Part shown: piece after piece, positions 1-64,000 of the stretch | Numbering within the stretch: position 1 is the first letter of the stretch | Layout: every line of letters starts with the position of its first letter | Assembly: GCA_000153385.1 (NCBI GenBank) | Contig: CH672374.1 | Coordinates: 1,986,544 to 2,050,543, forward strand | DNA: 64,000 bases | DNA from: Flavobacteria bacterium BBFL7 | Lineage (GTDB): Bacteria > Bacteroidota > Bacteroidia > Flavobacteriales > Flavobacteriaceae | Reading direction: 5' to 3' | Made by a program: the position numbers and the translations under genes | Notes under the pieces: model-generated | Seen by the model: only the letters and a program-made list of their open reading frames with translations | Told to the model about the DNA's origin: nothing | The model's database searches: none

Positions 1-1641
1 CTAGAACTGTTTCAAAAATTACTTCACAATGGATCTTTAACTGATGTACACGTTAAAATTCAAACTAAAAATCAACACTTAAAGTTAGTTCATATTAACT
101 GTAGTATAATTTATGATGCCCAGGGAAAGGCTAAAGCCGCTCAAGGAATTGTAAGAGACATTACTAAAAGTGATGAAGATGAAAAAAAATTAATTGAGTC
201 CGAAAATAGACTGTCTACTTTAATTTTAAACCTAGAAAACGCGGTTCTATTAGAAGATGAGAATGGGAAGATTGTACTCACAAACCACAAGTTTTGTGAG
301 TATTTTGAAATCCCTTTAAAACCTGAAGAAATTGTAGGGAATGATTATCATAAAATAAGTGATAATTATAAGTTCTTATTTGATGATCCAGATTATTTTA
401 TTCAAAGAGTTGATGAGATTTTAAGTCTCAAAAAAATGGTCATAGGTGATGAACTGATCATGAATAATGGGCGGATTTTGGAAAGAGATTTTATTCCTAT
501 AATAGAAAGTGATAATTATAAAGGTCACCTATGGTCTTATAGGGACGTTACATTAAAACGTTCTTACAGTAAAAGTCTTGAAGCTCAAAAGCAAAAATAC
601 AGTAGTATTATTGCTAATATGCATTTGGGATTAGTAGAGGTAGATACTGAAGAAAAGATAATTATGGTCAATCAAAGTTTTACCCAAATGAGTGGCTATA
701 CAGAAGAAGAAGTGGTTGGTCGTAAAGCATCTTCTTTATTTCTCGACTCAGATGACGTCCATATTTTTAAAGAACAAACCAGGAAAAGATTAAGAGGAGA
801 ATCCAGCTCGTACGAAGTTGTGGTTAATATTAAAAGTAACGAGAGACGACACTGGTTGATAAGTGGAGCCCCTAATTATGATCTTGAAGGAAATGTTACC
901 GGTTCTATAGGTATTCATTTAGATATTACTGACCTTAAAAACCTAGAAATACAAAAAGAGTTACTACTCGCACAACTAGCAAAAAGTAATGATGAGTTAC
1001 ATGAATATGCACATATCGTATCTCATGATTTAAAAAGTCCTTTACGTAGTATAGATGCTTTAGTAAACTGGCTTAAAGCTGATAACCTTGATAAGTTTGA
1101 TGAAATAAGTTTAAAAAACCTTTCTTTAATAGAAGAAACTTTAGAGAAAATGGAACAACTTATTGGTGATATTCTAGACTATTCTAGTCTTAATTCATCT
1201 AACGAAGAGTTTACAGAAATTGACTGTAATGAATTAGTAGTTGATCTGATTAAAGTAATATATGTGCCTAATCATATTGAGATTAATTTAAAAGGCATAC
1301 TACCTAAAATTAATGGAGATAGAACTAAGGTTAATCAATTGTTTCAGAATTTGTTAAGTAATGCAGTAAAGTTTATTGATAAAGAAAAAGGCATTATAGA
1401 AGTCAGTTGTATTGAATTAGATAATCATTATCAATTTCAAATAAAAGATAATGGTATTGGAATAGATCCAGCTTTTCATGATAAAATATTTAAAATATTT
1501 CATGCTCTTAATAAAAATAAAGACTCTACTGGAATAGGTCTTTCAATAGTTAAAAAGATTGTAGATCTACACCAAGGTAAAATTTGGCTAGAAAGTAAGG
1601 TTGGTGAAGGAACAACATTCTTTTTCACATTAAAAAAATAA
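1..1641 (+). CDS. Multi-PAS sensor histidine kinase, 5' end outside window
   Basis: The reading frame is open from base 1 with no start, so the gene begins upstream; a methionine at 436 is internal, because the codons before it still encode PAS sequence. In the visible 546 residues I see the end of one PAS/PAC unit (about 1-60), a second PAS (about 71-190) and a third (about 200-315). Next come a HisKA dimerisation helix with the H-box SHDLKSPLRS (phospho-His about 342) and an HATPase_c domain with an N-box (NLLSNAVKF, near 445), G1 box DNGIGI (near 483) and G2 box GIGLS (near 511). There is no membrane segment in the visible part, and no receiver domain. It is first in a compact operon with FIST, kinase, HPt and LytTR genes; the next start is 3 bases past the stop. 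The kinase role is certain; the ligand is unknown. Confidence 0.93.
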   Translation, partial: LELFQKLLHNGSLTDVHVKIQTKNQHLKLVHINCSIIYDAQGKAKAAQGIVRDITKSDEDEKKLIESENRLSTLILNLENAVLLEDENGKIVLTNHKFCEYFEIPLKPEEIVGNDYHKISDNYKFLFDDPDYFIQRVDEILSLKKMVIGDELIMNNGRILERDFIPIIESDNYKGHLWSYRDVTLKRSYSKSLEAQKQKYSSIIANMHLGLVEVDTEEKIIMVNQSFTQMSGYTEEEVVGRKASSLFLDSDDVHIFKEQTRKRLRGESSSYEVVVNIKSNERRHWLISGAPNYDLEGNVTGSIGIHLDITDLKNLEIQKELLLAQLAKSNDELHEYAHIVSHDLKSPLRSIDALVNWLKADNLDKFDEISLKNLSLIEETLEKMEQLIGDILDYSSLNSSNEEFTEIDCNELVVDLIKVIYVPNHIEINLKGILPKINGDRTKVNQLFQNLLSNAVKFIDKEKGIIEVSCIELDNHYQFQIKDNGIGIDPAFHDKIFKIFHALNKNKDSTGIGLSIVKKIVDLHQGKIWLESKVGEGTTFFFTLKK

Positions 1642-1644
1642 CAA

Positions 1645-2778
1645 ATGATTATTAATCAGCATTTAAAATTAAAAAATCAACCTTGGAAAAATATAGGTGA
1701 TCAAAAGACTTTAAACAATCCTTTGGTGTTAGCTTTTGGAAATAGATTGCTACTAGAATCACCTACTATTTTTGAAGAAGTACTTGCGATGTATCCCGAT
1801 GCTCATATTGTACTAGGTTCTACTAGTGGTGATATCATGGATGATAATGTTAATGATGAATCAATATCTATAACTGCTATAGAGTTCGAGAAAAGTCATT
1901 TCTCTATTAAAACTGCAAATGTACTCAATGAGCAAAAAGATAGTTTTAAAACAGGAAAACATCTTATAGAGCAATTTGATGCAAACGGTTTAAAACATGT
2001 TTTTATAATTTCTGAGGGAAGTTTTATCAATGGTACTCAACTTACCTTAGGAATGAATTCTGTTCATGGCGATGACTTATTGATTACAGGTGGCTTATGT
2101 GCTGATGATGCTAGATTTGAAAAAACGATTTGTGGATATAACTGTAATCCGAAAGCAGGAGAAATAGTGGCTATAGGGTTTTATGGTGAAAGTTTTGAAG
2201 CTACCTTCTCTATACATGGTGGATGGATTCCATTTGGGCCAGAAAGAATTGTTACTAAATCTAAAGGCAATATACTATACGAGTTAGATGATATGCCTGC
2301 GCTAGATTTATATAAAAAATATTTAGGAGAAAAATCTAAAGAATTACCTGGTGCAGCACTTCTTTATCCGCTTAACGTGAAAATTGAATCTCAAAATCAA
2401 TCTATTGTAAGATCAATTTTAAATATTGAAGAGGATGATAATGCTATGGTATTAGCTGGCGATATTCCAGAAAATTCTAAAGTTCAATTAATGATGACTA
2501 ATGTTGATCAGATTGCAAACGCTGCTGAAAAAGCTGCTAGACAGGCTGATGATGTGAGGTCGAATACGTCACAATTAGCGTTATTAGTAAGTTGTATAGG
2601 AAGAAAATTAGTTCTTGATCAAAGAGTTGAAGAAGAAATAGAGGAAGTGCGTAATGTTTTAGGTGACGATGTGGTTATCTCTGGGTTCTATTCTTATGGT
2701 GAGATAGCTCCATTTCATGAAGAAATGAAATGTCAATTACATAATCAAACTATGACTATTACTTTATTAAGCGAATAA
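1645..2778 (+). CDS. FIST-domain sensory protein (NosP-like candidate)
   Basis: This 377-residue soluble protein has a FIST_N domain (about 25-220; motifs VLGSTSGDI and ITGGLCADD) followed by FIST_C (about 225-360; VISGFYSYGEI near the end). FIST domains are ligand sensors; one branch, NosP, binds haem and senses nitric oxide, and is encoded next to histidine kinases that control biofilm. I cannot tell from sequence alone whether this copy binds haem. The stop overlaps the start of the next kinase by one base (TAATG), which suggests translational coupling. That kinase has no obvious sensor domain, so the FIST protein is the natural input module for it. The family call is firm; the NosP role is inference. 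Confidence 0.85.
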   Translation: MIINQHLKLKNQPWKNIGDQKTLNNPLVLAFGNRLLLESPTIFEEVLAMYPDAHIVLGSTSGDIMDDNVNDESISITAIEFEKSHFSIKTANVLNEQKDSFKTGKHLIEQFDANGLKHVFIISEGSFINGTQLTLGMNSVHGDDLLITGGLCADDARFEKTICGYNCNPKAGEIVAIGFYGESFEATFSIHGGWIPFGPERIVTKSKGNILYELDDMPALDLYKKYLGEKSKELPGAALLYPLNVKIESQNQSIVRSILNIEEDDNAMVLAGDIPENSKVQLMMTNVDQIANAAEKAARQADDVRSNTSQLALLVSCIGRKLVLDQRVEEEIEEVRNVLGDDVVISGFYSYGEIAPFHEEMKCQLHNQTMTITLLSE

Positions 2779-3830
2779 TGAATTCTTTACTTAAACGTCA
2801 AATTAGAAAATACTTAAATGATGATCTAGCACAGCATCCAGATATGGTAGGTTTTCTTGAGGCGATTAATAGTTCATATACAACACACGATGATCAATTT
2901 GCAATGTTGCAAAGAGCTATGTCCATTAGCTCTCAAGAGTTATTCGAAGCAAATAAGGAGTTAAAAGATAGAGCAGATTCTCAAACTTTAGTTATTGATA
3001 AACTGAATAATGTAATTAACACCTTGAATAGTTATAACTTGATAGACTTAGATCGATCTAATGATGATTCTAAAGATAGTTTTAGCTTAGTTGATTTAAT
3101 AGATAGACAAACTAAGGAAATACTTGCTTTTAATAGGCAAAGGGAAGAGCTTTTAAGTGAATTGTCATTGCAAAATCAAGAATTGAGTGATTATGCTCAT
3201 ATGGTTTCTCACGATTTAAAATCACCTTTACGAAGCATTGATGCGCTAGCAACTTGGTTAAATGAAGATTATTCTAGTTCGTTAGGGAATACAGGTGTTG
3301 AGCATCTCGATTTAATTAGAAGTAATGTCCATAAAATGGACTTATTAATTAATGGAATCTTGGAATATTCAACAATAGGAAAGACTAAGGTATCTTTATA
3401 CGATGTTGATTTACAAAAAATTGTCGCTGATATTCTTAGTATTATTCATGTACCTGATCATATTGAAGTTTCTATTTTAAATCCTCTACCTACGATACAA
3501 GGAGATAAATATAGAGTACAGCAATTATTTCAAAATTTAATTGATAATGCTATCAAGTACAACGACAAAGAAAAAGGTGAAATTACCATAGATGTAAAAG
3601 ATCTATCAGATAAATGGGAATTTTCAATTAAGGATAATGGATCGGGAATTGATCAAGTATATTTTGAAAAGATTTTCAATGTCTTTCAAAAACTGGAAAA
3701 TGATGTTAATTCTTCAGGAATAGGACTCTCTATAGTTAAAAAAGTTGTAGAATTATATCAAGGAAAAATATGGGTAGAATCTGAACTAGATAGAGGAACT
3801 ACATTTTATTTCACTTTACCTAAAAACTGA
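2778..3830 (+). CDS. Sensor histidine kinase without recognisable sensor domain
   Basis: The protein has 350 residues. The first 125 are helical and charged, with coiled-coil character (about 45-130), and contain no PAS domain or membrane segment. HisKA follows with the H-box SHDLKSPLRS (His145), then HATPase_c with NLIDNAIKY, DNGSGID and SGIGLSIVKK. The H-box and the catalytic half are closely similar to those of the kinase at 1-1641, which points to duplication within the operon. It lies between a FIST gene and an HPt gene, overlapping each neighbour by one base, so it probably takes its signal from the FIST protein and may pass phosphate to the HPt or the LytTR regulator. There is no C-terminal receiver domain. 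Confidence 0.9.
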   Translation: MNSLLKRQIRKYLNDDLAQHPDMVGFLEAINSSYTTHDDQFAMLQRAMSISSQELFEANKELKDRADSQTLVIDKLNNVINTLNSYNLIDLDRSNDDSKDSFSLVDLIDRQTKEILAFNRQREELLSELSLQNQELSDYAHMVSHDLKSPLRSIDALATWLNEDYSSSLGNTGVEHLDLIRSNVHKMDLLINGILEYSTIGKTKVSLYDVDLQKIVADILSIIHVPDHIEVSILNPLPTIQGDKYRVQQLFQNLIDNAIKYNDKEKGEITIDVKDLSDKWEFSIKDNGSGIDQVYFEKIFNVFQKLENDVNSSGIGLSIVKKVVELYQGKIWVESELDRGTTFYFTLPKN

Positions 3831-4147
3831 TGGAAAAACCAAATAAATCTTATATAGATAGTTTATGTCGTGGAGATAAGGCCTTTGAAGATAGGTTGTT
3901 AACTGTTATCAGGACAGAATTCCCATCAGAAAAAAAGGTGTATTATGATGCATTAGAAATTAAAGATTATAAAGAAATAGCTGAAGCTGTTCATAAATTA
4001 AAGCACAAAATAAGTATCTTAGGACTTGAGAAAGGATATGAACTAGCAGCAGAATATGAAAATAATATTCTTGATAAAGATTTCACACTTTCACAATCAT
4101 TTGAAGAGATCTTAGATAGTATGACTGAGTATCTTAAAACCATATAG
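3830..4147 (+). CDS. HPt (histidine phosphotransfer) domain protein
   Basis: This is a free-standing HPt domain of 105 residues. The segment AVHKLKHKISILG (residues 53-65) matches the family pattern AHxLKGxSxxxG, with His55 as the probable phosphate carrier; the usual Gly after LK is His here. The rest is predicted helical, as expected of the four-helix bundle. It overlaps the upstream kinase by one base and sits 10 bases before the LytTR regulator. HPt proteins normally receive phosphate from a receiver domain, but neither visible kinase carries one. It may therefore take phosphate back from the LytTR receiver, or work with a receiver encoded elsewhere. Confidence 0.82.
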   Translation: MEKPNKSYIDSLCRGDKAFEDRLLTVIRTEFPSEKKVYYDALEIKDYKEIAEAVHKLKHKISILGLEKGYELAAEYENNILDKDFTLSQSFEEILDSMTEYLKTI

Positions 4148-4157
4148 TAGCTAAAAA

Positions 4158-4865
4158 ATGAAGTGCATTATTATAGATGATGAAGCAACGGCTCGTCTAA
4201 TTATATCAAAGTACTGTAGTGATATGAAAGGTCTAAATGTATTAGAAGAGTTTTCTAATGCTATAGATGCAATGAAATATTTAAATCAACATACAGTTGA
4301 TTTAATATTCTTAGATATTCACATGCCAGGTTTTAATGGAATAGACTTTATACAAACCATTAAAAATCCTCCTAATGTTATTTTAACTACTTCAGATCCT
4401 AATTTTGCGATTGAAGCTTTTGAGTATGAGTGTATTGTAGACTATTTAATTAAGCCAATTAACGAGGAACGATTTATTAAAGCAATAAATAAAGCTTCTA
4501 ATAAAGTAAGCGTAGCGCAAAAAAAAGCAGACACTTCTAAAAAGGAGTCTACAGAAGATGTATTGTATGTCAATATAGATAGACGTTTAATTAAAATTGA
4601 TATGCCTAGTATCTACTTAGTAGAAGCTAAAGGAGATTATATTATGATTAAAACAGAAAGCAAAAACTATATAGTTCACTCTACTCTCAAAAAAATAGAA
4701 GAAAAATTACCCGACCACACTTTTCTTAAGGTACATCGTTCATATGTTATTAATATCAGTAAGATTATAGATATAGAAGATAACTGTGTATTAATTAAGA
4801 AAGATATTATACCTGTAAGTAGATCTAATCGACCTATTTTAATGAAAAGATTGAATTTATTATAG
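4158..4865 (+). CDS. LytTR-family response regulator
   Basis: The 235-residue protein has an N-terminal receiver domain (about 1-118) with the acidic pair Asp7-Asp8, phospho-acceptor Asp53 in FLDIHMPG, a TT pair near 77 and Lys99 in LIKP, so all active-site residues are present. A linker leads to a LytTR DNA-binding domain (about 135-235; LVEAKGDYIMI and FLKVHRSYVINI are typical). LytTR proteins bind two direct half-sites about two helical turns apart. Four such paired sites lie downstream, before 4991, 9738, 11391 and 18573, making this the obvious candidate for their regulator. It is the last gene of the signalling operon. Confidence 0.93.
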   Translation: MKCIIIDDEATARLIISKYCSDMKGLNVLEEFSNAIDAMKYLNQHTVDLIFLDIHMPGFNGIDFIQTIKNPPNVILTTSDPNFAIEAFEYECIVDYLIKPINEERFIKAINKASNKVSVAQKKADTSKKESTEDVLYVNIDRRLIKIDMPSIYLVEAKGDYIMIKTESKNYIVHSTLKKIEEKLPDHTFLKVHRSYVINISKIIDIEDNCVLIKKDIIPVSRSNRPILMKRLNLL

Positions 4866-4879
4866 CGAGGTAAAAAACA

Positions 4880-4966
4880 CTTAACTACCCATTAATACCA
4901 CTCATCTACACTTCTTTTGGATTCGTCGTATTAATTAAATATGACCTTAAATCTGCTTTAGTTTTG
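4880..4966 (+). promoter_or_regulatory. Putative LytTR operator and promoter of the DUF4114 gene
   Basis: Half-site cttaactacc at 4880-4889 and half-site ctcatctaca(ctt) at 4901-4913 are 21 bp apart. A perfect -7 element TAGTTTTG lies at 4959-4966, 58 bp after the start of the second half-site. No TTG occurs about 20 bp before the -7, which fits an activator-dependent promoter. The start codon of the downstream gene is 78 bp past the second half-site. Confidence 0.6.
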
Positions 4967-4990
4967 ACATGAATTTAAATAATTGTCAAG

Positions 4991-7429
4991 ATGAAAAAAT
5001 TACTACTTGCTACATTTTTACTTACTAATATAGTTCTCGGTCAGAGTTATCAATACTTGGGCTCATACGATTCAATGGGGACTCCTCAATATTTAGTAAA
5101 TCCTAGTGATGTAGTTGATACTGCTACGATGGATATGATTGGATATTCCTTGCCTGAAGGATATCCTGTTCCTGTTTATAATCCTCATTATATAACTTCT
5201 GGCTATGAGACAGATATCATTGTTGAAAGTCTAGCAGACGTATGGGTCACTTTTGTGAGTGAAGGAGCTGGCTATAAAAATGTTTTAGGATTCTACACTT
5301 ACGATATTTCAAATCCACCTACCACTAGACCTTCAGTGTCTGAAATCACTATAATCTTCCCTAATGTATCTGCGGTTAATAGTGGTGGTGGATTACAAAC
5401 TGGTGATAAAGTTAAAATAGGTACATTTCCTGCAGGAACAGGAATAGGTTGGGTCCTTTTGGCCAATGCATGGAACTCGTCAACAGCTACTGTAGGGTCT
5501 GCTCATTGGGATGTGTTTTCTAACCCTAATTTTAATCCAGAACCATTACTAGATTTACAGTACCATAATGTGTTGCTTCAAGATCCAGAGAATGAAAGAA
5601 TCATTCTTGGTTTTGAAGATATTAGAAGAGATTATACTTCGTGCGATAATGATTTTAATGATGCAGTATTCTATGTCACGGCAAACCCATATACATCACT
5701 AAAAACATCTAATTATGCTGATGTGAGTAAATCATCAACAGTAAGCTCTGGTAATACCGGCGGATTAGAAAGCAACGGTGATCTAGCTAGTCTGATTGCT
5801 AAGAGAAACTTTGAACGAACTAAAAGAAATTATGTTTCAACTATAGAAACTCAAGAAAAATTTAATCAACCATCAGTACGTTTAAAGTCTGGGAACAATA
5901 CAGCACAACTAGATACTTACTTACCATTAACAGGTATGTATGGAACAGAGACCGCATACATTTCAACGCCACAAGACCTAATTAATGTCACTAATGCAAC
6001 TGAAGTTTTTTCTGTTGATTATTACGAGCAAAACGATAGAATAGCCGCTGTTCTAGCAACAGCATCTACTGGATCTATATATGATCATTCAAAAGCTATT
6101 TGTGATAGACTCAATAGCTCTGTGCTAGAAGACGTAAGGTCTGTTACTGTAGGCGGTCATAAAATTATAAGCTCAAAACTGGTTAGAGCTTCGGGTGAGA
6201 TTGAGTATGCATTAGGGTTTTCTATCAAACTAGGTGCAAATCAAAATGAACTATTTAGTTTTTGGGAAATTGGTCAGTATCCACCAGGTGATTTTTACAA
6301 TTTTCAAATTTGGGGAAGTTCTTACTCTCAAGTTTTTGCATTGACTAATAATATTTTAGCAAATCTAAATCAGGCACAACCAGTTGTAAGCACGGCTGTT
6401 GCAAATAATATCCCTCCAGTATTTGTAAGTTCTGGCTATTATCAAGATGGTCAGCTACATTTACAATTAACAAATAAAACAGGAGCAACTAGTATAACAT
6501 TTAATGGTGATCTTGCCAGTACAGAGGTTTCAAGTAGGCAGTCTATAAGTCAATCTATAGGATTAAATGGTAATTTACATGAGACTGTGATTATTAATAC
6601 TGGGACATTATTTGATATAGGGTTTTCACTATCGATAGGTAATCAACAAAAAGATGCATTATATCTTGCAGACGGACCGTGGGGAATGGATTATCTAACG
6701 GATTATGCCACGGTGAATAATTTTGATGTTCAGAACGCACAGCCTACCTCAACAGGTAATACTCATATCATAGAACGTAATCCGTCTGTACAAGGAACTG
6801 TAAAAGGTAATTTAAATCTATTTAGACATTTGTTACCTGGAGAACAAACACTAGATATTTCTTCATTTACAGCGCTTCAATTTGATATTATAAATGATCA
6901 ACCTATCGAAATTATACTGGTTCCAGAGATATCGATCTCATGGAATGATCGTTTCAGGTACACCATACCAGCAAACACTTCAAAGACTACTTATGATATT
7001 GCGTTTGCTGATTTTTTAAATTCAAATGGAGCTTCATTTACACACTCAGATATTAAAACCATCGTCTTTTCAATAATTAGTGATTATACTAACACAATCT
7101 CATTTTCATTAGATTTAAGTGATGTGAGATTTGGTGACTATCAATCTACACTTTCTGTTGATGAGGTTGTTAACGATGTAGTAACCTTAAATAACGCGCC
7201 TAACCCATTTACAACTTCAACATCATTTCAATTACCTATAGAGAGTGCAGTAGTAGAAATTAGGGTTTATGACCTTTACGGACGTACTGTAGATCACAAA
7301 AGTATTAAAACAACAAATAATAGTAAGGAGTTTGAATATCACTCTCCAGACCTTCATACCGGTTTATATCACTTTAATATCGTTACAGATCAAGGTAGAA
7401 AATTTACAGGTAAGTTTTTAATTAATTAA
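4991..7429 (+). CDS. Secreted DUF4114 protein with T9SS sorting domain
   Basis: This 812-residue protein begins with a short signal peptide (MKKLLLATFL, cleavage near residue 18). Residues about 145-230 form a DUF4114 domain; its hallmark acidic segment GFEDIRRDYTSCDNDFNDAV (207-226) is a probable calcium site. The middle (about 290-720) has no domain I recognise and looks beta-rich. The last 80 residues are a type A T9SS sorting domain (NAPNPFTTSTSFQLP, then VYDLYGRTV and ending KFLIN), so the protein should cross the outer membrane and be attached to the cell surface or released. It follows the signalling operon and has one of the four LytTR-type sites. A role as an exopolysaccharide-matrix or adhesion protein is inferred from context. 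Confidence 0.85.
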   Translation: MKKLLLATFLLTNIVLGQSYQYLGSYDSMGTPQYLVNPSDVVDTATMDMIGYSLPEGYPVPVYNPHYITSGYETDIIVESLADVWVTFVSEGAGYKNVLGFYTYDISNPPTTRPSVSEITIIFPNVSAVNSGGGLQTGDKVKIGTFPAGTGIGWVLLANAWNSSTATVGSAHWDVFSNPNFNPEPLLDLQYHNVLLQDPENERIILGFEDIRRDYTSCDNDFNDAVFYVTANPYTSLKTSNYADVSKSSTVSSGNTGGLESNGDLASLIAKRNFERTKRNYVSTIETQEKFNQPSVRLKSGNNTAQLDTYLPLTGMYGTETAYISTPQDLINVTNATEVFSVDYYEQNDRIAAVLATASTGSIYDHSKAICDRLNSSVLEDVRSVTVGGHKIISSKLVRASGEIEYALGFSIKLGANQNELFSFWEIGQYPPGDFYNFQIWGSSYSQVFALTNNILANLNQAQPVVSTAVANNIPPVFVSSGYYQDGQLHLQLTNKTGATSITFNGDLASTEVSSRQSISQSIGLNGNLHETVIINTGTLFDIGFSLSIGNQQKDALYLADGPWGMDYLTDYATVNNFDVQNAQPTSTGNTHIIERNPSVQGTVKGNLNLFRHLLPGEQTLDISSFTALQFDIINDQPIEIILVPEISISWNDRFRYTIPANTSKTTYDIAFADFLNSNGASFTHSDIKTIVFSIISDYTNTISFSLDLSDVRFGDYQSTLSVDEVVNDVVTLNNAPNPFTTSTSFQLPIESAVVEIRVYDLYGRTVDHKSIKTTNNSKEFEYHSPDLHTGLYHFNIVTDQGRKFTGKFLIN

Positions 7430-7463
7430 AAAATATAGTCGAAAAGAGTAGGACGAATAGAGC

Positions 7464-7499
7464 TGTTCAAATATGCTTTCGCGAAAGCGTATTTGAACA
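7464..7499. terminator. Bidirectional hairpin containing the 14-bp palindrome
   Basis: An almost perfect 36-nt inverted repeat (one mismatch, which becomes a G-U pair in RNA) lies between the convergent genes ending at 7429 and 7510. Its centre, 7475-7488, is one copy of the palindrome GCTTTCGCGAAAGC; the flanks TGTTCAAATA and TATTTGAACA extend the stem. There is no strong T run, so it may be a terminator, an RNA-stabilising hairpin, or both. Confidence 0.6.
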
Positions 7500-7509
7500 A
7501 CCTATTTTA

Positions 7510-9615
7510 TTATTTATTTTTAATAGGGTTGAATAAAGGCTTATCAGACAATAGCCATTTAAATCTTAATCCAAGTTCTGTAAATGTAAATCCAGCAGCT
7601 GTAGTGGAAGCAATATTACTTTGTTGTCCATAAACATCTAGAGCTGTGCGATCTGAGAATTTATAACCTAATGAGGCCTGCAATCTATATGTCGATTGTC
7701 TACTGTTATCTTCAATAAATTGATAACCAGTTGCCGCACTTAAGTCATAATACCATTGATCCTTTTTAATGCTTTCTATACTACGATTGAGATTAAAGAA
7801 AATTTCTACAGCATTAAAACGACTAGGGCTGAAGTATACGGTTGGGACCTGGTTTTTAAAAGTGATGTATTGATAATTTAGTCCAGCTTTAAGTGAAGGT
7901 TTTTTTAATAGGTTGTAATACAGTGAGGTAAATAATAAATTTCTCGAGTTCCCATCATTCTGTGAGGTATAAAAATATTGAGTGAACCATCCCAGTTTAA
8001 AATTAGTACTCACATTATAATTTAAATAATAGTTGTTTTGTACTAATTGACGTTCTAATAAAGCTGTATTAAAACTCTCTACATTTCTTTTATAGCCTAT
8101 GTCGATTGATTGTAACTTAATCGTTTTAATCTGTAATGAAACATCTGAAATAAACTCTGTATAACTACTGTTGTCTGCGTTGATACTGTTGATACCTGCA
8201 ATTCCTTTAAGCTTTAAATTAGGTAAAAATTCATATGCAGCACCTAGTTGGAAAAGTTGTGTAGTAGCCTGAGATGAAAGTGGATTGTTGAATGTGTCTC
8301 GATAATTATAATTTGCTAAAAAGGCAAATTTTGTACTTGTAGGGACTGTAAGATTAACATCTAGGTTATAGGCCTCATTATCTCCGTTATCAAAACTATA
8401 ACTTGGTTTAACCTTAACCACTGGTGTGAATTGTTCATCTAGTTTTTTGATAAACTGTAAGGCATCTTTTTGGTCTTTAAAAATCTCTAAGGTCTTACTA
8501 GCAGATATATATGCAGCGAGATAATCTCCTGTCGCTTTTTGCGCATTTGATTTACCTAAATTACCATCAAATGAGGTGCTGTCAGAAGCCAAAATCAAAT
8601 TATAATCTTCTATACTTTTATTAAAATTACTTTTATAAATATTCAATGTAGCTCTTAAAGATAGTAGCCAGTTCTCTGGACCCGACTGTTCTATCTGATT
8701 GTCAATCATATGTTCAGCATCTTGATATTTATCATTCCATATGAGGGCTTGTATATGACGTTCTATAGTCTGTCTTTCAATATTTTCTAAAGTAGAAGGT
8801 AGTAAGGAAGACATGGCCTTGCTCGAATATTGTAATGCTTTTTTTTCTTTCCCTTTAAGATGTTGTACTAAAGAGATACCATTTAAGGAGATGATACTAT
8901 CTGTAGGAGTTCTATTTATTTTATGATAAGTGATTAAGGCGCTGTCAACCTGTGTTGCAATAAGATATGTATTAGCCAGGACTTGTAACGTCTCGGTATC
9001 ATATTCTAAAAATGTCAAATTATCTTTTAAAAGTTGAGCAGCTTGTTCATAAGATTGCTTTTGTACCAGTTGATTAGAATAACCTAGATGGATGTATTTT
9101 TTTGACGTCAGTGCGTTAGGATTACCAGGATCAATGACCAGTGCCTTGTTAATGTAATCTTGTGCTTGAGGATATTCCTTTAAATTTGATAAGGTATTTG
9201 CATAGCCTAAAACTGCAGGGAAACTTTGATCATTTTCATTTAAAAGCTTTTTATAATATGATTTTGCAGCAGTATATTTTTTATTCCAAAGTAAAGATTC
9301 TGCATAATTTAATTTGATTTCAAAATCTTCAGGATATTTATTTAAAAGCTCTTGAAATATAAGTGTTGCTTCATCTGGATTACCGCTTAATCCAGTTGCT
9401 CTTCCTAAACACAGTTGAGCAGTTTTATTATTAGGGTGCTCTTTTAAGATATCGGTAAAAAAAGTTTTGGCCTGTTTAAAATCCCCTTTTTCAAGTAATT
9501 GAAAACCTGGATTCATATTTTGACTATATCCTATGTGCATTACAAATAAGGCGATAATAGAGAAAACGCCTTTTTTGAGCGCTATTTGCAAATAGGGTTG
9601 AAAAGATTTCATCAT
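7510..9615 (-). CDS. TPR protein with outer-membrane beta-barrel (exopolysaccharide porin-like)
   Basis: The protein has 701 residues. After a signal peptide (hydrophobic stretch about 14-30, ending GYSQ), residues about 35-390 are tandem tetratricopeptide repeats. Residues about 400-701 are alternating beta strands rich in aromatic residues, and end in LGLRFKWLL as expected of an outer-membrane barrel of the YaiO type. A periplasmic TPR scaffold fused to a barrel is the design of the export porins PgaA, BcsC and PelB. It stands among glycosyltransferase and flippase genes and is divergent from the STAS-flippase pair, so export of the polysaccharide through this barrel is the likely role. Its start codon overlaps the first half-site of the LytTR element at 9608, so it may share that control. 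Confidence 0.78.
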   Translation of the reverse strand: MMKSFQPYLQIALKKGVFSIIALFVMHIGYSQNMNPGFQLLEKGDFKQAKTFFTDILKEHPNNKTAQLCLGRATGLSGNPDEATLIFQELLNKYPEDFEIKLNYAESLLWNKKYTAAKSYYKKLLNENDQSFPAVLGYANTLSNLKEYPQAQDYINKALVIDPGNPNALTSKKYIHLGYSNQLVQKQSYEQAAQLLKDNLTFLEYDTETLQVLANTYLIATQVDSALITYHKINRTPTDSIISLNGISLVQHLKGKEKKALQYSSKAMSSLLPSTLENIERQTIERHIQALIWNDKYQDAEHMIDNQIEQSGPENWLLSLRATLNIYKSNFNKSIEDYNLILASDSTSFDGNLGKSNAQKATGDYLAAYISASKTLEIFKDQKDALQFIKKLDEQFTPVVKVKPSYSFDNGDNEAYNLDVNLTVPTSTKFAFLANYNYRDTFNNPLSSQATTQLFQLGAAYEFLPNLKLKGIAGINSINADNSSYTEFISDVSLQIKTIKLQSIDIGYKRNVESFNTALLERQLVQNNYYLNYNVSTNFKLGWFTQYFYTSQNDGNSRNLLFTSLYYNLLKKPSLKAGLNYQYITFKNQVPTVYFSPSRFNAVEIFFNLNRSIESIKKDQWYYDLSAATGYQFIEDNSRQSTYRLQASLGYKFSDRTALDVYGQQSNIASTTAAGFTFTELGLRFKWLLSDKPLFNPIKNK

Positions 9616-9695
9616 TAGATATTATTCATTCGTCTACACTTAATCGTCACTAAACGAAATATACGGTTTTAACCCATAGATCAGTGACATATTTG
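9608..9695 (+). promoter_or_regulatory. Putative LytTR operator and promoter of the STAS-flippase genes
   Basis: Half-sites ttcatcatta (9608-9617, the weakest of the set) and ttcgtctaca(ctt) (9629-9641) are 21 bp apart. The -7 element CATATTTG is at 9688-9695, 59 bp from the second half-site. The region is divergent: on the minus strand a TATATTTC near 9655-9668 could serve the TPR-barrel gene, and the first half-site overlaps that gene's start codon. Confidence 0.55.
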
Positions 9696-9737
9696 CAATG
9701 TAATAATAAACAAATACTCATTTTTAAATATAGCATT

Positions 9738-10016
9738 ATGTCACTTACTATTAAAAGAACACAAGGAATTTATCAATTATCTGGAATACTAAATGCAACT
9801 ACCTCTAACTGCTTAGTCAACCACATCAATTTTCTTCTAGATGAAGAAGCAGAGGTAAATATCAATATTGATGGTCTAAAATTAATCGATCAAAATGGTG
9901 TTGCAGCTTTTATGACAATAATGTCATATTCTTTACGTCCAGATAAAAACATTTATATTTCCGGTAATGGATATAAGGATATCTATAACGAATATCGCTA
10001 TAGGTCAATAGCTTAA
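9738..10016 (+). CDS. STAS-domain protein lacking the phosphorylatable serine
   Basis: I choose the ATG at 9738 (protein begins MSLTIKRTQG, 92 residues) over an in-frame ATG at 9684. The likely -7 element lies at 9688-9695, downstream of the earlier ATG, and the shorter form matches the usual STAS length. The sequence shows the STAS pattern of alternating strands and helices. At the position of the regulatory serine in SpoIIAA-type anti-sigma antagonists (MDSSG) it has IDQNG (Asp51, Gln52), so it cannot be switched by phosphorylation there. It lies 20 bases before the flippase gene and is probably co-transcribed with it. It may bind a partner constitutively; the partner is unknown. Confidence 0.72.
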   Translation: MSLTIKRTQGIYQLSGILNATTSNCLVNHINFLLDEEAEVNINIDGLKLIDQNGVAAFMTIMSYSLRPDKNIYISGNGYKDIYNEYRYRSIA

Positions 10017-10036
10017 TCTATAATAAGAAAATAGTC

Positions 10037-11275
10037 ATGCAATTAATCACTTCATTAACTAGAAAAAAAATTTCGCCTGAACAGCTTTTTATGTTGAGCG
10101 TTCTGGTTGTTAATGGTGGTAATTATATTTATAATTTGGTCCTAGGTAGATGGTTGGGTCCAGCACAATTTGCAGATGCGGCTATATTAATTACCTTTTT
10201 ACTAGTTCTATCTTTTCTAGCGATGACATTTCAGTTAGTCACAGCAAAATATTCTGTCCTTCTTGAAAACTCGCAACTACCTTCTTTTTTAAAGAGAATT
10301 TTAAAATCCTCTCTGTTTGTAGGACTTATTGCAGGCCTAGCGATTATGTTACTGTCTGGTCAGCTACAGGATTTATTTCATACCACAAGTAAAAATATGT
10401 TCATCATATTTGGTATAGCTGTCCCATTTTATTTTTTAATGAGTGTGAATCGTGGTTTCCTGCAAGGCAAAAATGATTTTAAAGGCCTGGCTATTACATA
10501 TCAATCTGAAATGTTAGTCAGATTGGGACTTACATTATTATTACTTTATTTTTTAAAAATAGACCCAATTCTAATCGTGTCTATTGGAATTTTAGTTTCA
10601 CTACTATTCGGTTTATTCCCATTTAAAATGTCGTCATTGCTCCAGTTGAAATCAGCTACAATTGACACCGTTTTATCAAAACAAATTAAACGTTTTTTTT
10701 TAGTAACTCTTTTCTATGAATTAACGCAAATTATCATCAATAATAGTGATATACTATTAGTTAAACATTACTTTGAAGATACTGAGGCAGGTTTATATGC
10801 TTCTCTTGCTCTTATAGGAAGAGTCGTTTATTTTATGGCGTGGATGTTTGTCATGTTATTATTGCCCAAAGTAATTACGTTACAGAAAGATGGTAAAGAA
10901 ACACAGACATTACTATTCAAATATGTAGGTTATATATCACTATTATGCCTATTTATTATTGCTGGTACGGCGTTATTTCCAGAATTAGTGGTAGAGATCT
11001 TATTCGGTCAGGCTTATCTAGAAATAGCACCACTTTTATGGAAGTATGCTATCGCAACATCATTATTTGCTATTGCAAATATCTTTTCTTACTACTTCCT
11101 TTCTTTAGGTAAGTACAAGCCAGTAATTATATCTGGTATAATGGGCTTAGCTCAAATCTTCCTTATAATGTTTTATCATCAAGACCTTGAGCAAGTCGTA
11201 CTCGTTCAAATTATTGCAATGACCATTTTAATGGTAATGCAAATTGTATACTTTATGATTGGTAAAAACTCTTAA
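10037..11275 (+). CDS. MOP-superfamily flippase (Wzx/PelG-like)
   Basis: The 412-residue integral membrane protein has about 12 hydrophobic segments and the early motif LGRWLGPAQFADAAIL, typical of the oligosaccharide flippases of the multidrug/oligosaccharidyl-lipid/polysaccharide (MOP) superfamily. It should move a lipid-linked glycan or a growing polymer across the inner membrane. It follows the STAS gene and is followed by a GT4 glycosyltransferase with its own promoter. The substrate cannot be read from sequence. Confidence 0.85.
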   Translation: MQLITSLTRKKISPEQLFMLSVLVVNGGNYIYNLVLGRWLGPAQFADAAILITFLLVLSFLAMTFQLVTAKYSVLLENSQLPSFLKRILKSSLFVGLIAGLAIMLLSGQLQDLFHTTSKNMFIIFGIAVPFYFLMSVNRGFLQGKNDFKGLAITYQSEMLVRLGLTLLLLYFLKIDPILIVSIGILVSLLFGLFPFKMSSLLQLKSATIDTVLSKQIKRFFLVTLFYELTQIIINNSDILLVKHYFEDTEAGLYASLALIGRVVYFMAWMFVMLLLPKVITLQKDGKETQTLLFKYVGYISLLCLFIIAGTALFPELVVEILFGQAYLEIAPLLWKYAIATSLFAIANIFSYYFLSLGKYKPVIISGIMGLAQIFLIMFYHQDLEQVVLVQIIAMTILMVMQIVYFMIGKNS

Positions 11276-11280
11276 TACCA

Positions 11281-11367
11281 CTTATCTACAGATAAATGCA
11301 ACTCGTCTACACTTATAGTCAACCAATCTTATTATCTATAAAACACGGTTAATTATTACCAAATTTG
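11281..11367 (+). promoter_or_regulatory. Putative LytTR operator and promoter of the GT4 gene (clearest copy)
   Basis: Half-sites cttatctaca (11281-11290) and ctcgtctaca(ctt) (11302-11314) differ at only two of ten positions and are exactly 21 bp apart. The -7 element CAAATTTG is at 11360-11367, 58 bp from the second half-site, with no -33 TTG. The start codon is 77 bp after the second half-site. This copy shows the direct-repeat structure best. Confidence 0.65.
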
Positions 11368-11390
11368 TCCTGTAATTAAAAACAATAATC

Positions 11391-12602
11391 ATGAAATTAG
11401 CCATTGTAACAGCATATCCACCTAGTAAAGTAACTTTAAATGAGTATGCTTTTCACCTAGTTAAAAGCTTTAGATTAAAAGATGAGATTACAGAAATCGT
11501 TTTACTTACTGATAAAACAAGTGGCGATAAAGACTTAAGTTTTGAAGCTGATGGTTGTAAGATTACCGTTAAAGAATGCTGGTCTTTTAATAGCTATTGG
11601 AATATTAAAAATGTTACAGCAGCCATTAATGAAACACAACCAGATAACGTTCTGTTTAATCTTCAGTTCATGAAATTTGGAGATAAAAAAATAGCTGCAG
11701 CATTAGGTCTAATGCTACCTCTTATTTGTAAAATTAAAAAGATTCCAACCATAGTTTTACTTCATAACATTTTAGAAGAAGTTGATTTAGGTAGTGCAGG
11801 TTTTACAAATAATAAAGTGCTTACGGCCTTGTATGGCTTGATAGGAACGATACTTACTAAACTTATCTTACAAGCAGATATTGTGGCAGTAACAATGAAC
11901 AAATATGTGCAAATTCTAGAGAAAAAATATAACGCAAAAAATGTAATACTTATACCTCATGGCACTTTTGAAGTTGCAACAGAAGAGCCTTCTTATGCCA
12001 TTGCTCAAGGACCTTTACAAGTTATGACCTTTGGTAAATTCGGTACCTATAAAAAGGTTGAGTCTATGATTGATGCTGTAGAATTAGTTAGAGAAAGAAC
12101 AAATTTAGATATAGAAATAGTAATTGCAGGAACAGATAACCCTAACGTCCCTGGATATTTAGAAAACGTAAAAAAACAATATAATCATGTCGATCAGTTA
12201 AGGTTTACTGGCTATGTAGAAGAAGAAGAAGTACCAGTATTATTTAATGATAGTGCAGTAGTTGTATTTCCATATACATCTACAACAGGTAGTTCTGGTG
12301 TATTACATCAGGCTGGTAGTTATGGAAAGGCCGTTGTGATGCCAGATCTTGGAGACCTAGCTTTATTAACGCAAGATGAAGGATATAGAGGTGAGTTCTT
12401 TGAGCCCGAAAGTGTTGAAAGCCTTGCTTATTCTATAGAGGCTATATTGACAAACGAAGCGCATAGAATAGCTATCGCCAAAGCTAACTTTAAAGCAGCT
12501 ACATCTCACCCTATGAGTAGAATTACAGAAATGTACTTAACGGCTTTCAATCAAATTAAACAAGGTAAAAAAAGAGGTGTAATCTCTCTTAACGCTGGCT
12601 AG
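11391..12602 (+). CDS. Family 4 glycosyltransferase (GT-B fold)
   Basis: This 403-residue soluble protein has a Rossmann-like start (MKLAIVTAYPPSK) and a C-terminal half with VMTFGKFGTYKKVESMIDAV, VIAGTD and VVFPYTSTTGSSGVLHQAGS, the GT4 donor-binding region. The first Glu of the usual ExxxxxxxE motif is not present in the standard place, which may affect donor choice. It has its own LytTR-type promoter. Its 3' end overlaps that of the convergent hydrolase gene by 14 bp. It should add sugars to the polymer made by this locus. The combination GT4, MOP flippase and TPR-porin recalls PelF, PelG and PelB. Confidence 0.85.
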   Translation: MKLAIVTAYPPSKVTLNEYAFHLVKSFRLKDEITEIVLLTDKTSGDKDLSFEADGCKITVKECWSFNSYWNIKNVTAAINETQPDNVLFNLQFMKFGDKKIAAALGLMLPLICKIKKIPTIVLLHNILEEVDLGSAGFTNNKVLTALYGLIGTILTKLILQADIVAVTMNKYVQILEKKYNAKNVILIPHGTFEVATEEPSYAIAQGPLQVMTFGKFGTYKKVESMIDAVELVRERTNLDIEIVIAGTDNPNVPGYLENVKKQYNHVDQLRFTGYVEEEEVPVLFNDSAVVVFPYTSTTGSSGVLHQAGSYGKAVVMPDLGDLALLTQDEGYRGEFFEPESVESLAYSIEAILTNEAHRIAIAKANFKAATSHPMSRITEMYLTAFNQIKQGKKRGVISLNAG

Positions 12603-14106
12603 TAATATACTCAAACGAAGATTTTTTCTTTCCCCTGGAATCTAGAAACCCATAATATTTTTGTGGATTTCTACGCCATGGAAGTGTTCCAGTAACGCTT
12701 TCAGGTATGGATTCAAAGTCATAAAGAGTCCAAGACATAAATGAAAGTTTATTCTTTTTAAGAAGTTCTTGGGCTTCTTTGTGATACAACGCTTGATCAT
12801 CTTCATCAGATCCCATCAAATTCCAAACACCAGAGTACGAGCTCATCCCATACTCTGTTACAGCAATACTTTTATCTCCTGTAACTTTTCTAAGCTCTAC
12901 CACAGCGTTTTCAAACTCGACTAGAGAATCATAATAATGAAAGGTAATGAAGTCCACCTCTTCTATTAATGACTGGGCACTAGAAATGTTAGACCATCCT
13001 ATCGTGGTAGGATGATGATTATCGATTGATTTAACTCTATATAACATATGAATTAACCAAGATTCCACAGTTTGTTTTTTTCTGGAATCAAAATCGAGAT
13101 CAGGTTCATTTTTTAAATCATAACCTAAAAGGGCATCATGATTTTTAACAGCGTTAACAACACTAATAAGATGTTTTTGTGTCATAGTCCAATCACTGAC
13201 TGAATAATCTCCATAAAAATCAAATAATGTAATTAATACTTTTAAGTCCTCTTGTTGAGCTTGATCCAGTAGAAGTAATAATTTATCTATTTTTTCTTGA
13301 AGCACATACTCCTTACCAAAATCTTCATATCCTACAAATACTCTGACGCTATTCAATCCAGCATTTTTAATGATTTTAAAATCTGCAGCAATGGTGTCTT
13401 TATGAAATAAAGGACCAAAAGTATCCCAAGGTGAATTTTTAGGATAATAATTAATTCCCTTTAAGCTCATTTTTAGATCATTAGAAGTAGACTTCTGTAA
13501 TCCATCTTTAGTCGATTCTTTAATCATCTGTCTCACACGCCAGTACCCATCTTCTAGTAATAGAATAACTTTGTATGTATTTATCGTAGTGGATTTACCG
13601 ATAAACTTTTCATTCTTAAAAAGTTGGTGATATTCTAAAACATTATGATCTGTTAAGACGATTAATTGTCCATCTTCACTAAAGAATTCAATTTTAGGAT
13701 GATGCTCTAATGTGGTCATCTCTACGTTAATCTGTTGACTTAAGTTGTGTTTTATTAATTGAGTAACTTTTTTTGTGGCATTTTCAGTATAATAATCTTC
13801 AATACCAGTTAATGTGTTGTTTTTTAATGCTCTAGCTTTTACATACCATGCGTTTAAATAATCTTCTTCAACAGATTTTAATGTAGTGGCATCCACCTGT
13901 CGACCTTCAACATTAGTGGTATTCCATTTAATAATAGGAATGTAATAACGATCTTGTATTTGCTCTGTATGCAGCATTTTACTGCGATCTGCACCAGTAT
14001 TTAAATAGCTGTATAAACTACTTATCCCAAATGTGATCAGAGCGATTATTAATATATAAAATAAAATTAAGCCACTGCGCAGTATGTTCTTATTGGTATT
14101 ATTCAA
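12589..14106 (-). CDS. Membrane-anchored GH5-like glycoside hydrolase with NTF2-like domain
   Basis: The protein has 505 residues. A hydrophobic segment (11-35) anchors it in the membrane or acts as a signal. Residues about 78-200 look like an NTF2-like cone domain (ending DGYWRVRQMIKES). Residues about 215-505 are a TIM barrel of the cellulase-like clan GH-A: GINYYPKNSPWDTFGP, then LKNEPD with acid/base Glu334, FHYYD near 390 and VTEYGMSSY with nucleophile Glu418. Both catalytic glutamates are present. It overlaps the Ig-like gene upstream by 8 bases and closes the three-gene minus-strand operon. Synthesis loci often encode a periplasmic hydrolase that trims the polymer, as PelA and BcsZ do; that role is inferred. 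Confidence 0.82.
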   Translation of the reverse strand: MNNTNKNILRSGLILFYILIIALITFGISSLYSYLNTGADRSKMLHTEQIQDRYYIPIIKWNTTNVEGRQVDATTLKSVEEDYLNAWYVKARALKNNTLTGIEDYYTENATKKVTQLIKHNLSQQINVEMTTLEHHPKIEFFSEDGQLIVLTDHNVLEYHQLFKNEKFIGKSTTINTYKVILLLEDGYWRVRQMIKESTKDGLQKSTSNDLKMSLKGINYYPKNSPWDTFGPLFHKDTIAADFKIIKNAGLNSVRVFVGYEDFGKEYVLQEKIDKLLLLLDQAQQEDLKVLITLFDFYGDYSVSDWTMTQKHLISVVNAVKNHDALLGYDLKNEPDLDFDSRKKQTVESWLIHMLYRVKSIDNHHPTTIGWSNISSAQSLIEEVDFITFHYYDSLVEFENAVVELRKVTGDKSIAVTEYGMSSYSGVWNLMGSDEDDQALYHKEAQELLKKNKLSFMSWTLYDFESIPESVTGTLPWRRNPQKYYGFLDSRGKKKSSFEYITSQR

Positions 14107-15307
14107 AGCTTACTTTTTTAAATGTTTTGGTAATACCACCTGCCGTAATGTTAAGGTCATAATTTCCCTTAGGAATTAAATCTGGGTTGAGTTCAAACCT
14201 TACTTTTCCATTATAAGACTGTTTAAGATAAGTTTCTTCTATGGATTGTCCTACTATCTTCAGTTCAACGGTTACACCATCAGGAATGATTTGTCCCATA
14301 AAACTCTTTAAAGGTCCTACAATAATTGATCGGTTACCTTCTAAAAGTTGAATCTCATAATCATCAAAAACTTGTTGAAACTCTAAGTTGATAGTGTTGC
14401 TACTTGCCATACCTGTTACAGCAGCCGTCACTGACCAACTATCTGCCTTTTCTGGGTGAATCATGCTTGCTGTTGCGATTCCTTTGATCGTCGTTCCAGT
14501 AGTTTGTAATATCACGCCAGAACTAGTTGTGATGTAAAAAACGACCAATGTTCCATCACTAACCGTATTTCCATACGAGTCTTTAAGTATTGAGGTGGAA
14601 AAGGTTGCTAGTTGATTCCCATCTGCATAGGAATGATTAAGCTTTCGCGAAAGCGTAAAATCTACAGGCAATCCTGCTTTTACATCTACTATAAACTCTT
14701 TACTAAACTTGTTTCCTGAGTTTGCAGCGAGAAGAATAGGACCAATGGCAGTAGAACTGTAAATGTAATCGTGAGCAATTAAGTTTTTAACCTTAGAAAT
14801 ATTTTGAGATTCTAATATTCCCTTATTGTAATGAAATGATACGGCAGTACCTTCTTCTTGCACGTTATCATAGATGTCTAAAGGTATAGAGACTACCATA
14901 CTATAGTCTGTGTTTCCTGCTATAATACTAGGTGGACCTACATAGGTTTCTATCTCTACAATTTCAGAATTTGATTGTATATAAAAGTCGCCCTGTAATG
15001 CTGTGGTTAATAGCATCCACTTTACAGTACCTGAATTATGACTTATAAATGGTGGTAAGCGATAGGTAAGGATGTTGTTTTGAGTTTGAGGACTAATAAG
15101 TGTGCTACCCAGATTGTAGGTGATTAATAGTTCTGGAGCATTAGTTCCATCGCCTTTAAATCTTAAATCAATTCTTGCACCAGCAGTATACATTTGTTGA
15201 TGATCTACCGGTGTATAAATATTATTAGTAACAGTTTCATGTTGCATGAAACTGTTCGATAAAATCAATATTACAGAGATCAATAAAGCTATAGATTTTA
15301 AACTCAT
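14099..15307 (-). CDS. Secreted protein with bacterial Ig-like (Big_1/invasin-type) domains
   Basis: The protein has 402 residues, with an N-terminal signal segment (MSLKSIALLISVILILS). Residues about 225-315 (FSTSILKDSYGNTVSDGTLV, then a strand with GIATASM) fit the invasin-type Ig fold; an earlier unit about 130-200 is similar but weaker, and the end (about 340-402) is another beta sandwich. There is no T9SS sorting domain or lipobox, so it is probably periplasmic. Its start overlaps the stop of the large membrane protein by one base (TAATG), so the two are translationally coupled. It carries a copy of the 14-bp palindrome in frame. A structural or scaffolding role in the polysaccharide machinery is inferred. 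Confidence 0.72.
   Translation of the reverse strand: MSLKSIALLISVILILSNSFMQHETVTNNIYTPVDHQQMYTAGARIDLRFKGDGTNAPELLITYNLGSTLISPQTQNNILTYRLPPFISHNSGTVKWMLLTTALQGDFYIQSNSEIVEIETYVGPPSIIAGNTDYSMVVSIPLDIYDNVQEEGTAVSFHYNKGILESQNISKVKNLIAHDYIYSSTAIGPILLAANSGNKFSKEFIVDVKAGLPVDFTLSRKLNHSYADGNQLATFSTSILKDSYGNTVSDGTLVVFYITTSSGVILQTTGTTIKGIATASMIHPEKADSWSVTAAVTGMASSNTINLEFQQVFDDYEIQLLEGNRSIIVGPLKSFMGQIIPDGVTVELKIVGQSIEETYLKQSYNGKVRFELNPDLIPKGNYDLNITAGGITKTFKKVSFE
14641..14654. repeat. 14-bp palindrome copy, in the Ig-like gene
   Basis: A perfect GCTTTCGCGAAAGC inside the coding sequence. On the minus strand it is read as part of TLSRKL. Confidence 0.9.
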
Positions 15308-18300
15308 TATTTTGGGTTTCCTATATATGCGTTAGTTTCTAATTTGATGTATGGATACGTACTATTTTCTATTTTTTGCAAGGCATTTAAGGATGCCTTA
15401 GTATCTCGAGTTGGAATAATTTTATTGGCAACATCTTCATTAGGCAATCCATTTACATAGCAATTACTCATATCTGAACTTAGTAAATTAATCTGTGTAT
15501 CTGTTAATAGGTCAAATTCAAAATGTTGTTTGCGTTGCGGACGTACGGCATCTTTTATAAATGTGTAATCTACCCATACTAATTGTTTATCACTATCGTA
15601 GTATGAGATAATTAGTTGTGGTACCGTAGGCTCTTGCGTGCCTGTATTGAATAATTGTCCAGTTACTTTCTTTTCTTTAATATTGATGTTACTGATGGCA
15701 AGACCTTTATATAAGTCAGTGTTAGCGACGTTACCAGCTGCTTGAATATTAAACACAGCAGGTTTATTTTTAAAATCTACTGGTGTATATTGATCTGGAT
15801 TAAAGGATTTAGGAATCGAGTCATTTATACTAGTCCAAGCGATACCTTCAAAGTTAATTTTAAAGCTACTAATCTCTTTAGGCATTAATTTGTGTTTTAC
15901 CACAAACTTTGCATTATGATTTGCTAGTTCTTTATCTTCAATATCATATAACGATGCTTTAAGTACCACATCTGCCGGTACTGTATCGATGTTTTGCACC
16001 TCACCAATAACATAATAATGATCTTCACATTCAACTAGTTTTGCATTTAAAATCTCAAGTGATGGTTGTTTCAGTATATCCTCATGATATGTTTGCTCAG
16101 TACTGATACGTCTTCGTCCTTGATTAAAGAATACAGTTTTATTTTCAGTAAATAATTGATTAGGAGGCAAATCGGTTTCTACTTCTTCGGGCTCAACAAA
16201 CCATTTTCCATGGTGTTCAATAGCTGTGATGTAATCGGTTTTTTGGACTTTTTCAAGTGGTGTAATCCATTCTGTAAGAACTTTTAAGCTCACCGTTTTA
16301 TCTGTTCTTTCCAAAACAATAGTTTCAATGTTATCTAGTTTTGCATAAGAACTTAATAAACCATCAGTAACAGATATTTGTAACATGTATTGATCTAGAG
16401 GTAAATCTCGTTTAGGGTTGATATACCCATGTGCTTTCTCAAACTCTTTAAAGTCTATTGCGTCATAATAGGCTAGAACTACATTTTCGGGACTATGTTG
16501 CGTGTTATTTTCTATATAAAAGATGTAAAGTCCGTAGCATGAAATAATAAATAATAATAATGACCAAACGTGTAAGGTGTGTAGTAAATAACCTTTAAAA
16601 GGTGTGTATTGATCTGGTATTTTTAAATAGGCTGCAGTTGCTGTCTTTCTATATTTAAGCATCCTGGTTAGCATTAATTGAATGTTCAAGAAAAACGCAA
16701 CTAGAATAGTTAGGATAGGCATTATTCCCCAGAGGATTTTTTGCCATTGAGGAACGTCGACTAATGGTAAAATATTAGATAGTGGTGGAACATTCATTTT
16801 TTCCCATACCATAATACCATTTTCTAGTTGCTCTAATCGCTGCCATCCACAGAAATACAACATGGGATCATAAAACTTATCGTTTGAAAAAATATACTTA
16901 AGGTTATATTTTTCAGGAACGGTTAAGAATTGTTGCAGTGAACCTATACCTTCTACACCTTTAAATTTTGAATTTTCTAATCTTTCTATTGGTCTAGTGG
17001 TTAATTCTGGAAGCCTTCTAGCACTATGATAATTACCATCAACACTTAATGCCTTAGTTTGTGCTGCTAGCCATGCCATTTGATCTCCAAAACCAAGTGT
17101 TAAATATCTCCAGTGATCGTGCTGGTCCTGACTTAAAAAGTTAACAATAGGAAGCATCTTAATCTTTGCAGGCTGTGATGGTCTAAAATACCCTAAAGTC
17201 ATGGTAAAGATAATCATCACAATAAAAAGTCCTGCTAAGATTGCCCCAGCGAGTCTATGATATACTGCTCCTAACTTAAGCTGTATAAGAGCCTTAATAT
17301 CACCTTGAATAAACCTAAAAGCAAATTCACCTAGCATAGGTAAGGACATAATTGACGCCCATAAAGTAAATCGGTCTAAGGTTAAAATATTAAAAGCATT
17401 TTCTCCCAAAAACATTTTAGGAATAGGTGTGGTGCCGCCTGTCCCCAATACCGTTAATATGGTAATAGAAAGTCCAAAGAACAGGTATCTTTTACTGTAA
17501 TACCTATAAAAAATATAAGGCAGTATAATTAGAAGTATTCCCCATGGAATCAAGAAAAACACAAGTCCAGAAGAAGTAACTTCTAAAAAATTGTCTCTAG
17601 AGCCATGTGGTATGGGAACTTGGGTTATAGGGTTGTTCTTTGTGTTGATCCAATAGGGTAGAATACATCCTATTATTATGACTAGTGAAGACATTCCAAA
17701 TCCGACGATGCGTTTAAATAACTTTAAGAAGCTTTTTAAAAAAATATTAAATGTAATTTCTTTTGTTGAGCTTACCTGTTCTCTAGCATGATCCATAATA
17801 ACCATACCTATTAATGGAAAAATAAAGAAAACCATCCCGAATATAGGTGTCACGTGATGCGAGGTCACAGTAACAGATATGAGAGAAAGTGATGTGAAGT
17901 AATATCTATAATTCCCGGTTTTGAGCCATAGGTATATCTCTGGTAAAGAATGCATTAAAATAGAGATCCCTATAATACTGGGTAGTTGTCCAAAGATATG
18001 AAGTGTCTCAAGGAAAGAAGAAGAAAATACAGCTAGAAGAGCAGCATACCCAGCAGCCTTTCTGCTAGATGTTATAAGTAAGGAAAATCTATATACACCT
18101 GTAATAAATAGAATGATAGCAATAATAGCAACTGTAAACATCCCAAACTTTAAACCACCTATATAGCTTAACAAGGCGATACACTGATGTACAAGTGGTG
18201 GATAACTCATTACCGTAAAACCGGTGTACCATTTATAATTCCATGGTTCAAACCAGCTACTGGCATAATGTTCTGCAAAGAATAGATGTATTAAAGCATC

Positions 18301-18402
18301 ATATGTAGTTTCTAGAGTAAAAAATATAGAACTACCATGAAAAGCAATCCCTATAAATAGAGCTGCTATTAAAAGCTTATTGGTGGTTTTTTTCAACTTC
18401 AA
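15307..18402 (-). CDS. Large GT-C-like membrane protein with NTF2-like and FxLYD-like domains
   Basis: The protein has 1031 residues. About 12 membrane segments lie in the first 410 residues, with further ones near 545-570 and 610-635. The first loop, after TTYDALIHLFFAEHY (Asp35, His39), carries WNYKWYTGF and SYPPLVH. This resembles GT-C glycosyltransferases and the PF10131 membrane family, whose first periplasmic loop holds the catalytic acid. Residues about 640-745 resemble an NTF2-like domain, and two FxLYD-like beta domains follow (about 795-865 and 920-985). A GT-C enzyme would use a lipid-linked sugar donor, which the DPM1-like GT2 encoded divergently at 18573 could supply. It heads the minus-strand operon with the Ig-like and hydrolase genes. 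The enzymatic role is inferred. Confidence 0.7.
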   Translation of the reverse strand: MKLKKTTNKLLIAALFIGIAFHGSSIFFTLETTYDALIHLFFAEHYASSWFEPWNYKWYTGFTVMSYPPLVHQCIALLSYIGGLKFGMFTVAIIAIILFITGVYRFSLLITSSRKAAGYAALLAVFSSSFLETLHIFGQLPSIIGISILMHSLPEIYLWLKTGNYRYYFTSLSLISVTVTSHHVTPIFGMVFFIFPLIGMVIMDHAREQVSSTKEITFNIFLKSFLKLFKRIVGFGMSSLVIIIGCILPYWINTKNNPITQVPIPHGSRDNFLEVTSSGLVFFLIPWGILLIILPYIFYRYYSKRYLFFGLSITILTVLGTGGTTPIPKMFLGENAFNILTLDRFTLWASIMSLPMLGEFAFRFIQGDIKALIQLKLGAVYHRLAGAILAGLFIVMIIFTMTLGYFRPSQPAKIKMLPIVNFLSQDQHDHWRYLTLGFGDQMAWLAAQTKALSVDGNYHSARRLPELTTRPIERLENSKFKGVEGIGSLQQFLTVPEKYNLKYIFSNDKFYDPMLYFCGWQRLEQLENGIMVWEKMNVPPLSNILPLVDVPQWQKILWGIMPILTILVAFFLNIQLMLTRMLKYRKTATAAYLKIPDQYTPFKGYLLHTLHVWSLLLFIISCYGLYIFYIENNTQHSPENVVLAYYDAIDFKEFEKAHGYINPKRDLPLDQYMLQISVTDGLLSSYAKLDNIETIVLERTDKTVSLKVLTEWITPLEKVQKTDYITAIEHHGKWFVEPEEVETDLPPNQLFTENKTVFFNQGRRRISTEQTYHEDILKQPSLEILNAKLVECEDHYYVIGEVQNIDTVPADVVLKASLYDIEDKELANHNAKFVVKHKLMPKEISSFKINFEGIAWTSINDSIPKSFNPDQYTPVDFKNKPAVFNIQAAGNVANTDLYKGLAISNINIKEKKVTGQLFNTGTQEPTVPQLIISYYDSDKQLVWVDYTFIKDAVRPQRKQHFEFDLLTDTQINLLSSDMSNCYVNGLPNEDVANKIIPTRDTKASLNALQKIENSTYPYIKLETNAYIGNPK

Positions 18403-18460
18403 GGTCTATCAATTAATGATGTGATAAAGATATGACAACCGCAGCATCCGTTCACTGGCA

Positions 18461-18548
18461 TTGAACTATAGTAAATTACTATTCGTCTACACTTAATTCG
18501 CGCCCAGCGAAAATCGCCATTTTAAGGCCTCTTCTACGCCTAATTTTG
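18461..18548 (+). promoter_or_regulatory. Putative LytTR operator and promoter of the GT2 gene
   Basis: Half-sites ttgaactata (18461-18470) and ttcgtctaca(ctt) (18482-18494) are 21 bp apart, and a perfect -7 element TAATTTTG lies at 18541-18548, 59 bp from the second half-site. The intergenic region is divergent, so the element could also affect the large operon that starts at 18402. Confidence 0.6.
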
Positions 18549-18572
18549 GGTCATAATTAAACATCAATTATT

Positions 18573-19406
18573 ATGAAAACTGGAATTATCATCCCTTGCT
18601 ACAACGAAGAAAAAAGAATAGACACAGCTGCATTTAATGCATTTATTCAATCGCATGAAAACTATCATTTATGTTTTGTAAATGATGGAAGTAAAGATAA
18701 CACTCTAGATGTATTAAATAAGATGCAAAGAGAAACTCCTAATAGAGTAAGTATCGTAGATGTGAAAAAGAATGCAGGAAAAGCTGCTGCTGTAAGATCT
18801 GGAGCTAGATATTTATTTAATCGAGAAGATATTGATTACATAGGTTTTATTGATGCAGATTTATCTACCGACTTTAAAGACTTTAAAAAGTTGGTAGATA
18901 CTTTGCATAATAATGATGAGCTAACAATGGTATATGGTTCTAGAGGTAAAGGTGAAGGACAGATAGAGCGTAATGTATTGAGAAAACTATTTTCTCAGAT
19001 AGTTAAATTATTCATCTTTATGATTTTAGGATTACCTATTGAAGATACTCAATGTGGAGCAAAAGTCTTTAAAAGAGATATCATTCCACTAGCTTATGAT
19101 AAGCAGTTTTTAACGAGATGGTTATTTGACGTAGAGATATTTTTAAGAATGAAGAAACACTTTGGTAGAAAAGCTATTATGAATAAAATGTATGAGCAAC
19201 CATTAGAGCGTTGGGTACACATGGATGACTCAAAACTAGGATTTAAAGATGCAGTACAAATTCCATTAATGTTAATGAGTATCTGGTACTCTTACAATTT
19301 GACAGCTCAATTTGCTGCAACAGCGCCACAATTTCAACTAGCAACTAATGATGGACTTGAAGTTTATACAGGAAATGTAAGTTGGGAAGGTCGTATGGCA
19401 GCATAA
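18573..19406 (+). CDS. Family 2 glycosyltransferase (dolichyl-phosphate-mannose-synthase-like)
   Basis: The 277-residue GT-A protein begins at once with IIIPCYNEEKRI; VNDGSKDNT (37-45) and the metal-binding DAD motif (94-96) follow. KNAGKAAAVRSG (66-77) and EDTQCGAKVF are typical of DPM1/GtrB-type enzymes, which load a sugar onto polyprenyl phosphate. There are no clear C-terminal membrane helices, only one weakly hydrophobic stretch near 145-155. It carries the fourth LytTR-type promoter. It probably makes the lipid-linked donor used by the GT-C-like protein. The 3' end abuts the convergent SCO gene. Confidence 0.87.
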   Translation: MKTGIIIPCYNEEKRIDTAAFNAFIQSHENYHLCFVNDGSKDNTLDVLNKMQRETPNRVSIVDVKKNAGKAAAVRSGARYLFNREDIDYIGFIDADLSTDFKDFKKLVDTLHNNDELTMVYGSRGKGEGQIERNVLRKLFSQIVKLFIFMILGLPIEDTQCGAKVFKRDIIPLAYDKQFLTRWLFDVEIFLRMKKHFGRKAIMNKMYEQPLERWVHMDDSKLGFKDAVQIPLMLMSIWYSYNLTAQFAATAPQFQLATNDGLEVYTGNVSWEGRMAA

Positions 19407-20084
19407 TTACTCACTGTAACTAGCTTTAAGGATGTAGATGTCATCAATTAAAGCTTCAATTTCCTCCATATCAGTGCCGTCATAAGTACGACTACGTAGC
19501 CTACCTTCTTTATCGACTAATATAAAGTTCTCAGTATGCACCATATCGTACTGGCCTCCATAAGGAGCATCTTTTACAGCAAGATAAGATTTGCGTGCTA
19601 GATTATAAATTTCTTCTTTTTTACCAGTTACGAGATTCCATTTATAATCTAGTACACCTTTCTCAACCGCATAAGCTTTTAAAATAGCAGGTGTATCATA
19701 CTCTGGAGTAACGCTGTGGGATAAAAACACTACTTCTTCATCATCTTTAAATTCTTCCTGTAGCACAGACATATTTTTAGTCATAGTAGGGCATATAGTC
19801 GGACACGTTGTGAAAAAGAAGTCTGCTACATATATTTTATTCTTATAATCATTCTCAGTTATCGTATCGCCATTTTGATTTATTAATTTAAAAGGCGCAA
19901 CCTTATGATACTTTTTTACAAACAACATACTATCATCTACTAATGTAGGATCAAATTGATCAGGTTGTAAAATAGCAAGTGTCTTCTTAGGAGTTAAGGC
20001 ATGCTGTATAGCCAGAAAAATTACGGTACTTAATACGAGCATGAATAGCGCTCGCCATTTATTTTTAATCAGAAATTCAAGCAT
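19407..20084 (-). CDS. SCO1/SenC family copper-binding thioredoxin-like protein
   Basis: The 225-residue protein has one N-terminal membrane anchor (about 11-29) and a thioredoxin-like domain with the copper-binding CPTIC motif (Cys94, Cys98) and a conserved His183 in MVHTENF. SCO proteins deliver copper to, or reduce, the CuA site of cytochrome c oxidase. The length fits the family. It is separated from the polysaccharide locus only by convergent orientation and marks the return to housekeeping genes. Confidence 0.93.
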   Translation of the reverse strand: MLEFLIKNKWRALFMLVLSTVIFLAIQHALTPKKTLAILQPDQFDPTLVDDSMLFVKKYHKVAPFKLINQNGDTITENDYKNKIYVADFFFTTCPTICPTMTKNMSVLQEEFKDDEEVVFLSHSVTPEYDTPAILKAYAVEKGVLDYKWNLVTGKKEEIYNLARKSYLAVKDAPYGGQYDMVHTENFILVDKEGRLRSRTYDGTDMEEIEALIDDIYILKASYSE

Positions 20085-20212
20085 TAGTAATACTTTTTTA
20101 CAAAACTACAACCTAATTATGAGCTGCTCTAGTCTTTGTCGGACACTTTCGTAAAGGCTTAATGGTATTTTTGTTATTAAAAGATTTTTTTAAATTAATA
20201 GATGTTGATCTC

Positions 20213-20226
20213 GCTTTCGCGAAAGC
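20213..20226. repeat. 14-bp palindrome copy, intergenic
   Basis: A perfect GCTTTCGCGAAAGC (flanked C...G, 16 bp in all) in the 279-bp gap between the divergent SCO and rseP genes, about 108 bp before the rseP -7 element. Apart from this and the rseP promoter I see nothing else in the gap. Confidence 0.9.
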
Positions 20227-20309
20227 GTAATTCTTACACTAAACGTCCCATTTTACGGCAATCATTCTTCAAAAAGCTAATCTTACTCTATACCAATTAA
20301 CCATATAGA

Positions 20310-20341
20310 TTGTGTATAATGAGTGCAAAGGCCTATTTTTG
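20310..20341 (+). promoter_or_regulatory. Promoter of rseP
   Basis: -33 TTG at 20310-20312 and a perfect -7 element TATTTTTG at 20334-20341, separated by 21 bp, the classic Bacteroidota layout. The bases after the -7 read GCGCTCGTTAAA, nearly the same as after the tRNA-Asn promoter. Confidence 0.7.
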
Positions 20342-20363
20342 CGCTCGTTAAATTACAACAGCA

Positions 20364-21710
20364 ATGCATCCATATCTGGTAGTAGCCATAAACTTTTTAC
20401 TGAGTCTTTCATTACTAATCGTTCTACATGAGTTAGGACATTTTATTCCTGCACGTTTATTTAAAACAAGAGTAGAGAAGTTCTTTTTATTTTTTGATAT
20501 TAAATATTCACTTTTTAAGAAAAAAATAGGCGAGACAGAATACGGTATAGGATGGTTACCGTTAGGTGGTTATGTGAAAATCGCTGGAATGATTGATGAA
20601 AGTATGGATAAAGAGCAAATGGCCGAGGAACCTAAGCCTTGGGAATTTCGTTCTAAACCTGCATGGCAGCGCTTAATAATCATGCTAGGTGGTGTCGTGG
20701 TTAACGTGATAGTAGGATTCTTTATCTATATTATGATTTTTTTCACCTATGGTGGAGAACAAGCAACCGGTAGCGATTATAAATATGGTTTTGGAATGCC
20801 GCCAGTATTACAAGAAATAGGATTTAAGAATGGAGATCAAATATTATTAGTCGATGGTGATACTTTGCAAATTGCAGATAATTTGGTTAATCGCCTTGTT
20901 TTTAGAGATGTGGAAACCGTTACTGTAATAAGAGATGGTAGTTCTGTAGATATTAGTATTCCAGAAGATATAGGTAAACGTGTATTTTATGCAGATATCA
21001 TGGGACCTTTAGAACCTAGGTTTCCGTTTGAGATAGGTGAAGTACAACCAGGGACGTTAGCAGATTCAATAGGTATCAAGCCAGGGATGACTATTGTAGA
21101 AATGGCAGGTTATCCTATTTCTTATAATACAGACTACACATATGCTATAAATCATGTGGTAAATGACAGCACTCCTTTTGAATTAAAGATTCAAAATGAA
21201 AATGGAATGGTACAGACTAAAACCATCAATTTTAAAGACAATAAGAAACGTATTTTAGGTTTTAGAAAAAAGCCTACGGTAGAATATGCTACAGCTACAA
21301 AGCTAGATTACAGCTTTGGGGAAAGCGTTAATAAAGGAATCTCTCATGGATATTGGACCATGCAGGATTATGTAAAGCAATTTAAATATGTGTTTACTAA
21401 AAAAGGAGCAAGTCAGTTAGGTGGTTTTGGAACTATTGCAAAATTATATCCAGATACATGGGACTGGCGTAAATTCTGGGAACGTACAGCATGGATTTCT
21501 TTTGTACTTGCTATTATGAATATTTTACCTATACCGGCTTTAGATGGTGGACATGTGATGTTTTTACTTTATGAAATAGTTACAGGACGTAAGCCAGGAG
21601 ATAAATTTTTAGAGCGTGCACAGTTAATAGGAATATTTATTTTACTTGCTTTAATGCTCTATGCAAATGGAAATGACCTATATAAGGCGATATCAGAAAA
21701 TTTCTTTTAA
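20364..21710 (+). CDS. rseP: RIP-family site-2 metalloprotease RseP
   Basis: The 448-residue inner-membrane protein has the zinc motif HELGH (His22, Glu23, His26) in the first membrane helix. A second helix lies near 107-128, two PDZ-like regions fall about 145-215 and 218-300, and a third helix holds NILPIPALDGGH, which supplies the third metal ligand (Asp). RseP cuts membrane-embedded anti-sigma factors and leftover signal peptides. The gene is single, with its own strong promoter. Confidence 0.95.
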   Translation: MHPYLVVAINFLLSLSLLIVLHELGHFIPARLFKTRVEKFFLFFDIKYSLFKKKIGETEYGIGWLPLGGYVKIAGMIDESMDKEQMAEEPKPWEFRSKPAWQRLIIMLGGVVVNVIVGFFIYIMIFFTYGGEQATGSDYKYGFGMPPVLQEIGFKNGDQILLVDGDTLQIADNLVNRLVFRDVETVTVIRDGSSVDISIPEDIGKRVFYADIMGPLEPRFPFEIGEVQPGTLADSIGIKPGMTIVEMAGYPISYNTDYTYAINHVVNDSTPFELKIQNENGMVQTKTINFKDNKKRILGFRKKPTVEYATATKLDYSFGESVNKGISHGYWTMQDYVKQFKYVFTKKGASQLGGFGTIAKLYPDTWDWRKFWERTAWISFVLAIMNILPIPALDGGHVMFLLYEIVTGRKPGDKFLERAQLIGIFILLALMLYANGNDLYKAISENFF

Positions 21711-21738
21711 AGTATTTTTAATTATTGTTTAAAAAAAT

Positions 21739-21770
21739 TTGGCGGCAAATAAAAAAACGTTTTATATTTG
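21739..21770 (+). promoter_or_regulatory. Promoter of tRNA-Asn
   Basis: -33 TTG at 21739-21741, 21 bp spacer, perfect -7 TATATTTG at 21763-21770. The discriminator reads GCGCTCGCTAAA. Confidence 0.72.
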
Positions 21771-21813
21771 CGCTCGCTAAAGCAAATTAGTTTTAGTAAT
21801 GTGTATATCACAT

Positions 21814-21887
21814 TCCTCTTTAGCTCAGTTGGTTAGAGCATCTGACTGTTAATCAGAGGGTCCTTGGTTCGAGCCCAAGAAGAGGAG
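21814..21887 (+). tRNA. tRNA-Asn (anticodon GTT)
   Basis: Full cloverleaf: acceptor TCCTCTT pairs with AAGAGGA, the D arm contains AGCTCAGTTGGTTAGAGC, the anticodon stem TCTGA/TCAGA encloses the loop CTGTTAA with anticodon GTT, and the T arm has GGTTCGAGCC. The discriminator base is G at 21887. The CCA end is not fully encoded (CAA follows). It is a single gene followed by a terminator. Confidence 0.96.
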
Positions 21888-21890
21888 CAA

Positions 21891-21920
21891 AATCCCAATC
21901 AGTAATGGTTGGGATTTTTT
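21891..21920 (+). terminator. Terminator of tRNA-Asn
   Basis: Stem AATCCCAA / TTGGGATT with loop TCAGTAATGG, followed by four more T. The hairpin is very similar to the one at 40018. Confidence 0.8.
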
Positions 21921-22002
21921 GTTTTAGTTCGGTTTATCATCTTTAATGATTCCTTTTCTTCCTTAAGAGTCCTTTATTTCCCTATACTTATTTCCCTATA
22001 TT

Positions 22003-22010
22003 TACGTTTG
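22003..22010 (+). promoter_or_regulatory. Possible -7 element of the ricT-gldH-PBP1A operon
   Basis: TACGTTTG matches TAnnTTTG perfectly, 61 bp before the ricT start. No TTG lies at the -33 distance, so the call is tentative. Confidence 0.4.
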
Positions 22011-22071
22011 ATAAAAATGATTCAGTCCAGTAGGTTAATTACTTGGACTTCAATATATATACGTAGGATTA

Positions 22072-23484
22072 ATGAGCTGTAATAGTTGTGGAACCGGTGG
22101 TGGAACTCCAGGCGGTTGTAAAAACCATGGTACTTGTGGTACTAGTGGATGTAATAAATTAACGGTTTTTGACTGGTTAGCAAACATGGAATTGCCAGAT
22201 GGTCAGGCACCTTTTAATTATGTAGAAGTCAGATTTAAAAATAGTCGCAAAGAGTATTTTGTTAACTCTGAAAACTTACAATTAAAAATAGGCGACATCG
22301 TTGCCACACAAACAGAGACTGGTCATGATATAGGTATTATTACCCTTACTGGTGAACTAGTCCGTGTGCAATTAAAGAAAAAGAAAATACGATATGAGAA
22401 GGATGACCTTCCTAAAGTTTATCGTATCGCATCTCAAACCGATGTAGATAAATGGAAAGCAGCTCGCGAGAGAGAAGAACCTATGAAGGTGCGTGCTCGA
22501 GAAATTGCAATTCGTTTAAACCTTCAAATGAAAATATCAGATATTGAATTTCAAGGTGATGGATCTAAAGCAACATTTTACTATACTGCAGAGGAACGCG
22601 TTGATTTCCGTCAATTAATTAGAGAATATGCATCAGAGTTTAAAACTCGTATAGAAATGCGTCAGATAGGCTTACGTCAGGAGGCAGCTAGATTAGGTGG
22701 TATAGGATCTTGTGGTCGTGAGTTATGTTGTTCAACTTGGTTGACAGACTTTAGATCTGTAACCACCAGTGCCGCACGTTATCAAAACCTTTCTTTAAAT
22801 CCGCAAAAACTTGCAGGACAATGTGGGAAATTGAAGTGTTGTTTAAATTATGAGCTAGACTCTTACATGGATGCTCTTAAAGATTTTCCTAAGCAAAACC
22901 AAAAGTTATATACAGAAAAGGGAACTGCAGTTTGCCAGAAAATAGACATCTTTAAAGGTCTTATGTGGTACTGCTATGAAGGTGAGTGGATGAACTGGCA
23001 TACGCTAACTACCACTCAAGTACACGAGATAGTTACTAAGAATAAGGCTAAAGAAAAAGTGGCCGGTATTGAAGAATATGCCGCAGAGCACTTAGTTATT
23101 GAAGAAGTTAATTTTGAAAATGTAGTAGGTCAGGATAGTTTAACACGTTTTGATCAAACCACTACTAAAAATAAAAAACGTAAAAAGCGTCGTAATAAAC
23201 GTGGACCTAGACAGGATAGTCCAGCTCAACATAAAGCAACGCAAAAAAATCACAATAAGAGTTCACAAAATAAATCTCCGCAATCTAAAGAGCAAAAACC
23301 TAAAGAGCATACACAAAAACCTAAGCCAAGGAGAAAGCCGGTTCATAAAAATAAATCAAAAGAAGGAAACAATACACCACAAACTAAACCAAATCAAAAA
23401 CCAAATGGTGATGGGAAGGCTACAAATAAACCACGGAAGAAAAGGCCTAATAATCGCAATAGACCACCTAAGAAAAGCGAGTAA
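22072..23484 (+). CDS. ricT: PSP1-domain protein RicT (YaaT-like)
   Basis: The 470-residue protein has a Cys/Gly-rich head with six cysteines (MSCNSCGTGGGTPGGCKNHG and on), then a PSP1 domain (about 45-270) with the conserved GGIGSCGRELCCSTW and GQCGKLKCCLNYE cysteine motifs. Residues about 355-470 are a Lys/Asn/Pro-rich low-complexity tail. In Bacillus, RicT with RicA and RicF forms an Fe-S complex that helps RNase Y; the role in Bacteroidota is less clear. The stop shares a base with the gldH start (TAATG), so the genes are coupled. Confidence 0.9.
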   Translation: MSCNSCGTGGGTPGGCKNHGTCGTSGCNKLTVFDWLANMELPDGQAPFNYVEVRFKNSRKEYFVNSENLQLKIGDIVATQTETGHDIGIITLTGELVRVQLKKKKIRYEKDDLPKVYRIASQTDVDKWKAAREREEPMKVRAREIAIRLNLQMKISDIEFQGDGSKATFYYTAEERVDFRQLIREYASEFKTRIEMRQIGLRQEAARLGGIGSCGRELCCSTWLTDFRSVTTSAARYQNLSLNPQKLAGQCGKLKCCLNYELDSYMDALKDFPKQNQKLYTEKGTAVCQKIDIFKGLMWYCYEGEWMNWHTLTTTQVHEIVTKNKAKEKVAGIEEYAAEHLVIEEVNFENVVGQDSLTRFDQTTTKNKKRKKRRNKRGPRQDSPAQHKATQKNHNKSSQNKSPQSKEQKPKEHTQKPKPRRKPVHKNKSKEGNNTPQTKPNQKPNGDGKATNKPRKKRPNNRNRPPKKSE

Positions 23485-23981
23485 TGAGAACTACTGTATT
23501 TTTGATTTTAAGTTGTTTAACTTTAGTATCATGCGATCAGAATTTAGTTGATTCGCAATCAATAGCTTTTAGTGATGCACAATGGCCACTATTAGAAGCA
23601 CCTGTGTTCAAAATTCAGCCAGTGGATACAGTAAATACATATGATATGTTTCTCCACATGAGAAATAATCACGATTATGCATATAGTAACTTATACTTAA
23701 TCGCCGAAATGAAATTTCCACAAGGAAAAATCGTTACCGATACATTAGAGTATAATATGGCAACACCACAAGGACAGTTCTTGGGTTCAGGCTATAGTGA
23801 TATTTATGAAAATAAATTGTGGTATAAGGAAGGAGTACGCTTTCGCGAAAGCGGAACTTACCTACTCACCTTACGTCACGCAATGAGAAAAAATGGTTCT
23901 GTAGACGGTATTGCTCAATTAGATGGAGTGCTCGATATAGGTTATAGTATAGAAAAACAAGTGCAACATGGCAGCAACTAA
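23484..23981 (+). CDS. gldH: Gliding motility lipoprotein GldH
   Basis: The 165-residue protein has a lipoprotein signal ending LTLVSC (Cys17 lipidated). The body (YDMFLHMRNNHDYAYSNLYL and LRHAMRKNGSVDGIAQLDGV) matches GldH, a lipoprotein needed for gliding in Flavobacterium. It sits between ricT and PBP1A, overlapping both, a gene order I associate with Flavobacteriia. It carries an in-frame palindrome copy, read as RFRES. Confidence 0.9.
   Translation: MRTTVFLILSCLTLVSCDQNLVDSQSIAFSDAQWPLLEAPVFKIQPVDTVNTYDMFLHMRNNHDYAYSNLYLIAEMKFPQGKIVTDTLEYNMATPQGQFLGSGYSDIYENKLWYKEGVRFRESGTYLLTLRHAMRKNGSVDGIAQLDGVLDIGYSIEKQVQHGSN
23839..23852. repeat. 14-bp palindrome copy, in gldH
   Basis: A perfect GCTTTCGCGAAAGC within coding sequence, read RFRES. 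Confidence 0.9.
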
Positions 23982-26304
23982 AGCACAAAAAGCTCAAAAA
24001 GAGCAAGAGACTAAGAAGAATGTTAAACTATTCTGGAAACTAGTATTTGTCGGTATAGGAATGGTAATACTACTATTTTTACTTACCGCCTGGGGAATTT
24101 TTGGTTCTTTACCAGATCACACCATATTAGAAAACCCACAATCTGAACTGGCAACAGAAATCGTTACGGCAGATGGTAAAACGCTAGGTAGCTTCTATAC
24201 AGATAATCGTAAACCAGTTAAATACGACGACTTACCACAAAATCTTATCGATGCATTAGTCTCTACAGAAGATGAGCGCTTCTGGGATCATAGTGGTATT
24301 GATGGTTATGGTACCGCTAGAGCATTTGCCTTTTTAGGGCAAAAAGGTGGTGCAAGTACCATCACGCAACAGCTCGCAAAACTGTATTTTACAGAGCAGC
24401 GCAGTAGTAATAAAATTGAACGCGGTATTCAAAAAATCCGAGAATGGATTATCGCTACACGTCTAGAAAAACAATACACAAAAGAAGAAATCATCACTCA
24501 GTATTTAAATCAGTTTGATTTCTTAAAACAAGCGATAGGTATACGATCAGCATCTAATATTTACTTTGGTAAAGAGCCTAAGGAATTAACTGTAGAAGAA
24601 AGTGCGGTTTTTGTAGCCATGCTCAAAAATCCAAGACAGTTCAATCCTTATCGAGAAATATCTAAAGAAAAATCATTTGGTCGTCGTAATCAGGTATTTG
24701 TACAAATGGTGCGCAATGGTAAAATGACTGAGGCTACTAAAGATAGCCTTAGAGAGCAACCTATTAAATTAAACTTTACACCAGAAGGACATAATGACGG
24801 TATGGGAACATACTTCCGTGAATACTTGAGAGACTGGCTAAAAGAATGGGCAGCTAGTAATACTAATCCAGAAACCGGAGAGAATTATAACCTCTATAAC
24901 GATGGTTTAAAAATTAATGTAACCATAGATAGTCGCATGCAAAAATATGCTGAAGATGCTATGGTAGCACATATGGCAAACCTACAGCTTGAGTTTGATT
25001 CCCAAAACGAGAAATTGAAAACGGCTCCGTTTAGAGATATTACAGCTAGACAGGTAGAATCTTCAATTAAGCGCGCCATTAAAGTTTCAGAAAGATGGAA
25101 ATTAATGAAGAAAGAAGGCAAGTCAGAAAAAGAAATTCTTGCAAGTTTTGATAAAGAAACAGAGATGACTGTCTTTGACTGGCAGGCTCCAGGTCGCGAG
25201 CGTGACACAGTAATGACACCACGTGATTCAATATACTACTATAAGAAATTCTTGCAAGTAGGTATGATGTCTATGGAACCACAAACAGGTTATGTAAAAG
25301 CTTGGGTAGGTGGTATTAATCACAAACATTTTAAATTTGATCATGTTAAAAAAGGAGTGCGTCAGGCAGGATCTACTTTTAAGCCCTTTTTATATGCAAC
25401 GGCAATTGATTTATTAAAATACTCACCTTGTAAAGAATTACCAGATGGAGAATATACGATACCAGCAGGTAAACATGGTAATACTAAAGATTGGACACCT
25501 AGCAATTCTAATGGAAGGTATGGTACAATTAGAACGTTGAAAGATGCCTTAGCACATTCGGTAAATACAATATCTGCTCGATTAATGGATGATGTAGGAC
25601 CACAACCTGTAATAGATCTTGCAGGTCGTTTAGGAATTAATACTAAAGAAATGGCACCTGTTCCTTCACTTGCATTGGGTACTGCAGACGTAAGTCTATT
25701 TGAGATGGTAGGCGCGTATGGTGTTTTTGCAAATGAAGGTATTTACAATACTCCAGTTTTAGTAACTAGTATTCAAGATAAAAATGGAACGGTTCTTTAT
25801 CAATATGTTCCTGAAACTAGAGATGTGATGAATCCCGAAACCGCATTTGTTACTCTTAAATTAATGCAAGGTGTAACTCAATCTGGAAGTGGAAGCCGTT
25901 TGAGAGGTAGCTGGGCAAAAAACAATAAGTTCTACAAAAGTGTAGTGACTGGTTATCCTTATGATTTTAAAAATGAAATAGCCGGTAAAACAGGAACTAC
26001 ACAAAACAATTCTGATGGTTGGTTTATGGGAATCGTTCCTAACTTAGTATCTGGCGTATGGGTAGGTGGAGAAGATCGTTCTGTTCATTTTCCTAGCACT
26101 CGTTATGGTCAAGGAGCTACTATGGCATTACCTATATGGGGTTCCTACATGAAGTCTGTTTACAACGATGAGAATTTAAAAATATCTAAAAGTAAATTTG
26201 ATGAACCAGAGAATTTATCAATTATAGTCGATTGTGACGAATATAAGAATGGTGGAGACGACTTAGAAATTGAAGACGATGCTGGAGATGAATTAGGAAT
26301 GTAA
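23968..26304 (+). CDS. Bifunctional penicillin-binding protein 1A
   Basis: The 778-residue protein has an N-terminal membrane helix (22-44). The GT51 glycosyltransferase domain has catalytic Glu101 in STEDERFWDHSG, QQLAKLYF and QYLNQFDF. The transpeptidase domain has Ser469 in STFK (SxxK), SVN at 531-533 and KTGTT at 674-678. It builds and cross-links peptidoglycan in the periplasm. A tail of about 40 residues is strongly acidic. It overlaps gldH by 14 bases. Confidence 0.95.
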   Translation: MAATKAQKAQKEQETKKNVKLFWKLVFVGIGMVILLFLLTAWGIFGSLPDHTILENPQSELATEIVTADGKTLGSFYTDNRKPVKYDDLPQNLIDALVSTEDERFWDHSGIDGYGTARAFAFLGQKGGASTITQQLAKLYFTEQRSSNKIERGIQKIREWIIATRLEKQYTKEEIITQYLNQFDFLKQAIGIRSASNIYFGKEPKELTVEESAVFVAMLKNPRQFNPYREISKEKSFGRRNQVFVQMVRNGKMTEATKDSLREQPIKLNFTPEGHNDGMGTYFREYLRDWLKEWAASNTNPETGENYNLYNDGLKINVTIDSRMQKYAEDAMVAHMANLQLEFDSQNEKLKTAPFRDITARQVESSIKRAIKVSERWKLMKKEGKSEKEILASFDKETEMTVFDWQAPGRERDTVMTPRDSIYYYKKFLQVGMMSMEPQTGYVKAWVGGINHKHFKFDHVKKGVRQAGSTFKPFLYATAIDLLKYSPCKELPDGEYTIPAGKHGNTKDWTPSNSNGRYGTIRTLKDALAHSVNTISARLMDDVGPQPVIDLAGRLGINTKEMAPVPSLALGTADVSLFEMVGAYGVFANEGIYNTPVLVTSIQDKNGTVLYQYVPETRDVMNPETAFVTLKLMQGVTQSGSGSRLRGSWAKNNKFYKSVVTGYPYDFKNEIAGKTGTTQNNSDGWFMGIVPNLVSGVWVGGEDRSVHFPSTRYGQGATMALPIWGSYMKSVYNDENLKISKSKFDEPENLSIIVDCDEYKNGGDDLEIEDDAGDELGM

Positions 26305-26314
26305 TACTACCATT

Positions 26315-27025
26315 ATGCTAGATGCTCTAAAACTTGAAAATGTTTTGTTTCTCGATATAGAAACAGTTCCATTGCATCCATCTTTTAATGAATTGGACGA
26401 TATTGACCAACAACTTTATGCAGATAAGACCAAATATCAACGTAAAGAAGAGTTTACACCTGATGAGTTTTACGATCGTGCCGGTATCTGGGCAGAGTTT
26501 GGTAAAATAGTATGTATTTCTGTAGGGTATTTTGTAGATCGTACATATAGGCAGTTCAGAGTACGTAGTTTTACAGGAACTGAGATAGAATTACTTGAAG
26601 AGTTTAGTACGCTTATAAAAGATCATTTCTCAGGGCGACATCATTTGCTTTGTGCTCATAATGGTAAGGAATTTGACTTTCCTTATATCGCACGTCGCAT
26701 GATCATTAATGGAATAGCTCTACCTGCAAAGCTTAATCTTTTTGGAAAGAAGCCATGGGAAGTACCACATCTAGATACCATGGAATTGTGGAAGTTTGGT
26801 GATTATAAGCATTTTACTTCTCTTAAATTAATGACTCGTGTTTTAGGCATACCATCACCTAAGGATGATATTGATGGTTCGCAAGTACGTAATGTATATT
26901 ATGAAGAAAATGATGTGAACCGTATTGCTAGATATTGTGAAAAAGACGTTATCGCTGTTGCTCAAATACTTCTTAAACTGCGACTAGAATCAATACTTAC
27001 AGATGACCAAATCATCACAAAATAA
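26315..27025 (+). CDS. DEDD-type 3'-5' exonuclease (PolB-exonuclease-like)
   Basis: The 236-residue protein has the RNase H-like exonuclease motifs: LDIETVP (Asp14, Glu16), CAHNGKEFDFPYIARR (motif II) and YCEKDVIAVAQI (motif III). It matches the family of stand-alone predicted DNA polymerase B-like exonucleases. It starts 10 bases after PBP1A and overlaps the ABC gene by 23 bases, so it is likely on the same transcript. The substrate is unknown. Confidence 0.85.
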   Translation: MLDALKLENVLFLDIETVPLHPSFNELDDIDQQLYADKTKYQRKEEFTPDEFYDRAGIWAEFGKIVCISVGYFVDRTYRQFRVRSFTGTEIELLEEFSTLIKDHFSGRHHLLCAHNGKEFDFPYIARRMIINGIALPAKLNLFGKKPWEVPHLDTMELWKFGDYKHFTSLKLMTRVLGIPSPKDDIDGSQVRNVYYEENDVNRIARYCEKDVIAVAQILLKLRLESILTDDQIITK

Positions 27026-28703
27026 GCCACTGGTAGTTGTTAAAAATCTCAATGTTTCCTTTAAAAAAGGTAAACTAGAGAATCAAGTGCTTTTTGATGT
27101 CAATCTCAAATTGTTTGAAAATGAAATTCTTGCTGTAGTCGGAGAATCGGGTAGTGGTAAATCAGTTACTTCTAAAGCATTAATGGGTCTTTTACCGGTT
27201 AAGAGTGCTATTATTGATGCCCATGAGCTATCTGTACAAGGTAAAGATTTGCGTCGATTGAATGGTCTAGATTGGTCACGCTTTCGCGGAAGCGTTATTA
27301 GTATGATCTTTCAAGAACCTATGAGTTCTCTTAATCCGACGATCACGTGTGGTCATCAAGTAGCCGAGATTTTGTCGATTCACACAAAGCTCACTAGTAA
27401 AGAAATTAAAAAAAAAGTCCTCAATCTTTTTGAAAAAGTAAAACTTCCAATACCTGAACAGACTTTTAATAAATATCCTCACGAAATTAGTGGTGGACAA
27501 ATGCAGCGTGTAATGATAGCGATGGCTATTGCCTGTAAGCCCAAAGTTTTAATTGCAGACGAACCTACAACAGCGCTAGATGTAACCGTTCAAACAGAAA
27601 TTATCTTACTGCTTAAAGAGCTGCAGGCAGAATATGGAATGAGTGTTTTATTTATCTCTCATGATTTGGGACTAGTGCATGAAATTGCTGATCGTATTGC
27701 TGTGATGTATAAAGGTCGCGTTGTTGAAGTAGGAACACCAGACCAACTATTTCTTAATGCTCAAGAGACGTATACCAAAGCTTTAATAGCCGCAAGACCG
27801 GACACAACAACTAGACTCAAAAAATTACCTACTATTAAGGATTTTATGTTAGATGCTGTTCCTTCTGAAATAGTGACTCAGGCAGAACGTGTTAGTGCTC
27901 ACCAAAAACTATATGAGCAAGAACCATTATTGCAATTGATAAATGTTGTGAAGAAATTTCCACTTAAAAAAGAGTTTTTTAAGAAACAACAATATTTTAC
28001 TGCTGTTAATGATGTGAGTATAAATTTATATGCTGGCGAGTCTTTAGGTCTAGTAGGGGAAAGTGGTTGTGGTAAAAGTACATTAGGTAATATGATACTA
28101 GGGCTGCGAGATATTACTAGTGGTCAATTGATTTATAAAGGAGAAAATATTACAAACCTTAGGGGACATAAAATGCGTTCTCTAAGAAAGGAAATACAGA
28201 TTATATTTCAGGATCCTTTTGCTTCTCTTAATCCCAGATTAACAGTAGGTCAGGCTATTATAGAACCCATGAAATGGCATGGTGTAGGAGATAGTGACAC
28301 TGATCGCAAAAACCGCGTAATGAAATTACTGGAACGTGTAGGGTTGACACAAGAGCAATTTAATCGTTATCCGCATGAGTTTAGTGGTGGACAGCGACAG
28401 CGCATAGGTATCGCGAGGACAGTTGCATTAGAACCAGAATTAATTGTTTGTGACGAGTCGGTAAGCGCACTTGATATTTCTGTACAAGCCCAAGTTTTAA
28501 ATTTATTGAATGAATTTAAGGATGACTACGGGTTCTCTTATCTGTTTATTTCACATGATTTAGCTGTGGTCAAATATTTCTGTGATCAAGTCATTGTTAT
28601 GAACCAAGGCCGTATCGAGGAACAAAATGAAGCTGATGAACTTTATCGCAATCCACAAAGTGAGTATACTAAGAAGTTAATCGCTGCAATTCCTAATGGA
28701 TAG
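27003..28703 (+). CDS. ABC transporter protein with two fused ATPase domains (oligopeptide-type)
   Basis: The 566-residue protein has two complete nucleotide-binding domains. The first has Walker A GESGSGKS (near 44), signature SGGQMQR and Walker B VLIADEP. The second has GESGCGKS (near 352), SGGQRQR and LIVCDES. This fused layout is that of YejF/GsiA-type importers of peptides or glutathione. No permease or binding-protein gene is adjacent, so partners must lie elsewhere. A one-mismatch palindrome copy lies at 27280. Confidence 0.92.
   Translation: MTKSSQNKPLVVVKNLNVSFKKGKLENQVLFDVNLKLFENEILAVVGESGSGKSVTSKALMGLLPVKSAIIDAHELSVQGKDLRRLNGLDWSRFRGSVISMIFQEPMSSLNPTITCGHQVAEILSIHTKLTSKEIKKKVLNLFEKVKLPIPEQTFNKYPHEISGGQMQRVMIAMAIACKPKVLIADEPTTALDVTVQTEIILLLKELQAEYGMSVLFISHDLGLVHEIADRIAVMYKGRVVEVGTPDQLFLNAQETYTKALIAARPDTTTRLKKLPTIKDFMLDAVPSEIVTQAERVSAHQKLYEQEPLLQLINVVKKFPLKKEFFKKQQYFTAVNDVSINLYAGESLGLVGESGCGKSTLGNMILGLRDITSGQLIYKGENITNLRGHKMRSLRKEIQIIFQDPFASLNPRLTVGQAIIEPMKWHGVGDSDTDRKNRVMKLLERVGLTQEQFNRYPHEFSGGQRQRIGIARTVALEPELIVCDESVSALDISVQAQVLNLLNEFKDDYGFSYLFISHDLAVVKYFCDQVIVMNQGRIEEQNEADELYRNPQSEYTKKLIAAIPNG
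27280..27293. repeat. Degenerate 14-bp palindrome copy, in the ABC gene
   Basis: GCTTTCGCGGAAGC differs from the consensus at one base. It is read RFRGS. Confidence 0.7.
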
Positions 28704-29107
28704 TTTCTTATTAGCAAGTTGATAAAGCTTACATAATAGTGGTATGGTGATTACTTCTATTAATCAAAATATTTAAGAATTCCTTGTATCAAAATTATTC
28801 ATAAAAAAAAATCTTCTCTAGGGAAGAAGATTTTTTATAAGTTGGTTAAAAAATGATGTTCTTTAAAAACTAAAGAACGTTTTGATTATCAATTTAAATA
28901 GACCTTTTATAAAAAGAACGGTAGCCATTATAGTATTAGGGCGCTTCTCTTGTAAATAGGTTGTATCCATTTTGATATATGTTTTAGGGATTACGAATAT
29001 GGTGAAATAGTTTGAATAATCACGATTATCGGTGTTTAAATTCGATGAAACACATAGTTTTGTGTATTGGGCAGATAATTATTTCAAACTAAAATCCTAA
29101 ATAAAAT
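28704..29107. other. 404-bp intergenic region between convergent genes
   Basis: It holds the terminator hairpin at 28806-28836 and a second small inverted repeat at 28858-28878 (GTTCTTTA / TAAAGAAC, loop AAAAC). The remainder (about 28880-29107) has no ORF, no RNA gene and no palindrome copy that I can see. Confidence 0.5.
28806..28836 (+). terminator. Terminator after the ABC gene
   Basis: Stem AAAAAATCTTCT / AGAAGATTTTTT. The A and T runs make it functional in both directions, which suits the convergent neighbours. Confidence 0.75.
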
Positions 29108-31021
29108 TTATTGCTTCAATTTAGGCAACTGCATTTCTATACCATTATTATCACCTACACTTACAGAACTGGCTCCAGTAATAGTTACTTGCCCAGCTGT
29201 AAAGTCGCTTTCTGTCGCCTCAAATATGTTATCTACATACTTTTGTGGATTACGATCTATGTAAGGAAACCAGGTGCTATGTATTTGAATCATTACTCTA
29301 TGACCTTTTTTAAAGGTATGTAACACATCTTGTAAAGGAAAGTTAACACTAGTTTTTTTACCTTCTTTGAAAGGCTCTGGCTTTGAAAAATCATTTCTAA
29401 AACGACCTCGAAATGTTTCAGCACGTACTAGTTGTTGATAGCCTGCAAGAGTGACATGCTCTGGTGTATGTTCTTCATTTTTCATGTCTTCTGGGTAAAC
29501 GTCTATAACTTTAACGATAAAATCAGCATCTGTAATTCCCTTAAGAATTACTTCTAGATTTGCCTGTATCTCTCCAGCAAGTGTCATGTCATCAGTAAGG
29601 ATGTCTGTTTGAAAAGTAAGCACGTCTGGTCTTCTAGAAGCGTGACGCTGGTCGTCTGTCATGTAAGCACGTGGTGTGAATGTAACTGGTGTTATTTCAC
29701 TTCTAAATGGGACCGGTTTTGATGGGTCGCTCATGTATGAGAATGTGGCTTTTTTATCACCTTTTTTATTAATTAGCAACTCCCCATTTTTACCAAAACT
29801 AAACACGATTTCATCTTGCTGTGGCGGCCATTGCATAAATTTCTCCCATTGCTTTAATCCAGTATCAAACATATATGCTTCTGGTAGAACGGGATTTTTT
29901 TCTCCTTTTAAATGATGCTCAAAAAATGGAGTTTCTATTTCTCTATGATAAAAAGTCGATAAACTATCGCCAAAATGGATGTGATTAACCATTTGATGAC
30001 CAGGTTCTCTTGCCCAATTACCATGGCTCCATGGTCCCATTACAATGGTGTTATTTTTATTTTTTGGGTTGTTGCGCTCTACGTTTTTATAAATATTTAA
30101 TGGTCCATAAAGATCCTCTGCATCAAACCAGCCACCTACGGTCATAACTGCGTGATCTACATTATTTAAATGTGGTATAATAGAACGTTTTTGCCAGAAT
30201 TCGTCATAGTTAGGATGTGAAGCAACGTCGTTCCAGAAAAAATTATCAGGATATATATTTTCTGTTACATTTTTTAATGGACCGATGCCCATATTAAATG
30301 CATAAGAATCATCCATACTACCAGCTGCTCTCAATTGATCCCATTTATCATTGTACCAGCTTTCGGTGGTAGGTTCACTTTGATGACCAAAAACTGGATA
30401 AGCAAAAATATAACTCTGTAAAGTCGCTCCCATATGATGAAAGTCATCAAAGAAAAAGTCACCTATAGGTGCTTGTGGTGAGCTAGCGACTAGTGCTGGA
30501 TGAGCATCTGGTAAAGCTGCTGCGGTGTAAAATCCTGGATAAGAAATTCCCCATTGTCCTACCTTACCATTATTATTAGGGATGTTGTTAATTAACCACT
30601 CTACAGAATCATAAGTGTCTGAGCTTTCATCAATATCTTGCTTGTTGTTCACGTCATTTCCAGGTATGTTAGGACGCATGTTATCAAAATCTCCTTCACT
30701 CATCCATCTACCGCGTACATCTTGATAAACAAATATGTATCCTTCTTTCATCAGGATTTCATTGGGACCTAATCTACTAGGATAGGTGTCTTCACCATAC
30801 GGTCGTACACTATAACATGTGCGTTGCATCATTATCGGATACTCCTTAGAGGTATCCTTTGGGCTATAAACATGAGTGTATAATTTAACTCCATCACGCA
30901 TCTCAATTTGGTGAATGGTTTTAATGTAATGTTCTTTTATATACTCTTGTTTTGATGAGGATTGCGCTTTCGCGAAAGCGGAACCTAACACCACTAACGC
31001 GACTAGTAAAAATTGTTTCAT
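29108..31021 (-). CDS. CocE/NonD-type secreted alpha/beta hydrolase
   Basis: The 637-residue protein has a signal peptide (MKQFLLVALVVLGSAFAKAQ, cleaved near 19-20). The hydrolase core has nucleophile Ser160 in GISYPG; the Asp lies in GGWFDAEDLYGP and the His in GPWSHGNW. A C-terminal jelly roll (about 420-637) with RGRFRNDF and HSTWFPYIDRNPQ is typical of X-Pro dipeptidyl-peptidase and cocaine-esterase relatives. It probably acts on acyl-amide or peptide substrates in the periplasm; the exact substrate is unknown. The palindrome copy forms part of the signal peptide. Confidence 0.88.
   Translation of the reverse strand: MKQFLLVALVVLGSAFAKAQSSSKQEYIKEHYIKTIHQIEMRDGVKLYTHVYSPKDTSKEYPIMMQRTCYSVRPYGEDTYPSRLGPNEILMKEGYIFVYQDVRGRWMSEGDFDNMRPNIPGNDVNNKQDIDESSDTYDSVEWLINNIPNNNGKVGQWGISYPGFYTAAALPDAHPALVASSPQAPIGDFFFDDFHHMGATLQSYIFAYPVFGHQSEPTTESWYNDKWDQLRAAGSMDDSYAFNMGIGPLKNVTENIYPDNFFWNDVASHPNYDEFWQKRSIIPHLNNVDHAVMTVGGWFDAEDLYGPLNIYKNVERNNPKNKNNTIVMGPWSHGNWAREPGHQMVNHIHFGDSLSTFYHREIETPFFEHHLKGEKNPVLPEAYMFDTGLKQWEKFMQWPPQQDEIVFSFGKNGELLINKKGDKKATFSYMSDPSKPVPFRSEITPVTFTPRAYMTDDQRHASRRPDVLTFQTDILTDDMTLAGEIQANLEVILKGITDADFIVKVIDVYPEDMKNEEHTPEHVTLAGYQQLVRAETFRGRFRNDFSKPEPFKEGKKTSVNFPLQDVLHTFKKGHRVMIQIHSTWFPYIDRNPQKYVDNIFEATESDFTAGQVTITGASSVSVGDNNGIEMQLPKLKQ
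30966..30979. repeat. 14-bp palindrome copy, in the CocE signal peptide
   Basis: A perfect GCTTTCGCGAAAGC, read AFAKA just before the predicted cleavage site. Confidence 0.9.
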
Positions 31022-31063
31022 AGAAATAGCTTTAATGCTGGCTTAAATATACTTCAATGACAT

Positions 31064-31094
31064 AAAAAAAGGCTCTCTATTAAGAAAGCCTTTT
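31064..31094 (-). terminator. Terminator of the M13 peptidase gene
   Basis: Stem AAAAGGCT / AGCCTTTT. On the minus strand it ends in a run of T, 20 bp past the M13 stop codon. Confidence 0.75.
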
Positions 31095-31114
31095 GAATTA
31101 TTATGGATAATATG

Positions 31115-33163
31115 TTACCAAATTTTTATTCTATTCTCTGGTGAAATGTACATTCCGTCTGTTTCTGTTATTTCAAAAGCATCATAAAATGCATCAATAT
31201 TTTGAAGTGGAACATAACCGCGGTACATACCTGGGGAATGAGTATCTCCTTTAATACGTTGTTTTAAAGCTTCTTCACGCATTTTTGTGCGCCATACAGT
31301 TCCCCAACTTAAAAAGAAACGTTGTTCTGGTGTAAAACCATCTATCGCTTCTGGACGGCCTTTATCTTGCATCCATAATTGATGTGCATCATATGCTGCA
31401 TTTACTCCACCTAAATCTCCTATATTCTCACCTAATGTGAATTCACCGTTGATGTTAACACCAGGTAAAACTTCTATAGCACTATATTGATTTGCAAGGT
31501 CTTTACCTAAGTCTTCAAATTGTGTTTTATCATTTGCTGTCCACCAGTCTGTCATATTACCATTTGCGTCAAATTTTGCGCCACTATCGTCAAACCCATG
31601 AGAGATTTCGTGTCCTATAACTGCTCCCATACCACCAAAGTTAAAAGCAGCGTCTGCTTCATAGTTATAGAATGGCGGTTGTAGAATAGCTGCTGGGAAA
31701 ACAATTTCATTATAGTATGGATTGTAGTATGCGTTCACGGTTTGTGGAGACATGAACCATTCTGTCTTGTCTACTTTTTCTCCCAATTTGTTAAGATTAT
31801 CACGGTAATTCCATGATTGTACAGCTAGCATGTTATCAAATAAGGTTCCTTCATTTGCAGGACTTTTAATTTCCATTTCAGAATAATCTTTCCACTGATC
31901 TGGATATCCTATTTTAATAGTCATACCATTAAGTTTTTCTATAGCTTTCACTTTAGTTTCAGGACTCATCCAGTCTAACCCATTGATGCGTACTTCATAT
32001 GCTTTTTTGACATATTCAATCATTTCTTTTGCTTTGGCTTTAGCCTCTGCTGGGAACTTTTCACTTACATATAGTTGACCTAATGCTTCACCTAATGTAC
32101 CATTTACCGTTCCTAGGGCACGTTCATCTCTAGGACGTTGTTCTTTTGCACCACGCATTGTTTTACTGTAGAAATCCCAGTTTGCATCTTCTAATTCTGT
32201 AGATAACATTGTAGCTGCTGCATCAACCATGGTCCAACGCATGTAAGTTTTCATAGCTTCTAAATTGCTATCATCCCACATGCTATTTAATGCAGTCATA
32301 TATTCTGGCTGAGAAACAACAATTCTATCAAAATCTTTAACCTCTAATTGATCAAAATATTCATCCCAGTCTATTGATGGTACAAGTGTTTTGAATTCAT
32401 CATAACTCATAGGATTGTAGCTCAATTGTGGGTTTCTGCGAGCTACTTTATCCAGACGTGGTTGTGCCATTTGTGTTTCAATAGCAATAACTGTTTTAGC
32501 ATCTTGTGCTGCTTGCGTCGCATCTGTACCAGTTAGAGTTAACATGCGTGCAACATGTTTTTCATACGCTGCTAATTTTTCTACATTGTCGGCATCATCT
32601 AGGTCTACATAATATTCACGTTGCATACCTAAAGAACCAGGTCTCATTTGAGCGACGTTTATGTCCGTATCTTGAGCATCTGGACCAACTCCAAAACCAT
32701 AAAAACCACGTAACCCTTTAGAAGATAACTCAGCGAGTAATGTAGGTATTTCATCAACAGATTTAACGGCTTCTATTTGTGCTAGATATGGCTTTAATGG
32801 TTCGTAACCGGCATTATCTCTCGCATCAGTGTCCATAATGCTTTGGTATACAAAAACAGCTTTTGCTTGATCTGATGACTGGTCTAGCTCTTTATCATTC
32901 ATAGCTCTATCTAAGATAGCGAGCATGTCCGCATCAGTATCTTTTCTAAGCTTATTAAAACCACCCCAAACTGTTTGATCTGCAGGAATCTCGGTAGAGT
33001 CGATCCATTTACCATTTACATAACGGTAAAAGTCGTCTTTAGGAGAGACGCTAGTGTCCATTGCGGTCATGTCTAGACCTGGGTAATCTTTGACAGGCTC
33101 TTTACAAGAGGTGACTGCAATAGCCACTGCGCATGAAGCAAGTAAGGTATTTTTTAAACTCAT
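31115..33163 (-). CDS. M13 family zinc metallopeptidase (neprilysin/PepO-like) lipoprotein
   Basis: The 682-residue protein has a lipoprotein signal ending AVTSC (Cys20). The catalytic domain has HEISH (518-522) within VIGHEISHGFDDSGAKFD, the third ligand in GENIGDLGG, and NAYYNPYYNEIVFPAAIL, the substrate-binding segment of the family. The C-terminus ends RIKIW, close to the usual CxVW ending but without the Cys. It should degrade peptides on the periplasmic side of a membrane. It has a single-gene layout with a terminator. Confidence 0.95.
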   Translation of the reverse strand: MSLKNTLLASCAVAIAVTSCKEPVKDYPGLDMTAMDTSVSPKDDFYRYVNGKWIDSTEIPADQTVWGGFNKLRKDTDADMLAILDRAMNDKELDQSSDQAKAVFVYQSIMDTDARDNAGYEPLKPYLAQIEAVKSVDEIPTLLAELSSKGLRGFYGFGVGPDAQDTDINVAQMRPGSLGMQREYYVDLDDADNVEKLAAYEKHVARMLTLTGTDATQAAQDAKTVIAIETQMAQPRLDKVARRNPQLSYNPMSYDEFKTLVPSIDWDEYFDQLEVKDFDRIVVSQPEYMTALNSMWDDSNLEAMKTYMRWTMVDAAATMLSTELEDANWDFYSKTMRGAKEQRPRDERALGTVNGTLGEALGQLYVSEKFPAEAKAKAKEMIEYVKKAYEVRINGLDWMSPETKVKAIEKLNGMTIKIGYPDQWKDYSEMEIKSPANEGTLFDNMLAVQSWNYRDNLNKLGEKVDKTEWFMSPQTVNAYYNPYYNEIVFPAAILQPPFYNYEADAAFNFGGMGAVIGHEISHGFDDSGAKFDANGNMTDWWTANDKTQFEDLGKDLANQYSAIEVLPGVNINGEFTLGENIGDLGGVNAAYDAHQLWMQDKGRPEAIDGFTPEQRFFLSWGTVWRTKMREEALKQRIKGDTHSPGMYRGYVPLQNIDAFYDAFEITETDGMYISPENRIKIW

Positions 33164-33272
33164 GATTTCAAATTTAAAAGGTTAGTTGATTTATTTGATA
33201 AATGTTACGAAAGATAATAATAGTTCAGATTCAACTCGAGTGTTTAATTAATTATTAACGTTATGTTAAATG

Positions 33273-33301
33273 AAAAAAGCTCGCATCTATTGCGAGCTTT
33301 T
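33273..33301 (-). terminator. Terminator of the Asp-box T9SS gene
   Basis: Stem AAAAGCTCGCA / TGCGAGCTTTT with loop TCTAT. The minus-strand transcript ends in T after the stem. Confidence 0.78.
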
Positions 33302-33330
33302 AAAATTGTGAAAACGCATGACATTTTCAA

Positions 33331-36300
33331 TTACTTAATGATAAGTTTTTCAGTAACAGTGCCCATGGAAGTTGAGATGTTTAGAAAATACATTCCTTGA
33401 GCTACATTATTTATATTAATGGAGTGACTATCACCAGAATTATTTAATCGTGTAGTTATCAATTTACCAGTTACATCATAGATATGGTAATCAAAACTTT
33501 CATTACTATTCCATGATAACGTAAAATTACCATTTGAAGGATTTGGATATATTTTATAGGATTCGGATAGAGTGTTACTATCGTTGCTTAATGTACCTGT
33601 TACGACTACATTGTCGAGGACAACACCTTCTTCTCTCACTCCTGAATCAGAAATAAATACAAATCTGAAAGAGATATTATTTTCTGCGTTAAATGCGTTC
33701 AAATCATAGGTATAGGTACTCATTACAGTATCTATACCAGTCCATTGTGCACCTACACAATTTGTACAATCAATGCCATTTGGATTTCTGTTTGAATTAT
33801 ACCAATTTTGATCTGTTGCACTACCTAATATACTCCAGTTATCACCGCTATCTGTAGTATATTCTATATATAAAATATCATAATCTTGCTCCAGTTCAAA
33901 TGCCATTTCAAATTGCAGAGATGGATTTATTACACCATTTAAATTATAACAACCAGTATAAAGATAAGCAACAGTGTTGTTAGAGTGTAGTCCACTCAAG
34001 TTAGTAGCATAAACTTGAGTACCGCTAGCTGCTTGATTTAGAATTGGTCCAGATGGTACTCCACGTTGCCACTCATTAGTGCCACCTGTCTCGTTAAAAG
34101 TTAAGAAATCTCTATTCTCAAATTGATGTATATCGTTTATAATACCACTATTGTTTTTTAGAACTGTGGCAGTATCATCATTATTACTTGAAAAAGCATC
34201 GTTTGTAGTATTAATTGTAACTGATAGATCATTGGGTCCCAAATTAAGAGGAAGTCCAGTTAGGGTAACAGTAGTTTCACTTTGTGCTGTTATTAGGCTA
34301 GAGTAATTTGTGCTAACAATTGAGCCACCATTTAAAGAATAGTCAATGTTAAAGTTATTAATATCTGTTGAGCCGCCATTTTTAATTATTACATCCACTT
34401 CGTCTACTCCACAAGAAAAGTTAGTGTCTGACGAACTAATTCTTACTAATTGAATGTCGGTAGGTGGTGGTGCTGCACTAAATGATGTTTGCCAGATACC
34501 TCTTCCATAAGTTCCTGCTGTAAGAATATTGTCAATACCATTAATTTCTAAATCTCTTACATTTACGTTGGGTAGGTTATTGTTAAACACGGTCCATTGT
34601 GTTGACACATCATCATATTTATAAACTCCAATGGTTGTTCCTAAATAGATTTCACCATCTACACTCATTGGTAAACTGGCAATTGTGTTTTTACCTAAAT
34701 CTGGAAGATTTGCCGTGATATCTGTAAAAGTAATTCCTTGATTGATACTCTTATATACACTTCCGTACGATTCTTCTGTAGAAACATATATAATATTATT
34801 GTCAGTATTGCTTACCTCAATAGCAGCAATATCTAGAGTAAAATTAGAAACTACACCAAAACTGACACCAGCATTATTACTTCTATACAATATATTATCG
34901 ACAGCAATATAGATGATATTATCATCAGTTGGATCTATTTCAATGACATCTATGTTAGATGTAAAGGAAGGTGAAACGGCGATAAAATTATTATTTTGTA
35001 CTTTATATAGTGCGGTGTAACCCACATAAATTGTTCCTTGGCTATCAGTCTTTAAAGGTGTTATCCAGTTACCATTTTCACCATTAGGTCTAAAAATGGT
35101 ATTTAGGATAGAATTACCACCATTATTTGTAAAGTATAATCCGCCACCATTTTGAATAAATCCATAACGTATGTTAGAGTCTAGTGGATTTATTCCTCCA
35201 TCCATTCCATCTGCGCCATAAAAATTTTTCCATTGATTACCACTTCGTGCTTGTCCGCCATTATCTTGTAAGCCTCCAATTACTTGTGCGCTGGATTGTG
35301 CGCTCACAGCAATTCTATAAAACTGTCCAATTTGTGCTCCAGCGGTTAAATCTGTAAATGAACCAGCGTCATTATTACTTCTATAAACACCACCGTCAGA
35401 CATCACAAATAATTCCGTTCCAAATTGTCTAATCTGATGAATATCTGCGTGTGTATAGGTGCTACCAGATGGGTTGTTCCATGAATTTATTTTAGAAAAA
35501 GAACTTCCGCCATTAAAAGATTTCCAAATATTTAAGCAACCTGTATAAACAATCTCTGCGTTAGTTTCAGATACTTCTAAGGCTAGGTCAAAATTTCCTT
35601 GTCCACTTTCTAAAATATCTGTTCCATTATCCCTACGAGCAAAATTTTGACCACTATTAGTAGATCTATATAATCCCATCAAATTTGCATTTCCATCGAT
35701 GATTAATAAATAAACGTAGTTAGGGTTTGCGGGAGAAACAGCGATTACACTTCTTCTCATTGTGCCAGGTAAGCCTGTCGACGGCTGCGTAAAAGTAACA
35801 CCATTATCAGTAGATATAAAAAAAGCATTATTAGTACTGAGATATATGGTATCTGGAGAGCCTGGTTTTAATTTAATGTCTTTTACATTAGCGGGAAAAG
35901 TTCTAGAAAAACTAACACCACCATCAATTGATCTATAAAATCCAAAATTAGAAGAGACAAAAACTTTATTGCTGTCTCTAGGGTCCAAATAAATTTCGCT
36001 TATGTTAGCTGTGGCTCCTATAAATGTCAATCCAGTACTATTCCACGTTTGTCCACCGTCAATTGATTTCATTAATCCTATACTACTTGAGTCTCTAGCG
36101 TCATCATCTCCAGTACCGATATAAATAATGTTTGAGTCAGTTGGATCTACCGCTATAGCACTAACTCCAATCTGAGATAAAAAGTCGGATATAGGTGTCC
36201 ACGTTGTCCCAGCATCAATAGATTTCCAAATTCCACCACTAGGAGAACCTAAATAGTAAGTGTTCGGATTATTAGGATCAATCGTTACAGTATTAACTCT

Positions 36301-36684
36301 ACCAGTACCTGTGGACCATGAACCAGTACCTTGAATAGCAAATGGACCAATTGCACTCCAATTTGAATTGTCTGAAAGACTACTTTTCCTAAAATTTCTT
36401 TCGTTTAAAATACGCTCAAGATCTTCAGCACCTTGAATAGTTCCATCTTCTTTAACATACGATTTAGCCGCATCTACCCATCTCATAAAAGGTTTATAGC
36501 CACTTCCTTTGGCATTTTTATCGTGCAATTCCCAATATGCCTCACCTGCGTTTTTAATATCTTGATAAGTGATTTCATGTTCAGATTTCTGTTCTCTTAA
36601 TTGTTCCATCCATGGATTATCTAATCCAGGTTGAGCAATTGTAGAAATGAATCCTAAAAGGAATAAAAAGGTTATAAATTTCAT
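33331..36684 (-). CDS. Secreted Asp-box (sortilin/BNR-like) beta-propeller protein with T9SS sorting domain
   Basis: The 1117-residue protein has a signal peptide (MKFITFLFLLGFISTIAQ). Many repeats of the Asp-box type (SIDAGTTWTP, SIDGGQTWNS, STDNGVTF, SINQGITF and others) span about 150-720 and predict a VPS10/sialidase-like double propeller. A CARDB-like sandwich (about 735-835) and a beta-sandwich region with paired cysteines (about 860-1030) follow. The end is a type A T9SS sorting domain (YKIYPNPSNGNFTLSW to KLIIK). It is exported to the cell surface or medium. Its function (binding or hydrolysis) cannot be told; no catalytic residues of sialidases are evident. Confidence 0.85.
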   Translation of the reverse strand: MKFITFLFLLGFISTIAQPGLDNPWMEQLREQKSEHEITYQDIKNAGEAYWELHDKNAKGSGYKPFMRWVDAAKSYVKEDGTIQGAEDLERILNERNFRKSSLSDNSNWSAIGPFAIQGTGSWSTGTGRVNTVTIDPNNPNTYYLGSPSGGIWKSIDAGTTWTPISDFLSQIGVSAIAVDPTDSNIIYIGTGDDDARDSSSIGLMKSIDGGQTWNSTGLTFIGATANISEIYLDPRDSNKVFVSSNFGFYRSIDGGVSFSRTFPANVKDIKLKPGSPDTIYLSTNNAFFISTDNGVTFTQPSTGLPGTMRRSVIAVSPANPNYVYLLIIDGNANLMGLYRSTNSGQNFARRDNGTDILESGQGNFDLALEVSETNAEIVYTGCLNIWKSFNGGSSFSKINSWNNPSGSTYTHADIHQIRQFGTELFVMSDGGVYRSNNDAGSFTDLTAGAQIGQFYRIAVSAQSSAQVIGGLQDNGGQARSGNQWKNFYGADGMDGGINPLDSNIRYGFIQNGGGLYFTNNGGNSILNTIFRPNGENGNWITPLKTDSQGTIYVGYTALYKVQNNNFIAVSPSFTSNIDVIEIDPTDDNIIYIAVDNILYRSNNAGVSFGVVSNFTLDIAAIEVSNTDNNIIYVSTEESYGSVYKSINQGITFTDITANLPDLGKNTIASLPMSVDGEIYLGTTIGVYKYDDVSTQWTVFNNNLPNVNVRDLEINGIDNILTAGTYGRGIWQTSFSAAPPPTDIQLVRISSSDTNFSCGVDEVDVIIKNGGSTDINNFNIDYSLNGGSIVSTNYSSLITAQSETTVTLTGLPLNLGPNDLSVTINTTNDAFSSNNDDTATVLKNNSGIINDIHQFENRDFLTFNETGGTNEWQRGVPSGPILNQAASGTQVYATNLSGLHSNNTVAYLYTGCYNLNGVINPSLQFEMAFELEQDYDILYIEYTTDSGDNWSILGSATDQNWYNSNRNPNGIDCTNCVGAQWTGIDTVMSTYTYDLNAFNAENNISFRFVFISDSGVREEGVVLDNVVVTGTLSNDSNTLSESYKIYPNPSNGNFTLSWNSNESFDYHIYDVTGKLITTRLNNSGDSHSININNVAQGMYFLNISTSMGTVTEKLIIK

Positions 36685-36891
36685 AATAGGGTTTTAATAG
36701 CGCTGCAATATAATGGAGACATGTCACGATTTAATAACATGTTCTTAATTATGTCATAATTTTGTGGAAAACTAACAAATAACGCTAGCAATTAATCGAC
36801 GAAAAGTGTAATGCTTAGATAAAAGTTAGAAACTCACATTGCCTAATTAAAGTTAAGTACGCTTTATTAAAATTGACTTTTTTGTTTCAGA

Positions 36892-37386
36892 CTATTGCCT
36901 ACTAATTAACTCTTTTTTATAATGGTCGTCCCATTGTTTTTTGAGCTCAGTTAGAGAAGCGACATTTTCATTAGGGACAGCTATAGATAATACGTAGTGT
37001 GCAATCTTATAAACTCCATCTTCTTTTTTTAAAATACCGCTGCCTCGACATATTCCCATTTGTGTGTCCAGCAATTCATCAAAATAAACCACATTATTAT
37101 GTTGATACACATGGCGTTCTAGAGGTGTAAAAGACCATGCTTTCCCTTTATCAAAATAAGGTTTTGAGAAAATTTTAAATTCTTTTAATTGCCAGTTTTC
37201 AGTCGCATCTGTTCCTATAAAAACAGCGTCATTAGTCATTAAATTAAAATAGTCATCATAATTTGCTGTAGCAGCTGCATGATGCCAGTCATTAATGCTT
37301 TTCTCTATAGAATCTGTGGCAATGCCCTTATAAGAACCGCATGAATAAAGTAGTATGACAGTAAGTAACAGTAATATTCTTTTCAT
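36892..37386 (-). CDS. NTF2-like (SnoaL/DUF4440-type) lipoprotein
   Basis: The 164-residue protein has a lipoprotein signal (LLTVILLYSC, Cys16). The body has the cone-fold pattern: helix with INDWHHAAATANYDDYFNLM, then AVFIGTDATENWQLKEF and strands to DGVYKIAHYVLSIAVPN. Similar proteins occur widely in Flavobacteriia with unknown function. It is divergent from the Tag gene. Confidence 0.75.
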   Translation of the reverse strand: MKRILLLLTVILLYSCGSYKGIATDSIEKSINDWHHAAATANYDDYFNLMTNDAVFIGTDATENWQLKEFKIFSKPYFDKGKAWSFTPLERHVYQHNNVVYFDELLDTQMGICRGSGILKKEDGVYKIAHYVLSIAVPNENVASLTELKKQWDDHYKKELISRQ

Positions 37387-37472
37387 AGTCGTTAAAGATA
37401 AAACAGAAAAGTCTAATAGTTTCTAGTAAAAAGACATTTGGTGGATGTGTTGAGTGTTCCTAAATTCGATTT

Positions 37473-38036
37473 ATGAAAAAACATAAATGCGGTTGGTGTC
37501 TAGGTGATGAATTGTATGAAGATTACCATGATACGGAATGGGGAAAACCAGTGTTCGATGATCAGACTTTATTTGAATTTCTTATACTCGAGACTATGCA
37601 GGCAGGACTCAGTTGGATTACAATACTGCGAAAACGTCATAACTATCACGATGCTCTAGACCAATTTGACGTCCAAAAGATTGCAAATTATACTCAAGAA
37701 AAACAAATTGAATTATTAAATAATCCTGGTATAATCCGCAATAAATTAAAAATAAAATCTATCATTAAAAACGCTCAGTTATTTATTGATATACAAAAGG
37801 AATTTGGTAGTTTTTCTAAATTTATCTGGAGTTATGTTGATGGTAAACCTATAAAAAATGAAGTATTAGATTATCAGCAAGCACCTGCAAACACGACATT
37901 ATCTGATCAGATTTCTAAAGATTTAAAAAAACGAGGTTTCAAATTTGTAGGATCTACTATTATATACGCTTTTATGCAGGCAACAGGCATGGTAAATGAT
38001 CACGAGGTAAACTGTCATAGGTATGATGAAGTATAA
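37473..38036 (+). CDS. tag: DNA-3-methyladenine glycosylase I
   Basis: The 187-residue protein begins with KCGWCLGDELYEDYHDTEWG (Cys6 and His19 as zinc ligands) and ends with NDHEVNCHRY (the other two ligands); ETMQAGLSWITILRKR is the family signature. It removes 3-methyladenine from alkylated DNA. Its end overlaps the next gene by 14 bases. Confidence 0.96.
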   Translation: MKKHKCGWCLGDELYEDYHDTEWGKPVFDDQTLFEFLILETMQAGLSWITILRKRHNYHDALDQFDVQKIANYTQEKQIELLNNPGIIRNKLKIKSIIKNAQLFIDIQKEFGSFSKFIWSYVDGKPIKNEVLDYQQAPANTTLSDQISKDLKKRGFKFVGSTIIYAFMQATGMVNDHEVNCHRYDEV

Positions 38037-38613
38037 AGTAATATTGATTTTGGTAATCGCTTTCGCGAAAGCGAACTTCACAATCGCTCAAGAGAAAATT
38101 AATTTTAAAAGCGAGCAAGAAGAACGTGTTGCTATTGAAGATTTTCCTAAAAATGCTAGAAGTCTAATCATTAGTTTAAATAAGGCAGGAAAGAAAGTTA
38201 GGTATTATATAGAAACAGATGGTGCTTTAATCACGTACGAGGCAAAATTTAAATTAAATGGCCAAAAATACAGCGTTGAATGTGACGAAGATGGCTCTAT
38301 TATAGACATCGAGGTACGCCTGAAGAAAAGAGTGGTTAGGTCAGATACTTTTTCTGTAATCATTTTAAAAATCAATAAAATATCAGAGCGTTTTAAAGTT
38401 GAAAAAATTCAAAAACAATTTGTAATAACAGATCAAAATTACTCGACAATCTCAAAACGCTTAGAAAATGATGAATTTGATAATTATGAAATGATTGTTG
38501 CCTTTAAAGAAAACCATAAAATTTACCGTAAAGAATTACTCTTCAGTAAAAATGGTGTTTTATTAAAACAACGAGATGTAAAAAAACTTAAATATGATTT
38601 CATACTATTTTAG
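38023..38613 (+). CDS. Secreted protein of unknown function, PepSY-like
   Basis: The 196-residue protein has a signal peptide (MMKYKVILILVIAFAKANFT, ending near AQ at 23). The mature part (DFPKNARSLIISL, KVRYYIETDGALITYEAKFK, DEDGSIIDIEVRLKK) has the helix-strand-strand pattern of PepSY-like periplasmic proteins. It overlaps tag upstream and the DUF2490 gene downstream (20 bases), so all three are one operon. The palindrome lies in the signal peptide. The function is not known to me. Confidence 0.6.
   Translation: MMKYKVILILVIAFAKANFTIAQEKINFKSEQEERVAIEDFPKNARSLIISLNKAGKKVRYYIETDGALITYEAKFKLNGQKYSVECDEDGSIIDIEVRLKKRVVRSDTFSVIILKINKISERFKVEKIQKQFVITDQNYSTISKRLENDEFDNYEMIVAFKENHKIYRKELLFSKNGVLLKQRDVKKLKYDFILF
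38059..38072. repeat. 14-bp palindrome copy, in a signal peptide
   Basis: A perfect GCTTTCGCGAAAGC, read AFAKA at residues 13-17 of the PepSY-like protein. Confidence 0.9.
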
Positions 38614-39256
38614 GTTTTTAATCTTAATGTTCCTTCCGTGTATTAATATAGCTCAAGTAGCTGATAATTTTATTATGCAACCATCTATAAATGTGCGCTG
38701 GGATAATACAGGGCGATGGAGATTTAATAGTGCAATAGAGCACCGTAGTAAGATCAATAATGGTTGGGAGGCCTTGCATATCCAAGCGACTCAATTTGCT
38801 AGTTATGAAGTGGGGTTTTATTCACAGATAGGTGTAGGAGTAATGTATCGTGAAATTTTTGATGATGAGTTACCTGAAGAATTAAGGTTTACAGAGCAGT
38901 TTGTGTATGCACGTAAGTATAATGATCTTAAGGTAGCACATCGTTTAAGATGGGATCAACGTATAAGAGGCGAACGATTAACACATAGATGGCGTTATCG
39001 ATTGTCTGCTTCAATTCCATTAAATGGAGACACCGTGGATGTAACAGAGTATTATGTAACATCTAGTATAGAATCGATTTTTAAAGCCCAAGTTAAAGAG
39101 AAGCCTGGATATGATCAACGAGTTGCTCTAGGGATAGGAAGAGCGCTGGATCGTAAGATAAAATTGCAGCTCATGACAGAATACCGCTGGGAAAACTACA
39201 CTCAGGACATCACACGTTCTGTGTTTTTATATTTAGGTGTTTTCTATTCTTTATAG
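38594..39256 (+). CDS. DUF2490 outer-membrane beta-barrel protein
   Basis: The 220-residue protein has a short signal segment ending NIAQ. The mature part is a run of amphipathic strands with alternating Arg/Trp/Tyr (NVRWDNTGRWRFNSAIEHRS, HRLRWDQRIRGERLTHRWRY, LMTEYRWENYT), the DUF2490 pattern of a small barrel. It ends in FYSL. It overlaps the PepSY-like gene by 20 bases and, convergently, aat by 6 bases. The role is unknown. Confidence 0.82.
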   Translation: MISYYFRFLILMFLPCINIAQVADNFIMQPSINVRWDNTGRWRFNSAIEHRSKINNGWEALHIQATQFASYEVGFYSQIGVGVMYREIFDDELPEELRFTEQFVYARKYNDLKVAHRLRWDQRIRGERLTHRWRYRLSASIPLNGDTVDVTEYYVTSSIESIFKAQVKEKPGYDQRVALGIGRALDRKIKLQLMTEYRWENYTQDITRSVFLYLGVFYSL

Positions 39257-39895
39257 ATAAGTTAAGAATATCTCGCGATCAATTTCTACTGCTCCTAAAC
39301 TATGTAGGTGATCATTATATAGTTGAGCGTCTATGAAATGGTAGCCTTTTATTTTAAGAGTGTTTACTAAGTGTAGTAGAGCGATTTTACTAGCGTCTGT
39401 TGCTAGAGTAAACATAGACTCTCCACAAAAAATCTTTTTATTAGGTAAATCAATTCCATATAGCCCACCTACTAATTGATTGTCTTTAAAAACTTCTACA
39501 CTTTTTGCGTGACCTAACTCATGTAGCTTGGAATATGAATTTATGAAGTCATTATTAATCCATGTGCTGTCTTCATCTTTACGTTTTACATTTGCGCAAT
39601 GCTGCATAACCTCGGTAAAACTAGTATTCTCTTTTACCGTATAACCTCTATTGCGCAGACTTTGTTTAAGTGACTTTGTAACTCGCATAGGTCGATCACT
39701 GGATAAATCAAATATCATTCTGGGATCTGGGCTCCACCAGCAAATAGGGTCACCATCGCTATACCAAGGAAATATACCTGATTGATATGCTAGCAGTAAT
39801 CTTTCAACACTTAAATCTCCTCCTATGGCAAGTAATCCATGGTCTGGAGCAGTGCTGGGATGAGGGAAATTAAGATTGTGATCTAGAATTTGCAC
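39251..39895 (-). CDS. aat: Leucyl/phenylalanyl-tRNA-protein transferase
   Basis: The 214-residue protein has GIFPWYSDGDPICWWSPDPR and GGLYGIDLPNKKIFCGESMF, the core of Aat. The enzyme adds Leu or Phe to N-terminal Arg/Lys proteins and so directs them to the ClpS/ClpAP N-degron pathway. Length and motifs are normal. Confidence 0.96.
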   Translation of the reverse strand: MQILDHNLNFPHPSTAPDHGLLAIGGDLSVERLLLAYQSGIFPWYSDGDPICWWSPDPRMIFDLSSDRPMRVTKSLKQSLRNRGYTVKENTSFTEVMQHCANVKRKDEDSTWINNDFINSYSKLHELGHAKSVEVFKDNQLVGGLYGIDLPNKKIFCGESMFTLATDASKIALLHLVNTLKIKGYHFIDAQLYNDHLHSLGAVEIDREIFLTYL

Positions 39896-40303
39896 GATTT
39901 TAGACGATTAAGTTTGCAATTTGTGATAAAAATGTTAATCTTTGAGAAGCCTTCTTATCTAATTTATTTCATCATTGCTTTTTTTGAGTTTGTTTGAAGG
40001 CTAACCTATTAAGAAAGAAATCCCAACTGTAATGGTTGGGATTTTTATATTGTAACATATTTCCATATTTAGCTATCACTCCATACCCATTTTTTTTATG
40101 TAGAGTAATGAGGCATTCTATTCAATATTTTTTTAAACATTTTTCATAGAATAGAACTTTGCCTTATTGCTTTAGCACTGATAAAAAAACTTGAAGCAAC
40201 ACCTTTATGCGGTAAATGGCTGCGGTGTGCATCCGGTTCTTTTTCTAATATTTGAAATCTGTAAGATGAGAATAAGGTCTGACTATTCTCATATGTCAAT
40301 TAC
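39896..40303. other. 408-bp intergenic region with two hairpins
   Basis: It holds the hairpin at 40018-40046 and a 9-bp inverted repeat at 40266-40292 (ATGAGAATA / TATTCTCAT), just past the stop of the DUF3127 gene. Between them, 40195-40240, ACACC and GGTGT arms flank a 25-nt segment that could fold as RNA. I see no ORF with a credible start and no tRNA. Confidence 0.45.
40018..40046. terminator. Orphan terminator-like hairpin
   Basis: Stem AAATCCCAAC / GTTGGGATTT, loop TGTAATG, with T runs on both strands. It shares GTAATGGTTGGGATTTTT with the tRNA-Asn terminator but has no tRNA next to it. It may end the minus-strand transcript from 40304, 257 bp upstream. Confidence 0.6.
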
Positions 40304-40678
40304 TTAAAAAGGTAAGTCGTCGTGATCTTCATTTTTTGAATTAGAAATAGGGTCGAACTCATCAAATGGTGGGATCTCTTGAGAAGGTGCAGCAGGAGTT
40401 GCTCCTACACGCTCAATTCTCCATCCTACAATAGAGTTGAAGTATTTCACTTCATTTTGTGGGCTAGTCCATTCACGACCTCTTAAATTGATACCTACTT
40501 TTACAGGCTCGCCTACTTGAAAACCATCTAATAAACTGGTTTTATCTTGAACAAACTCAAGCATTAAATGCTGTGGATATTGCTCTTCAGTTGTGATGAC
40601 TAGTTCGCGTTTCTGAAATCCACTAGCGCCAAATGATTTGGTTTCACCTATTACTTTTATTTTTCCTTGTACTTCCAT
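40304..40678 (-). CDS. DUF3127 protein with SSB-like OB core and tail
   Basis: The 124-residue protein matches DUF3127 (MEVQGKIKVIGETKSFGASG, FQVGEPVKVGINLRGREW), a Bacteroidota family with an OB-like fold. After about residue 95 it has a disordered tail that ends in DHDDLPF, which looks like the DDDIPF tip by which SSB recruits repair proteins. It follows the flavin reductase gene by one base. A single-strand DNA binding role is inferred from the tail only. Confidence 0.82.
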   Translation of the reverse strand: MEVQGKIKVIGETKSFGASGFQKRELVITTEEQYPQHLMLEFVQDKTSLLDGFQVGEPVKVGINLRGREWTSPQNEVKYFNSIVGWRIERVGATPAAPSQEIPPFDEFDPISNSKNEDHDDLPF

Positions 40679-40679
40679 G

Positions 40680-41531
40680 TTATAATAATATAATTTTCCA
40701 CGCGTCCATGATGTTGCCTTGCAAGATCAACTCTTGAGCACGTATGTGTTTATCTTTAATTTCTAAAATTGATATTTTTTCCGCTTTCGCGAAAGCGATA
40801 ACAGAATCTCTATCGGGTATAGATTCAATATTACCTAATTTTCCTAAATCGTTACCGGTAAGTATAGTACTATTTCTAGCATGCTCTGGTAAGGCGTCAA
40901 CTCCTACACCTAATGTAGCCAATGGTTTTGGTACTTCAAACATCGCATCTTTAGAACGGCAGTACCAATTTCCTCCCATGCGAGCCACAGTGTCTATTTT
41001 AATCTGGTCTATTTTCCCATATTCATCTAATACTTCATCATTAACATGAACCATGACTACCTCACAAATAATCAAGTTACCAGCGCCACCTTCCTGACCT
41101 AATTCTACTATCTCTTTTACCTTACATTCAAATTGTACTGGACTTTCTGCTACACGTGGTGGTGCAATAATATCTGATGCTACGGCTGTTAAACCGGACT
41201 TAGTAAACTCATCAACTCCTGCAGCATATTCTGTGCTGCTTAATGACATTTGCTGTACGATGTCATAATTAACCACGTTGATCACCACTTCTCCAGTAGC
41301 TTTGGCATTAATTAAAGTGTGTTTAATAGTATTATTTCTTACCCGACGTGCAGGTGAAAAAATCATAATGGGTGGATTTGCGCTAAAAACATTAAAAAAT
41401 GAATAAGGTGATAAATTTACATTACCATCTTCATCAATCGTACTTGCAAAAGCAATAGGACGTGGTTGTACCGCGCCTAGCATAATGCTGTGTAAATGAG
41501 CTGTTTTTGCGTCTCTTGGATCTAGTTTCAC
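40680..41531 (-). CDS. Flavin reductase-like FMN-binding protein
   Basis: The 283-residue protein has a split-barrel flavin domain (about 10-195): IMLGAVQPRPIAFASTIDED, NLSPYSFFNVFSANPPIMIF and the second-half segment FECKVKEIVELGQ. It probably binds FMN and reduces it or uses it for a small reduction. The C-terminal 80 residues are extra and helical, and carry an in-frame palindrome copy (AFAKA). It is first gene of a two-gene operon. Confidence 0.87.
   Translation of the reverse strand: MKLDPRDAKTAHLHSIMLGAVQPRPIAFASTIDEDGNVNLSPYSFFNVFSANPPIMIFSPARRVRNNTIKHTLINAKATGEVVINVVNYDIVQQMSLSSTEYAAGVDEFTKSGLTAVASDIIAPPRVAESPVQFECKVKEIVELGQEGGAGNLIICEVVMVHVNDEVLDEYGKIDQIKIDTVARMGGNWYCRSKDAMFEVPKPLATLGVGVDALPEHARNSTILTGNDLGKLGNIESIPDRDSVIAFAKAEKISILEIKDKHIRAQELILQGNIMDAWKIILL
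40783..40796. repeat. 14-bp palindrome copy, in the flavin reductase gene
   Basis: A perfect GCTTTCGCGAAAGC, read AFAKA on the minus strand. Confidence 0.9.
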
Positions 41532-41682
41532 CGTGATTTTTTAAGGTTGGTAAAGGTATGGATTTTAAAGCGTTTATGTAAAGTAGAAATAAGAATTAAA
41601 CAAGACCTTTTACTTGATATCATAAAAGCATGTTAAGCGCGTTTGACTTATTATACTATATTTAAATTTCTTAAAAGCTTTC

Positions 41683-42834
41683 ATGAATTTTACAGCAAAC
41701 CGTAATGTGTTGAGATGGGTTATCATAGCCTTTGCAATGATAATCACTGCTCTTATTCTTTGGAATACGTATGAGTTTTTTCAACAACTCAAGGAAAGTG
41801 AACAGAAAAACATGAAAGAGTATGAAATCGCTATTGATGATTTAGTAAATCAATCTCTTGAGGCAGAGATGGGAAACTTAGGATCTACAGTTACTGAGAA
41901 TACTACAACAATACCCATGATTGAAGTGAATTATAAAGGTGATATGAAAGCCCGTAATTTACCTGAGTCTGTAATGAATGACACTATAAAATTAAGGAAG
42001 CTAATTGAAGAATATGCCTCTGAAAATGAACCCATCCGTATCAAGTATGATGGGGAACCATTTCAGACAATTTATTATGGAGAAAGCCCAATCATTACTA
42101 AAATGAAATACTTTCCAATGGCTTTGCTTTTGATTTTAGTTCTTTTCGGTGCGGTGATCTGGTTTTTTTATCGTTCAACTAAAGCGAGTGAACAAAATAA
42201 ATTATGGGCTGGTATGGCCAAAGAAAGTGCCCATCAGATAGGGACACCTCTTTCATCATTAGTAGGTTGGACGACCTTACTTAAAGATACTGATGTGGAT
42301 CCTAGCTATGTGGCCGAAATGGAAAAAGACATATTTAGATTACAAACAATCACAGAACGTTTTTCAAAAATAGGCTCTATACCAACTTTATCTGAAATGG
42401 ATATCGTAGATCAAACAGGAAAGGCTGTACATTATATTTCATCTCGTAGTTCAAAATTGGTTGACTTTGAGGTGGATTTACCTAGTCAGCCTATTATAGT
42501 TAGATTAAACGAGCAATTGTTTGCATGGGTGATAGAAAACTTAATTAAAAATGGTATCGACGCTATGAAAGGTAAAGGGTCGATAAAAGTTTATCTGCGA
42601 GCCGATGCGCACAAAGTATTTATTACAGTATCCGATACAGGAAAGGGAATTCCTAAGAAGCAATGGAATCAAGTGTTCACACCTGGTTTTACAACTAAAA
42701 AGAGAGGTTGGGGACTAGGCTTGTCACTAGCACATCGTATTATTAAAGACTATCACAAAGGTATAATTAGAGTGGCTGATAGTAAAAAAGATAAAGGAAC
42801 TACTTTTGAAATAATGATTAATAGAGCAACTTAA
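41683..42834 (+). CDS. Membrane sensor histidine kinase
   Basis: The 383-residue protein has two membrane helices (about 10-28 and 144-164) that frame a periplasmic sensor region of about 115 residues, with no recognised fold. The H-box is ESAHQIGTPLSSL (His184), a variant I link to Bacteroidota kinases. The HATPase has NLIKNGIDAM, DTGKGIP and GWGLGLSLAHRII. No response regulator is adjacent, so it is an orphan; it is 104 bp from feoA but with a feo promoter in between. Confidence 0.9.
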   Translation: MNFTANRNVLRWVIIAFAMIITALILWNTYEFFQQLKESEQKNMKEYEIAIDDLVNQSLEAEMGNLGSTVTENTTTIPMIEVNYKGDMKARNLPESVMNDTIKLRKLIEEYASENEPIRIKYDGEPFQTIYYGESPIITKMKYFPMALLLILVLFGAVIWFFYRSTKASEQNKLWAGMAKESAHQIGTPLSSLVGWTTLLKDTDVDPSYVAEMEKDIFRLQTITERFSKIGSIPTLSEMDIVDQTGKAVHYISSRSSKLVDFEVDLPSQPIIVRLNEQLFAWVIENLIKNGIDAMKGKGSIKVYLRADAHKVFITVSDTGKGIPKKQWNQVFTPGFTTKKRGWGLGLSLAHRIIKDYHKGIIRVADSKKDKGTTFEIMINRAT

Positions 42835-42865
42835 AAATATGAGTTACTTGTAATCACAACAAAAG

Positions 42866-42933
42866 TTTAGTATTCTAAATTTTTTCATTACTACATCTTA
42901 ACTTACTTTTGCTTATTCAAATTTATTCTAAAT
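42866..42933 (+). promoter_or_regulatory. Feo promoter with candidate iron-responsive operators
   Basis: The -7 element TACTTTTG lies at 42904-42911. It is framed by two exact copies of TATTCTAAAT, at 42871-42880 and 42924-42933. The first forms a palindrome TTTAG-TATT-CTAAA (42866-42879) over the -33 region; the second lies over the probable start of transcription. Such positions suit a metal-dependent repressor (Fur or DtxR type); which one is not known. Confidence 0.45.
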
Positions 42934-42938
42934 AAGCT

Positions 42939-43169
42939 TTGAGTGATACTATAGCACATCTTAAACGTGGTGAACAGGCCACAATTGTCTCTTTTAATGA
43001 AGAGCAAGTACCGTTAAAACTTCTTGAAATGGGATGTTTACCAGGTAACATTGTTAAGATGATGGAAAGCGCTCCTTTTCAAGACCCTATTTATTTGAAT
43101 ATTAATGGAACTTTTCTAGCTATAAGACGTGAAACAGCTCAACAAATAAAAGTGAAACGTCATGGGTAA
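42939..43169 (+). CDS. feoA: FeoA ferrous-iron transport accessory protein
   Basis: The 76-residue protein has the small SH3-like FeoA fold: LKRGEQATIVSF, KLLEMGCLPGNIVKMM and YLNINGTFLAIRRETAQQI. The start codon is TTG (no in-frame ATG upstream of the conserved region), giving MSDTIAHLKR. FeoA binds FeoB and aids iron transport. It overlaps feoB by 8 bases. Confidence 0.93.
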   Translation: MSDTIAHLKRGEQATIVSFNEEQVPLKLLEMGCLPGNIVKMMESAPFQDPIYLNINGTFLAIRRETAQQIKVKRHG

Positions 43170-45273
43170 ATCAATCAATGTTTCACTAATAGGTAACCCT
43201 AATACGGGTAAAACATCTTTATTTAATCGACTTACGGGACTTAATCAAAAAGTAGGTAATTATCCTGGTATTACAGTCGAAAAAAAAGAAGGGATCTGTA
43301 AATTAGATCGTAGTTTAAAAGCTCATATACTAGACTTACCTGGTACCTATAGTCTCAACACTTCTAGTCTAGATGAAAGTGTTGTTGTAGAAACATTATT
43401 AAATAAGAATTCAAAAGATTATCCCGATGTTGCGGTAGTGGTTTCTGATATTGAGAATCTTAAACGCAATTTACTTTTATTCACTCAGATTAAGGATCTC
43501 GAGATTCCTACCATATTAGTAATAAATATGGCTGATCGTATGCAGCGTAAAGCAATTTCTGTTGATATTGATTTAATGGAGCGAGAACTCAATACCCGTG
43601 TGGTATTAGTAAGTGCGAGAAAGAATATTGGAGTGGACGATCTAAAAAAAGCTATTTCAGATTACAAGAACTTACAATCTGTGCCATGCGTAAACGCCTC
43701 TAGTATTGATCCAGAATATTTTGCAACATTAAAAAAAGCGTACCCTAAGCAATCTATTTATAAACTTTGGTTAGTTATTACTCAAGATGTAAATTTTGGT
43801 AAAATAGATAGGAATAGGGATTTAGAAGATTTAAAGTCAAGTTCATTTGCTGTTAAGTCTGAAAGTGACTTAAAAAAAATGCAACACAAGGAAACAGTCG
43901 TCAGATACCAGTTTATCAATGGTCTATTGACTAAGGTATTGAATGTAGATAAATCGCAAGCAAAAGATTTAAGGACTAGATTAGATAGAGTTTTACTTCA
44001 TAAAGTATGGGGTTATCTTATTTTCTTTGTGATATTGCTACTGATATTTCAAGCGATTTATGATTGGTCTACCTATCCTATGGACTGGATAGATACCTTT
44101 TTTGCAAAAGCAAGTTCATGGGCACAAACATCGCTTCCAGAAGGACCATTTACTGATTTAATATCTGAAGGAATCATTCCAGGACTTGGCGGTATTGTCA
44201 TATTCATTCCTCAAATAGCCTTTTTGTTTCTATTCATTGCCATTCTGGAAGAAAGTGGTTATATGAGTAGGGTAGTGTTCCTTATGGATCACATAATGAA
44301 AAAGTTTGGGTTAAGTGGTAAGAGTGTGGTTCCTCTTGTATCAGGAACTGCCTGTGCTATACCTGCTGTTATGGCAACTCGTAATATTGAAGACTGGAAA
44401 GAAAGGTTGATTACTATTCTTGTGGTGCCTTTCACGACATGCTCGGCTAGATTACCCGTTTATTTAATAATTATTGCTTTGGTTATACCAGAGCAAGAGG
44501 TGTGGTGGATATTTAACATGCAAGGTTTAACATTAATGTTACTGTACATGCTAGGTTTTGGAGCAGCTATATTTTCTGCATGGGTGCTGAATAGAGTGCT
44601 TCCGATTAAACGTAAAGCGTTTTTTGTTATGGAGATGCCTGCCTATAAGTTGCCGATGCTTAAAAATGTAGGGATAACGGTTCTGGAAAAAACGAAAAGT
44701 TTTGTGTTAGGTGCTGGTAAAATCATAATGGCTATATCTGTCATATTGTGGTTGCTAGCCAGTCATGGAATAGGAGAACAGTTTACTAACGCAGAAGAGA
44801 TTATTAAAGAACAATATGCCGGTAAAGATTTATCTGAAGAAGAGTTGACTAATAAAATAGCCTCTCAACAGTTAGAGCATAGTTTTATAGGGTATATTGG
44901 TAAAGGAATAGAGCCTGCAGTAAGACCATTAGGGTATGATTGGAAAATAGGAATTGCTATTGTAAGTTCATTTGCGGCACGAGAGGTTTTTGTAGGAACA
45001 CTTGCAACTATTTATAGTGTAGGTAGTGATGAGGAAGAGACTATAAAAAACAGAATGAAAGCTGAGGTAAACCCTATTTTAGGTGGTCCATTATTTAATT
45101 TTGCAAGTGGAATATCATTATTGCTTTTTTATGCATTTGCGATGCAGTGTATGAGCACCCTAGCCATTGTAAAAAGAGAAACTAATAGCTGGAAGTGGCC
45201 GGCGATTCAATTTACAGCTATGACTGTAATTGCATATTTTGCGGCATTAGCGGCTTATCAAATTCTTAAATAA
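43162..45273 (+). CDS. feoB: FeoB ferrous-iron transporter
   Basis: The 703-residue protein has an N-terminal G domain: G1 GNPNTGKTS (9-17), the switch region NYPGITVE, G3 DLPGTYSL and G4 NMAD. The membrane part has two Gate motifs, PLVSGTACAIPAVMATR and FAAREVFVGTLATIY, and takes up Fe(II) across the inner membrane. Its stop is joined to the next small gene (TAATG). Confidence 0.97.
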   Translation: MGKSINVSLIGNPNTGKTSLFNRLTGLNQKVGNYPGITVEKKEGICKLDRSLKAHILDLPGTYSLNTSSLDESVVVETLLNKNSKDYPDVAVVVSDIENLKRNLLLFTQIKDLEIPTILVINMADRMQRKAISVDIDLMERELNTRVVLVSARKNIGVDDLKKAISDYKNLQSVPCVNASSIDPEYFATLKKAYPKQSIYKLWLVITQDVNFGKIDRNRDLEDLKSSSFAVKSESDLKKMQHKETVVRYQFINGLLTKVLNVDKSQAKDLRTRLDRVLLHKVWGYLIFFVILLLIFQAIYDWSTYPMDWIDTFFAKASSWAQTSLPEGPFTDLISEGIIPGLGGIVIFIPQIAFLFLFIAILEESGYMSRVVFLMDHIMKKFGLSGKSVVPLVSGTACAIPAVMATRNIEDWKERLITILVVPFTTCSARLPVYLIIIALVIPEQEVWWIFNMQGLTLMLLYMLGFGAAIFSAWVLNRVLPIKRKAFFVMEMPAYKLPMLKNVGITVLEKTKSFVLGAGKIIMAISVILWLLASHGIGEQFTNAEEIIKEQYAGKDLSEEELTNKIASQQLEHSFIGYIGKGIEPAVRPLGYDWKIGIAIVSSFAAREVFVGTLATIYSVGSDEEETIKNRMKAEVNPILGGPLFNFASGISLLLFYAFAMQCMSTLAIVKRETNSWKWPAIQFTAMTVIAYFAALAAYQILK

Positions 45274-45401
45274 TGGAATTATTACAATATATTCTTGTGG
45301 GAGCGGTAGTTGTAGTGGCGCTAGCATGGTTATTTAGGAAATCATTATTTCCCTCTAAAAAACCTAATGGATGCGGTGATGGAAACTGTGGATGTCACTA
45401 A
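45273..45401 (+). CDS. FeoB-associated Cys-rich small membrane protein
   Basis: A 42-residue ORF starts in the feoB stop (TAATG overlap). It has one membrane helix (about 5-22: QYILVGAVVVVALAWLF) and a short tail with a cysteine cluster, NGCGDGNCGCH (Cys34, 39, 41). This matches the small Cys-rich proteins found after feoB, thought to act like FeoC or in metal handling. It is below common ORF length limits. Confidence 0.85.
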   Translation: MELLQYILVGAVVVVALAWLFRKSLFPSKKPNGCGDGNCGCH

Positions 45402-45420
45402 TTTTAATGTTTTAAAATAA

Positions 45421-45449
45421 AAAAGCCCTTTCAATTTGAAAGGGCTTTT
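45421..45449. terminator. Bidirectional terminator between the feo operon and csp
   Basis: Stem AAAAGCCCTTTCAA / TTGAAAGGGCTTTT with A and T runs on both sides; it serves the convergent feo and csp transcripts. Confidence 0.85.
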
Positions 45450-45473
45450 GAATACAAAAAAATATGACTTTAA

Positions 45474-45668
45474 CTACTGTACAACTCTTACGTTAACAGC
45501 GTTCATTCCTTTTTTACCTTCTTTTTCTTCATACTCTACAGTGTCACCTTCTCTAATCTCATCGATTAATCCAGTCACATGCACGAAGCATTCGTTTTGT
45601 GATCCATTTTCAATAATAAATCCAAATCCTTTAGACTCATTGAAAAATTTTACAGTACCTTCTTTCAT
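45474..45668 (-). CDS. Cold-shock domain protein
   Basis: The 64-residue single-domain OB-fold protein has MKEGTVKFFNESKGFGFI (RNP1 GFGFI) and the RNP2-like CFVHVTGL. It binds RNA and single-stranded DNA as an RNA chaperone. The long 5' leader of more than 25 nt before the start fits post-transcriptional control, but no specific element is clear. Confidence 0.95.
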   Translation of the reverse strand: MKEGTVKFFNESKGFGFIIENGSQNECFVHVTGLIDEIREGDTVEYEEKEGKKGMNAVNVRVVQ

Positions 45669-45696
45669 TGTAATAAAATGTAATAATTAATATTAA

Positions 45697-45704
45697 CAAA
45701 GGTA
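45697..45704 (-). promoter_or_regulatory. -7 element of the csp gene
   Basis: On the minus strand TACCTTTG, a perfect TAnnTTTG, lies 28 bases before the csp start codon. Confidence 0.5.
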
Positions 45705-45777
45705 TAGGGATTATTATTTCTAAATTGTTAATACCTTGATTATTTTGTTTTTTTGAGGATTTATAGTGGTTTGTAGC

Positions 45778-46260
45778 CTATTTTGGTGAGCCTTTTAAGT
45801 AAATATGACTACCCTTAATGGATCTATCATACATAATGATACTTCCCGCAACAGCTACATTGAGACTTTTAGGTGTATCAAATTTTATTAAATGATGAGA
45901 TTTTTCTATTGCCTCATTAGTAAGTCCATGATCCTCAGCACCTAATAGATAGACACAATTACGAGGATGCCTGAACTCTTGTAAATCTATAGCTCTGTTA
46001 TCTAGCTCCACGCCTATAATCATAGCGCCTTTAGGTAAGTGATTATAAAAATCTTCAAAAGTATCGTAATGAAAGTATGGCATCGCCTTTACAATATCAT
46101 GAGTGTCACACGCTTGCTTTGAGTATCTTTTGCCAACTGTGAATACAAAACTTGCACCCAGGTTTTGAGCACTGCGCCATAATACACCTAAATTCTCCGG
46201 TGTTTTACCATGTTGAATACCGATGCCGAAATAGCCTGGCTCTAATTGGTCAATTTTCAT
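45778..46260 (-). CDS. SpoU/TrmH-family RNA methyltransferase
   Basis: The 160-residue protein is a minimal SPOUT knot enzyme: motif 1 GKTPENLGVLWRSAQNLGA, motif 2 VYLLGAEDHGLTNEAI and motif 3 SLNVAVAGSIIMYD. It uses S-adenosylmethionine for 2'-O-methylation of RNA; the target is unknown. It lies 6 bases after recQ, probably in the same operon. Confidence 0.93.
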   Translation of the reverse strand: MKIDQLEPGYFGIGIQHGKTPENLGVLWRSAQNLGASFVFTVGKRYSKQACDTHDIVKAMPYFHYDTFEDFYNHLPKGAMIIGVELDNRAIDLQEFRHPRNCVYLLGAEDHGLTNEAIEKSHHLIKFDTPKSLNVAVAGSIIMYDRSIKGSHIYLKGSPK

Positions 46261-46266
46261 TTAAAA

Positions 46267-48426
46267 TTATTTTATAGTAACAGTTGCTTCAATTAAATAC
46301 ATCGCAAGGCGCAATTTACCATAACTGTACTTTCCATTAAAATGTTCAAATAATGGCTTAAGCGCCTTTTCCTTCTCATAGGTTGCGTACAAAGGCTCTA
46401 TTTCCTTCACCTCTTCAGATGAAAGATGTGCATTTAAATCTACATCTTTATGACTTACATATCTTTTCCCCAGATGAGTAAGTATCGTATCTGTTTTAAG
46501 AGCTCTTATCTCAGATATTTCTTCCAGTGTTTTTCCAGCCCAGTATAGCTGGACACTTTCCATTACGGTATCTTTTTTTGGTCCGTTCTTTTTTTTCTTT
46601 TTTGGTTTGGTTTTAACAACACGATATATAAAATCGCCCTCACGCATCATCTCAAATCCTTGTGTGAGATTTAAGAATATTTCTCCATAAGTATCTAATT
46701 TATGTTTTCCCACACCAGTAATATCTTCAAACTCATCAATTGTCAATGGAATTCTAGAAGCGATGTCTTTTAATGTGGCGTCACTAAATACCATGTACGG
46801 TGCCAGATTTTCTTGAGATGCAATTTGCATTCTCAATTTGCGTAAACCTGTATAAAGATCTTTATTAATTTCACTAGGTAAGGCTTCCTGTACTGCTCTA
46901 GTATTTCTTGCGGCCAGCTCTTCAGGTTTAGGTATTACTGCGAGTTTTACAGGTTGTTTTTCAAAAAGAACAGCTTTTGCCTGTGGTGTTAATTTAAGAT
47001 GATTAAATTCATGAAAAGCGATCTCTAACAGTCCTTGATTAATCATTTGTATGATATATTGTTGCCAGTTGTTCCATGAGATATCACGTCCTGCTCCATA
47101 AGTTTTTATCGCTTGAAATCCACTGTCTAGAACGGTGGCGTTTTGCGCACCGCGCAGTACGTCGATCAACAAATTAAGAGATGCGTTTTCATTCATTCTA
47201 TAGACCGCACTCAATGCTTTTTGAGCAATTAAAGTAGCATCAAAAAAATCTGGTTTATTGAGGCAGACATCGCAGTTTCCACAGTCATTTTCTAGATATT
47301 CATTAAAATAGGATAGCAACATGCGGCGGCGACAGGTAAGCGCATCAGCAAATTGTTTCATGCGCTCTAGCTTTGCGATTTGAACTTCACTATTACCACT
47401 GTCACTGGCAAAATTGCGCAACTGAATAACATCTGCATAACTGTGAAAGAGTAGCGCATGTGCATCTATTCCATCACGTCCAGCACGACCTATTTCTTGA
47501 TAATAGCCTTCAATGTTTTTAGGCATATTATAATGAATCACAAACCTTACATTGGACTTATCTATTCCCATCCCAAAGGCAATAGTCGCACACACAATCT
47601 TAATTTCATCCTTAATGAATTGTTCTTGTACGCTTTCGCGAAAGCGATGTTCTAACCCAGCATGATAAGCAGCAACAGAAAATCCTAGACTAGAGAGCTT
47701 GTCTGATAATTTTTCACAAGATTTTCTACTTAAGCAATAAATAATACCGGATTCGTCCTGATATTTTTTTAGAAAGCGACGAACTTGAGCTAATCGATCA
47801 TTGCCAGGTCGTACTTCTAATGTTAAATTAGGTCTATCAAAAGAAGCAACATATTCTTGTGCATGTGATATGGCTAGTTGCTTTTTAATATCTGCACGAG
47901 TAGCTCGATCTGCCGTGGCAGTTAATGCTATTAAGCCAGCCTCTGGAAATGATTTTTTAAGATATGCTAGTTGTGTATATGCTGGTCTGAAATCATGTCC
48001 CCATGTAGATATGCAATGTGCCTCATCTATCGCGATTAACGATATATCTGTAGGCTTTAAATGATGGAGTAAAAGCTGGATGCTCTCTGGAGCTACATAG
48101 AGTAATTTAAGTCGATTCTCTTTCAATAGTTGCAACATCTCTTGCTGCTCTGTGCCGACTTGAGAACTGTTAAAGTAACCAGCTGTAATTCCGTTTGCTC
48201 TTAGAGAGTCAACTTGATCCTTCATTAAAGCAATGAGTGGAGAGACCACTAGGGTAACACCTTCAAGTATTAAAGAAGGTAGCTGGAAACACATAGATTT
48301 ACCACCACCTGTAGGCATCACTACCATAAGGTCTTTGTGAGCAAGAACATCATCTATTATTTGCTCTTGCAAAGGACGGAAACTGTCGTAACCGAAATGC
48401 TTTTTAAGTAAATCGTGTTTGTTCAT
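46267..48426 (-). CDS. recQ: ATP-dependent DNA helicase RecQ
   Basis: The 719-residue protein has motif 0 FGYDSFRPLQEQII, Walker A MPTGGGKS, DEAH in AIDEAHCIS, the motif IV-VI region with GRAGRDG, the zinc cluster CRRRMLLSYF to CGNCDVC, a winged helix and an HRDC domain (about 510-590). A further C-terminal helical segment of about 110 residues follows a Lys-rich linker. It unwinds DNA in recombination repair. The palindrome copy at 47632 is read RFRES. Confidence 0.96.
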   Translation of the reverse strand: MNKHDLLKKHFGYDSFRPLQEQIIDDVLAHKDLMVVMPTGGGKSMCFQLPSLILEGVTLVVSPLIALMKDQVDSLRANGITAGYFNSSQVGTEQQEMLQLLKENRLKLLYVAPESIQLLLHHLKPTDISLIAIDEAHCISTWGHDFRPAYTQLAYLKKSFPEAGLIALTATADRATRADIKKQLAISHAQEYVASFDRPNLTLEVRPGNDRLAQVRRFLKKYQDESGIIYCLSRKSCEKLSDKLSSLGFSVAAYHAGLEHRFRESVQEQFIKDEIKIVCATIAFGMGIDKSNVRFVIHYNMPKNIEGYYQEIGRAGRDGIDAHALLFHSYADVIQLRNFASDSGNSEVQIAKLERMKQFADALTCRRRMLLSYFNEYLENDCGNCDVCLNKPDFFDATLIAQKALSAVYRMNENASLNLLIDVLRGAQNATVLDSGFQAIKTYGAGRDISWNNWQQYIIQMINQGLLEIAFHEFNHLKLTPQAKAVLFEKQPVKLAVIPKPEELAARNTRAVQEALPSEINKDLYTGLRKLRMQIASQENLAPYMVFSDATLKDIASRIPLTIDEFEDITGVGKHKLDTYGEIFLNLTQGFEMMREGDFIYRVVKTKPKKKKKNGPKKDTVMESVQLYWAGKTLEEISEIRALKTDTILTHLGKRYVSHKDVDLNAHLSSEEVKEIEPLYATYEKEKALKPLFEHFNGKYSYGKLRLAMYLIEATVTIK
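47632..47645. repeat. 14-bp palindrome copy, in recQ
   Basis: A perfect GCTTTCGCGAAAGC, read RFRES on the minus strand. Confidence 0.9.
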
Positions 48427-48463
48427 TAAAATTAGTTTGTATGGCTTATAAAATCTTAGGCGA

Positions 48464-48471
48464 CAAATTTA
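48464..48471 (-). promoter_or_regulatory. -7 element of recQ
   Basis: On the minus strand TAAATTTG, a perfect TAnnTTTG, 37 bases before the recQ start. Confidence 0.5.
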
Positions 48472-48505
48472 TTCTATTTTAGCAAAGCATACAATTAGAT
48501 AGATA

Positions 48506-49315
48506 TTGAAGATGAAAGCATTACTGATTTTAATAGCGGTTTTAGGTACTGGCGTTTGTAAAGCACAAGTTCTTAATGATTTTAAATATGTAATGGTTGA
48601 AAGTCAATATGAGTTTCAAAAAGAGCCTAATGAATATCGACTCAATGAGATGATGGTATTTGAGATAAAAAAACGAGGAATTAGTGCATTTATGATTGAT
48701 GATGTCTTGCCAAATGATTTTAATGAGACTAGTTGTAATGCACTTTCTTTAAAAATTGAGACGAGATCTGGTTTACGGGTTAAGATGATTTTTGAATTTG
48801 TAGATTGTAATGGCATTACCGTATTTAAAACTAAGGAAGGAATAGGTAGAACTAAAGATTTTGAAAAAGCATATCGAGAAGCCATACGAGATGCGATGAC
48901 ATCACTCGATAGCCTTAATTATTCTTATGTTGCTTTACAGTCTGATCATACATCAAGCAAAGAAAGACCTATTCAAGTCACGCAAACTAGCGCTGTAAAA
49001 TCATCATTAGAGATTGCTCCATCAAATGAAATTGAGAAAGATGTGCCGCAAACAATCCCAAGCTCTGAAATGGTTGAGCTAGTAGATAAAAAGATCTACA
49101 CAACTAATTCTAAAGAGTACAAAATTCAATCAACAGATTCAGGATTCAATATGTATAAAAACAACAGTCTCATCGGAACTCTTAAAAAAAGTACTTCAGG
49201 CTGTTATCTTACAGTAACTACAGAATTCATTGGTATAGGTTATGAAAAAGGAAATACTATCATTATCGAGTATGATAAAGATGGTACTCAGTTTCTTGTT
49301 TTCCAAAAGAAATAA
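48506..49315 (+). CDS. Secreted protein of unknown function
   Basis: The 269-residue protein has a signal peptide (MKMKALLILIAVLGTGVCKA). Residues about 25-145 (FKYVMVESQYEFQKEPNEYR to AYREAIRDAMTSL) form an alpha/beta unit, residues 150-195 are a Ser/Pro/Glu linker, and the last 70 are short strands (YKIQSTDSGFNMYKNNSLIG, ending LVFQKK). I do not recognise a family with confidence. It is divergent from recQ. Confidence 0.65.
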   Translation: MKMKALLILIAVLGTGVCKAQVLNDFKYVMVESQYEFQKEPNEYRLNEMMVFEIKKRGISAFMIDDVLPNDFNETSCNALSLKIETRSGLRVKMIFEFVDCNGITVFKTKEGIGRTKDFEKAYREAIRDAMTSLDSLNYSYVALQSDHTSSKERPIQVTQTSAVKSSLEIAPSNEIEKDVPQTIPSSEMVELVDKKIYTTNSKEYKIQSTDSGFNMYKNNSLIGTLKKSTSGCYLTVTTEFIGIGYEKGNTIIIEYDKDGTQFLVFQKK

Positions 49316-49320
49316 GGTGG

Positions 49321-49911
49321 CTAAACGTGCTTCCCTACTTCAAAACCATGTTTACCTAGATACTGATCACCACTATCTATAGCATCTTGTTCTAGAGTTG
49401 TTCCCATAGAATCGTTCCATCTATTAAGATAACCGAATAAAGAAATGACACCTAGCATTTCTACAATCTCTCCTTCATCCCAATGTTGGTGTAATCGATC
49501 TTGTATGTCTTGATTTACGGCGTTAGGCACTTGACTAGCGGCTAGTGAGAAATCTAGTGCAGCACGTTCAGCATCATTAAAAGCTGCATGCGTGCGGTAT
49601 TCCCATATGTTATCAAGTTGTTCTTGCTCTGCTCCATAACGTTCTGCAGCTCTTATGGCGTGCGCCTGACAATATCTACAACCTGTTGCATTACTAGAAA
49701 CCCAAGCAATCATACGTTTTAAAGCGCTGGTCACACGACCTTCATTTGCCATAACCGCTTTATTAAGATTGATAAATGCTTTTGAGATTGCTGGTCTGCG
49801 CTGCATGGTCAGTACAGAATTAGGACAAAAGCCTAAGGTTTCATTAAAAAAGGCAGCTAGTTCACGTGTTTCAGGATCATGACTAGCGTCTAATGGAGTT
49901 ACTAATGGCAT
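49321..49911 (-). CDS. AhpD/carboxymuconolactone-decarboxylase-like protein
   Basis: The 196-residue all-helical protein has the peroxidase-related signature CRYCQAHAIRAAERYG (redox CxxC with the following His) and NEGRVTSALKRMIAWVSSNATG before it. Such proteins reduce peroxides through a thiol pair or work as decarboxylases; the CxxC favours the first. The gene is convergent with 48506 and divergent from recJ. Confidence 0.86.
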   Translation of the reverse strand: MPLVTPLDASHDPETRELAAFFNETLGFCPNSVLTMQRRPAISKAFINLNKAVMANEGRVTSALKRMIAWVSSNATGCRYCQAHAIRAAERYGAEQEQLDNIWEYRTHAAFNDAERAALDFSLAASQVPNAVNQDIQDRLHQHWDEGEIVEMLGVISLFGYLNRWNDSMGTTLEQDAIDSGDQYLGKHGFEVGKHV

Positions 49912-50008
49912 ATTAAAAATTGTAAGTTCTAGGGCAAGTTAATAATTATCTATCACAGAAATTGTGATACTAAGAACCAAATCATATTTTGGTATTACAT
50001 TTGAAACT

Positions 50009-51706
50009 ATGCGCTGGACCTTAAAACCTCAACCCGATATAGCAACACAAGAGAAACTAGCTCAAGAGCTAGGTATAGATTCTTTTCTTGCTGGTTTGCT
50101 GGTGCAACGTGGTGTGGACGCTTTCGCGAAAGCGAAATCCTTTTTCAGACCTGATCTTAATGAACTTCATGATCCATTTTTAATGAAAGATATGGACGTG
50201 GCTGTGCAGCGTATCCAGAAAGCTATAGGTAATAATGAAAACATTTTAGTCTATGGTGATTATGATGTGGATGGAACGACTAGTGTAGCTTTAATGTCTA
50301 CCTTTTTATTGAGTTTTTATGATCGAGTAGCTACTTACATACCAGATCGATATGGTGAAGGTTATGGAGTAAGCTATCAAGGGATAGATTATGCGGCAGA
50401 CAATGACTTTTCTTTAATAATTGCACTGGATTGTGGTGTGAAAGCTATTGATAAGGTGGCTTATGCTGCTGAAAAGGGAATTGATTTTATTATATGTGAT
50501 CACCATAGACCTGGGAAAAAGTTGCCAAATGCTATTGCTGTACTAGATCCTAAAAGAGATGATTGTACGTATCCATTTGATGAGTTATGTGGTTGTGGTG
50601 TTGGTTTTAAATTATGCCAAGCATTTGTAGAAGCAAATGATTGGGAATTTGAAATGTTAATACCATATCTAGATTTAGTAGCCACGGCTATAGGTGCAGA
50701 TATAGTTCCTATAGTGGGCGAAAACAGAATTCTTGCATACCATGGTTTAAATGTGATTAATACGAGTCCGCGAGCTGGTTTTAAAGCAATCATTCATCAA
50801 TTAAAGAAAGATACTTTAACAATTACAGATGTTGTTTTTATTATAGCACCACGCATCAATGCGGCTGGTAGAATGAAACACGCTCTACATGCGGTGGAGT
50901 TAATGGTGACTGATGATTTTAAAGAGGCACAACGTATTGCCGCAGAAATTGAAGAGTATAATGCAGATAGAAGAGAGGCAGATCGATCTATTACTGAAGA
51001 GGCAAAGCAACAAATCATTAACAATAATGAGGAAGAACGATTTACCACGGTAGTATTTCAAGAAAACTGGCATAAAGGTGTAATAGGTATTGTAGCTTCT
51101 AGACTAATAGAAACATACTATAGGCCTACATTAGTATTTACAAAAAGTGGTGATTATCTCGCTGCTAGTGCACGTAGCGTGAGTGGTTTTGATGTATATA
51201 ATGCTTTAGAACAATGTAGTGATTATATTGAGCAGTTTGGAGGTCATAAGTATGCTGCTGGCCTTACATTAAAGCCTGAGAATTATAGCTTGTTTAAAGA
51301 TCGTTTTGAAGAAGTGGTTTGTGCTACGATAGAAAAACAGCATTTAACTCCAGAAATTAAGATAGACGCTATGTTGCCGTTAGAAAATATTTCTCCAAAA
51401 TTCTATCGTATTCTACAACAAATGGCACCTTATGGTCCTGGAAATATGCGTCCTGTATTTATGACAGAAAAGGTGATGGATACTGGCTATGGCAAGTGTG
51501 TAGGGAAATCAGAAGATCACTTGAAAGTAAAAGTCGTTAAAAATAAAAATGATCGCAATGGGATGGATGCTATAGGTTTTAATCTGGGCGGTAAAAGCGA
51601 CCTTGTTAAAAACAAGGTCAAATTTGATATTGCTTACACCATTAGTGAAAATGAGTGGAATGGTAACATATCACTGCAATTATTATTGAAAGATATCAAG
51701 GCCTAA
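50009..51706 (+). CDS. recJ: Single-strand-specific exonuclease RecJ
   Basis: I place the start at 50009 (protein MRWTLKPQPD, 565 residues), because RecJ of this group starts with this motif; an in-frame ATG at 49964 would add 15 atypical residues. The DHH domain has VYGDYDVDGTTS, ALDCG and DHHRPG; DHHA1 has GVIGIVASRLIE and GGHKYAAGL; an OB domain ends the protein. It degrades single-stranded DNA 5'-3' in repair. The 3' end overlaps the convergent receiver gene by 4 bases. An in-frame palindrome is read AFAKA. Confidence 0.95.
   Translation: MRWTLKPQPDIATQEKLAQELGIDSFLAGLLVQRGVDAFAKAKSFFRPDLNELHDPFLMKDMDVAVQRIQKAIGNNENILVYGDYDVDGTTSVALMSTFLLSFYDRVATYIPDRYGEGYGVSYQGIDYAADNDFSLIIALDCGVKAIDKVAYAAEKGIDFIICDHHRPGKKLPNAIAVLDPKRDDCTYPFDELCGCGVGFKLCQAFVEANDWEFEMLIPYLDLVATAIGADIVPIVGENRILAYHGLNVINTSPRAGFKAIIHQLKKDTLTITDVVFIIAPRINAAGRMKHALHAVELMVTDDFKEAQRIAAEIEEYNADRREADRSITEEAKQQIINNNEEERFTTVVFQENWHKGVIGIVASRLIETYYRPTLVFTKSGDYLAASARSVSGFDVYNALEQCSDYIEQFGGHKYAAGLTLKPENYSLFKDRFEEVVCATIEKQHLTPEIKIDAMLPLENISPKFYRILQQMAPYGPGNMRPVFMTEKVMDTGYGKCVGKSEDHLKVKVVKNKNDRNGMDAIGFNLGGKSDLVKNKVKFDIAYTISENEWNGNISLQLLLKDIKA
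50120..50133. repeat. 14-bp palindrome copy, in recJ
   Basis: A perfect GCTTTCGCGAAAGC, read AFAKA near residue 37 of RecJ. Confidence 0.9.
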
Positions 51707-52101
51707 TACTGCAGCATATTTATTAAATGATCTAACCTGAGTGGTTTCTTATTTATAGAACAAAGAGGATCTGTCTTTTCGAATTTCTCAAAATCATCTT
51801 CTGTATATTTTTCACTGGTCATGTGAAACTTCAAATTAAATTTTTGCTTTTTCTCATAAAACTTATTTGACATTTTTTTAATTAATTTCCATCCATTAAC
51901 TGCATTGGTTTTATTTTCAGTAATGATGTGAATAGGTCCATCAGAATTATCTTCATTCAATTCTTCTAGACTGTCTAAAGCTTCTTTATTATTAGAAAAT
52001 ACATGTATATCTTTTGATAATTCATTTAACTCAAGCATTGTTTTAACAATATATGAGTCGATAGGGTTATCATCGATGATCCAAATTTTAGAAGTCTTCA
52101 T
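51703..52101 (-). CDS. Degenerate single-domain response regulator (Asp replaced by Glu)
   Basis: The 132-residue protein has the receiver fold: acidic pair in WIIDDNP (Asp10, Asp11), Thr95 in FHMTSE, and a Lys-Pro pair in INKKP (Lys119). At the phospho-acceptor position, where relatives read LLDxxMPxxxGW, it has ITENKTNAVNGW, so Glu62 stands for Asp and the MP motif is lost. It cannot be phosphorylated in the normal way; Glu may mimic the active state. It follows the PAS kinase gene by 144 bp on the same strand, the usual pairing for this kinase type. Confidence 0.85.
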   Translation of the reverse strand: MKTSKIWIIDDNPIDSYIVKTMLELNELSKDIHVFSNNKEALDSLEELNEDNSDGPIHIITENKTNAVNGWKLIKKMSNKFYEKKQKFNLKFHMTSEKYTEDDFEKFEKTDPLCSINKKPLRLDHLINMLQY

Positions 52102-52245
52102 AATTAATTTAATTTCAGATATTTAAAATTCCGATTAATTAATCAAGGTGACTATAAATATGATTAGATGATTGTAATTATCGATGAAAGGATAAATTTA
52201 GAGCTATGTTGTAGGGATTTGAAAAGATTGTTGATATTTCAGATA

Positions 52246-54087
52246 TTAAATCTTAATGGTGAAAGTGCTTCCTATGCCAACTTCACTTTTAACTGATATT
52301 GTTCCACCCATCGCTTCAATTTGGTTTTTGGTCATAAATAACCCCAATCCATTTGCATCATCATGAGTATGAAAAGTTTTATACATTCCGAATATTTTTT
52401 CTTGATGCCTGCTTAAATCTATTCCTAAACCATTGTCCTTAATACTTATAATACAATTTTCATCTTCTTGAAAAGCTTTTATCTCTATTATCAATGATTT
52501 ATTCTGATCTCGATATTTAATACTATTAGTGATAAGATTAGACAATGCACTTTCGAGATATGGGGGAAAAGCATCTATGATCAGATGGTCTTGTATATCT
52601 AAATTTATGGTGTAATCACTATTTAGTAATTCTAATGAAATACTACTTAATATCTTTTGAACAAATGAATGTAAAGGAATAGAGTCTATATTAATCTGAG
52701 TTGTTTGAATCGTTACTACTTGATTTAGATCTTCTATAGTTTTGTTCAAGTTCTTACTTGAATCATTGAGCATTGATATAATTTTAGTTTTTATATCAGC
52801 TTCATCATTTTCTAAATAAAAGTTGATTAGTCCACTTATATTACTGGAATGTGATCTTAAATTATGAGATACAATGTAAGCAAAGTTCATCAAACGATCA
52901 TTTTTACGCATAATTTCCTCCACAAACACTTTACGTTCTTGATTTGCGGTCTTTTCGTTGGTAATATCGATTATTTGAATTACTAAATTTTCTGGTTCTC
53001 CATATTCATCTTCTAAAACATTACATATGGTTTGGGTATAAATAATTGAACCATCTGAAGTATTAAACTTTATAGGTAGTTTAATATGGTCACATTTACG
53101 ATTTAATAGCTTTTGTAATTTATCAAACCACAGGCAAAAATCTTGTTTATCTATAAGTTCTTCAAATGAAGAGTCTAGTAACTTTGTATTCTCCAATTTA
53201 ACTATGGTGGCTAGTGCTTTATTGACATCTAGTAATTTTAAAGTAGTAGCGTCCATTATAGCTACTCCGACTTTAGAGTTTCTAAATAGCTTTTGAAATT
53301 TTTCAGAATTTAAATTTGATAAATGTTCTTTCCTTTTACGTTCACTTATGTCTTCAAAGGTACCGTACTGTCTATGACATACGCCATTTACAAAATCGCT
53401 TTGACCTATTGCTCGTACCCATATAGAATTGCCTTTAGCCGTAGTTAATTCTAATTCTAGGTCATAGGACTCATTCTTAGTGAGTGAATTGATGAATGCT
53501 TGTGTAATTCTATCTCTAGACTCACCTTCTTTATAAAAGAGAATCGCAGTTGACGCGTCAGGTTGATAATCTTCCGGTAATTCATGTAGAGCTTTGGTTG
53601 CATTGGACCAGTAAAGCTCTCCGTTAATATTATTGTAATGCCATGTTCCTATTTTTGCTTTGGTACAAGCGCTTAATAATATTCTATAATCTAATTGATC
53701 TCTTTTTCTTAAAATCACTTTAGAAGTAATATCCTCAGAAATGATAATCATTCCTGCAATCTCATTGTCATAATTATACCATGGTTTAACGCTCCATTTT
53801 AACCATTGTTCTGTACCATCTTTTCTTGTAAATAGTTCTTCGTCACAAGATTCTTCAGCACCTTTTAAAACTCTTTGATGCTTTTCTTTCCATTCATCAG
53901 AGATTTCAGGGAATAAATCATAATGATACATTCCTTTTATATCAGTGTATTGGAGTTTATAGTCTTCACACCATTTTACAGAGTGTGCCACGTAACGCAA
54001 ATTGTTATCTAGAAAAGCAACAGCAATAGGAGCCTGTATTAAAATGTTGATTTGATCTGAGATATTTTTATTGTATTCTTGAGCCAT
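52246..54087 (-). CDS. PAS-domain sensor histidine kinase (SHNLRSH type)
   Basis: The 613-residue soluble protein has three PAS units (about 12-125 with PAC WSVKPWYNYDNEIAG, 140-255, 265-385), a short coiled coil, and the H-box YIVSHNLRSHSSNISGL (His408). The HATPase domain has NLITNSIKYRD, DNGLGIDLS and GLGLFMTKN. Kinases with this H-box usually pair with a single-domain receiver, here the degenerate protein at 51703. The ligand is unknown. Confidence 0.92.
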   Translation of the reverse strand: MAQEYNKNISDQINILIQAPIAVAFLDNNLRYVAHSVKWCEDYKLQYTDIKGMYHYDLFPEISDEWKEKHQRVLKGAEESCDEELFTRKDGTEQWLKWSVKPWYNYDNEIAGMIIISEDITSKVILRKRDQLDYRILLSACTKAKIGTWHYNNINGELYWSNATKALHELPEDYQPDASTAILFYKEGESRDRITQAFINSLTKNESYDLELELTTAKGNSIWVRAIGQSDFVNGVCHRQYGTFEDISERKRKEHLSNLNSEKFQKLFRNSKVGVAIMDATTLKLLDVNKALATIVKLENTKLLDSSFEELIDKQDFCLWFDKLQKLLNRKCDHIKLPIKFNTSDGSIIYTQTICNVLEDEYGEPENLVIQIIDITNEKTANQERKVFVEEIMRKNDRLMNFAYIVSHNLRSHSSNISGLINFYLENDEADIKTKIISMLNDSSKNLNKTIEDLNQVVTIQTTQINIDSIPLHSFVQKILSSISLELLNSDYTINLDIQDHLIIDAFPPYLESALSNLITNSIKYRDQNKSLIIEIKAFQEDENCIISIKDNGLGIDLSRHQEKIFGMYKTFHTHDDANGLGLFMTKNQIEAMGGTISVKSEVGIGSTFTIKI

Positions 54088-54185
54088 AATTCAAATCTAG
54101 GAAGGTTACCAGTTAAAGTATCCCTTAATTTGGTTAAAATGAATAACGCAGCTTAAAAAAACGATTAAACACCAAATAAACAGGA

Positions 54186-54947
54186 TTAAGTGTTGGTGTA
54201 TTTTTTTAGTTCAAAGGAAATACCATCAAAAACACCATATGTATAATGATTAATCCAATCACCTATGTTATAATAAGTTGTATCGTTTCCCACTGGAATC
54301 TCCATAGGCATATGTCTATGGCCAAAAACAAAATAATCATAATGGGTAGCTTGCAATTTGCGTTTTGCATATTGTGCAAGCCATTCATTTTCCTCTCCTA
54401 GGAATTTTGCGTCTTCATCTCCAGAAATGAGTTTGTTCTTAACAGATAAATATCTAGCGATGCCTACTCCTATATCAGGATGCAACCATTTAAAACACCA
54501 TTGAAAAAAAGGACTAGTAAAAACCTTTTTCATTCTTTTATATCCATTGTCACCAGGACCTTTACCATCGCCATGACCTATAAAAAACTTCTTGTTGTTA
54601 AATTCAAACACTTGTGGTTTGTGATAAACCTTGATACCTAGCTCTTCCTCAAAATAACCAAACATCCATAAATCGTGATTCCCTACAAAGAAATAAATAG
54701 GAATGCCACTATCCGCAATTTCTGCTAGTTTACCTAGAACACGAACCTGATTTTTAGGAACAACGTGCTTATATTCAAACCAAAAATCAAATAAATCTCC
54801 TAGCAAAAAAATAGCAGCAGCATCTTCTTTTACCTCATCTAACCAATTGAGAAACTTACGTTCTCTAGGCTTACTCAATTCTTGAGTAGGAGCACCCAGG
54901 TGATTATCACTGGAGAAATAAATTTTTTTTCCTGAAGGTAATTGCAT
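54186..54947 (-). CDS. lpxH: UDP-2,3-diacylglucosamine diphosphatase LpxH
   Basis: The metallophosphoesterase motifs are SDNHLG, GDLFDFWFEY, FVGNHDLW, GHGDGKGPGD and FGHRHMP. LpxH makes lipid X in lipid A synthesis at the inner membrane. I prefer the start at 54947 (MQLPSGKKIYF), since homologues start with a similar segment; an in-frame ATG at 54971 adds eight residues, and a perfect TATATTTG (54953-54960, minus strand) lies between the two starts. The protein is then 253 residues. Confidence 0.93.
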   Translation of the reverse strand: MQLPSGKKIYFSSDNHLGAPTQELSKPRERKFLNWLDEVKEDAAAIFLLGDLFDFWFEYKHVVPKNQVRVLGKLAEIADSGIPIYFFVGNHDLWMFGYFEEELGIKVYHKPQVFEFNNKKFFIGHGDGKGPGDNGYKRMKKVFTSPFFQWCFKWLHPDIGVGIARYLSVKNKLISGDEDAKFLGEENEWLAQYAKRKLQATHYDYFVFGHRHMPMEIPVGNDTTYYNIGDWINHYTYGVFDGISFELKKYTNT

Positions 54948-55155
54948 GTGGACAAATATAGTATTCTTCATATGATTATACTTTTTAATTCATAAGGCAT
55001 TGATTTCTCATTTAAACTTGCACCCTATAGTAAAATAGGATCTGGTTACTATAATTCATATGTAGGCCTTTATCACTAAGAAACTAAGATTCACTTAACT
55101 TAAGTTTAATTTTATTTCTAGCTTTAATGTATGTTTTGAAACTATCTTAGACCAC

Positions 55156-56292
55156 ATGATTAATAAACGGCTTCTTATCAAAAACTTGCTCGCTCATAAT
55201 GATGAGAACAGTTTTTATGATAAGAAGCTACGATTAGACTTTAGTAATAAAGAAGGTAAAGCAAAGTTTCTTAAACATATATGTGCTCTATCAAATTCAA
55301 ATCCTGCAAATAATAGTTATATCGTAATAGGAATTGATGATGCGACCAATACGATAATAGGTGTGGATTTTTATGATGATTCAAAATTGCAAAATCTTGT
55401 AAATGCCTATTTACAAAATCCACCTATTATACAATATGAAAACATTCCGTTTCCACATTTACCAACTGGTAAAGTTGTAGGTTTAGTCACCATTAGGCCG
55501 CAGTATAGTATTACATCGTTACGTAAGAATATATGGAAGTATTATGGTGGAGCTGTTTTTTTTAGAGACGGCAGTATCTCAATGCCTAAAAATTTTGATA
55601 TTGAAGTAAAAGATATAAACTCTGCACAAGTTGCTTTAATAGAGAAACAAGCTAGTAATAATATTGAATTAACCTTAGATAGGGTTATGGAGTTTATGGC
55701 TCATAACAATCGCGGTTTAGAGGCACACTATAAGGTGTTTAAAGAGCAATTTGTATTATGCTGGTCGGGTAAATTAAAGCATAAAAATGGTAAACAATAT
55801 TACTCTAGAGTAGATATCGAATTAGTTAATGAACAAGTAAGGTTATTTTATAGTGCATTAGATGAAGTTCAAATTAGTTTTGATGAGGATAGTTTCAGTA
55901 TACTAGAATTTGTAGAGTTGGGTATTGGGAAAAATCAAAAATATCATCCATTAGAGCGTCAGGTCTTCAGTTTTTCACCTAATGGGACATACACATTAGA
56001 GACTAAGATCTTATTCAATCCACCTTATTATGATAGGCGTACCTTACACCATATCTACAACATTAATCTAGCATTATTATTTAAAATATCTAATGATTTA
56101 CCACTTTCAGACAGAGAGTTGACAGACCTGCGTGCTTTACCAGAAACGATGCTAATTTGCCATTTCAATAGTATAGGTGAACCTATTGAAAAAATGAAAA
56201 ATCACAAGTCAAAACTTAAAAAATATACAGATACTTATGCTGCCTATAAAGAAGCTATCAGAGTATTGAGAAAAGTAACATACAATTCATGA
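55156..56292 (+). CDS. AlbA_2-type (Schlafen-related) ATP-binding protein
   Basis: The 378-residue protein has an AlbA_2 domain in its first half: ENSFYDKKLRLDFSNKEGKA, HICALSNSNPANNSYIVIGI and GVDFYDDSKLQNLV. The second half (about 175-378) has a helical start followed by strands and is not recognised. AlbA_2 proteins are often regulators or parts of defence and stress loci. It overlaps the phosphatase gene by 4 bases (ATGA), so the two form an operon and probably act together. Confidence 0.78.
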   Translation: MINKRLLIKNLLAHNDENSFYDKKLRLDFSNKEGKAKFLKHICALSNSNPANNSYIVIGIDDATNTIIGVDFYDDSKLQNLVNAYLQNPPIIQYENIPFPHLPTGKVVGLVTIRPQYSITSLRKNIWKYYGGAVFFRDGSISMPKNFDIEVKDINSAQVALIEKQASNNIELTLDRVMEFMAHNNRGLEAHYKVFKEQFVLCWSGKLKHKNGKQYYSRVDIELVNEQVRLFYSALDEVQISFDEDSFSILEFVELGIGKNQKYHPLERQVFSFSPNGTYTLETKILFNPPYYDRRTLHHIYNINLALLFKISNDLPLSDRELTDLRALPETMLICHFNSIGEPIEKMKNHKSKLKKYTDTYAAYKEAIRVLRKVTYNS

Positions 56293-57035
56293 GAACCATA
56301 GTAATAGGAGATATACATGGCGGTTTTAAAGCGCTAGAACAATTGATAGGAAAAATAGATTTAACAGATAGAGATGCACTAATTTTTTTAGGTGATTACA
56401 TAGATGGATGGTCTCAAAGTTATGAGGTGATTGAATTTTTGATTTCGCTCAAGCGAAACCGTATAAAAAATAATCAAACTGCACCTATATACTTAAGAGG
56501 TAATCACGACGAATTATTTTTAAACTATTTAAAAACTAAAACTCAAAACAGTATGTGGCTACAACATGGTGGACAAAGTACTATAAAGAGCTATCAAAAT
56601 AGATCCTCCACCGATTTTGAGAGACACATCGAGTTTTTTGAAAAGGATTTAAAGAATTATCACATTGATAATGATAACAATGGTTTTTTTCATGCCGGAT
56701 TTCACAATTTAAAAGGACCTAAATACGATTATTATGACAATATGCCTTACTGGGATCGTACACTATGGGAACTGGCACTGTGCTTAGACCCTAATCTTTC
56801 ACCAGATAACGATCGGTATCCTAATCGATTAAAACTCTATAAAGAGATTTTTATAGGACATACACCTACTTCTCGATTAGGTAAACTAACACCTATTAAT
56901 GCTGTTAATGTTTGGAATGTTGATACCGCAGCAGCATATAAAGGACCTCTCACAGCGTTATGTGTAGAAACTAAAGAAGTCTGGCAGTCTGATCCTGTTT
57001 ACACCTTTTATCCTGATGAGAATGGACGTAATTAG
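56289..57035 (+). CDS. PPP-family metallophosphatase
   Basis: The 248-residue protein has the PPP motifs GDIHG (7-11), GDYID (where the family often has GDxxDRG) and RGNHDE, then GHTPTS for the last metal His. This fits bacterial protein Ser/Thr phosphatases and Ap4A-type hydrolases, which share the fold; the missing Arg of DRG leaves the substrate open. It is coupled to the AlbA_2 gene. Confidence 0.87.
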   Translation: MRTIVIGDIHGGFKALEQLIGKIDLTDRDALIFLGDYIDGWSQSYEVIEFLISLKRNRIKNNQTAPIYLRGNHDELFLNYLKTKTQNSMWLQHGGQSTIKSYQNRSSTDFERHIEFFEKDLKNYHIDNDNNGFFHAGFHNLKGPKYDYYDNMPYWDRTLWELALCLDPNLSPDNDRYPNRLKLYKEIFIGHTPTSRLGKLTPINAVNVWNVDTAAAYKGPLTALCVETKEVWQSDPVYTFYPDENGRN

Positions 57036-57165
57036 AAGAATCGTTTTATTTTATTATCCGTATTGATTTTTATCAATAGGGCTTTTTAAAAATACCTTTT
57101 AGCGCAAGCATAATCATCTAAAATTTTTGCTAACTTGAAAAACAAATTTTAATACAGTAATTATC

Positions 57166-58302
57166 ATGAGCATATTTGATAAAATAAAAGAAAAATTAAG
57201 TCACGAATTTATAGATATAGTAGAGTGGCTGGACTACACAGACGATACTATAGCGCACCGTTTTGAACGTTACCAGAATGAAATTAAAAATGGAGCAAAA
57301 TTAATCGTACGTGAAGGTCAGACTGCGGTTTTTATTAATGAAGGTCAACTGGCAGATGTATTTACACCAGGAACCTATGACTTAACCACTCAAAATCTTC
57401 CTATACTTTCTACCTTAAAAGGTTGGAAATACGGTTTTAACTCACCTTTTAAAGCTGAGGTTTATTTTGTAAATACTCATTTATTTACTGATGAAAAATG
57501 GGGAACTAAAAACCCGATAACTTTAAATGATGATCGCTTCGGATTGGTAGAAATAAGAGCTTTCGGAACCTATGCATTTAAAATCGCAGATCCTGGAAAA
57601 TTCATTGTAGATATCGTTGGGACAGATAATAATTTTACCAATTTTGAAATCAATGAGCATCTTAAGAGCTTAATTGCAACTCGCTTTACAGATACCGTTG
57701 GAGAAGCAAATCTACCTATCGAATTATATGCCGCAAATACGACAGAACTTTCAGAAACATGTCAAGCAGTAATGCAACCAGAATTTATGGGTGTAGGGAT
57801 TTCTTTAGAGCGATTCTATATTGAAAATGTATCAATGCCAGAAGAGCTTAAAAAAGAGATTTTTGAGTACAGCCGTATTGATAAACTAGACCTAGACAAG
57901 CTTACTAAATTTAAAACAGCCAAAGCTATTGAAGCTGCCGCTCTTAATGAAGGAGGAACAGCTGGTGCTGGAATGGGAATGGGAATGGGATTTGTCCTTG
58001 CACAACAAATGGGCGGTATGATGTCTCCACAATTGGGTGGACAGCAATCCATACCTCAACAGCAACAACAAACGACTTCAGTGCCACCACCTATGCCACA
58101 GGCGACTCAATATTATTATGCACATAATGGCGCGCAAGCTGGTCCGGTTGCATATGCACAACTACAATCCTTATTTGCTAGCCGCACAATTAATAAGGAA
58201 ACTTTAATTTGGAAAGCTGGTATGGATGGTTGGAAACCATTAAATCAAGTAGAAGAACTAAAAGGATTTTTAGGTAGTAACACACCACCACCGTTACCAT
58301 AA
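57166..58302 (+). CDS. SPFH-domain (YdjI/virion-core-like) protein with GYF_2 domain
   Basis: The 378-residue protein has an SPFH domain (about 15-245) of the type named after a virion core protein: EGQTAVFINEGQLADVFTPG, LSTLKGWKYGFNSPFKAEVY and EIRAFGTYAFKIADP. A Gly/Met-rich stretch (about 262-285) and a Gln/Pro linker follow. The C-terminal 55 residues are a GYF_2 domain (YYYAHNGAQAGPVAYAQLQS, WKAGMDGWKPL). In Bacillus, the related YdjI with the zinc-ribbon YdjG recruits PspA to the membrane. The next gene encodes such a zinc-ribbon protein. No pspA is in the window. Confidence 0.86.
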   Translation: MSIFDKIKEKLSHEFIDIVEWLDYTDDTIAHRFERYQNEIKNGAKLIVREGQTAVFINEGQLADVFTPGTYDLTTQNLPILSTLKGWKYGFNSPFKAEVYFVNTHLFTDEKWGTKNPITLNDDRFGLVEIRAFGTYAFKIADPGKFIVDIVGTDNNFTNFEINEHLKSLIATRFTDTVGEANLPIELYAANTTELSETCQAVMQPEFMGVGISLERFYIENVSMPEELKKEIFEYSRIDKLDLDKLTKFKTAKAIEAAALNEGGTAGAGMGMGMGFVLAQQMGGMMSPQLGGQQSIPQQQQQTTSVPPPMPQATQYYYAHNGAQAGPVAYAQLQSLFASRTINKETLIWKAGMDGWKPLNQVEELKGFLGSNTPPPLP

Positions 58303-58331
58303 TAGCAATCTAATCTATAATTTAACTAGAG

Positions 58332-58362
58332 CTGTCATTTTTAAAAGTTTTAAAACTGACAG
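58332..58362. terminator. Long inverted repeat after the SPFH gene
   Basis: Two 15-nt arms with one mismatch and a one-base centre (CTGTCATTTTTAAAA against TTTTAAAACTGACAG). It lies 30 bp past the SPFH stop and 50 bp before the zinc-ribbon gene, so it may partly separate the two. Confidence 0.5.
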
Positions 58363-58411
58363 TTTTAGTGTTTCATTTATTTAGTGTTCATTTATTCATT
58401 TAGGAATTTAT

Positions 58412-59515
58412 TTGGAGCCAAAAACAACATCAACGCAAACTTCAGAACGGAAAAAATCTTGTGTCAATTGCGGTGCAGAGCTTACCTATGAGCCTGGAAC
58501 AGATTTGATAACTTGTGATTATTGTGGTCATAAAGAAGCTATTGAGCAAAGTGAGCAGTTGTTTCAAGAGTTAGAATTACACAAGTATTTACAACAAATG
58601 GGTGCGCAGTCGCACTCTATGGAAATATCAATGTTACATTGTAAGAATTGTGGCGCAAACCAGCATGTCGAAGAAAGTTATAAGTCTTTGCATTGTGTGT
58701 ATTGCACTATGCCGTTGATTATTGAAGATTCCTATCAAGAAGATTGGATAGTGCCTGGAGCAGTCTTACCCTTTCAACTTGACCAGAAAAAAGCACACCA
58801 TGTTTTTAAAAAATGGGTAGATGAATTATGGTGGGCACCCAATAATTTACAACGTGCCACAATCAATCCAGAGTTTACGAAAGGACTTTATGTACCTTAT
58901 TGGACATTTGATGCTCAATTAGTAGCAGATTATCAAGGTCAACGTGGTGATTACTATTATGTCACTAAAACAGTAGGTTCTGGGAAAAATAAACGTACAG
59001 TACAAGAGCGTAGGACAAGTTGGTCACCAGCCGCAGGAACCATCAACGGATTTGTAGACGATACACTTGTAAAAGCTACTAAACAGCGTGGTAGTCAAAT
59101 TCCTCGAGAAGTTAGCAACTGGAGTCTAGATGGATTAAAAACCTTTGATACTAAATATCTAGCAGGTTATGTCACTGAAAAATATACCATACCTCTTAAA
59201 GATGGTCATTTAGAAGCAAATAAAGAGGCAGAAAAGATTGCTCAAAATTGGATACGTCGCGATATAGGTGGAGATACACAACGTATCAGTACTATGGATA
59301 TGCGATTGTCTGAAGAAACATTTAAGCATATTTTATTGCCTGTTTACATTAGTTCTTATAATTATAATAATAAGAAATATAACTTCTTTGTTAATGGACA
59401 AACCGGTGTAATTTATGGTAAACGACCTTATTCATTCTGGAAAATTTTCCTCGCCGTTCTCGCAGTGATTATTATTATCGTGCTCATTACTTTGGTAGCG
59501 CAGTATAGTGGTTAA
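58412..59515 (+). CDS. Membrane-anchored double zinc-ribbon protein (YdjG-like)
   Basis: The 367-residue protein starts with TTG; no better in-frame ATG lies upstream of the first zinc ribbon. Ribbon 1 is CVNCGAELTYEPGTDLITCDYCG and, at about residues 74-98, ribbon 2 has CKNCG and CVYC. A beta-rich middle with FTKGLYVPYWTFDAQL and a C-terminal membrane helix (about 343-364: FLAVLAVIIIIVLITLV) follow. The plan fits proteins like YdjG that sit beside SPFH partners. It follows the SPFH gene on the same strand. A membrane-stress function is inferred by analogy. Confidence 0.78.
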   Translation: MEPKTTSTQTSERKKSCVNCGAELTYEPGTDLITCDYCGHKEAIEQSEQLFQELELHKYLQQMGAQSHSMEISMLHCKNCGANQHVEESYKSLHCVYCTMPLIIEDSYQEDWIVPGAVLPFQLDQKKAHHVFKKWVDELWWAPNNLQRATINPEFTKGLYVPYWTFDAQLVADYQGQRGDYYYVTKTVGSGKNKRTVQERRTSWSPAAGTINGFVDDTLVKATKQRGSQIPREVSNWSLDGLKTFDTKYLAGYVTEKYTIPLKDGHLEANKEAEKIAQNWIRRDIGGDTQRISTMDMRLSEETFKHILLPVYISSYNYNNKKYNFFVNGQTGVIYGKRPYSFWKIFLAVLAVIIIIVLITLVAQYSG

Positions 59516-59540
59516 ATTGCTGGTATTAAGACTTATAATG

Positions 59541-59571
59541 AAAAAGCCTAGTAAATCTTTACTAGGCTTTT
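59541..59571. terminator. Bidirectional terminator (GCCTAGTAAA family, copy 1)
   Basis: Stem AAAAGCCTAGTAAA / TTTACTAGGCTTTT between convergent genes. Nearly identical to the hairpin at 61373. Confidence 0.82.
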
Positions 59572-59589
59572 ATTGTTTATACGATGGAA

Positions 59590-60243
59590 TTACATGCGTC
59601 CACCTTTGTGTTCATCTTGCCATTTAGCAAGTTCTTCCCATTTGCCGTCAAATGCCATACCTGCTTGTAAAGCCCAGCTTTCAGGATTGTGAATCTCAAA
59701 TCTTTTACCACCCGAGTTAAGTACATTTTTTCTTTCTTCTATGCTAGATGTGGATAAGGAATACCATGTTTTGATATTATTGTTATGAAATAACTCTGCG
59801 ATTTTAGGACCTATTCCTTCTACAGTGGTTAAGTCATCTGCTTTTATTTTTTTACCCATAGCTGTTTTTGCAGCGACAGCATTAAAATTGAGAACAGCTA
59901 CTTCTTGGTTTTCATAAGAATCATTTGATTCATCACTGCCTTCTTGAGTTGCACCAGCAACAAATCCTGATGCCATTCCAACAGCCGCTCCTGCAGTAGC
60001 AGATACTTTTGCACTAACAGCAGCTTCTTTATCTTTTATACAGTTATCTAATCTGGTTTGACATGAATGTAATTCTGCCTTTAGATTATCATGAGCAGAT
60101 TGTAATTGGCGATTTTTATCGATCCATTCATCACAATTATTGGTCACCGTCGAATTTGATTTTCCCCAGTAGTAACCTATTATTCCTGCTATTATTCCTG
60201 TAAGGAGTGGACATAGCCAGCACCATATATTTGAAATATCCAT
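59590..60243 (-). CDS. Membrane-anchored coiled-coil protein with HhH-like domain
   Basis: The 217-residue protein has an N-terminal membrane helix (about 5-25, WCWLCPLLTGIIAGIIGYYW) and a coiled-coil region with cysteines (about 40-75). A Gly/Ala-rich zipper (about 77-103, KVSATAGAAVGMASGFVAGA) follows. The C-terminal domain has DLTTVEGIGPKIAELFHNNN, a helix-hairpin-helix motif like that of DUF4332 and DNA-binding proteins. It follows the OmpA gene by 20 bases. A DNA-like HhH on a membrane protein is unusual; it may bind protein rather than DNA. Confidence 0.72.
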   Translation of the reverse strand: MDISNIWCWLCPLLTGIIAGIIGYYWGKSNSTVTNNCDEWIDKNRQLQSAHDNLKAELHSCQTRLDNCIKDKEAAVSAKVSATAGAAVGMASGFVAGATQEGSDESNDSYENQEVAVLNFNAVAAKTAMGKKIKADDLTTVEGIGPKIAELFHNNNIKTWYSLSTSSIEERKNVLNSGGKRFEIHNPESWALQAGMAFDGKWEELAKWQDEHKGGRM

Positions 60244-60263
60244 ATTTATTTACTTTTTAATTT

Positions 60264-61220
60264 TTATTTTAATGTTACGACTACACGTCTGTTTTGCTCT
60301 TTTCCTTCTTCAGTATCATTTGTAGCAATAGGCTCATCAGGTCCTTTACCACTAGACTCTATGCGAGATGAACTGATTCCATTTTCGACTAAATATGATT
60401 TAGCAAATTCAGCACGATTTGCACTTATGGTAGTGTTTGTGGATCTCGATCCAGTATTGTCAGTGTGGCCTACAGATATTAAGCTGGCTTGTGGTCTTGC
60501 ATCTAAATAGTGAACCATTTTTGATATTTTCTCACGCTGCTCATTGGATAAGTTTATTGTTGAAGCTCCTGTTGCAAAATGTAGTATTAAAGGATTTGCT
60601 CTGATATCTGCAGCGAGATTATCTAGTTCATTTTCTAGTAAAGCTGCGCTTTTGCCGCTTGGGAAATCTGTTAAATGATAATTTATAGGACCGTAAACTA
60701 TTCCATTTCTTGTGTCTAATTGATTGGATAATTTACCTTTGATTTCCATGTGAGTTGTGTCATAACCTAATGAGGAAAGATGATTTTTTACATCATTTGC
60801 TCTTGCTTCTCCTAAATTGGTAAAGGCAGAATTGTTCTTCTCATCAGAAGTGTAAAGTCCAGTGATATGAAACTTTTGATTAGGATGTTTATCAAGGTAG
60901 GTTTTGATTTTTCCATAGCTCTTAACGACATCAGTCTCGATAGGTTCTAAATGCTTGTAATCACTAACCTTAAAGTTGAGGTGATTGGTCGCTTCTGCTA
61001 TTAGATTTCCATCTTGATCATTGAGTATTAAGTAGCCTGCAGTATTGATCGCTTTGTCTGCATTTATAGACTGTTCTGATTTCTCGCCAACTATAGGCGC
61101 TGTCTTATCATTTTTTATAGAATTGTCATCGCCCCAGCAATTACAACACCATAGCATGTTAAGTAGCATACCTATAATTATGGTAATCAGTATCCCTAAA
61201 GGATATTTTAATTTTCCCAT
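60264..61220 (-). CDS. OmpA-family protein, two OmpA-like units
   Basis: The 318-residue protein has one N-terminal membrane helix (LGILITIIIGMLLNMLWCC) and no lipobox. The first unit (about 80-165: IKTYLDKHPNQKFHITGLYT, GEARANDVKNHLSSLGY) is a worn OmpA_C fold; the second (about 210-318) is canonical, with VGHTDNTGS, NRAEFAKSYLVENGI and EQNRRVVVTLK. It should bind peptidoglycan from an inner-membrane anchor. It is in an operon with the HhH protein. Confidence 0.87.
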   Translation of the reverse strand: MGKLKYPLGILITIIIGMLLNMLWCCNCWGDDNSIKNDKTAPIVGEKSEQSINADKAINTAGYLILNDQDGNLIAEATNHLNFKVSDYKHLEPIETDVVKSYGKIKTYLDKHPNQKFHITGLYTSDEKNNSAFTNLGEARANDVKNHLSSLGYDTTHMEIKGKLSNQLDTRNGIVYGPINYHLTDFPSGKSAALLENELDNLAADIRANPLILHFATGASTINLSNEQREKISKMVHYLDARPQASLISVGHTDNTGSRSTNTTISANRAEFAKSYLVENGISSSRIESSGKGPDEPIATNDTEEGKEQNRRVVVTLK

Positions 61221-61354
61221 TTTAATTATTGGTTTTGATTATTCTCATTAAAGTTATGTTGATTTTAACAAAACCTAATAAAATTACTTACAGAATAATC
61301 GATGTTAGTTATTTATCGTTAAAATTCTGCTTTTAATGGAATTATTGCTATTAC

Positions 61355-61368
61355 GCTTTCGCGAAAGC
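61355..61368. repeat. 14-bp palindrome copy, intergenic
   Basis: A perfect GCTTTCGCGAAAGC a few bases before the terminator at 61373. Confidence 0.9.
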
Positions 61369-61372
61369 GCAT

Positions 61373-61406
61373 AAAAAAAGCCTAGTAACAATTTACTAGG
61401 CTTTTT
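61373..61406 (-). terminator. Terminator (GCCTAGTAAA family, copy 2)
   Basis: Stem AAAAAGCCTAGTAA / TTACTAGGCTTTTT, loop CAAT; it ends the transcript of the gene at 61423-63072. Confidence 0.82.
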
Positions 61407-61422
61407 AATGTTATAAAATAAT

Positions 61423-63072
61423 CTACAATTTAGTAATCGTTAAAGTTCCTAGGTGTGCACCTACTTTATTAGATCCATAGATTAAATAGTTCCCAGCGCT
61501 TTTTTGATATGTCACGGATGGTCTTACTACTAATTGATTTTTTTCATAGTCAGTAGGGTCGATGCGTTCCATGTCTCCAGTAGAGTCGTCAAAGGTGAAG
61601 ATTACGGGAATCATTTTTTTGATGTTACGTACTTTTCTCACGTCATCGATATCTGTAGTTCCTATGTTTTTAGGATCATCATTAACTAAAAGACTTAGTT
61701 TCCCACTTTCATATAATGCTACACTACTTAAATATTCAGGTCCTTCACCTAGTATGGCTAGTGGGAATAACATTCCTACACCTACACTTACAGAACCATT
61801 TGTCATACCGCCAGCGAGACCTATAGAAAACTGAGTTACAGTAACCTGTTGCTCTTTAGGTACTACATTACTCCAGTCCATAGTACCATCTTGATTTAAA
61901 GCGGTAACAATGATTTCATTTGTACTGTATGTAATAGGAGTAAAAGCTAGTGGTCCTATACCAGATGTGTTTCCTACATAAGTAGTATACCATTCTGATA
62001 ATACAATTACACCACCATTTTCTCTTTCGATAAGATGCGTAATGCGATAAAACGGTTTTAAGTCTTTACCTTTTTTTGCACGTCTTTCACCTATTAATTT
62101 AGTTTTAGTTTCAACACTGAATTCGTTAAATGTCTCTTTTACAACACTGTTGTTGCTAGTTTCTAAGGCTACATCAAAAATCCCTTCTAGTCTCCAGTCT
62201 GCTCTACCACTTTTTCTAAGATTAGAATAGAATCCTATTAATTGTAATCTACCATCTGCTGTATTAATGACATTACAGTTAAGTACTTTTTTACCCTTTA
62301 AGTCAATGTCTATATCTTCTTTAGCATATCCTTTAGAAGCATAGTAAGCGTGTACAGTTAAGTTGGTTTCGGTTGTTTTCTTTGCTTTATTACGGTAACT
62401 ATCGCTAACTACAACAAATATGTCTCCTTTGTCATTTACTTCAAAATCATCAAGACTAAACTCTAAATCTTTACGATCTTTAAATTGTAAGTCTACAGCT
62501 TCATTATGTACCGCAGCAAGCGTCTTATCTAATAATGCGATTTCATACCTTAGTTTTTCATCTCTTTCAAAAATCCCTACGTGCATGACTAGATAATTAA
62601 CACCATCATACGAAGGTTCAAAAAAGAAAGCTCCTTTTTGAGATCTTTTAGGAACATTAACAGCAAGAACAGTTTTAGGTTTCCCTACGACCAGCTTCTC
62701 ATCAATGGAGTATGCTGCAAAAACACTTTTCTTTGCTTTTTTGTCATAATATGATCCGAAAAGAAATACCTCGCCATCTATAATTGCCAGATCTTCTATA
62801 GTTACTTTGTTCCCATTTATTTTATCAAACTTAATTTGTTTACTTTTAAGAAACTTATTTGAGCCAGATTCAAATGTTTGTACATAAAACATCTTCTTTT
62901 GTCTGGCTAGTGTGTAAATAATGTTGTTTTTTTCTCCTGCGATGTATGTGACTTCACCTTTTTTGGCCGTAATCTTTGGACCAAAATCTAATGTCACATT
63001 TCCGACTTGCATTTGAGCTTGAGCTTGTAAACTAATCACGGTGATTAGTAGAGTAATAAATAGTTTTTTCAT
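61423..63072 (-). CDS. Secreted protein of unknown function, beta-rich
   Basis: The 549-residue protein has a signal peptide (MKKLFITLLITVISLQAQAQ). The rest is mostly strands with turns (GEVFLFGSYYDKKAKKSVFA, DKGDIFVVVSDSYRNK, RLQLIGFYSNLRKSGRADWR, GGVIVLSEWYTTYV), like a beta-propeller, and ends GAHLGTLTITKL. There is no T9SS sorting domain and no lipobox. I do not recognise the family. It is a single gene with its own terminator. Confidence 0.65.
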   Translation of the reverse strand: MKKLFITLLITVISLQAQAQMQVGNVTLDFGPKITAKKGEVTYIAGEKNNIIYTLARQKKMFYVQTFESGSNKFLKSKQIKFDKINGNKVTIEDLAIIDGEVFLFGSYYDKKAKKSVFAAYSIDEKLVVGKPKTVLAVNVPKRSQKGAFFFEPSYDGVNYLVMHVGIFERDEKLRYEIALLDKTLAAVHNEAVDLQFKDRKDLEFSLDDFEVNDKGDIFVVVSDSYRNKAKKTTETNLTVHAYYASKGYAKEDIDIDLKGKKVLNCNVINTADGRLQLIGFYSNLRKSGRADWRLEGIFDVALETSNNSVVKETFNEFSVETKTKLIGERRAKKGKDLKPFYRITHLIERENGGVIVLSEWYTTYVGNTSGIGPLAFTPITYSTNEIIVTALNQDGTMDWSNVVPKEQQVTVTQFSIGLAGGMTNGSVSVGVGMLFPLAILGEGPEYLSSVALYESGKLSLLVNDDPKNIGTTDIDDVRKVRNIKKMIPVIFTFDDSTGDMERIDPTDYEKNQLVVRPSVTYQKSAGNYLIYGSNKVGAHLGTLTITKL

Positions 63073-63141
63073 TGGTTGGTTTTTATCAAGTTTGCAATAT
63101 AAGCACTTCTTGTATATATTTTCTTAGGTTAAATTTGGATC

Positions 63142-63186
63142 AAAAAAAATCCCTTTAAGAACCGAATCTCAAAGGGATTTTTTTTT
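63142..63186 (-). terminator. Terminator of the aldehyde dehydrogenase gene
   Basis: Stem AAAATCCCTTT / AAAGGGATTTT with long A and T runs on both sides. Confidence 0.8.
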
Positions 63187-63195
63187 AATTAAATT

Positions 63196-64000
63196 TTACA
63201 AATCAAATTTAATTCCTTGTGCCAGCGGCAATTCATCAGAGTAGTTGACTGTATTAGTCTGTCTTCTCATATATACTTTCCAGGCATCACTACCAGACTC
63301 GCGTCCACCACCAGTTTCTTTCTCTCCACCAAAGGCGCCACCTATCTCAGCTCCGCTAGTTCCAATGTTTACGTTTGCAATACCACAATCAGAACCTGCA
63401 AATGATAAGAATTTCTCTGCTTCTTTCATCTCATTAGTCATGATTGAAGAAGATAGTCCTTGTGCAACACCATTTTGTTTCTCAATAGCATTTTCTACTT
63501 CACCAGAATATTTCATTAGATATAGAACAGGAGCAAAGGTCTCATGCTGTACGATTTCAAAATGATTCTCTGCTTCAATGATAGCTGGTTTTACATAACA
63601 ACCACTTTCATATCCTTCACCTTCTAGAACACCACCATCGACTAATACATTTCCGCCTTCAGCTTTTGCTTTTTCAATAGCTGCTAGGTAAGTGTTTACA
63701 GAATCTTTATCAATTAAAGGTCCTATATGATTTTTTTCATCTAAAGGATTACCTATAGTTAACTGACCGTATGCACCTACAATAGCATCACGTACTTTAT
63801 CATAAACAGATTCATGGATAATCAATCTTCTTGTAGAAGTACAGCGCTGTCCACAAGTTCCTACAGCACCAAATACAGCACCTGGTACAACCACTTTTAA
63901 ATCTGCAGTAGGTGTGATGATAATAGCGTTATTACCACCTAATTCTAGTAAAGATTTTCCAAAACGTTGAGCAACAGTTGCTCCTACGATTCTTCCCATT
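63196..64000 (-). CDS. ALDH7-type aldehyde dehydrogenase, 5' end outside window
   Basis: At least 267 residues of the C-terminal half are present, with the frame running off the window. The methionine at 63999 is internal. The catalytic Cys is in [17 protein letters not shown], with [15 protein letters not shown] before it and [10 protein letters not shown] and [20 protein letters not shown] after it. These fit the ALDH7 (antiquitin, alpha-aminoadipic-semialdehyde dehydrogenase) group, which acts in lysine breakdown. NAD is the likely cofactor. Confidence 0.9.

Follow-up and report, generated by a model that had tools for sequence, protein, structure and literature searches.

Gene content of the locus

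The window, i.e. the whole 64,000-nucleotide stretch of DNA analysed, opens within a gas-sensor operon with the gene order REC, H-NOX, PAS kinase, FIST protein, kinase, Hpt and LytTR regulator, of which the REC and H-NOX genes precede the PAS kinase gene and lie outside the window. The genes concerned are as follows.

1..1641, + strand: PAS histidine kinase, 3' part (659 aa; begins at L031:8206, 339 bp upstream of the window; Pfam PAS, HisKA, HATPase_c)
1645..2778, + strand: FIST-domain protein, NosP-like (Pfam FIST, FIST_C)
2778..3830, + strand: second histidine kinase (HisKA, HATPase_c)
3830..4147, + strand: Hpt phosphotransfer protein (PF01627, 28.1 bits, cut-off 24.6)
4158..4865, + strand: LytTR response regulator, the proposed operator binder (Response_reg, LytTR)
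4991..7429, + strand: proposed target 1, secreted DUF4114 protein with Por_Secre_tail (T9SS-type tail), no EPS enzyme (Pfam)
7510..9615, - strand: divergent TPR protein, possibly an export porin (TPR; PgaA model 38.4 bits, cut-off 366.65)
9738..10016, + strand: proposed target 2a, STAS protein (Pfam; start taken at ATG 9738)
10037..11275, + strand: proposed target 2b, polysaccharide flippase (PF13440)
11391..12602, + strand: proposed target 3, group-1 glycosyltransferase (GT1; PF13692, PF00534)
12589..18402, - strand: glycosyl-hydrolase-like, Big_1/invasin-like and 1031-aa (no Pfam match) genes of the same locus
18573..19406, + strand: proposed target 4, family-2 glycosyltransferase (GT2; PF00535)

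The start of the STAS gene was placed at ATG 9738 because the frame opening at GTG 9684 would start upstream of the -7 box described below. The gene at 4158, which the earlier note had read as encoding a LytTR regulator, indeed does so, its product matching PF00072 at 71 bits and PF04397 at 68.5 bits; LytTR is also the sole DNA-binding domain found by Pfam in the operon, and the genome encodes eight LytTR proteins in all. The DNA-contact motif of this protein is FLKVHRS (K for R), and F.[KR].HRS is present in 79 of 80 relatives; the FhRhHRS-type contact motif of LytTR regulators is defined in an excerpt of PMC4227749. The NCBIfam BtsR model gives the regulator 122 bits, below its cut-off of 246. 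The H-NOX protein matches HNOB (PF07700) at 139.9 bits against a cut-off of 25.5 and contains the motifs IHIEV and YKSSR, [IV]HxEV being found in 74/76 relatives and YxSxR in 67/76; we take the proximal His of IHIEV and the YxSxR motif to be heme contacts. For the FIST protein we claim FIST domains alone, since its 56.4 bits lie below the NCBIfam NosP equivalog cut-off of 450, and its comparison with the PDB gave no match up to E 1.

Proposed operators and promoters in this genome

Exact copies of YTCRTCTACACTT occur in the window at 4901, 9629, 11302 and 18482, all on the + strand, in agreement with the coordinates given in the earlier note and with its impression that the window holds no other; the related half-sites that it had quoted are all present 21 bp ahead of these copies. 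When up to two mismatches are allowed, the window contains 16 matches against 6.4 expected, a number reached in none of 100 shuffles. The genome (3,103,424 bases) contains five exact copies, namely these four and one at C2:1490454, which was rejected as it has neither a half-site at -21 nor a TTTG at 58-59 bp. A fifth promoter with the same design opens the operon of the LytTR gene itself, 1,404 bp upstream of the window. A loose two-half-site pattern with up to three mismatches was dropped as non-specific (230+192=422 hits vs 393+390 in a reversed control).

The genome was also scanned with R1, a profile derived from the upstream stretches of relatives with two Nonlabens loci (L062 and L063) left out. 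Rather than being scattered over unrelated genes, its top five matches in the genome are the four sites and the promoter of the LytTR operon. Because the relatives' stretches had been chosen with a profile from this genome, this recovery is partly circular, and the informative part of the search is the gap between the five sites and the rest of the genome. A match at C2:1174624 (E 0.21), inside a gene and near another LytTR gene, was treated as noise. The operators and their -7 boxes are as follows.

4880..4934, + strand: operator 1, half-sites at 4880, 4901 and 4922 (third fairly good); R1 E 4.8e-4
4959..4966, + strand: -7 box TAGTTTTG
9608..9662, + strand: operator 2, half-sites at 9608, 9629 and 9650; R1 E 1.1e-11
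9688..9695, + strand: -7 box CATATTTG
11281..11335, + strand: operator 3, half-sites at 11281, 11302 and 11323 (third weak); R1 E 3.2e-7
11360..11367, + strand: -7 box CAAATTTG
18461..18515, + strand: operator 4, half-sites at 18461, 18482 and 18503 (third weak); R1 E 1.8e-8
18541..18548, + strand: -7 box TAATTTTG

The second half-site lies 58, 59, 58 and 59 bp before the -7 octamers TAGTTTTG, CATATTTG, CAAATTTG and TAATTTTG, respectively, and none of the four promoters has a TTG within its 12-bp -33 zone, both as previously noticed; the fifth promoter lacks the -33 TTG as well. Two earlier generalisations need to be narrowed. The -7 pattern TAnnTTTG fits two of the four octamers and not the other two, the TTTG end being shared by all four, and the statement that all four sites precede EPS-like genes is right for the STAS and flippase, group-1 and family-2 glycosyltransferase genes and wrong for the site at 4901, which precedes the gene of the secreted DUF4114 protein.

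The repeats have the layout of LytTR operators, i.e. direct repeats about two turns apart, here exactly 21 bp, and they probably form a three-part array, with a weaker third half-site that lies 21 bp past the second and ends just above -33. In this genome the third half-site does not rise above background (31/65 matches; other offsets have a mean of 20.8, sd 4.6, largest 32). In relatives' promoters, where it was not selected on, C[GT]AA occurs at the exact +21 register in 102/136 and at eleven neighbouring registers in 0-6.

Conservation of the proposed operators in relatives

In many Flavobacteriaceae the exact 21-bp pair is kept ahead of the operon, the STAS/flippase genes and the glycosyltransferase genes. 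Among 79 RR1 upstream loci, pairs 21 bp apart have a mean best score of 27.9, vs 2.8-10.1 at 17-20 and 22-26 bp, and the score also peaks at 21 bp for GT1 (15.8, 40 loci) and STAS (15.1, 30 loci), whereas the control upstreams of HNOX, HK2, Hpt, LytTR and TPR score below -3 at this distance; in relatives, no operator precedes the TPR gene, one of these controls, on the strand of that gene. A half-site scoring at least 12 precedes the regulator's own operon in 70/79 relatives vs 2/80 LytTR-upstream controls. Without any profile, the top 8-mer ahead of RR1 is TTCGTCGA (56/79 vs 0.1 expected), and the commonest distance between TCRTCKA copies there is 21 bp (16 pairs), every other distance occurring at most once. 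Since the HNOX and LytTR control stretches, being coding, share other 8-mers as widely, single 8-mer counts are no proof alone, and the weight of this result rests on the word together with its place.

The upstream stretches that passed the score thresholds numbered 136 of 215, with 79 left out (passing by gene: RR1 61/79, GT1 32/40, STAS 28/30, flippase 10/44, DUF4114 4/11, GT2 1/11); some flippases follow STAS within one operon, and some GT2 hits are probably non-orthologs. Eight of the 136, from Nonlabens L062 and L063, were omitted before R1 was made, and four poorly aligned rows (L083, L122, L129, L130) were retained in it. Information is high in the half-sites and the -7 box and low between the array and the -7 box, the first two half-sites having been selected on and the third and the -7 box not. 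Of 56 GT1 upstreams located through a protein search, 37 match R1 at E <= 1e-3 and 19 do not; among the 52 outside the model's loci, 34 match. These 56 come from 61 places, our own, those at contig ends (G127, G091, G144:C56) and a second, weaker G181 copy being omitted. The box CAAATTTG itself is found within 200 bp ahead of GT1 in 23/40 relatives.

Co-occurrence of motif, regulator and proposed targets

Within the genus (23 members), the motif (E <= 1e-3), H-NOX and GT1 occur together in the same 16 members and none of them in the other 7; an ortholog of the LytTR regulator is present in 15 of the 16, and non-orthologous LytTR proteins in all 7 members without a motif match. In a family sample of 199 genomes, with at most 14 candidates scored per genome, 77 have both motif and ortholog, 5 the motif only, 4 the ortholog only and 113 neither, so that both are present in 77 of the 86 genomes with either. 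Counts across relatives are inflated by shared ancestry.

The motif-only genomes are G081, where the operon runs off the contig end, G058, G073, G098 and G115. G189 seemed to have GT1 without LytTR or motif, and was rejected as a counter-example: the region contains the operon, a LytTR protein 66% identical and a sub-threshold motif, the operon having been missed because at most 14 candidates were scored per genome. G002 and G121 are one-contig genomes in which the GT1 locus is far from the LytTR gene and still has the motif. Outside the family, G029 and G036 encode H-NOX, but neither an orthologous LytTR nor the motif, and G025 has H-NOX, a LytTR protein 54% identical, weak motif matches (E 0.0045) and no GT1.

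A proposed regulatory circuit

These data support the earlier proposal of a probable LytTR regulon, and binding of the operators by the product of 4158-4865 is, as a prediction from sequence, well supported. We consider it quite likely that the sites are the operators of this regulator, through which a phosphorelay would control the operon encoding it as well as the exopolysaccharide genes and the DUF4114 protein. Signals would probably pass from H-NOX and the FIST protein to the two histidine kinases, the REC protein, Hpt and finally LytTR, which, once phosphorylated, would bind direct ATTCRTCKACACTT-like half-sites exactly 21 bp apart on one helix face. The half-sites start 79, 58 and, for the weaker one, 37 bp ahead of the -7 octamer. 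Should this octamer occupy -12 to -5, their centres would lie near -85, -64 and -43, and the last half-site would abut the missing -33 element, whose place the regulator could then take as an activator. The same operator ahead of the LytTR gene's own operon implies that this gene would be autoregulated, and H-NOX in that operon makes nitric oxide the likely input.

The same LytTR protein might instead repress from these sites, or do both. CoxC is a repressor whose three direct repeats, spaced by two turns, cover -35 (excerpt of PMC11347149), and the third half-site here ends just above -33; against this, each of five promoters without a -33 TTG looks weak unaided, and the middle half-site near -64 may be compared with the proximal AgrA repeat near -60 (excerpt of PMC4227749), which leaves repression an unlikely alternative. 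A little less likely again is that the sites are read by another DNA-binding protein, be it one of the other LytTR proteins or an unrelated factor, and that the gene at 4158 is a mere neighbour. The genome does encode eight LytTR domains, and this spacing of repeats is typical of LytTR regulators in general, but half-sites precede the regulator's own operon (70/79 vs 2/80 in controls), motif and LytTR ortholog tend to occur together (77 genomes with both, 5 and 4 with one, 113 with neither), and all 7 motif-less genus members possess non-orthologous LytTRs. It is very improbable that the repeats are leftovers of duplicated promoters kept by descent without regulatory meaning: promoters within a locus can be copied and kinship inflates all counts, but the information clusters in the half-sites and in the -7 box, with little of it between array and box, the first half-sites differ among promoters of one genome, and in G067 and G210 the motif is found ahead of other polysaccharide operons as well.

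Activation by the LytTR regulator may extend beyond this species. We lean towards a gas module widespread among the Flavobacteriaceae, in which H-NOX, often with FIST, would act through a phosphorelay on a LytTR activator of its own and the species' EPS operon, with the three-half-site operator replacing -33; as part of this reading, the regulator would stay while the polysaccharide locus changes, as G067 and G210 suggest. By analogy with Vibrio fischeri, NO-bound H-NOX rather probably inhibits its kinase and lowers EPS transcription.

Relation to known systems

RcoM1 and CoxC are one-component regulators with their own sensor domain (PAS in RcoM, MHYT in CoxC), whereas here a separate H-NOX phosphorelay is found. 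They resemble the present system in the LytTR domain, the direct repeats about two turns apart (three there and probably three here) and the gas input, there carbon monoxide and here predicted (excerpt of PMC11347149). Their half-site is TTCNNGCA or TTNNNGCN, with a spacing of 18-21 bp for CoxC, whereas ours is different and strictly 21 bp apart. AgrA/YpdB/BtsR-type systems likewise combine a REC-LytTR protein with a direct-repeat pair, but have two sites, of another sequence, instead of the probable three. To our knowledge, these relays include no gas sensor. The YpdB repeat is GGCATTTCAT (excerpt of PMC4847170).

The Vibrio fischeri pathway differs in that Hpt lies within SypF, in the phylum and in the EPS genes. 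The syp output regulator is not known to be a LytTR protein. The two are alike in that an H-NOX-controlled kinase, HahK, is thought to feed an Hpt domain and, via SypF, the exopolysaccharide (syp) genes (excerpt of PMC8738867). In Shewanella oneidensis, H-NOX signalling is coupled to the transcription factor HnoC in a feedback loop on its regulon (same excerpt); HnoC is a repressor, whereas the sole DNA-binding output of the present operon is LytTR. A solved flavobacterial structure is that of Kordia algicida H-NOX (PDB 6bdd, 6bde), 143/178 residues being identical between 6bde and the H-NOX here; the excerpts of a simulation study of the protein (PMC7356049), from which the species name of 6bdd is taken, contain nothing on an operator or regulon, and no published description of this operator or regulon was found in the literature library searched.

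With slime genes and the gas-sensor operon apparently behind one repeated switch in this marine bacterium and many relatives, a gas signal, probably nitric oxide, may directly govern slime production. Flavobacteria are often met on marine algae and particles, and, if this is true, a heme gas sensor would be linked directly to surface polysaccharide transcription, a pathway not found for the phylum in the literature searched, and the family would gain a LytTR operator consensus with which the regulator's targets can be found in any sequenced member.

Another member of the regulon may be a large secreted protein encoded elsewhere in the genome. A sixth R1 match in G000 (E 0.0016) is repeated at the same place within the genus in G016 only. 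Since the motif reaches E < 0.01 beside the secreted-protein gene next to prfC in 2/22 loci, G000 and G016, this protein is kept as a tentative member; in G184, of another genus, a strong motif lies at a secreted-protein gene with the same gene order as beside prfC.

Putative operators in and near the window

The earlier note had proposed that four promoters of the exopolysaccharide (EPS) locus share a pair of half-sites at a fixed place. The genes behind these promoters encode a DUF4114 secreted protein, a STAS protein with a flippase, a group-1 glycosyltransferase (GT1) and a family-2 glycosyltransferase (GT2). The second half-sites were recovered at 4901, 9629, 11302 and 18482, all on the plus strand and with no exact copy on the minus strand; each lies 21 bp after its partner and 58, 59, 58 and 59 bp, respectively, before the -7 octamer, and a -33 TTG is indeed missing from all four promoters. 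As for the flavobacterial -7 box, given in a passage of PMC9723704 as TAnnTTTG at positions -12 to -5, two of the promoters fit it completely and the other two keep TTTG. A genome-wide scan for the exact half-site returned five matches, namely the four sites in the window and one without partner or promoter context. A copy with one mismatch is located 1,404 bp upstream of the window (C2:1985140), in a fifth promoter that has the geometry of the other four and consists of the following elements.

L031:7141, first half-site, TTCGTCGACACTT
21 bp after TTCGTCGACACTT, second half-site, TCCGTCGACAGAT
58 bp after the second half-site, -7-like box, CTAATTTG

Behind it lies a tightly packed operon encoding a REC-only protein (RR1), an H-NOX protein (HNOB, 139.9 bits), a 659-aa PAS kinase, a FIST protein, a second kinase (HK2), an Hpt protein and the LytTR regulator, whose LytTR domain is the sole DNA-binding domain of the operon in a Pfam search. 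Of its 178 residues compared, this H-NOX shares 143 with 6bde, a solved structure of the Kordia algicida protein.

For the STAS gene (window 9684-10016), the longest ORF would start at GTG 9684, upstream of the -7 box (9688); ATG 9738 is the more likely start. In operator 2, the first half-site (window 9608-9620) overlaps the start codon listed for the TPR gene, which runs divergently on the minus strand (7510-9615), and this may constrain that gene's own promoter. Positions 15307-18402 of the window encode a 1031-aa protein without Pfam or NCBIfam matches at E 0.001, which adjoins the locus in relatives too (e.g. L117, L125 and L135).

Conservation of the putative operator in relatives

As relatives we took the 80 top-ranking loci from the longer output of a search with the LytTR protein, Flavobacteriaceae to judge by their titles; H-NOX adjoins LytTR in 76 of these 80, and two of the four loci without it (L124 and L128) end at contig ends. 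Conservation of the half-sites beside the locus had been set as a check, and the 21-bp pair is found in many of the relatives before RR1, GT1 and STAS, and not before control genes. When scored with a profile of the ten half-sites of the BBFL7 genome, the mean best pair score before RR1 (79 loci) is 27.9 at 21 bp, versus 2.8-10.1 at 17-20 and 22-26 bp. Peaks at 21 bp are also seen before GT1 (15.8; 40 loci) and STAS (15.1; 30), and only slight ones before the flippase (0.3; 44) and DUF4114 (5.3; 11) genes; the score before GT2 (11) is close to zero, and that of the control upstreams in relatives (HNOX, HK2, Hpt, LytTR and TPR) is below -3 at 21 bp.

Because this profile derives from the genome under study, the analysis was repeated without it. 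The most enriched 8-mers before RR1 are TTCGTCGA (56/79, against 0.1 expected) and words overlapping it; before GT1 the top 8-mer is the -7 box, CAAATTTG (23/40), followed by CCATTCGT and CATTCGTC (19/40), and before STAS it is CATTCATC (22/30). For copies of TCRTCKA, 21 bp is the commonest distance before RR1 (16 pairs) and before STAS (3 pairs), and one of only two pairs before GT1 has this distance.

Score thresholds applied to the first and second half-sites left 136 of 215 upstream stretches, which were aligned on the middle half-site. In this alignment, information is seen in the -7 box and in three blocks at 21-bp intervals, with little between array and box. Selection took no account of the third block or of the -7 box; C[GT]AA stands at the exact +21 register in 102/136 stretches, with 0-6 at eleven neighbouring registers, and in 101/136 the middle half-site and the TTT of the -7 box are 62-64 bp apart. 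The first and second half-sites are strong in RR1 promoters, and the second is strongest in those of STAS, flippase and GT1. The half-sites would be centred at about -85, -64 and -43, assuming that the -7 octamer covers positions -12 to -5. BBFL7 itself has a fair third half-site at 4922 and weak ones at the other promoters, and taken together these do not exceed what some other offsets give.

Prediction of the regulon

A sequence-only model, R1, was built from 128 stretches, leaving out two Nonlabens loci. The five promoters rank 1-5 in the BBFL7 genome (E 1.1e-11 to 4.8e-4), a ranking that is partly circular, the seed having come from this genome. Rank 7 (E 0.21) is intragenic, and rank 6 (E 0.0016) is the following site.

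G000:C1:684611-684676 (L219:8612-8677), minus strand, sixth operator-like site, weak, R1

It lies upstream of a gene that diverges from prfC and encodes a secreted-type protein with DUF11 and TSP3 repeats, at least 2871 aa long. The same gene order occurs in G184 (L278), with a strong site upstream of a lectin/cadherin-domain protein, and in G016 (L289), with a weak one.

A fairer test is provided by 56 GT1 upstream stretches from family genomes, located by protein search: R1 matches 37 at E <= 1e-3 and has no match at this threshold in the other 19, and outside the loci of the model it matches 34/52. In two single-contig genomes the motif precedes EPS genes far from the regulator, with LytTR at 20 kb and GT1 at 2.986 Mb in G002 (3.91 Mb), and at 0.818 and 3.106 Mb in G121 (4.04 Mb); however, G230, likewise on one contig with a distant GT1, has no R1 match there, which counts against this pattern. 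In G067 and G210, where a GT1 match is absent, motif sites precede other operons, encoding a phosphoribosyltransferase-domain protein and glycosyltransferases, and in G210 over 1 Mb separates such sites from the LytTR gene.

Co-occurrence across genomes

Among the 23 members of the genus, the motif (E <= 1e-3), H-NOX and GT1 occur together in the same 16 and are missing from the same 7, one of which (G015) has one weak match (0.0045). Fifteen of these 16 also have the LytTR ortholog (E < 1e-90); the remaining one, G012, is a 77% complete genome in which part of the gene lies where a contig ends. In a sample of 16 genomes from other genera, G023 has the motif, H-NOX, GT1 and LytTR, G029 and G036 have H-NOX and lack both the LytTR ortholog and the motif, G025 has H-NOX, a 54% identical LytTR and weak motif matches (0.0045), and G028 has a single weak match and neither H-NOX nor LytTR. 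Across 199 family genomes, 77 have motif and LytTR, 5 the motif only, 4 LytTR only and 113 neither, counts that are inflated by shared ancestry. G081, one of the nine exceptions, turned out to be technical, as did G189 as a genome with GT1 and no LytTR. Of 25 genomes with LytTR and no GT1 match, 22 keep the motif, partly because the operon itself carries it. In G025, which belongs to another family, ATTCATCTAAAGAA and ATTCATCTAAAAAC are spaced 21 bp apart upstream of a different gene (L216:4095-4169), perhaps as the operator of some related LytTR regulator of that family.

Proposed mechanism

Direct repeats about two helical turns apart are the signature of LytTR regulators. The simplest interpretation is a phosphorelay with LytTR as its output, which would turn on its own operon as well as the surface-polysaccharide genes. 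Activation is favoured, because the -33 box is missing and the array ends just above its place. Operators with three direct repeats have been described for RcoM1 and CoxC (PMC11347149). The H-NOX and FIST proteins suggest nitric oxide as the input. In Vibrio fischeri, a kinase pathway promoting EPS is inhibited by H-NOX in an NO-dependent manner, as stated in part of PMC8738867, and by analogy an inhibitory effect of this kind would be our default guess here.

In a library with few papers from subscription journals, we found no title or abstract that links H-NOX to LytTR regulators of Bacteroidota. Both terms occur together in only two of its papers, PMC8396549, on Geobacter, and PMC6769237, where the LytTR passage concerns nitrosylation of AgrA. 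The components are known already; what looks new is their combination, together with the operator and how widely it occurs.

Nine of the 76 H-NOX proteins in relatives (L066, L077, L082, L083, L084, L098, L102, L132 and L138), six of them from loci titled Winogradskyella, lack the YxSxR pattern and have YKSD/YKSE plus K there instead, and their heme binding may be different.
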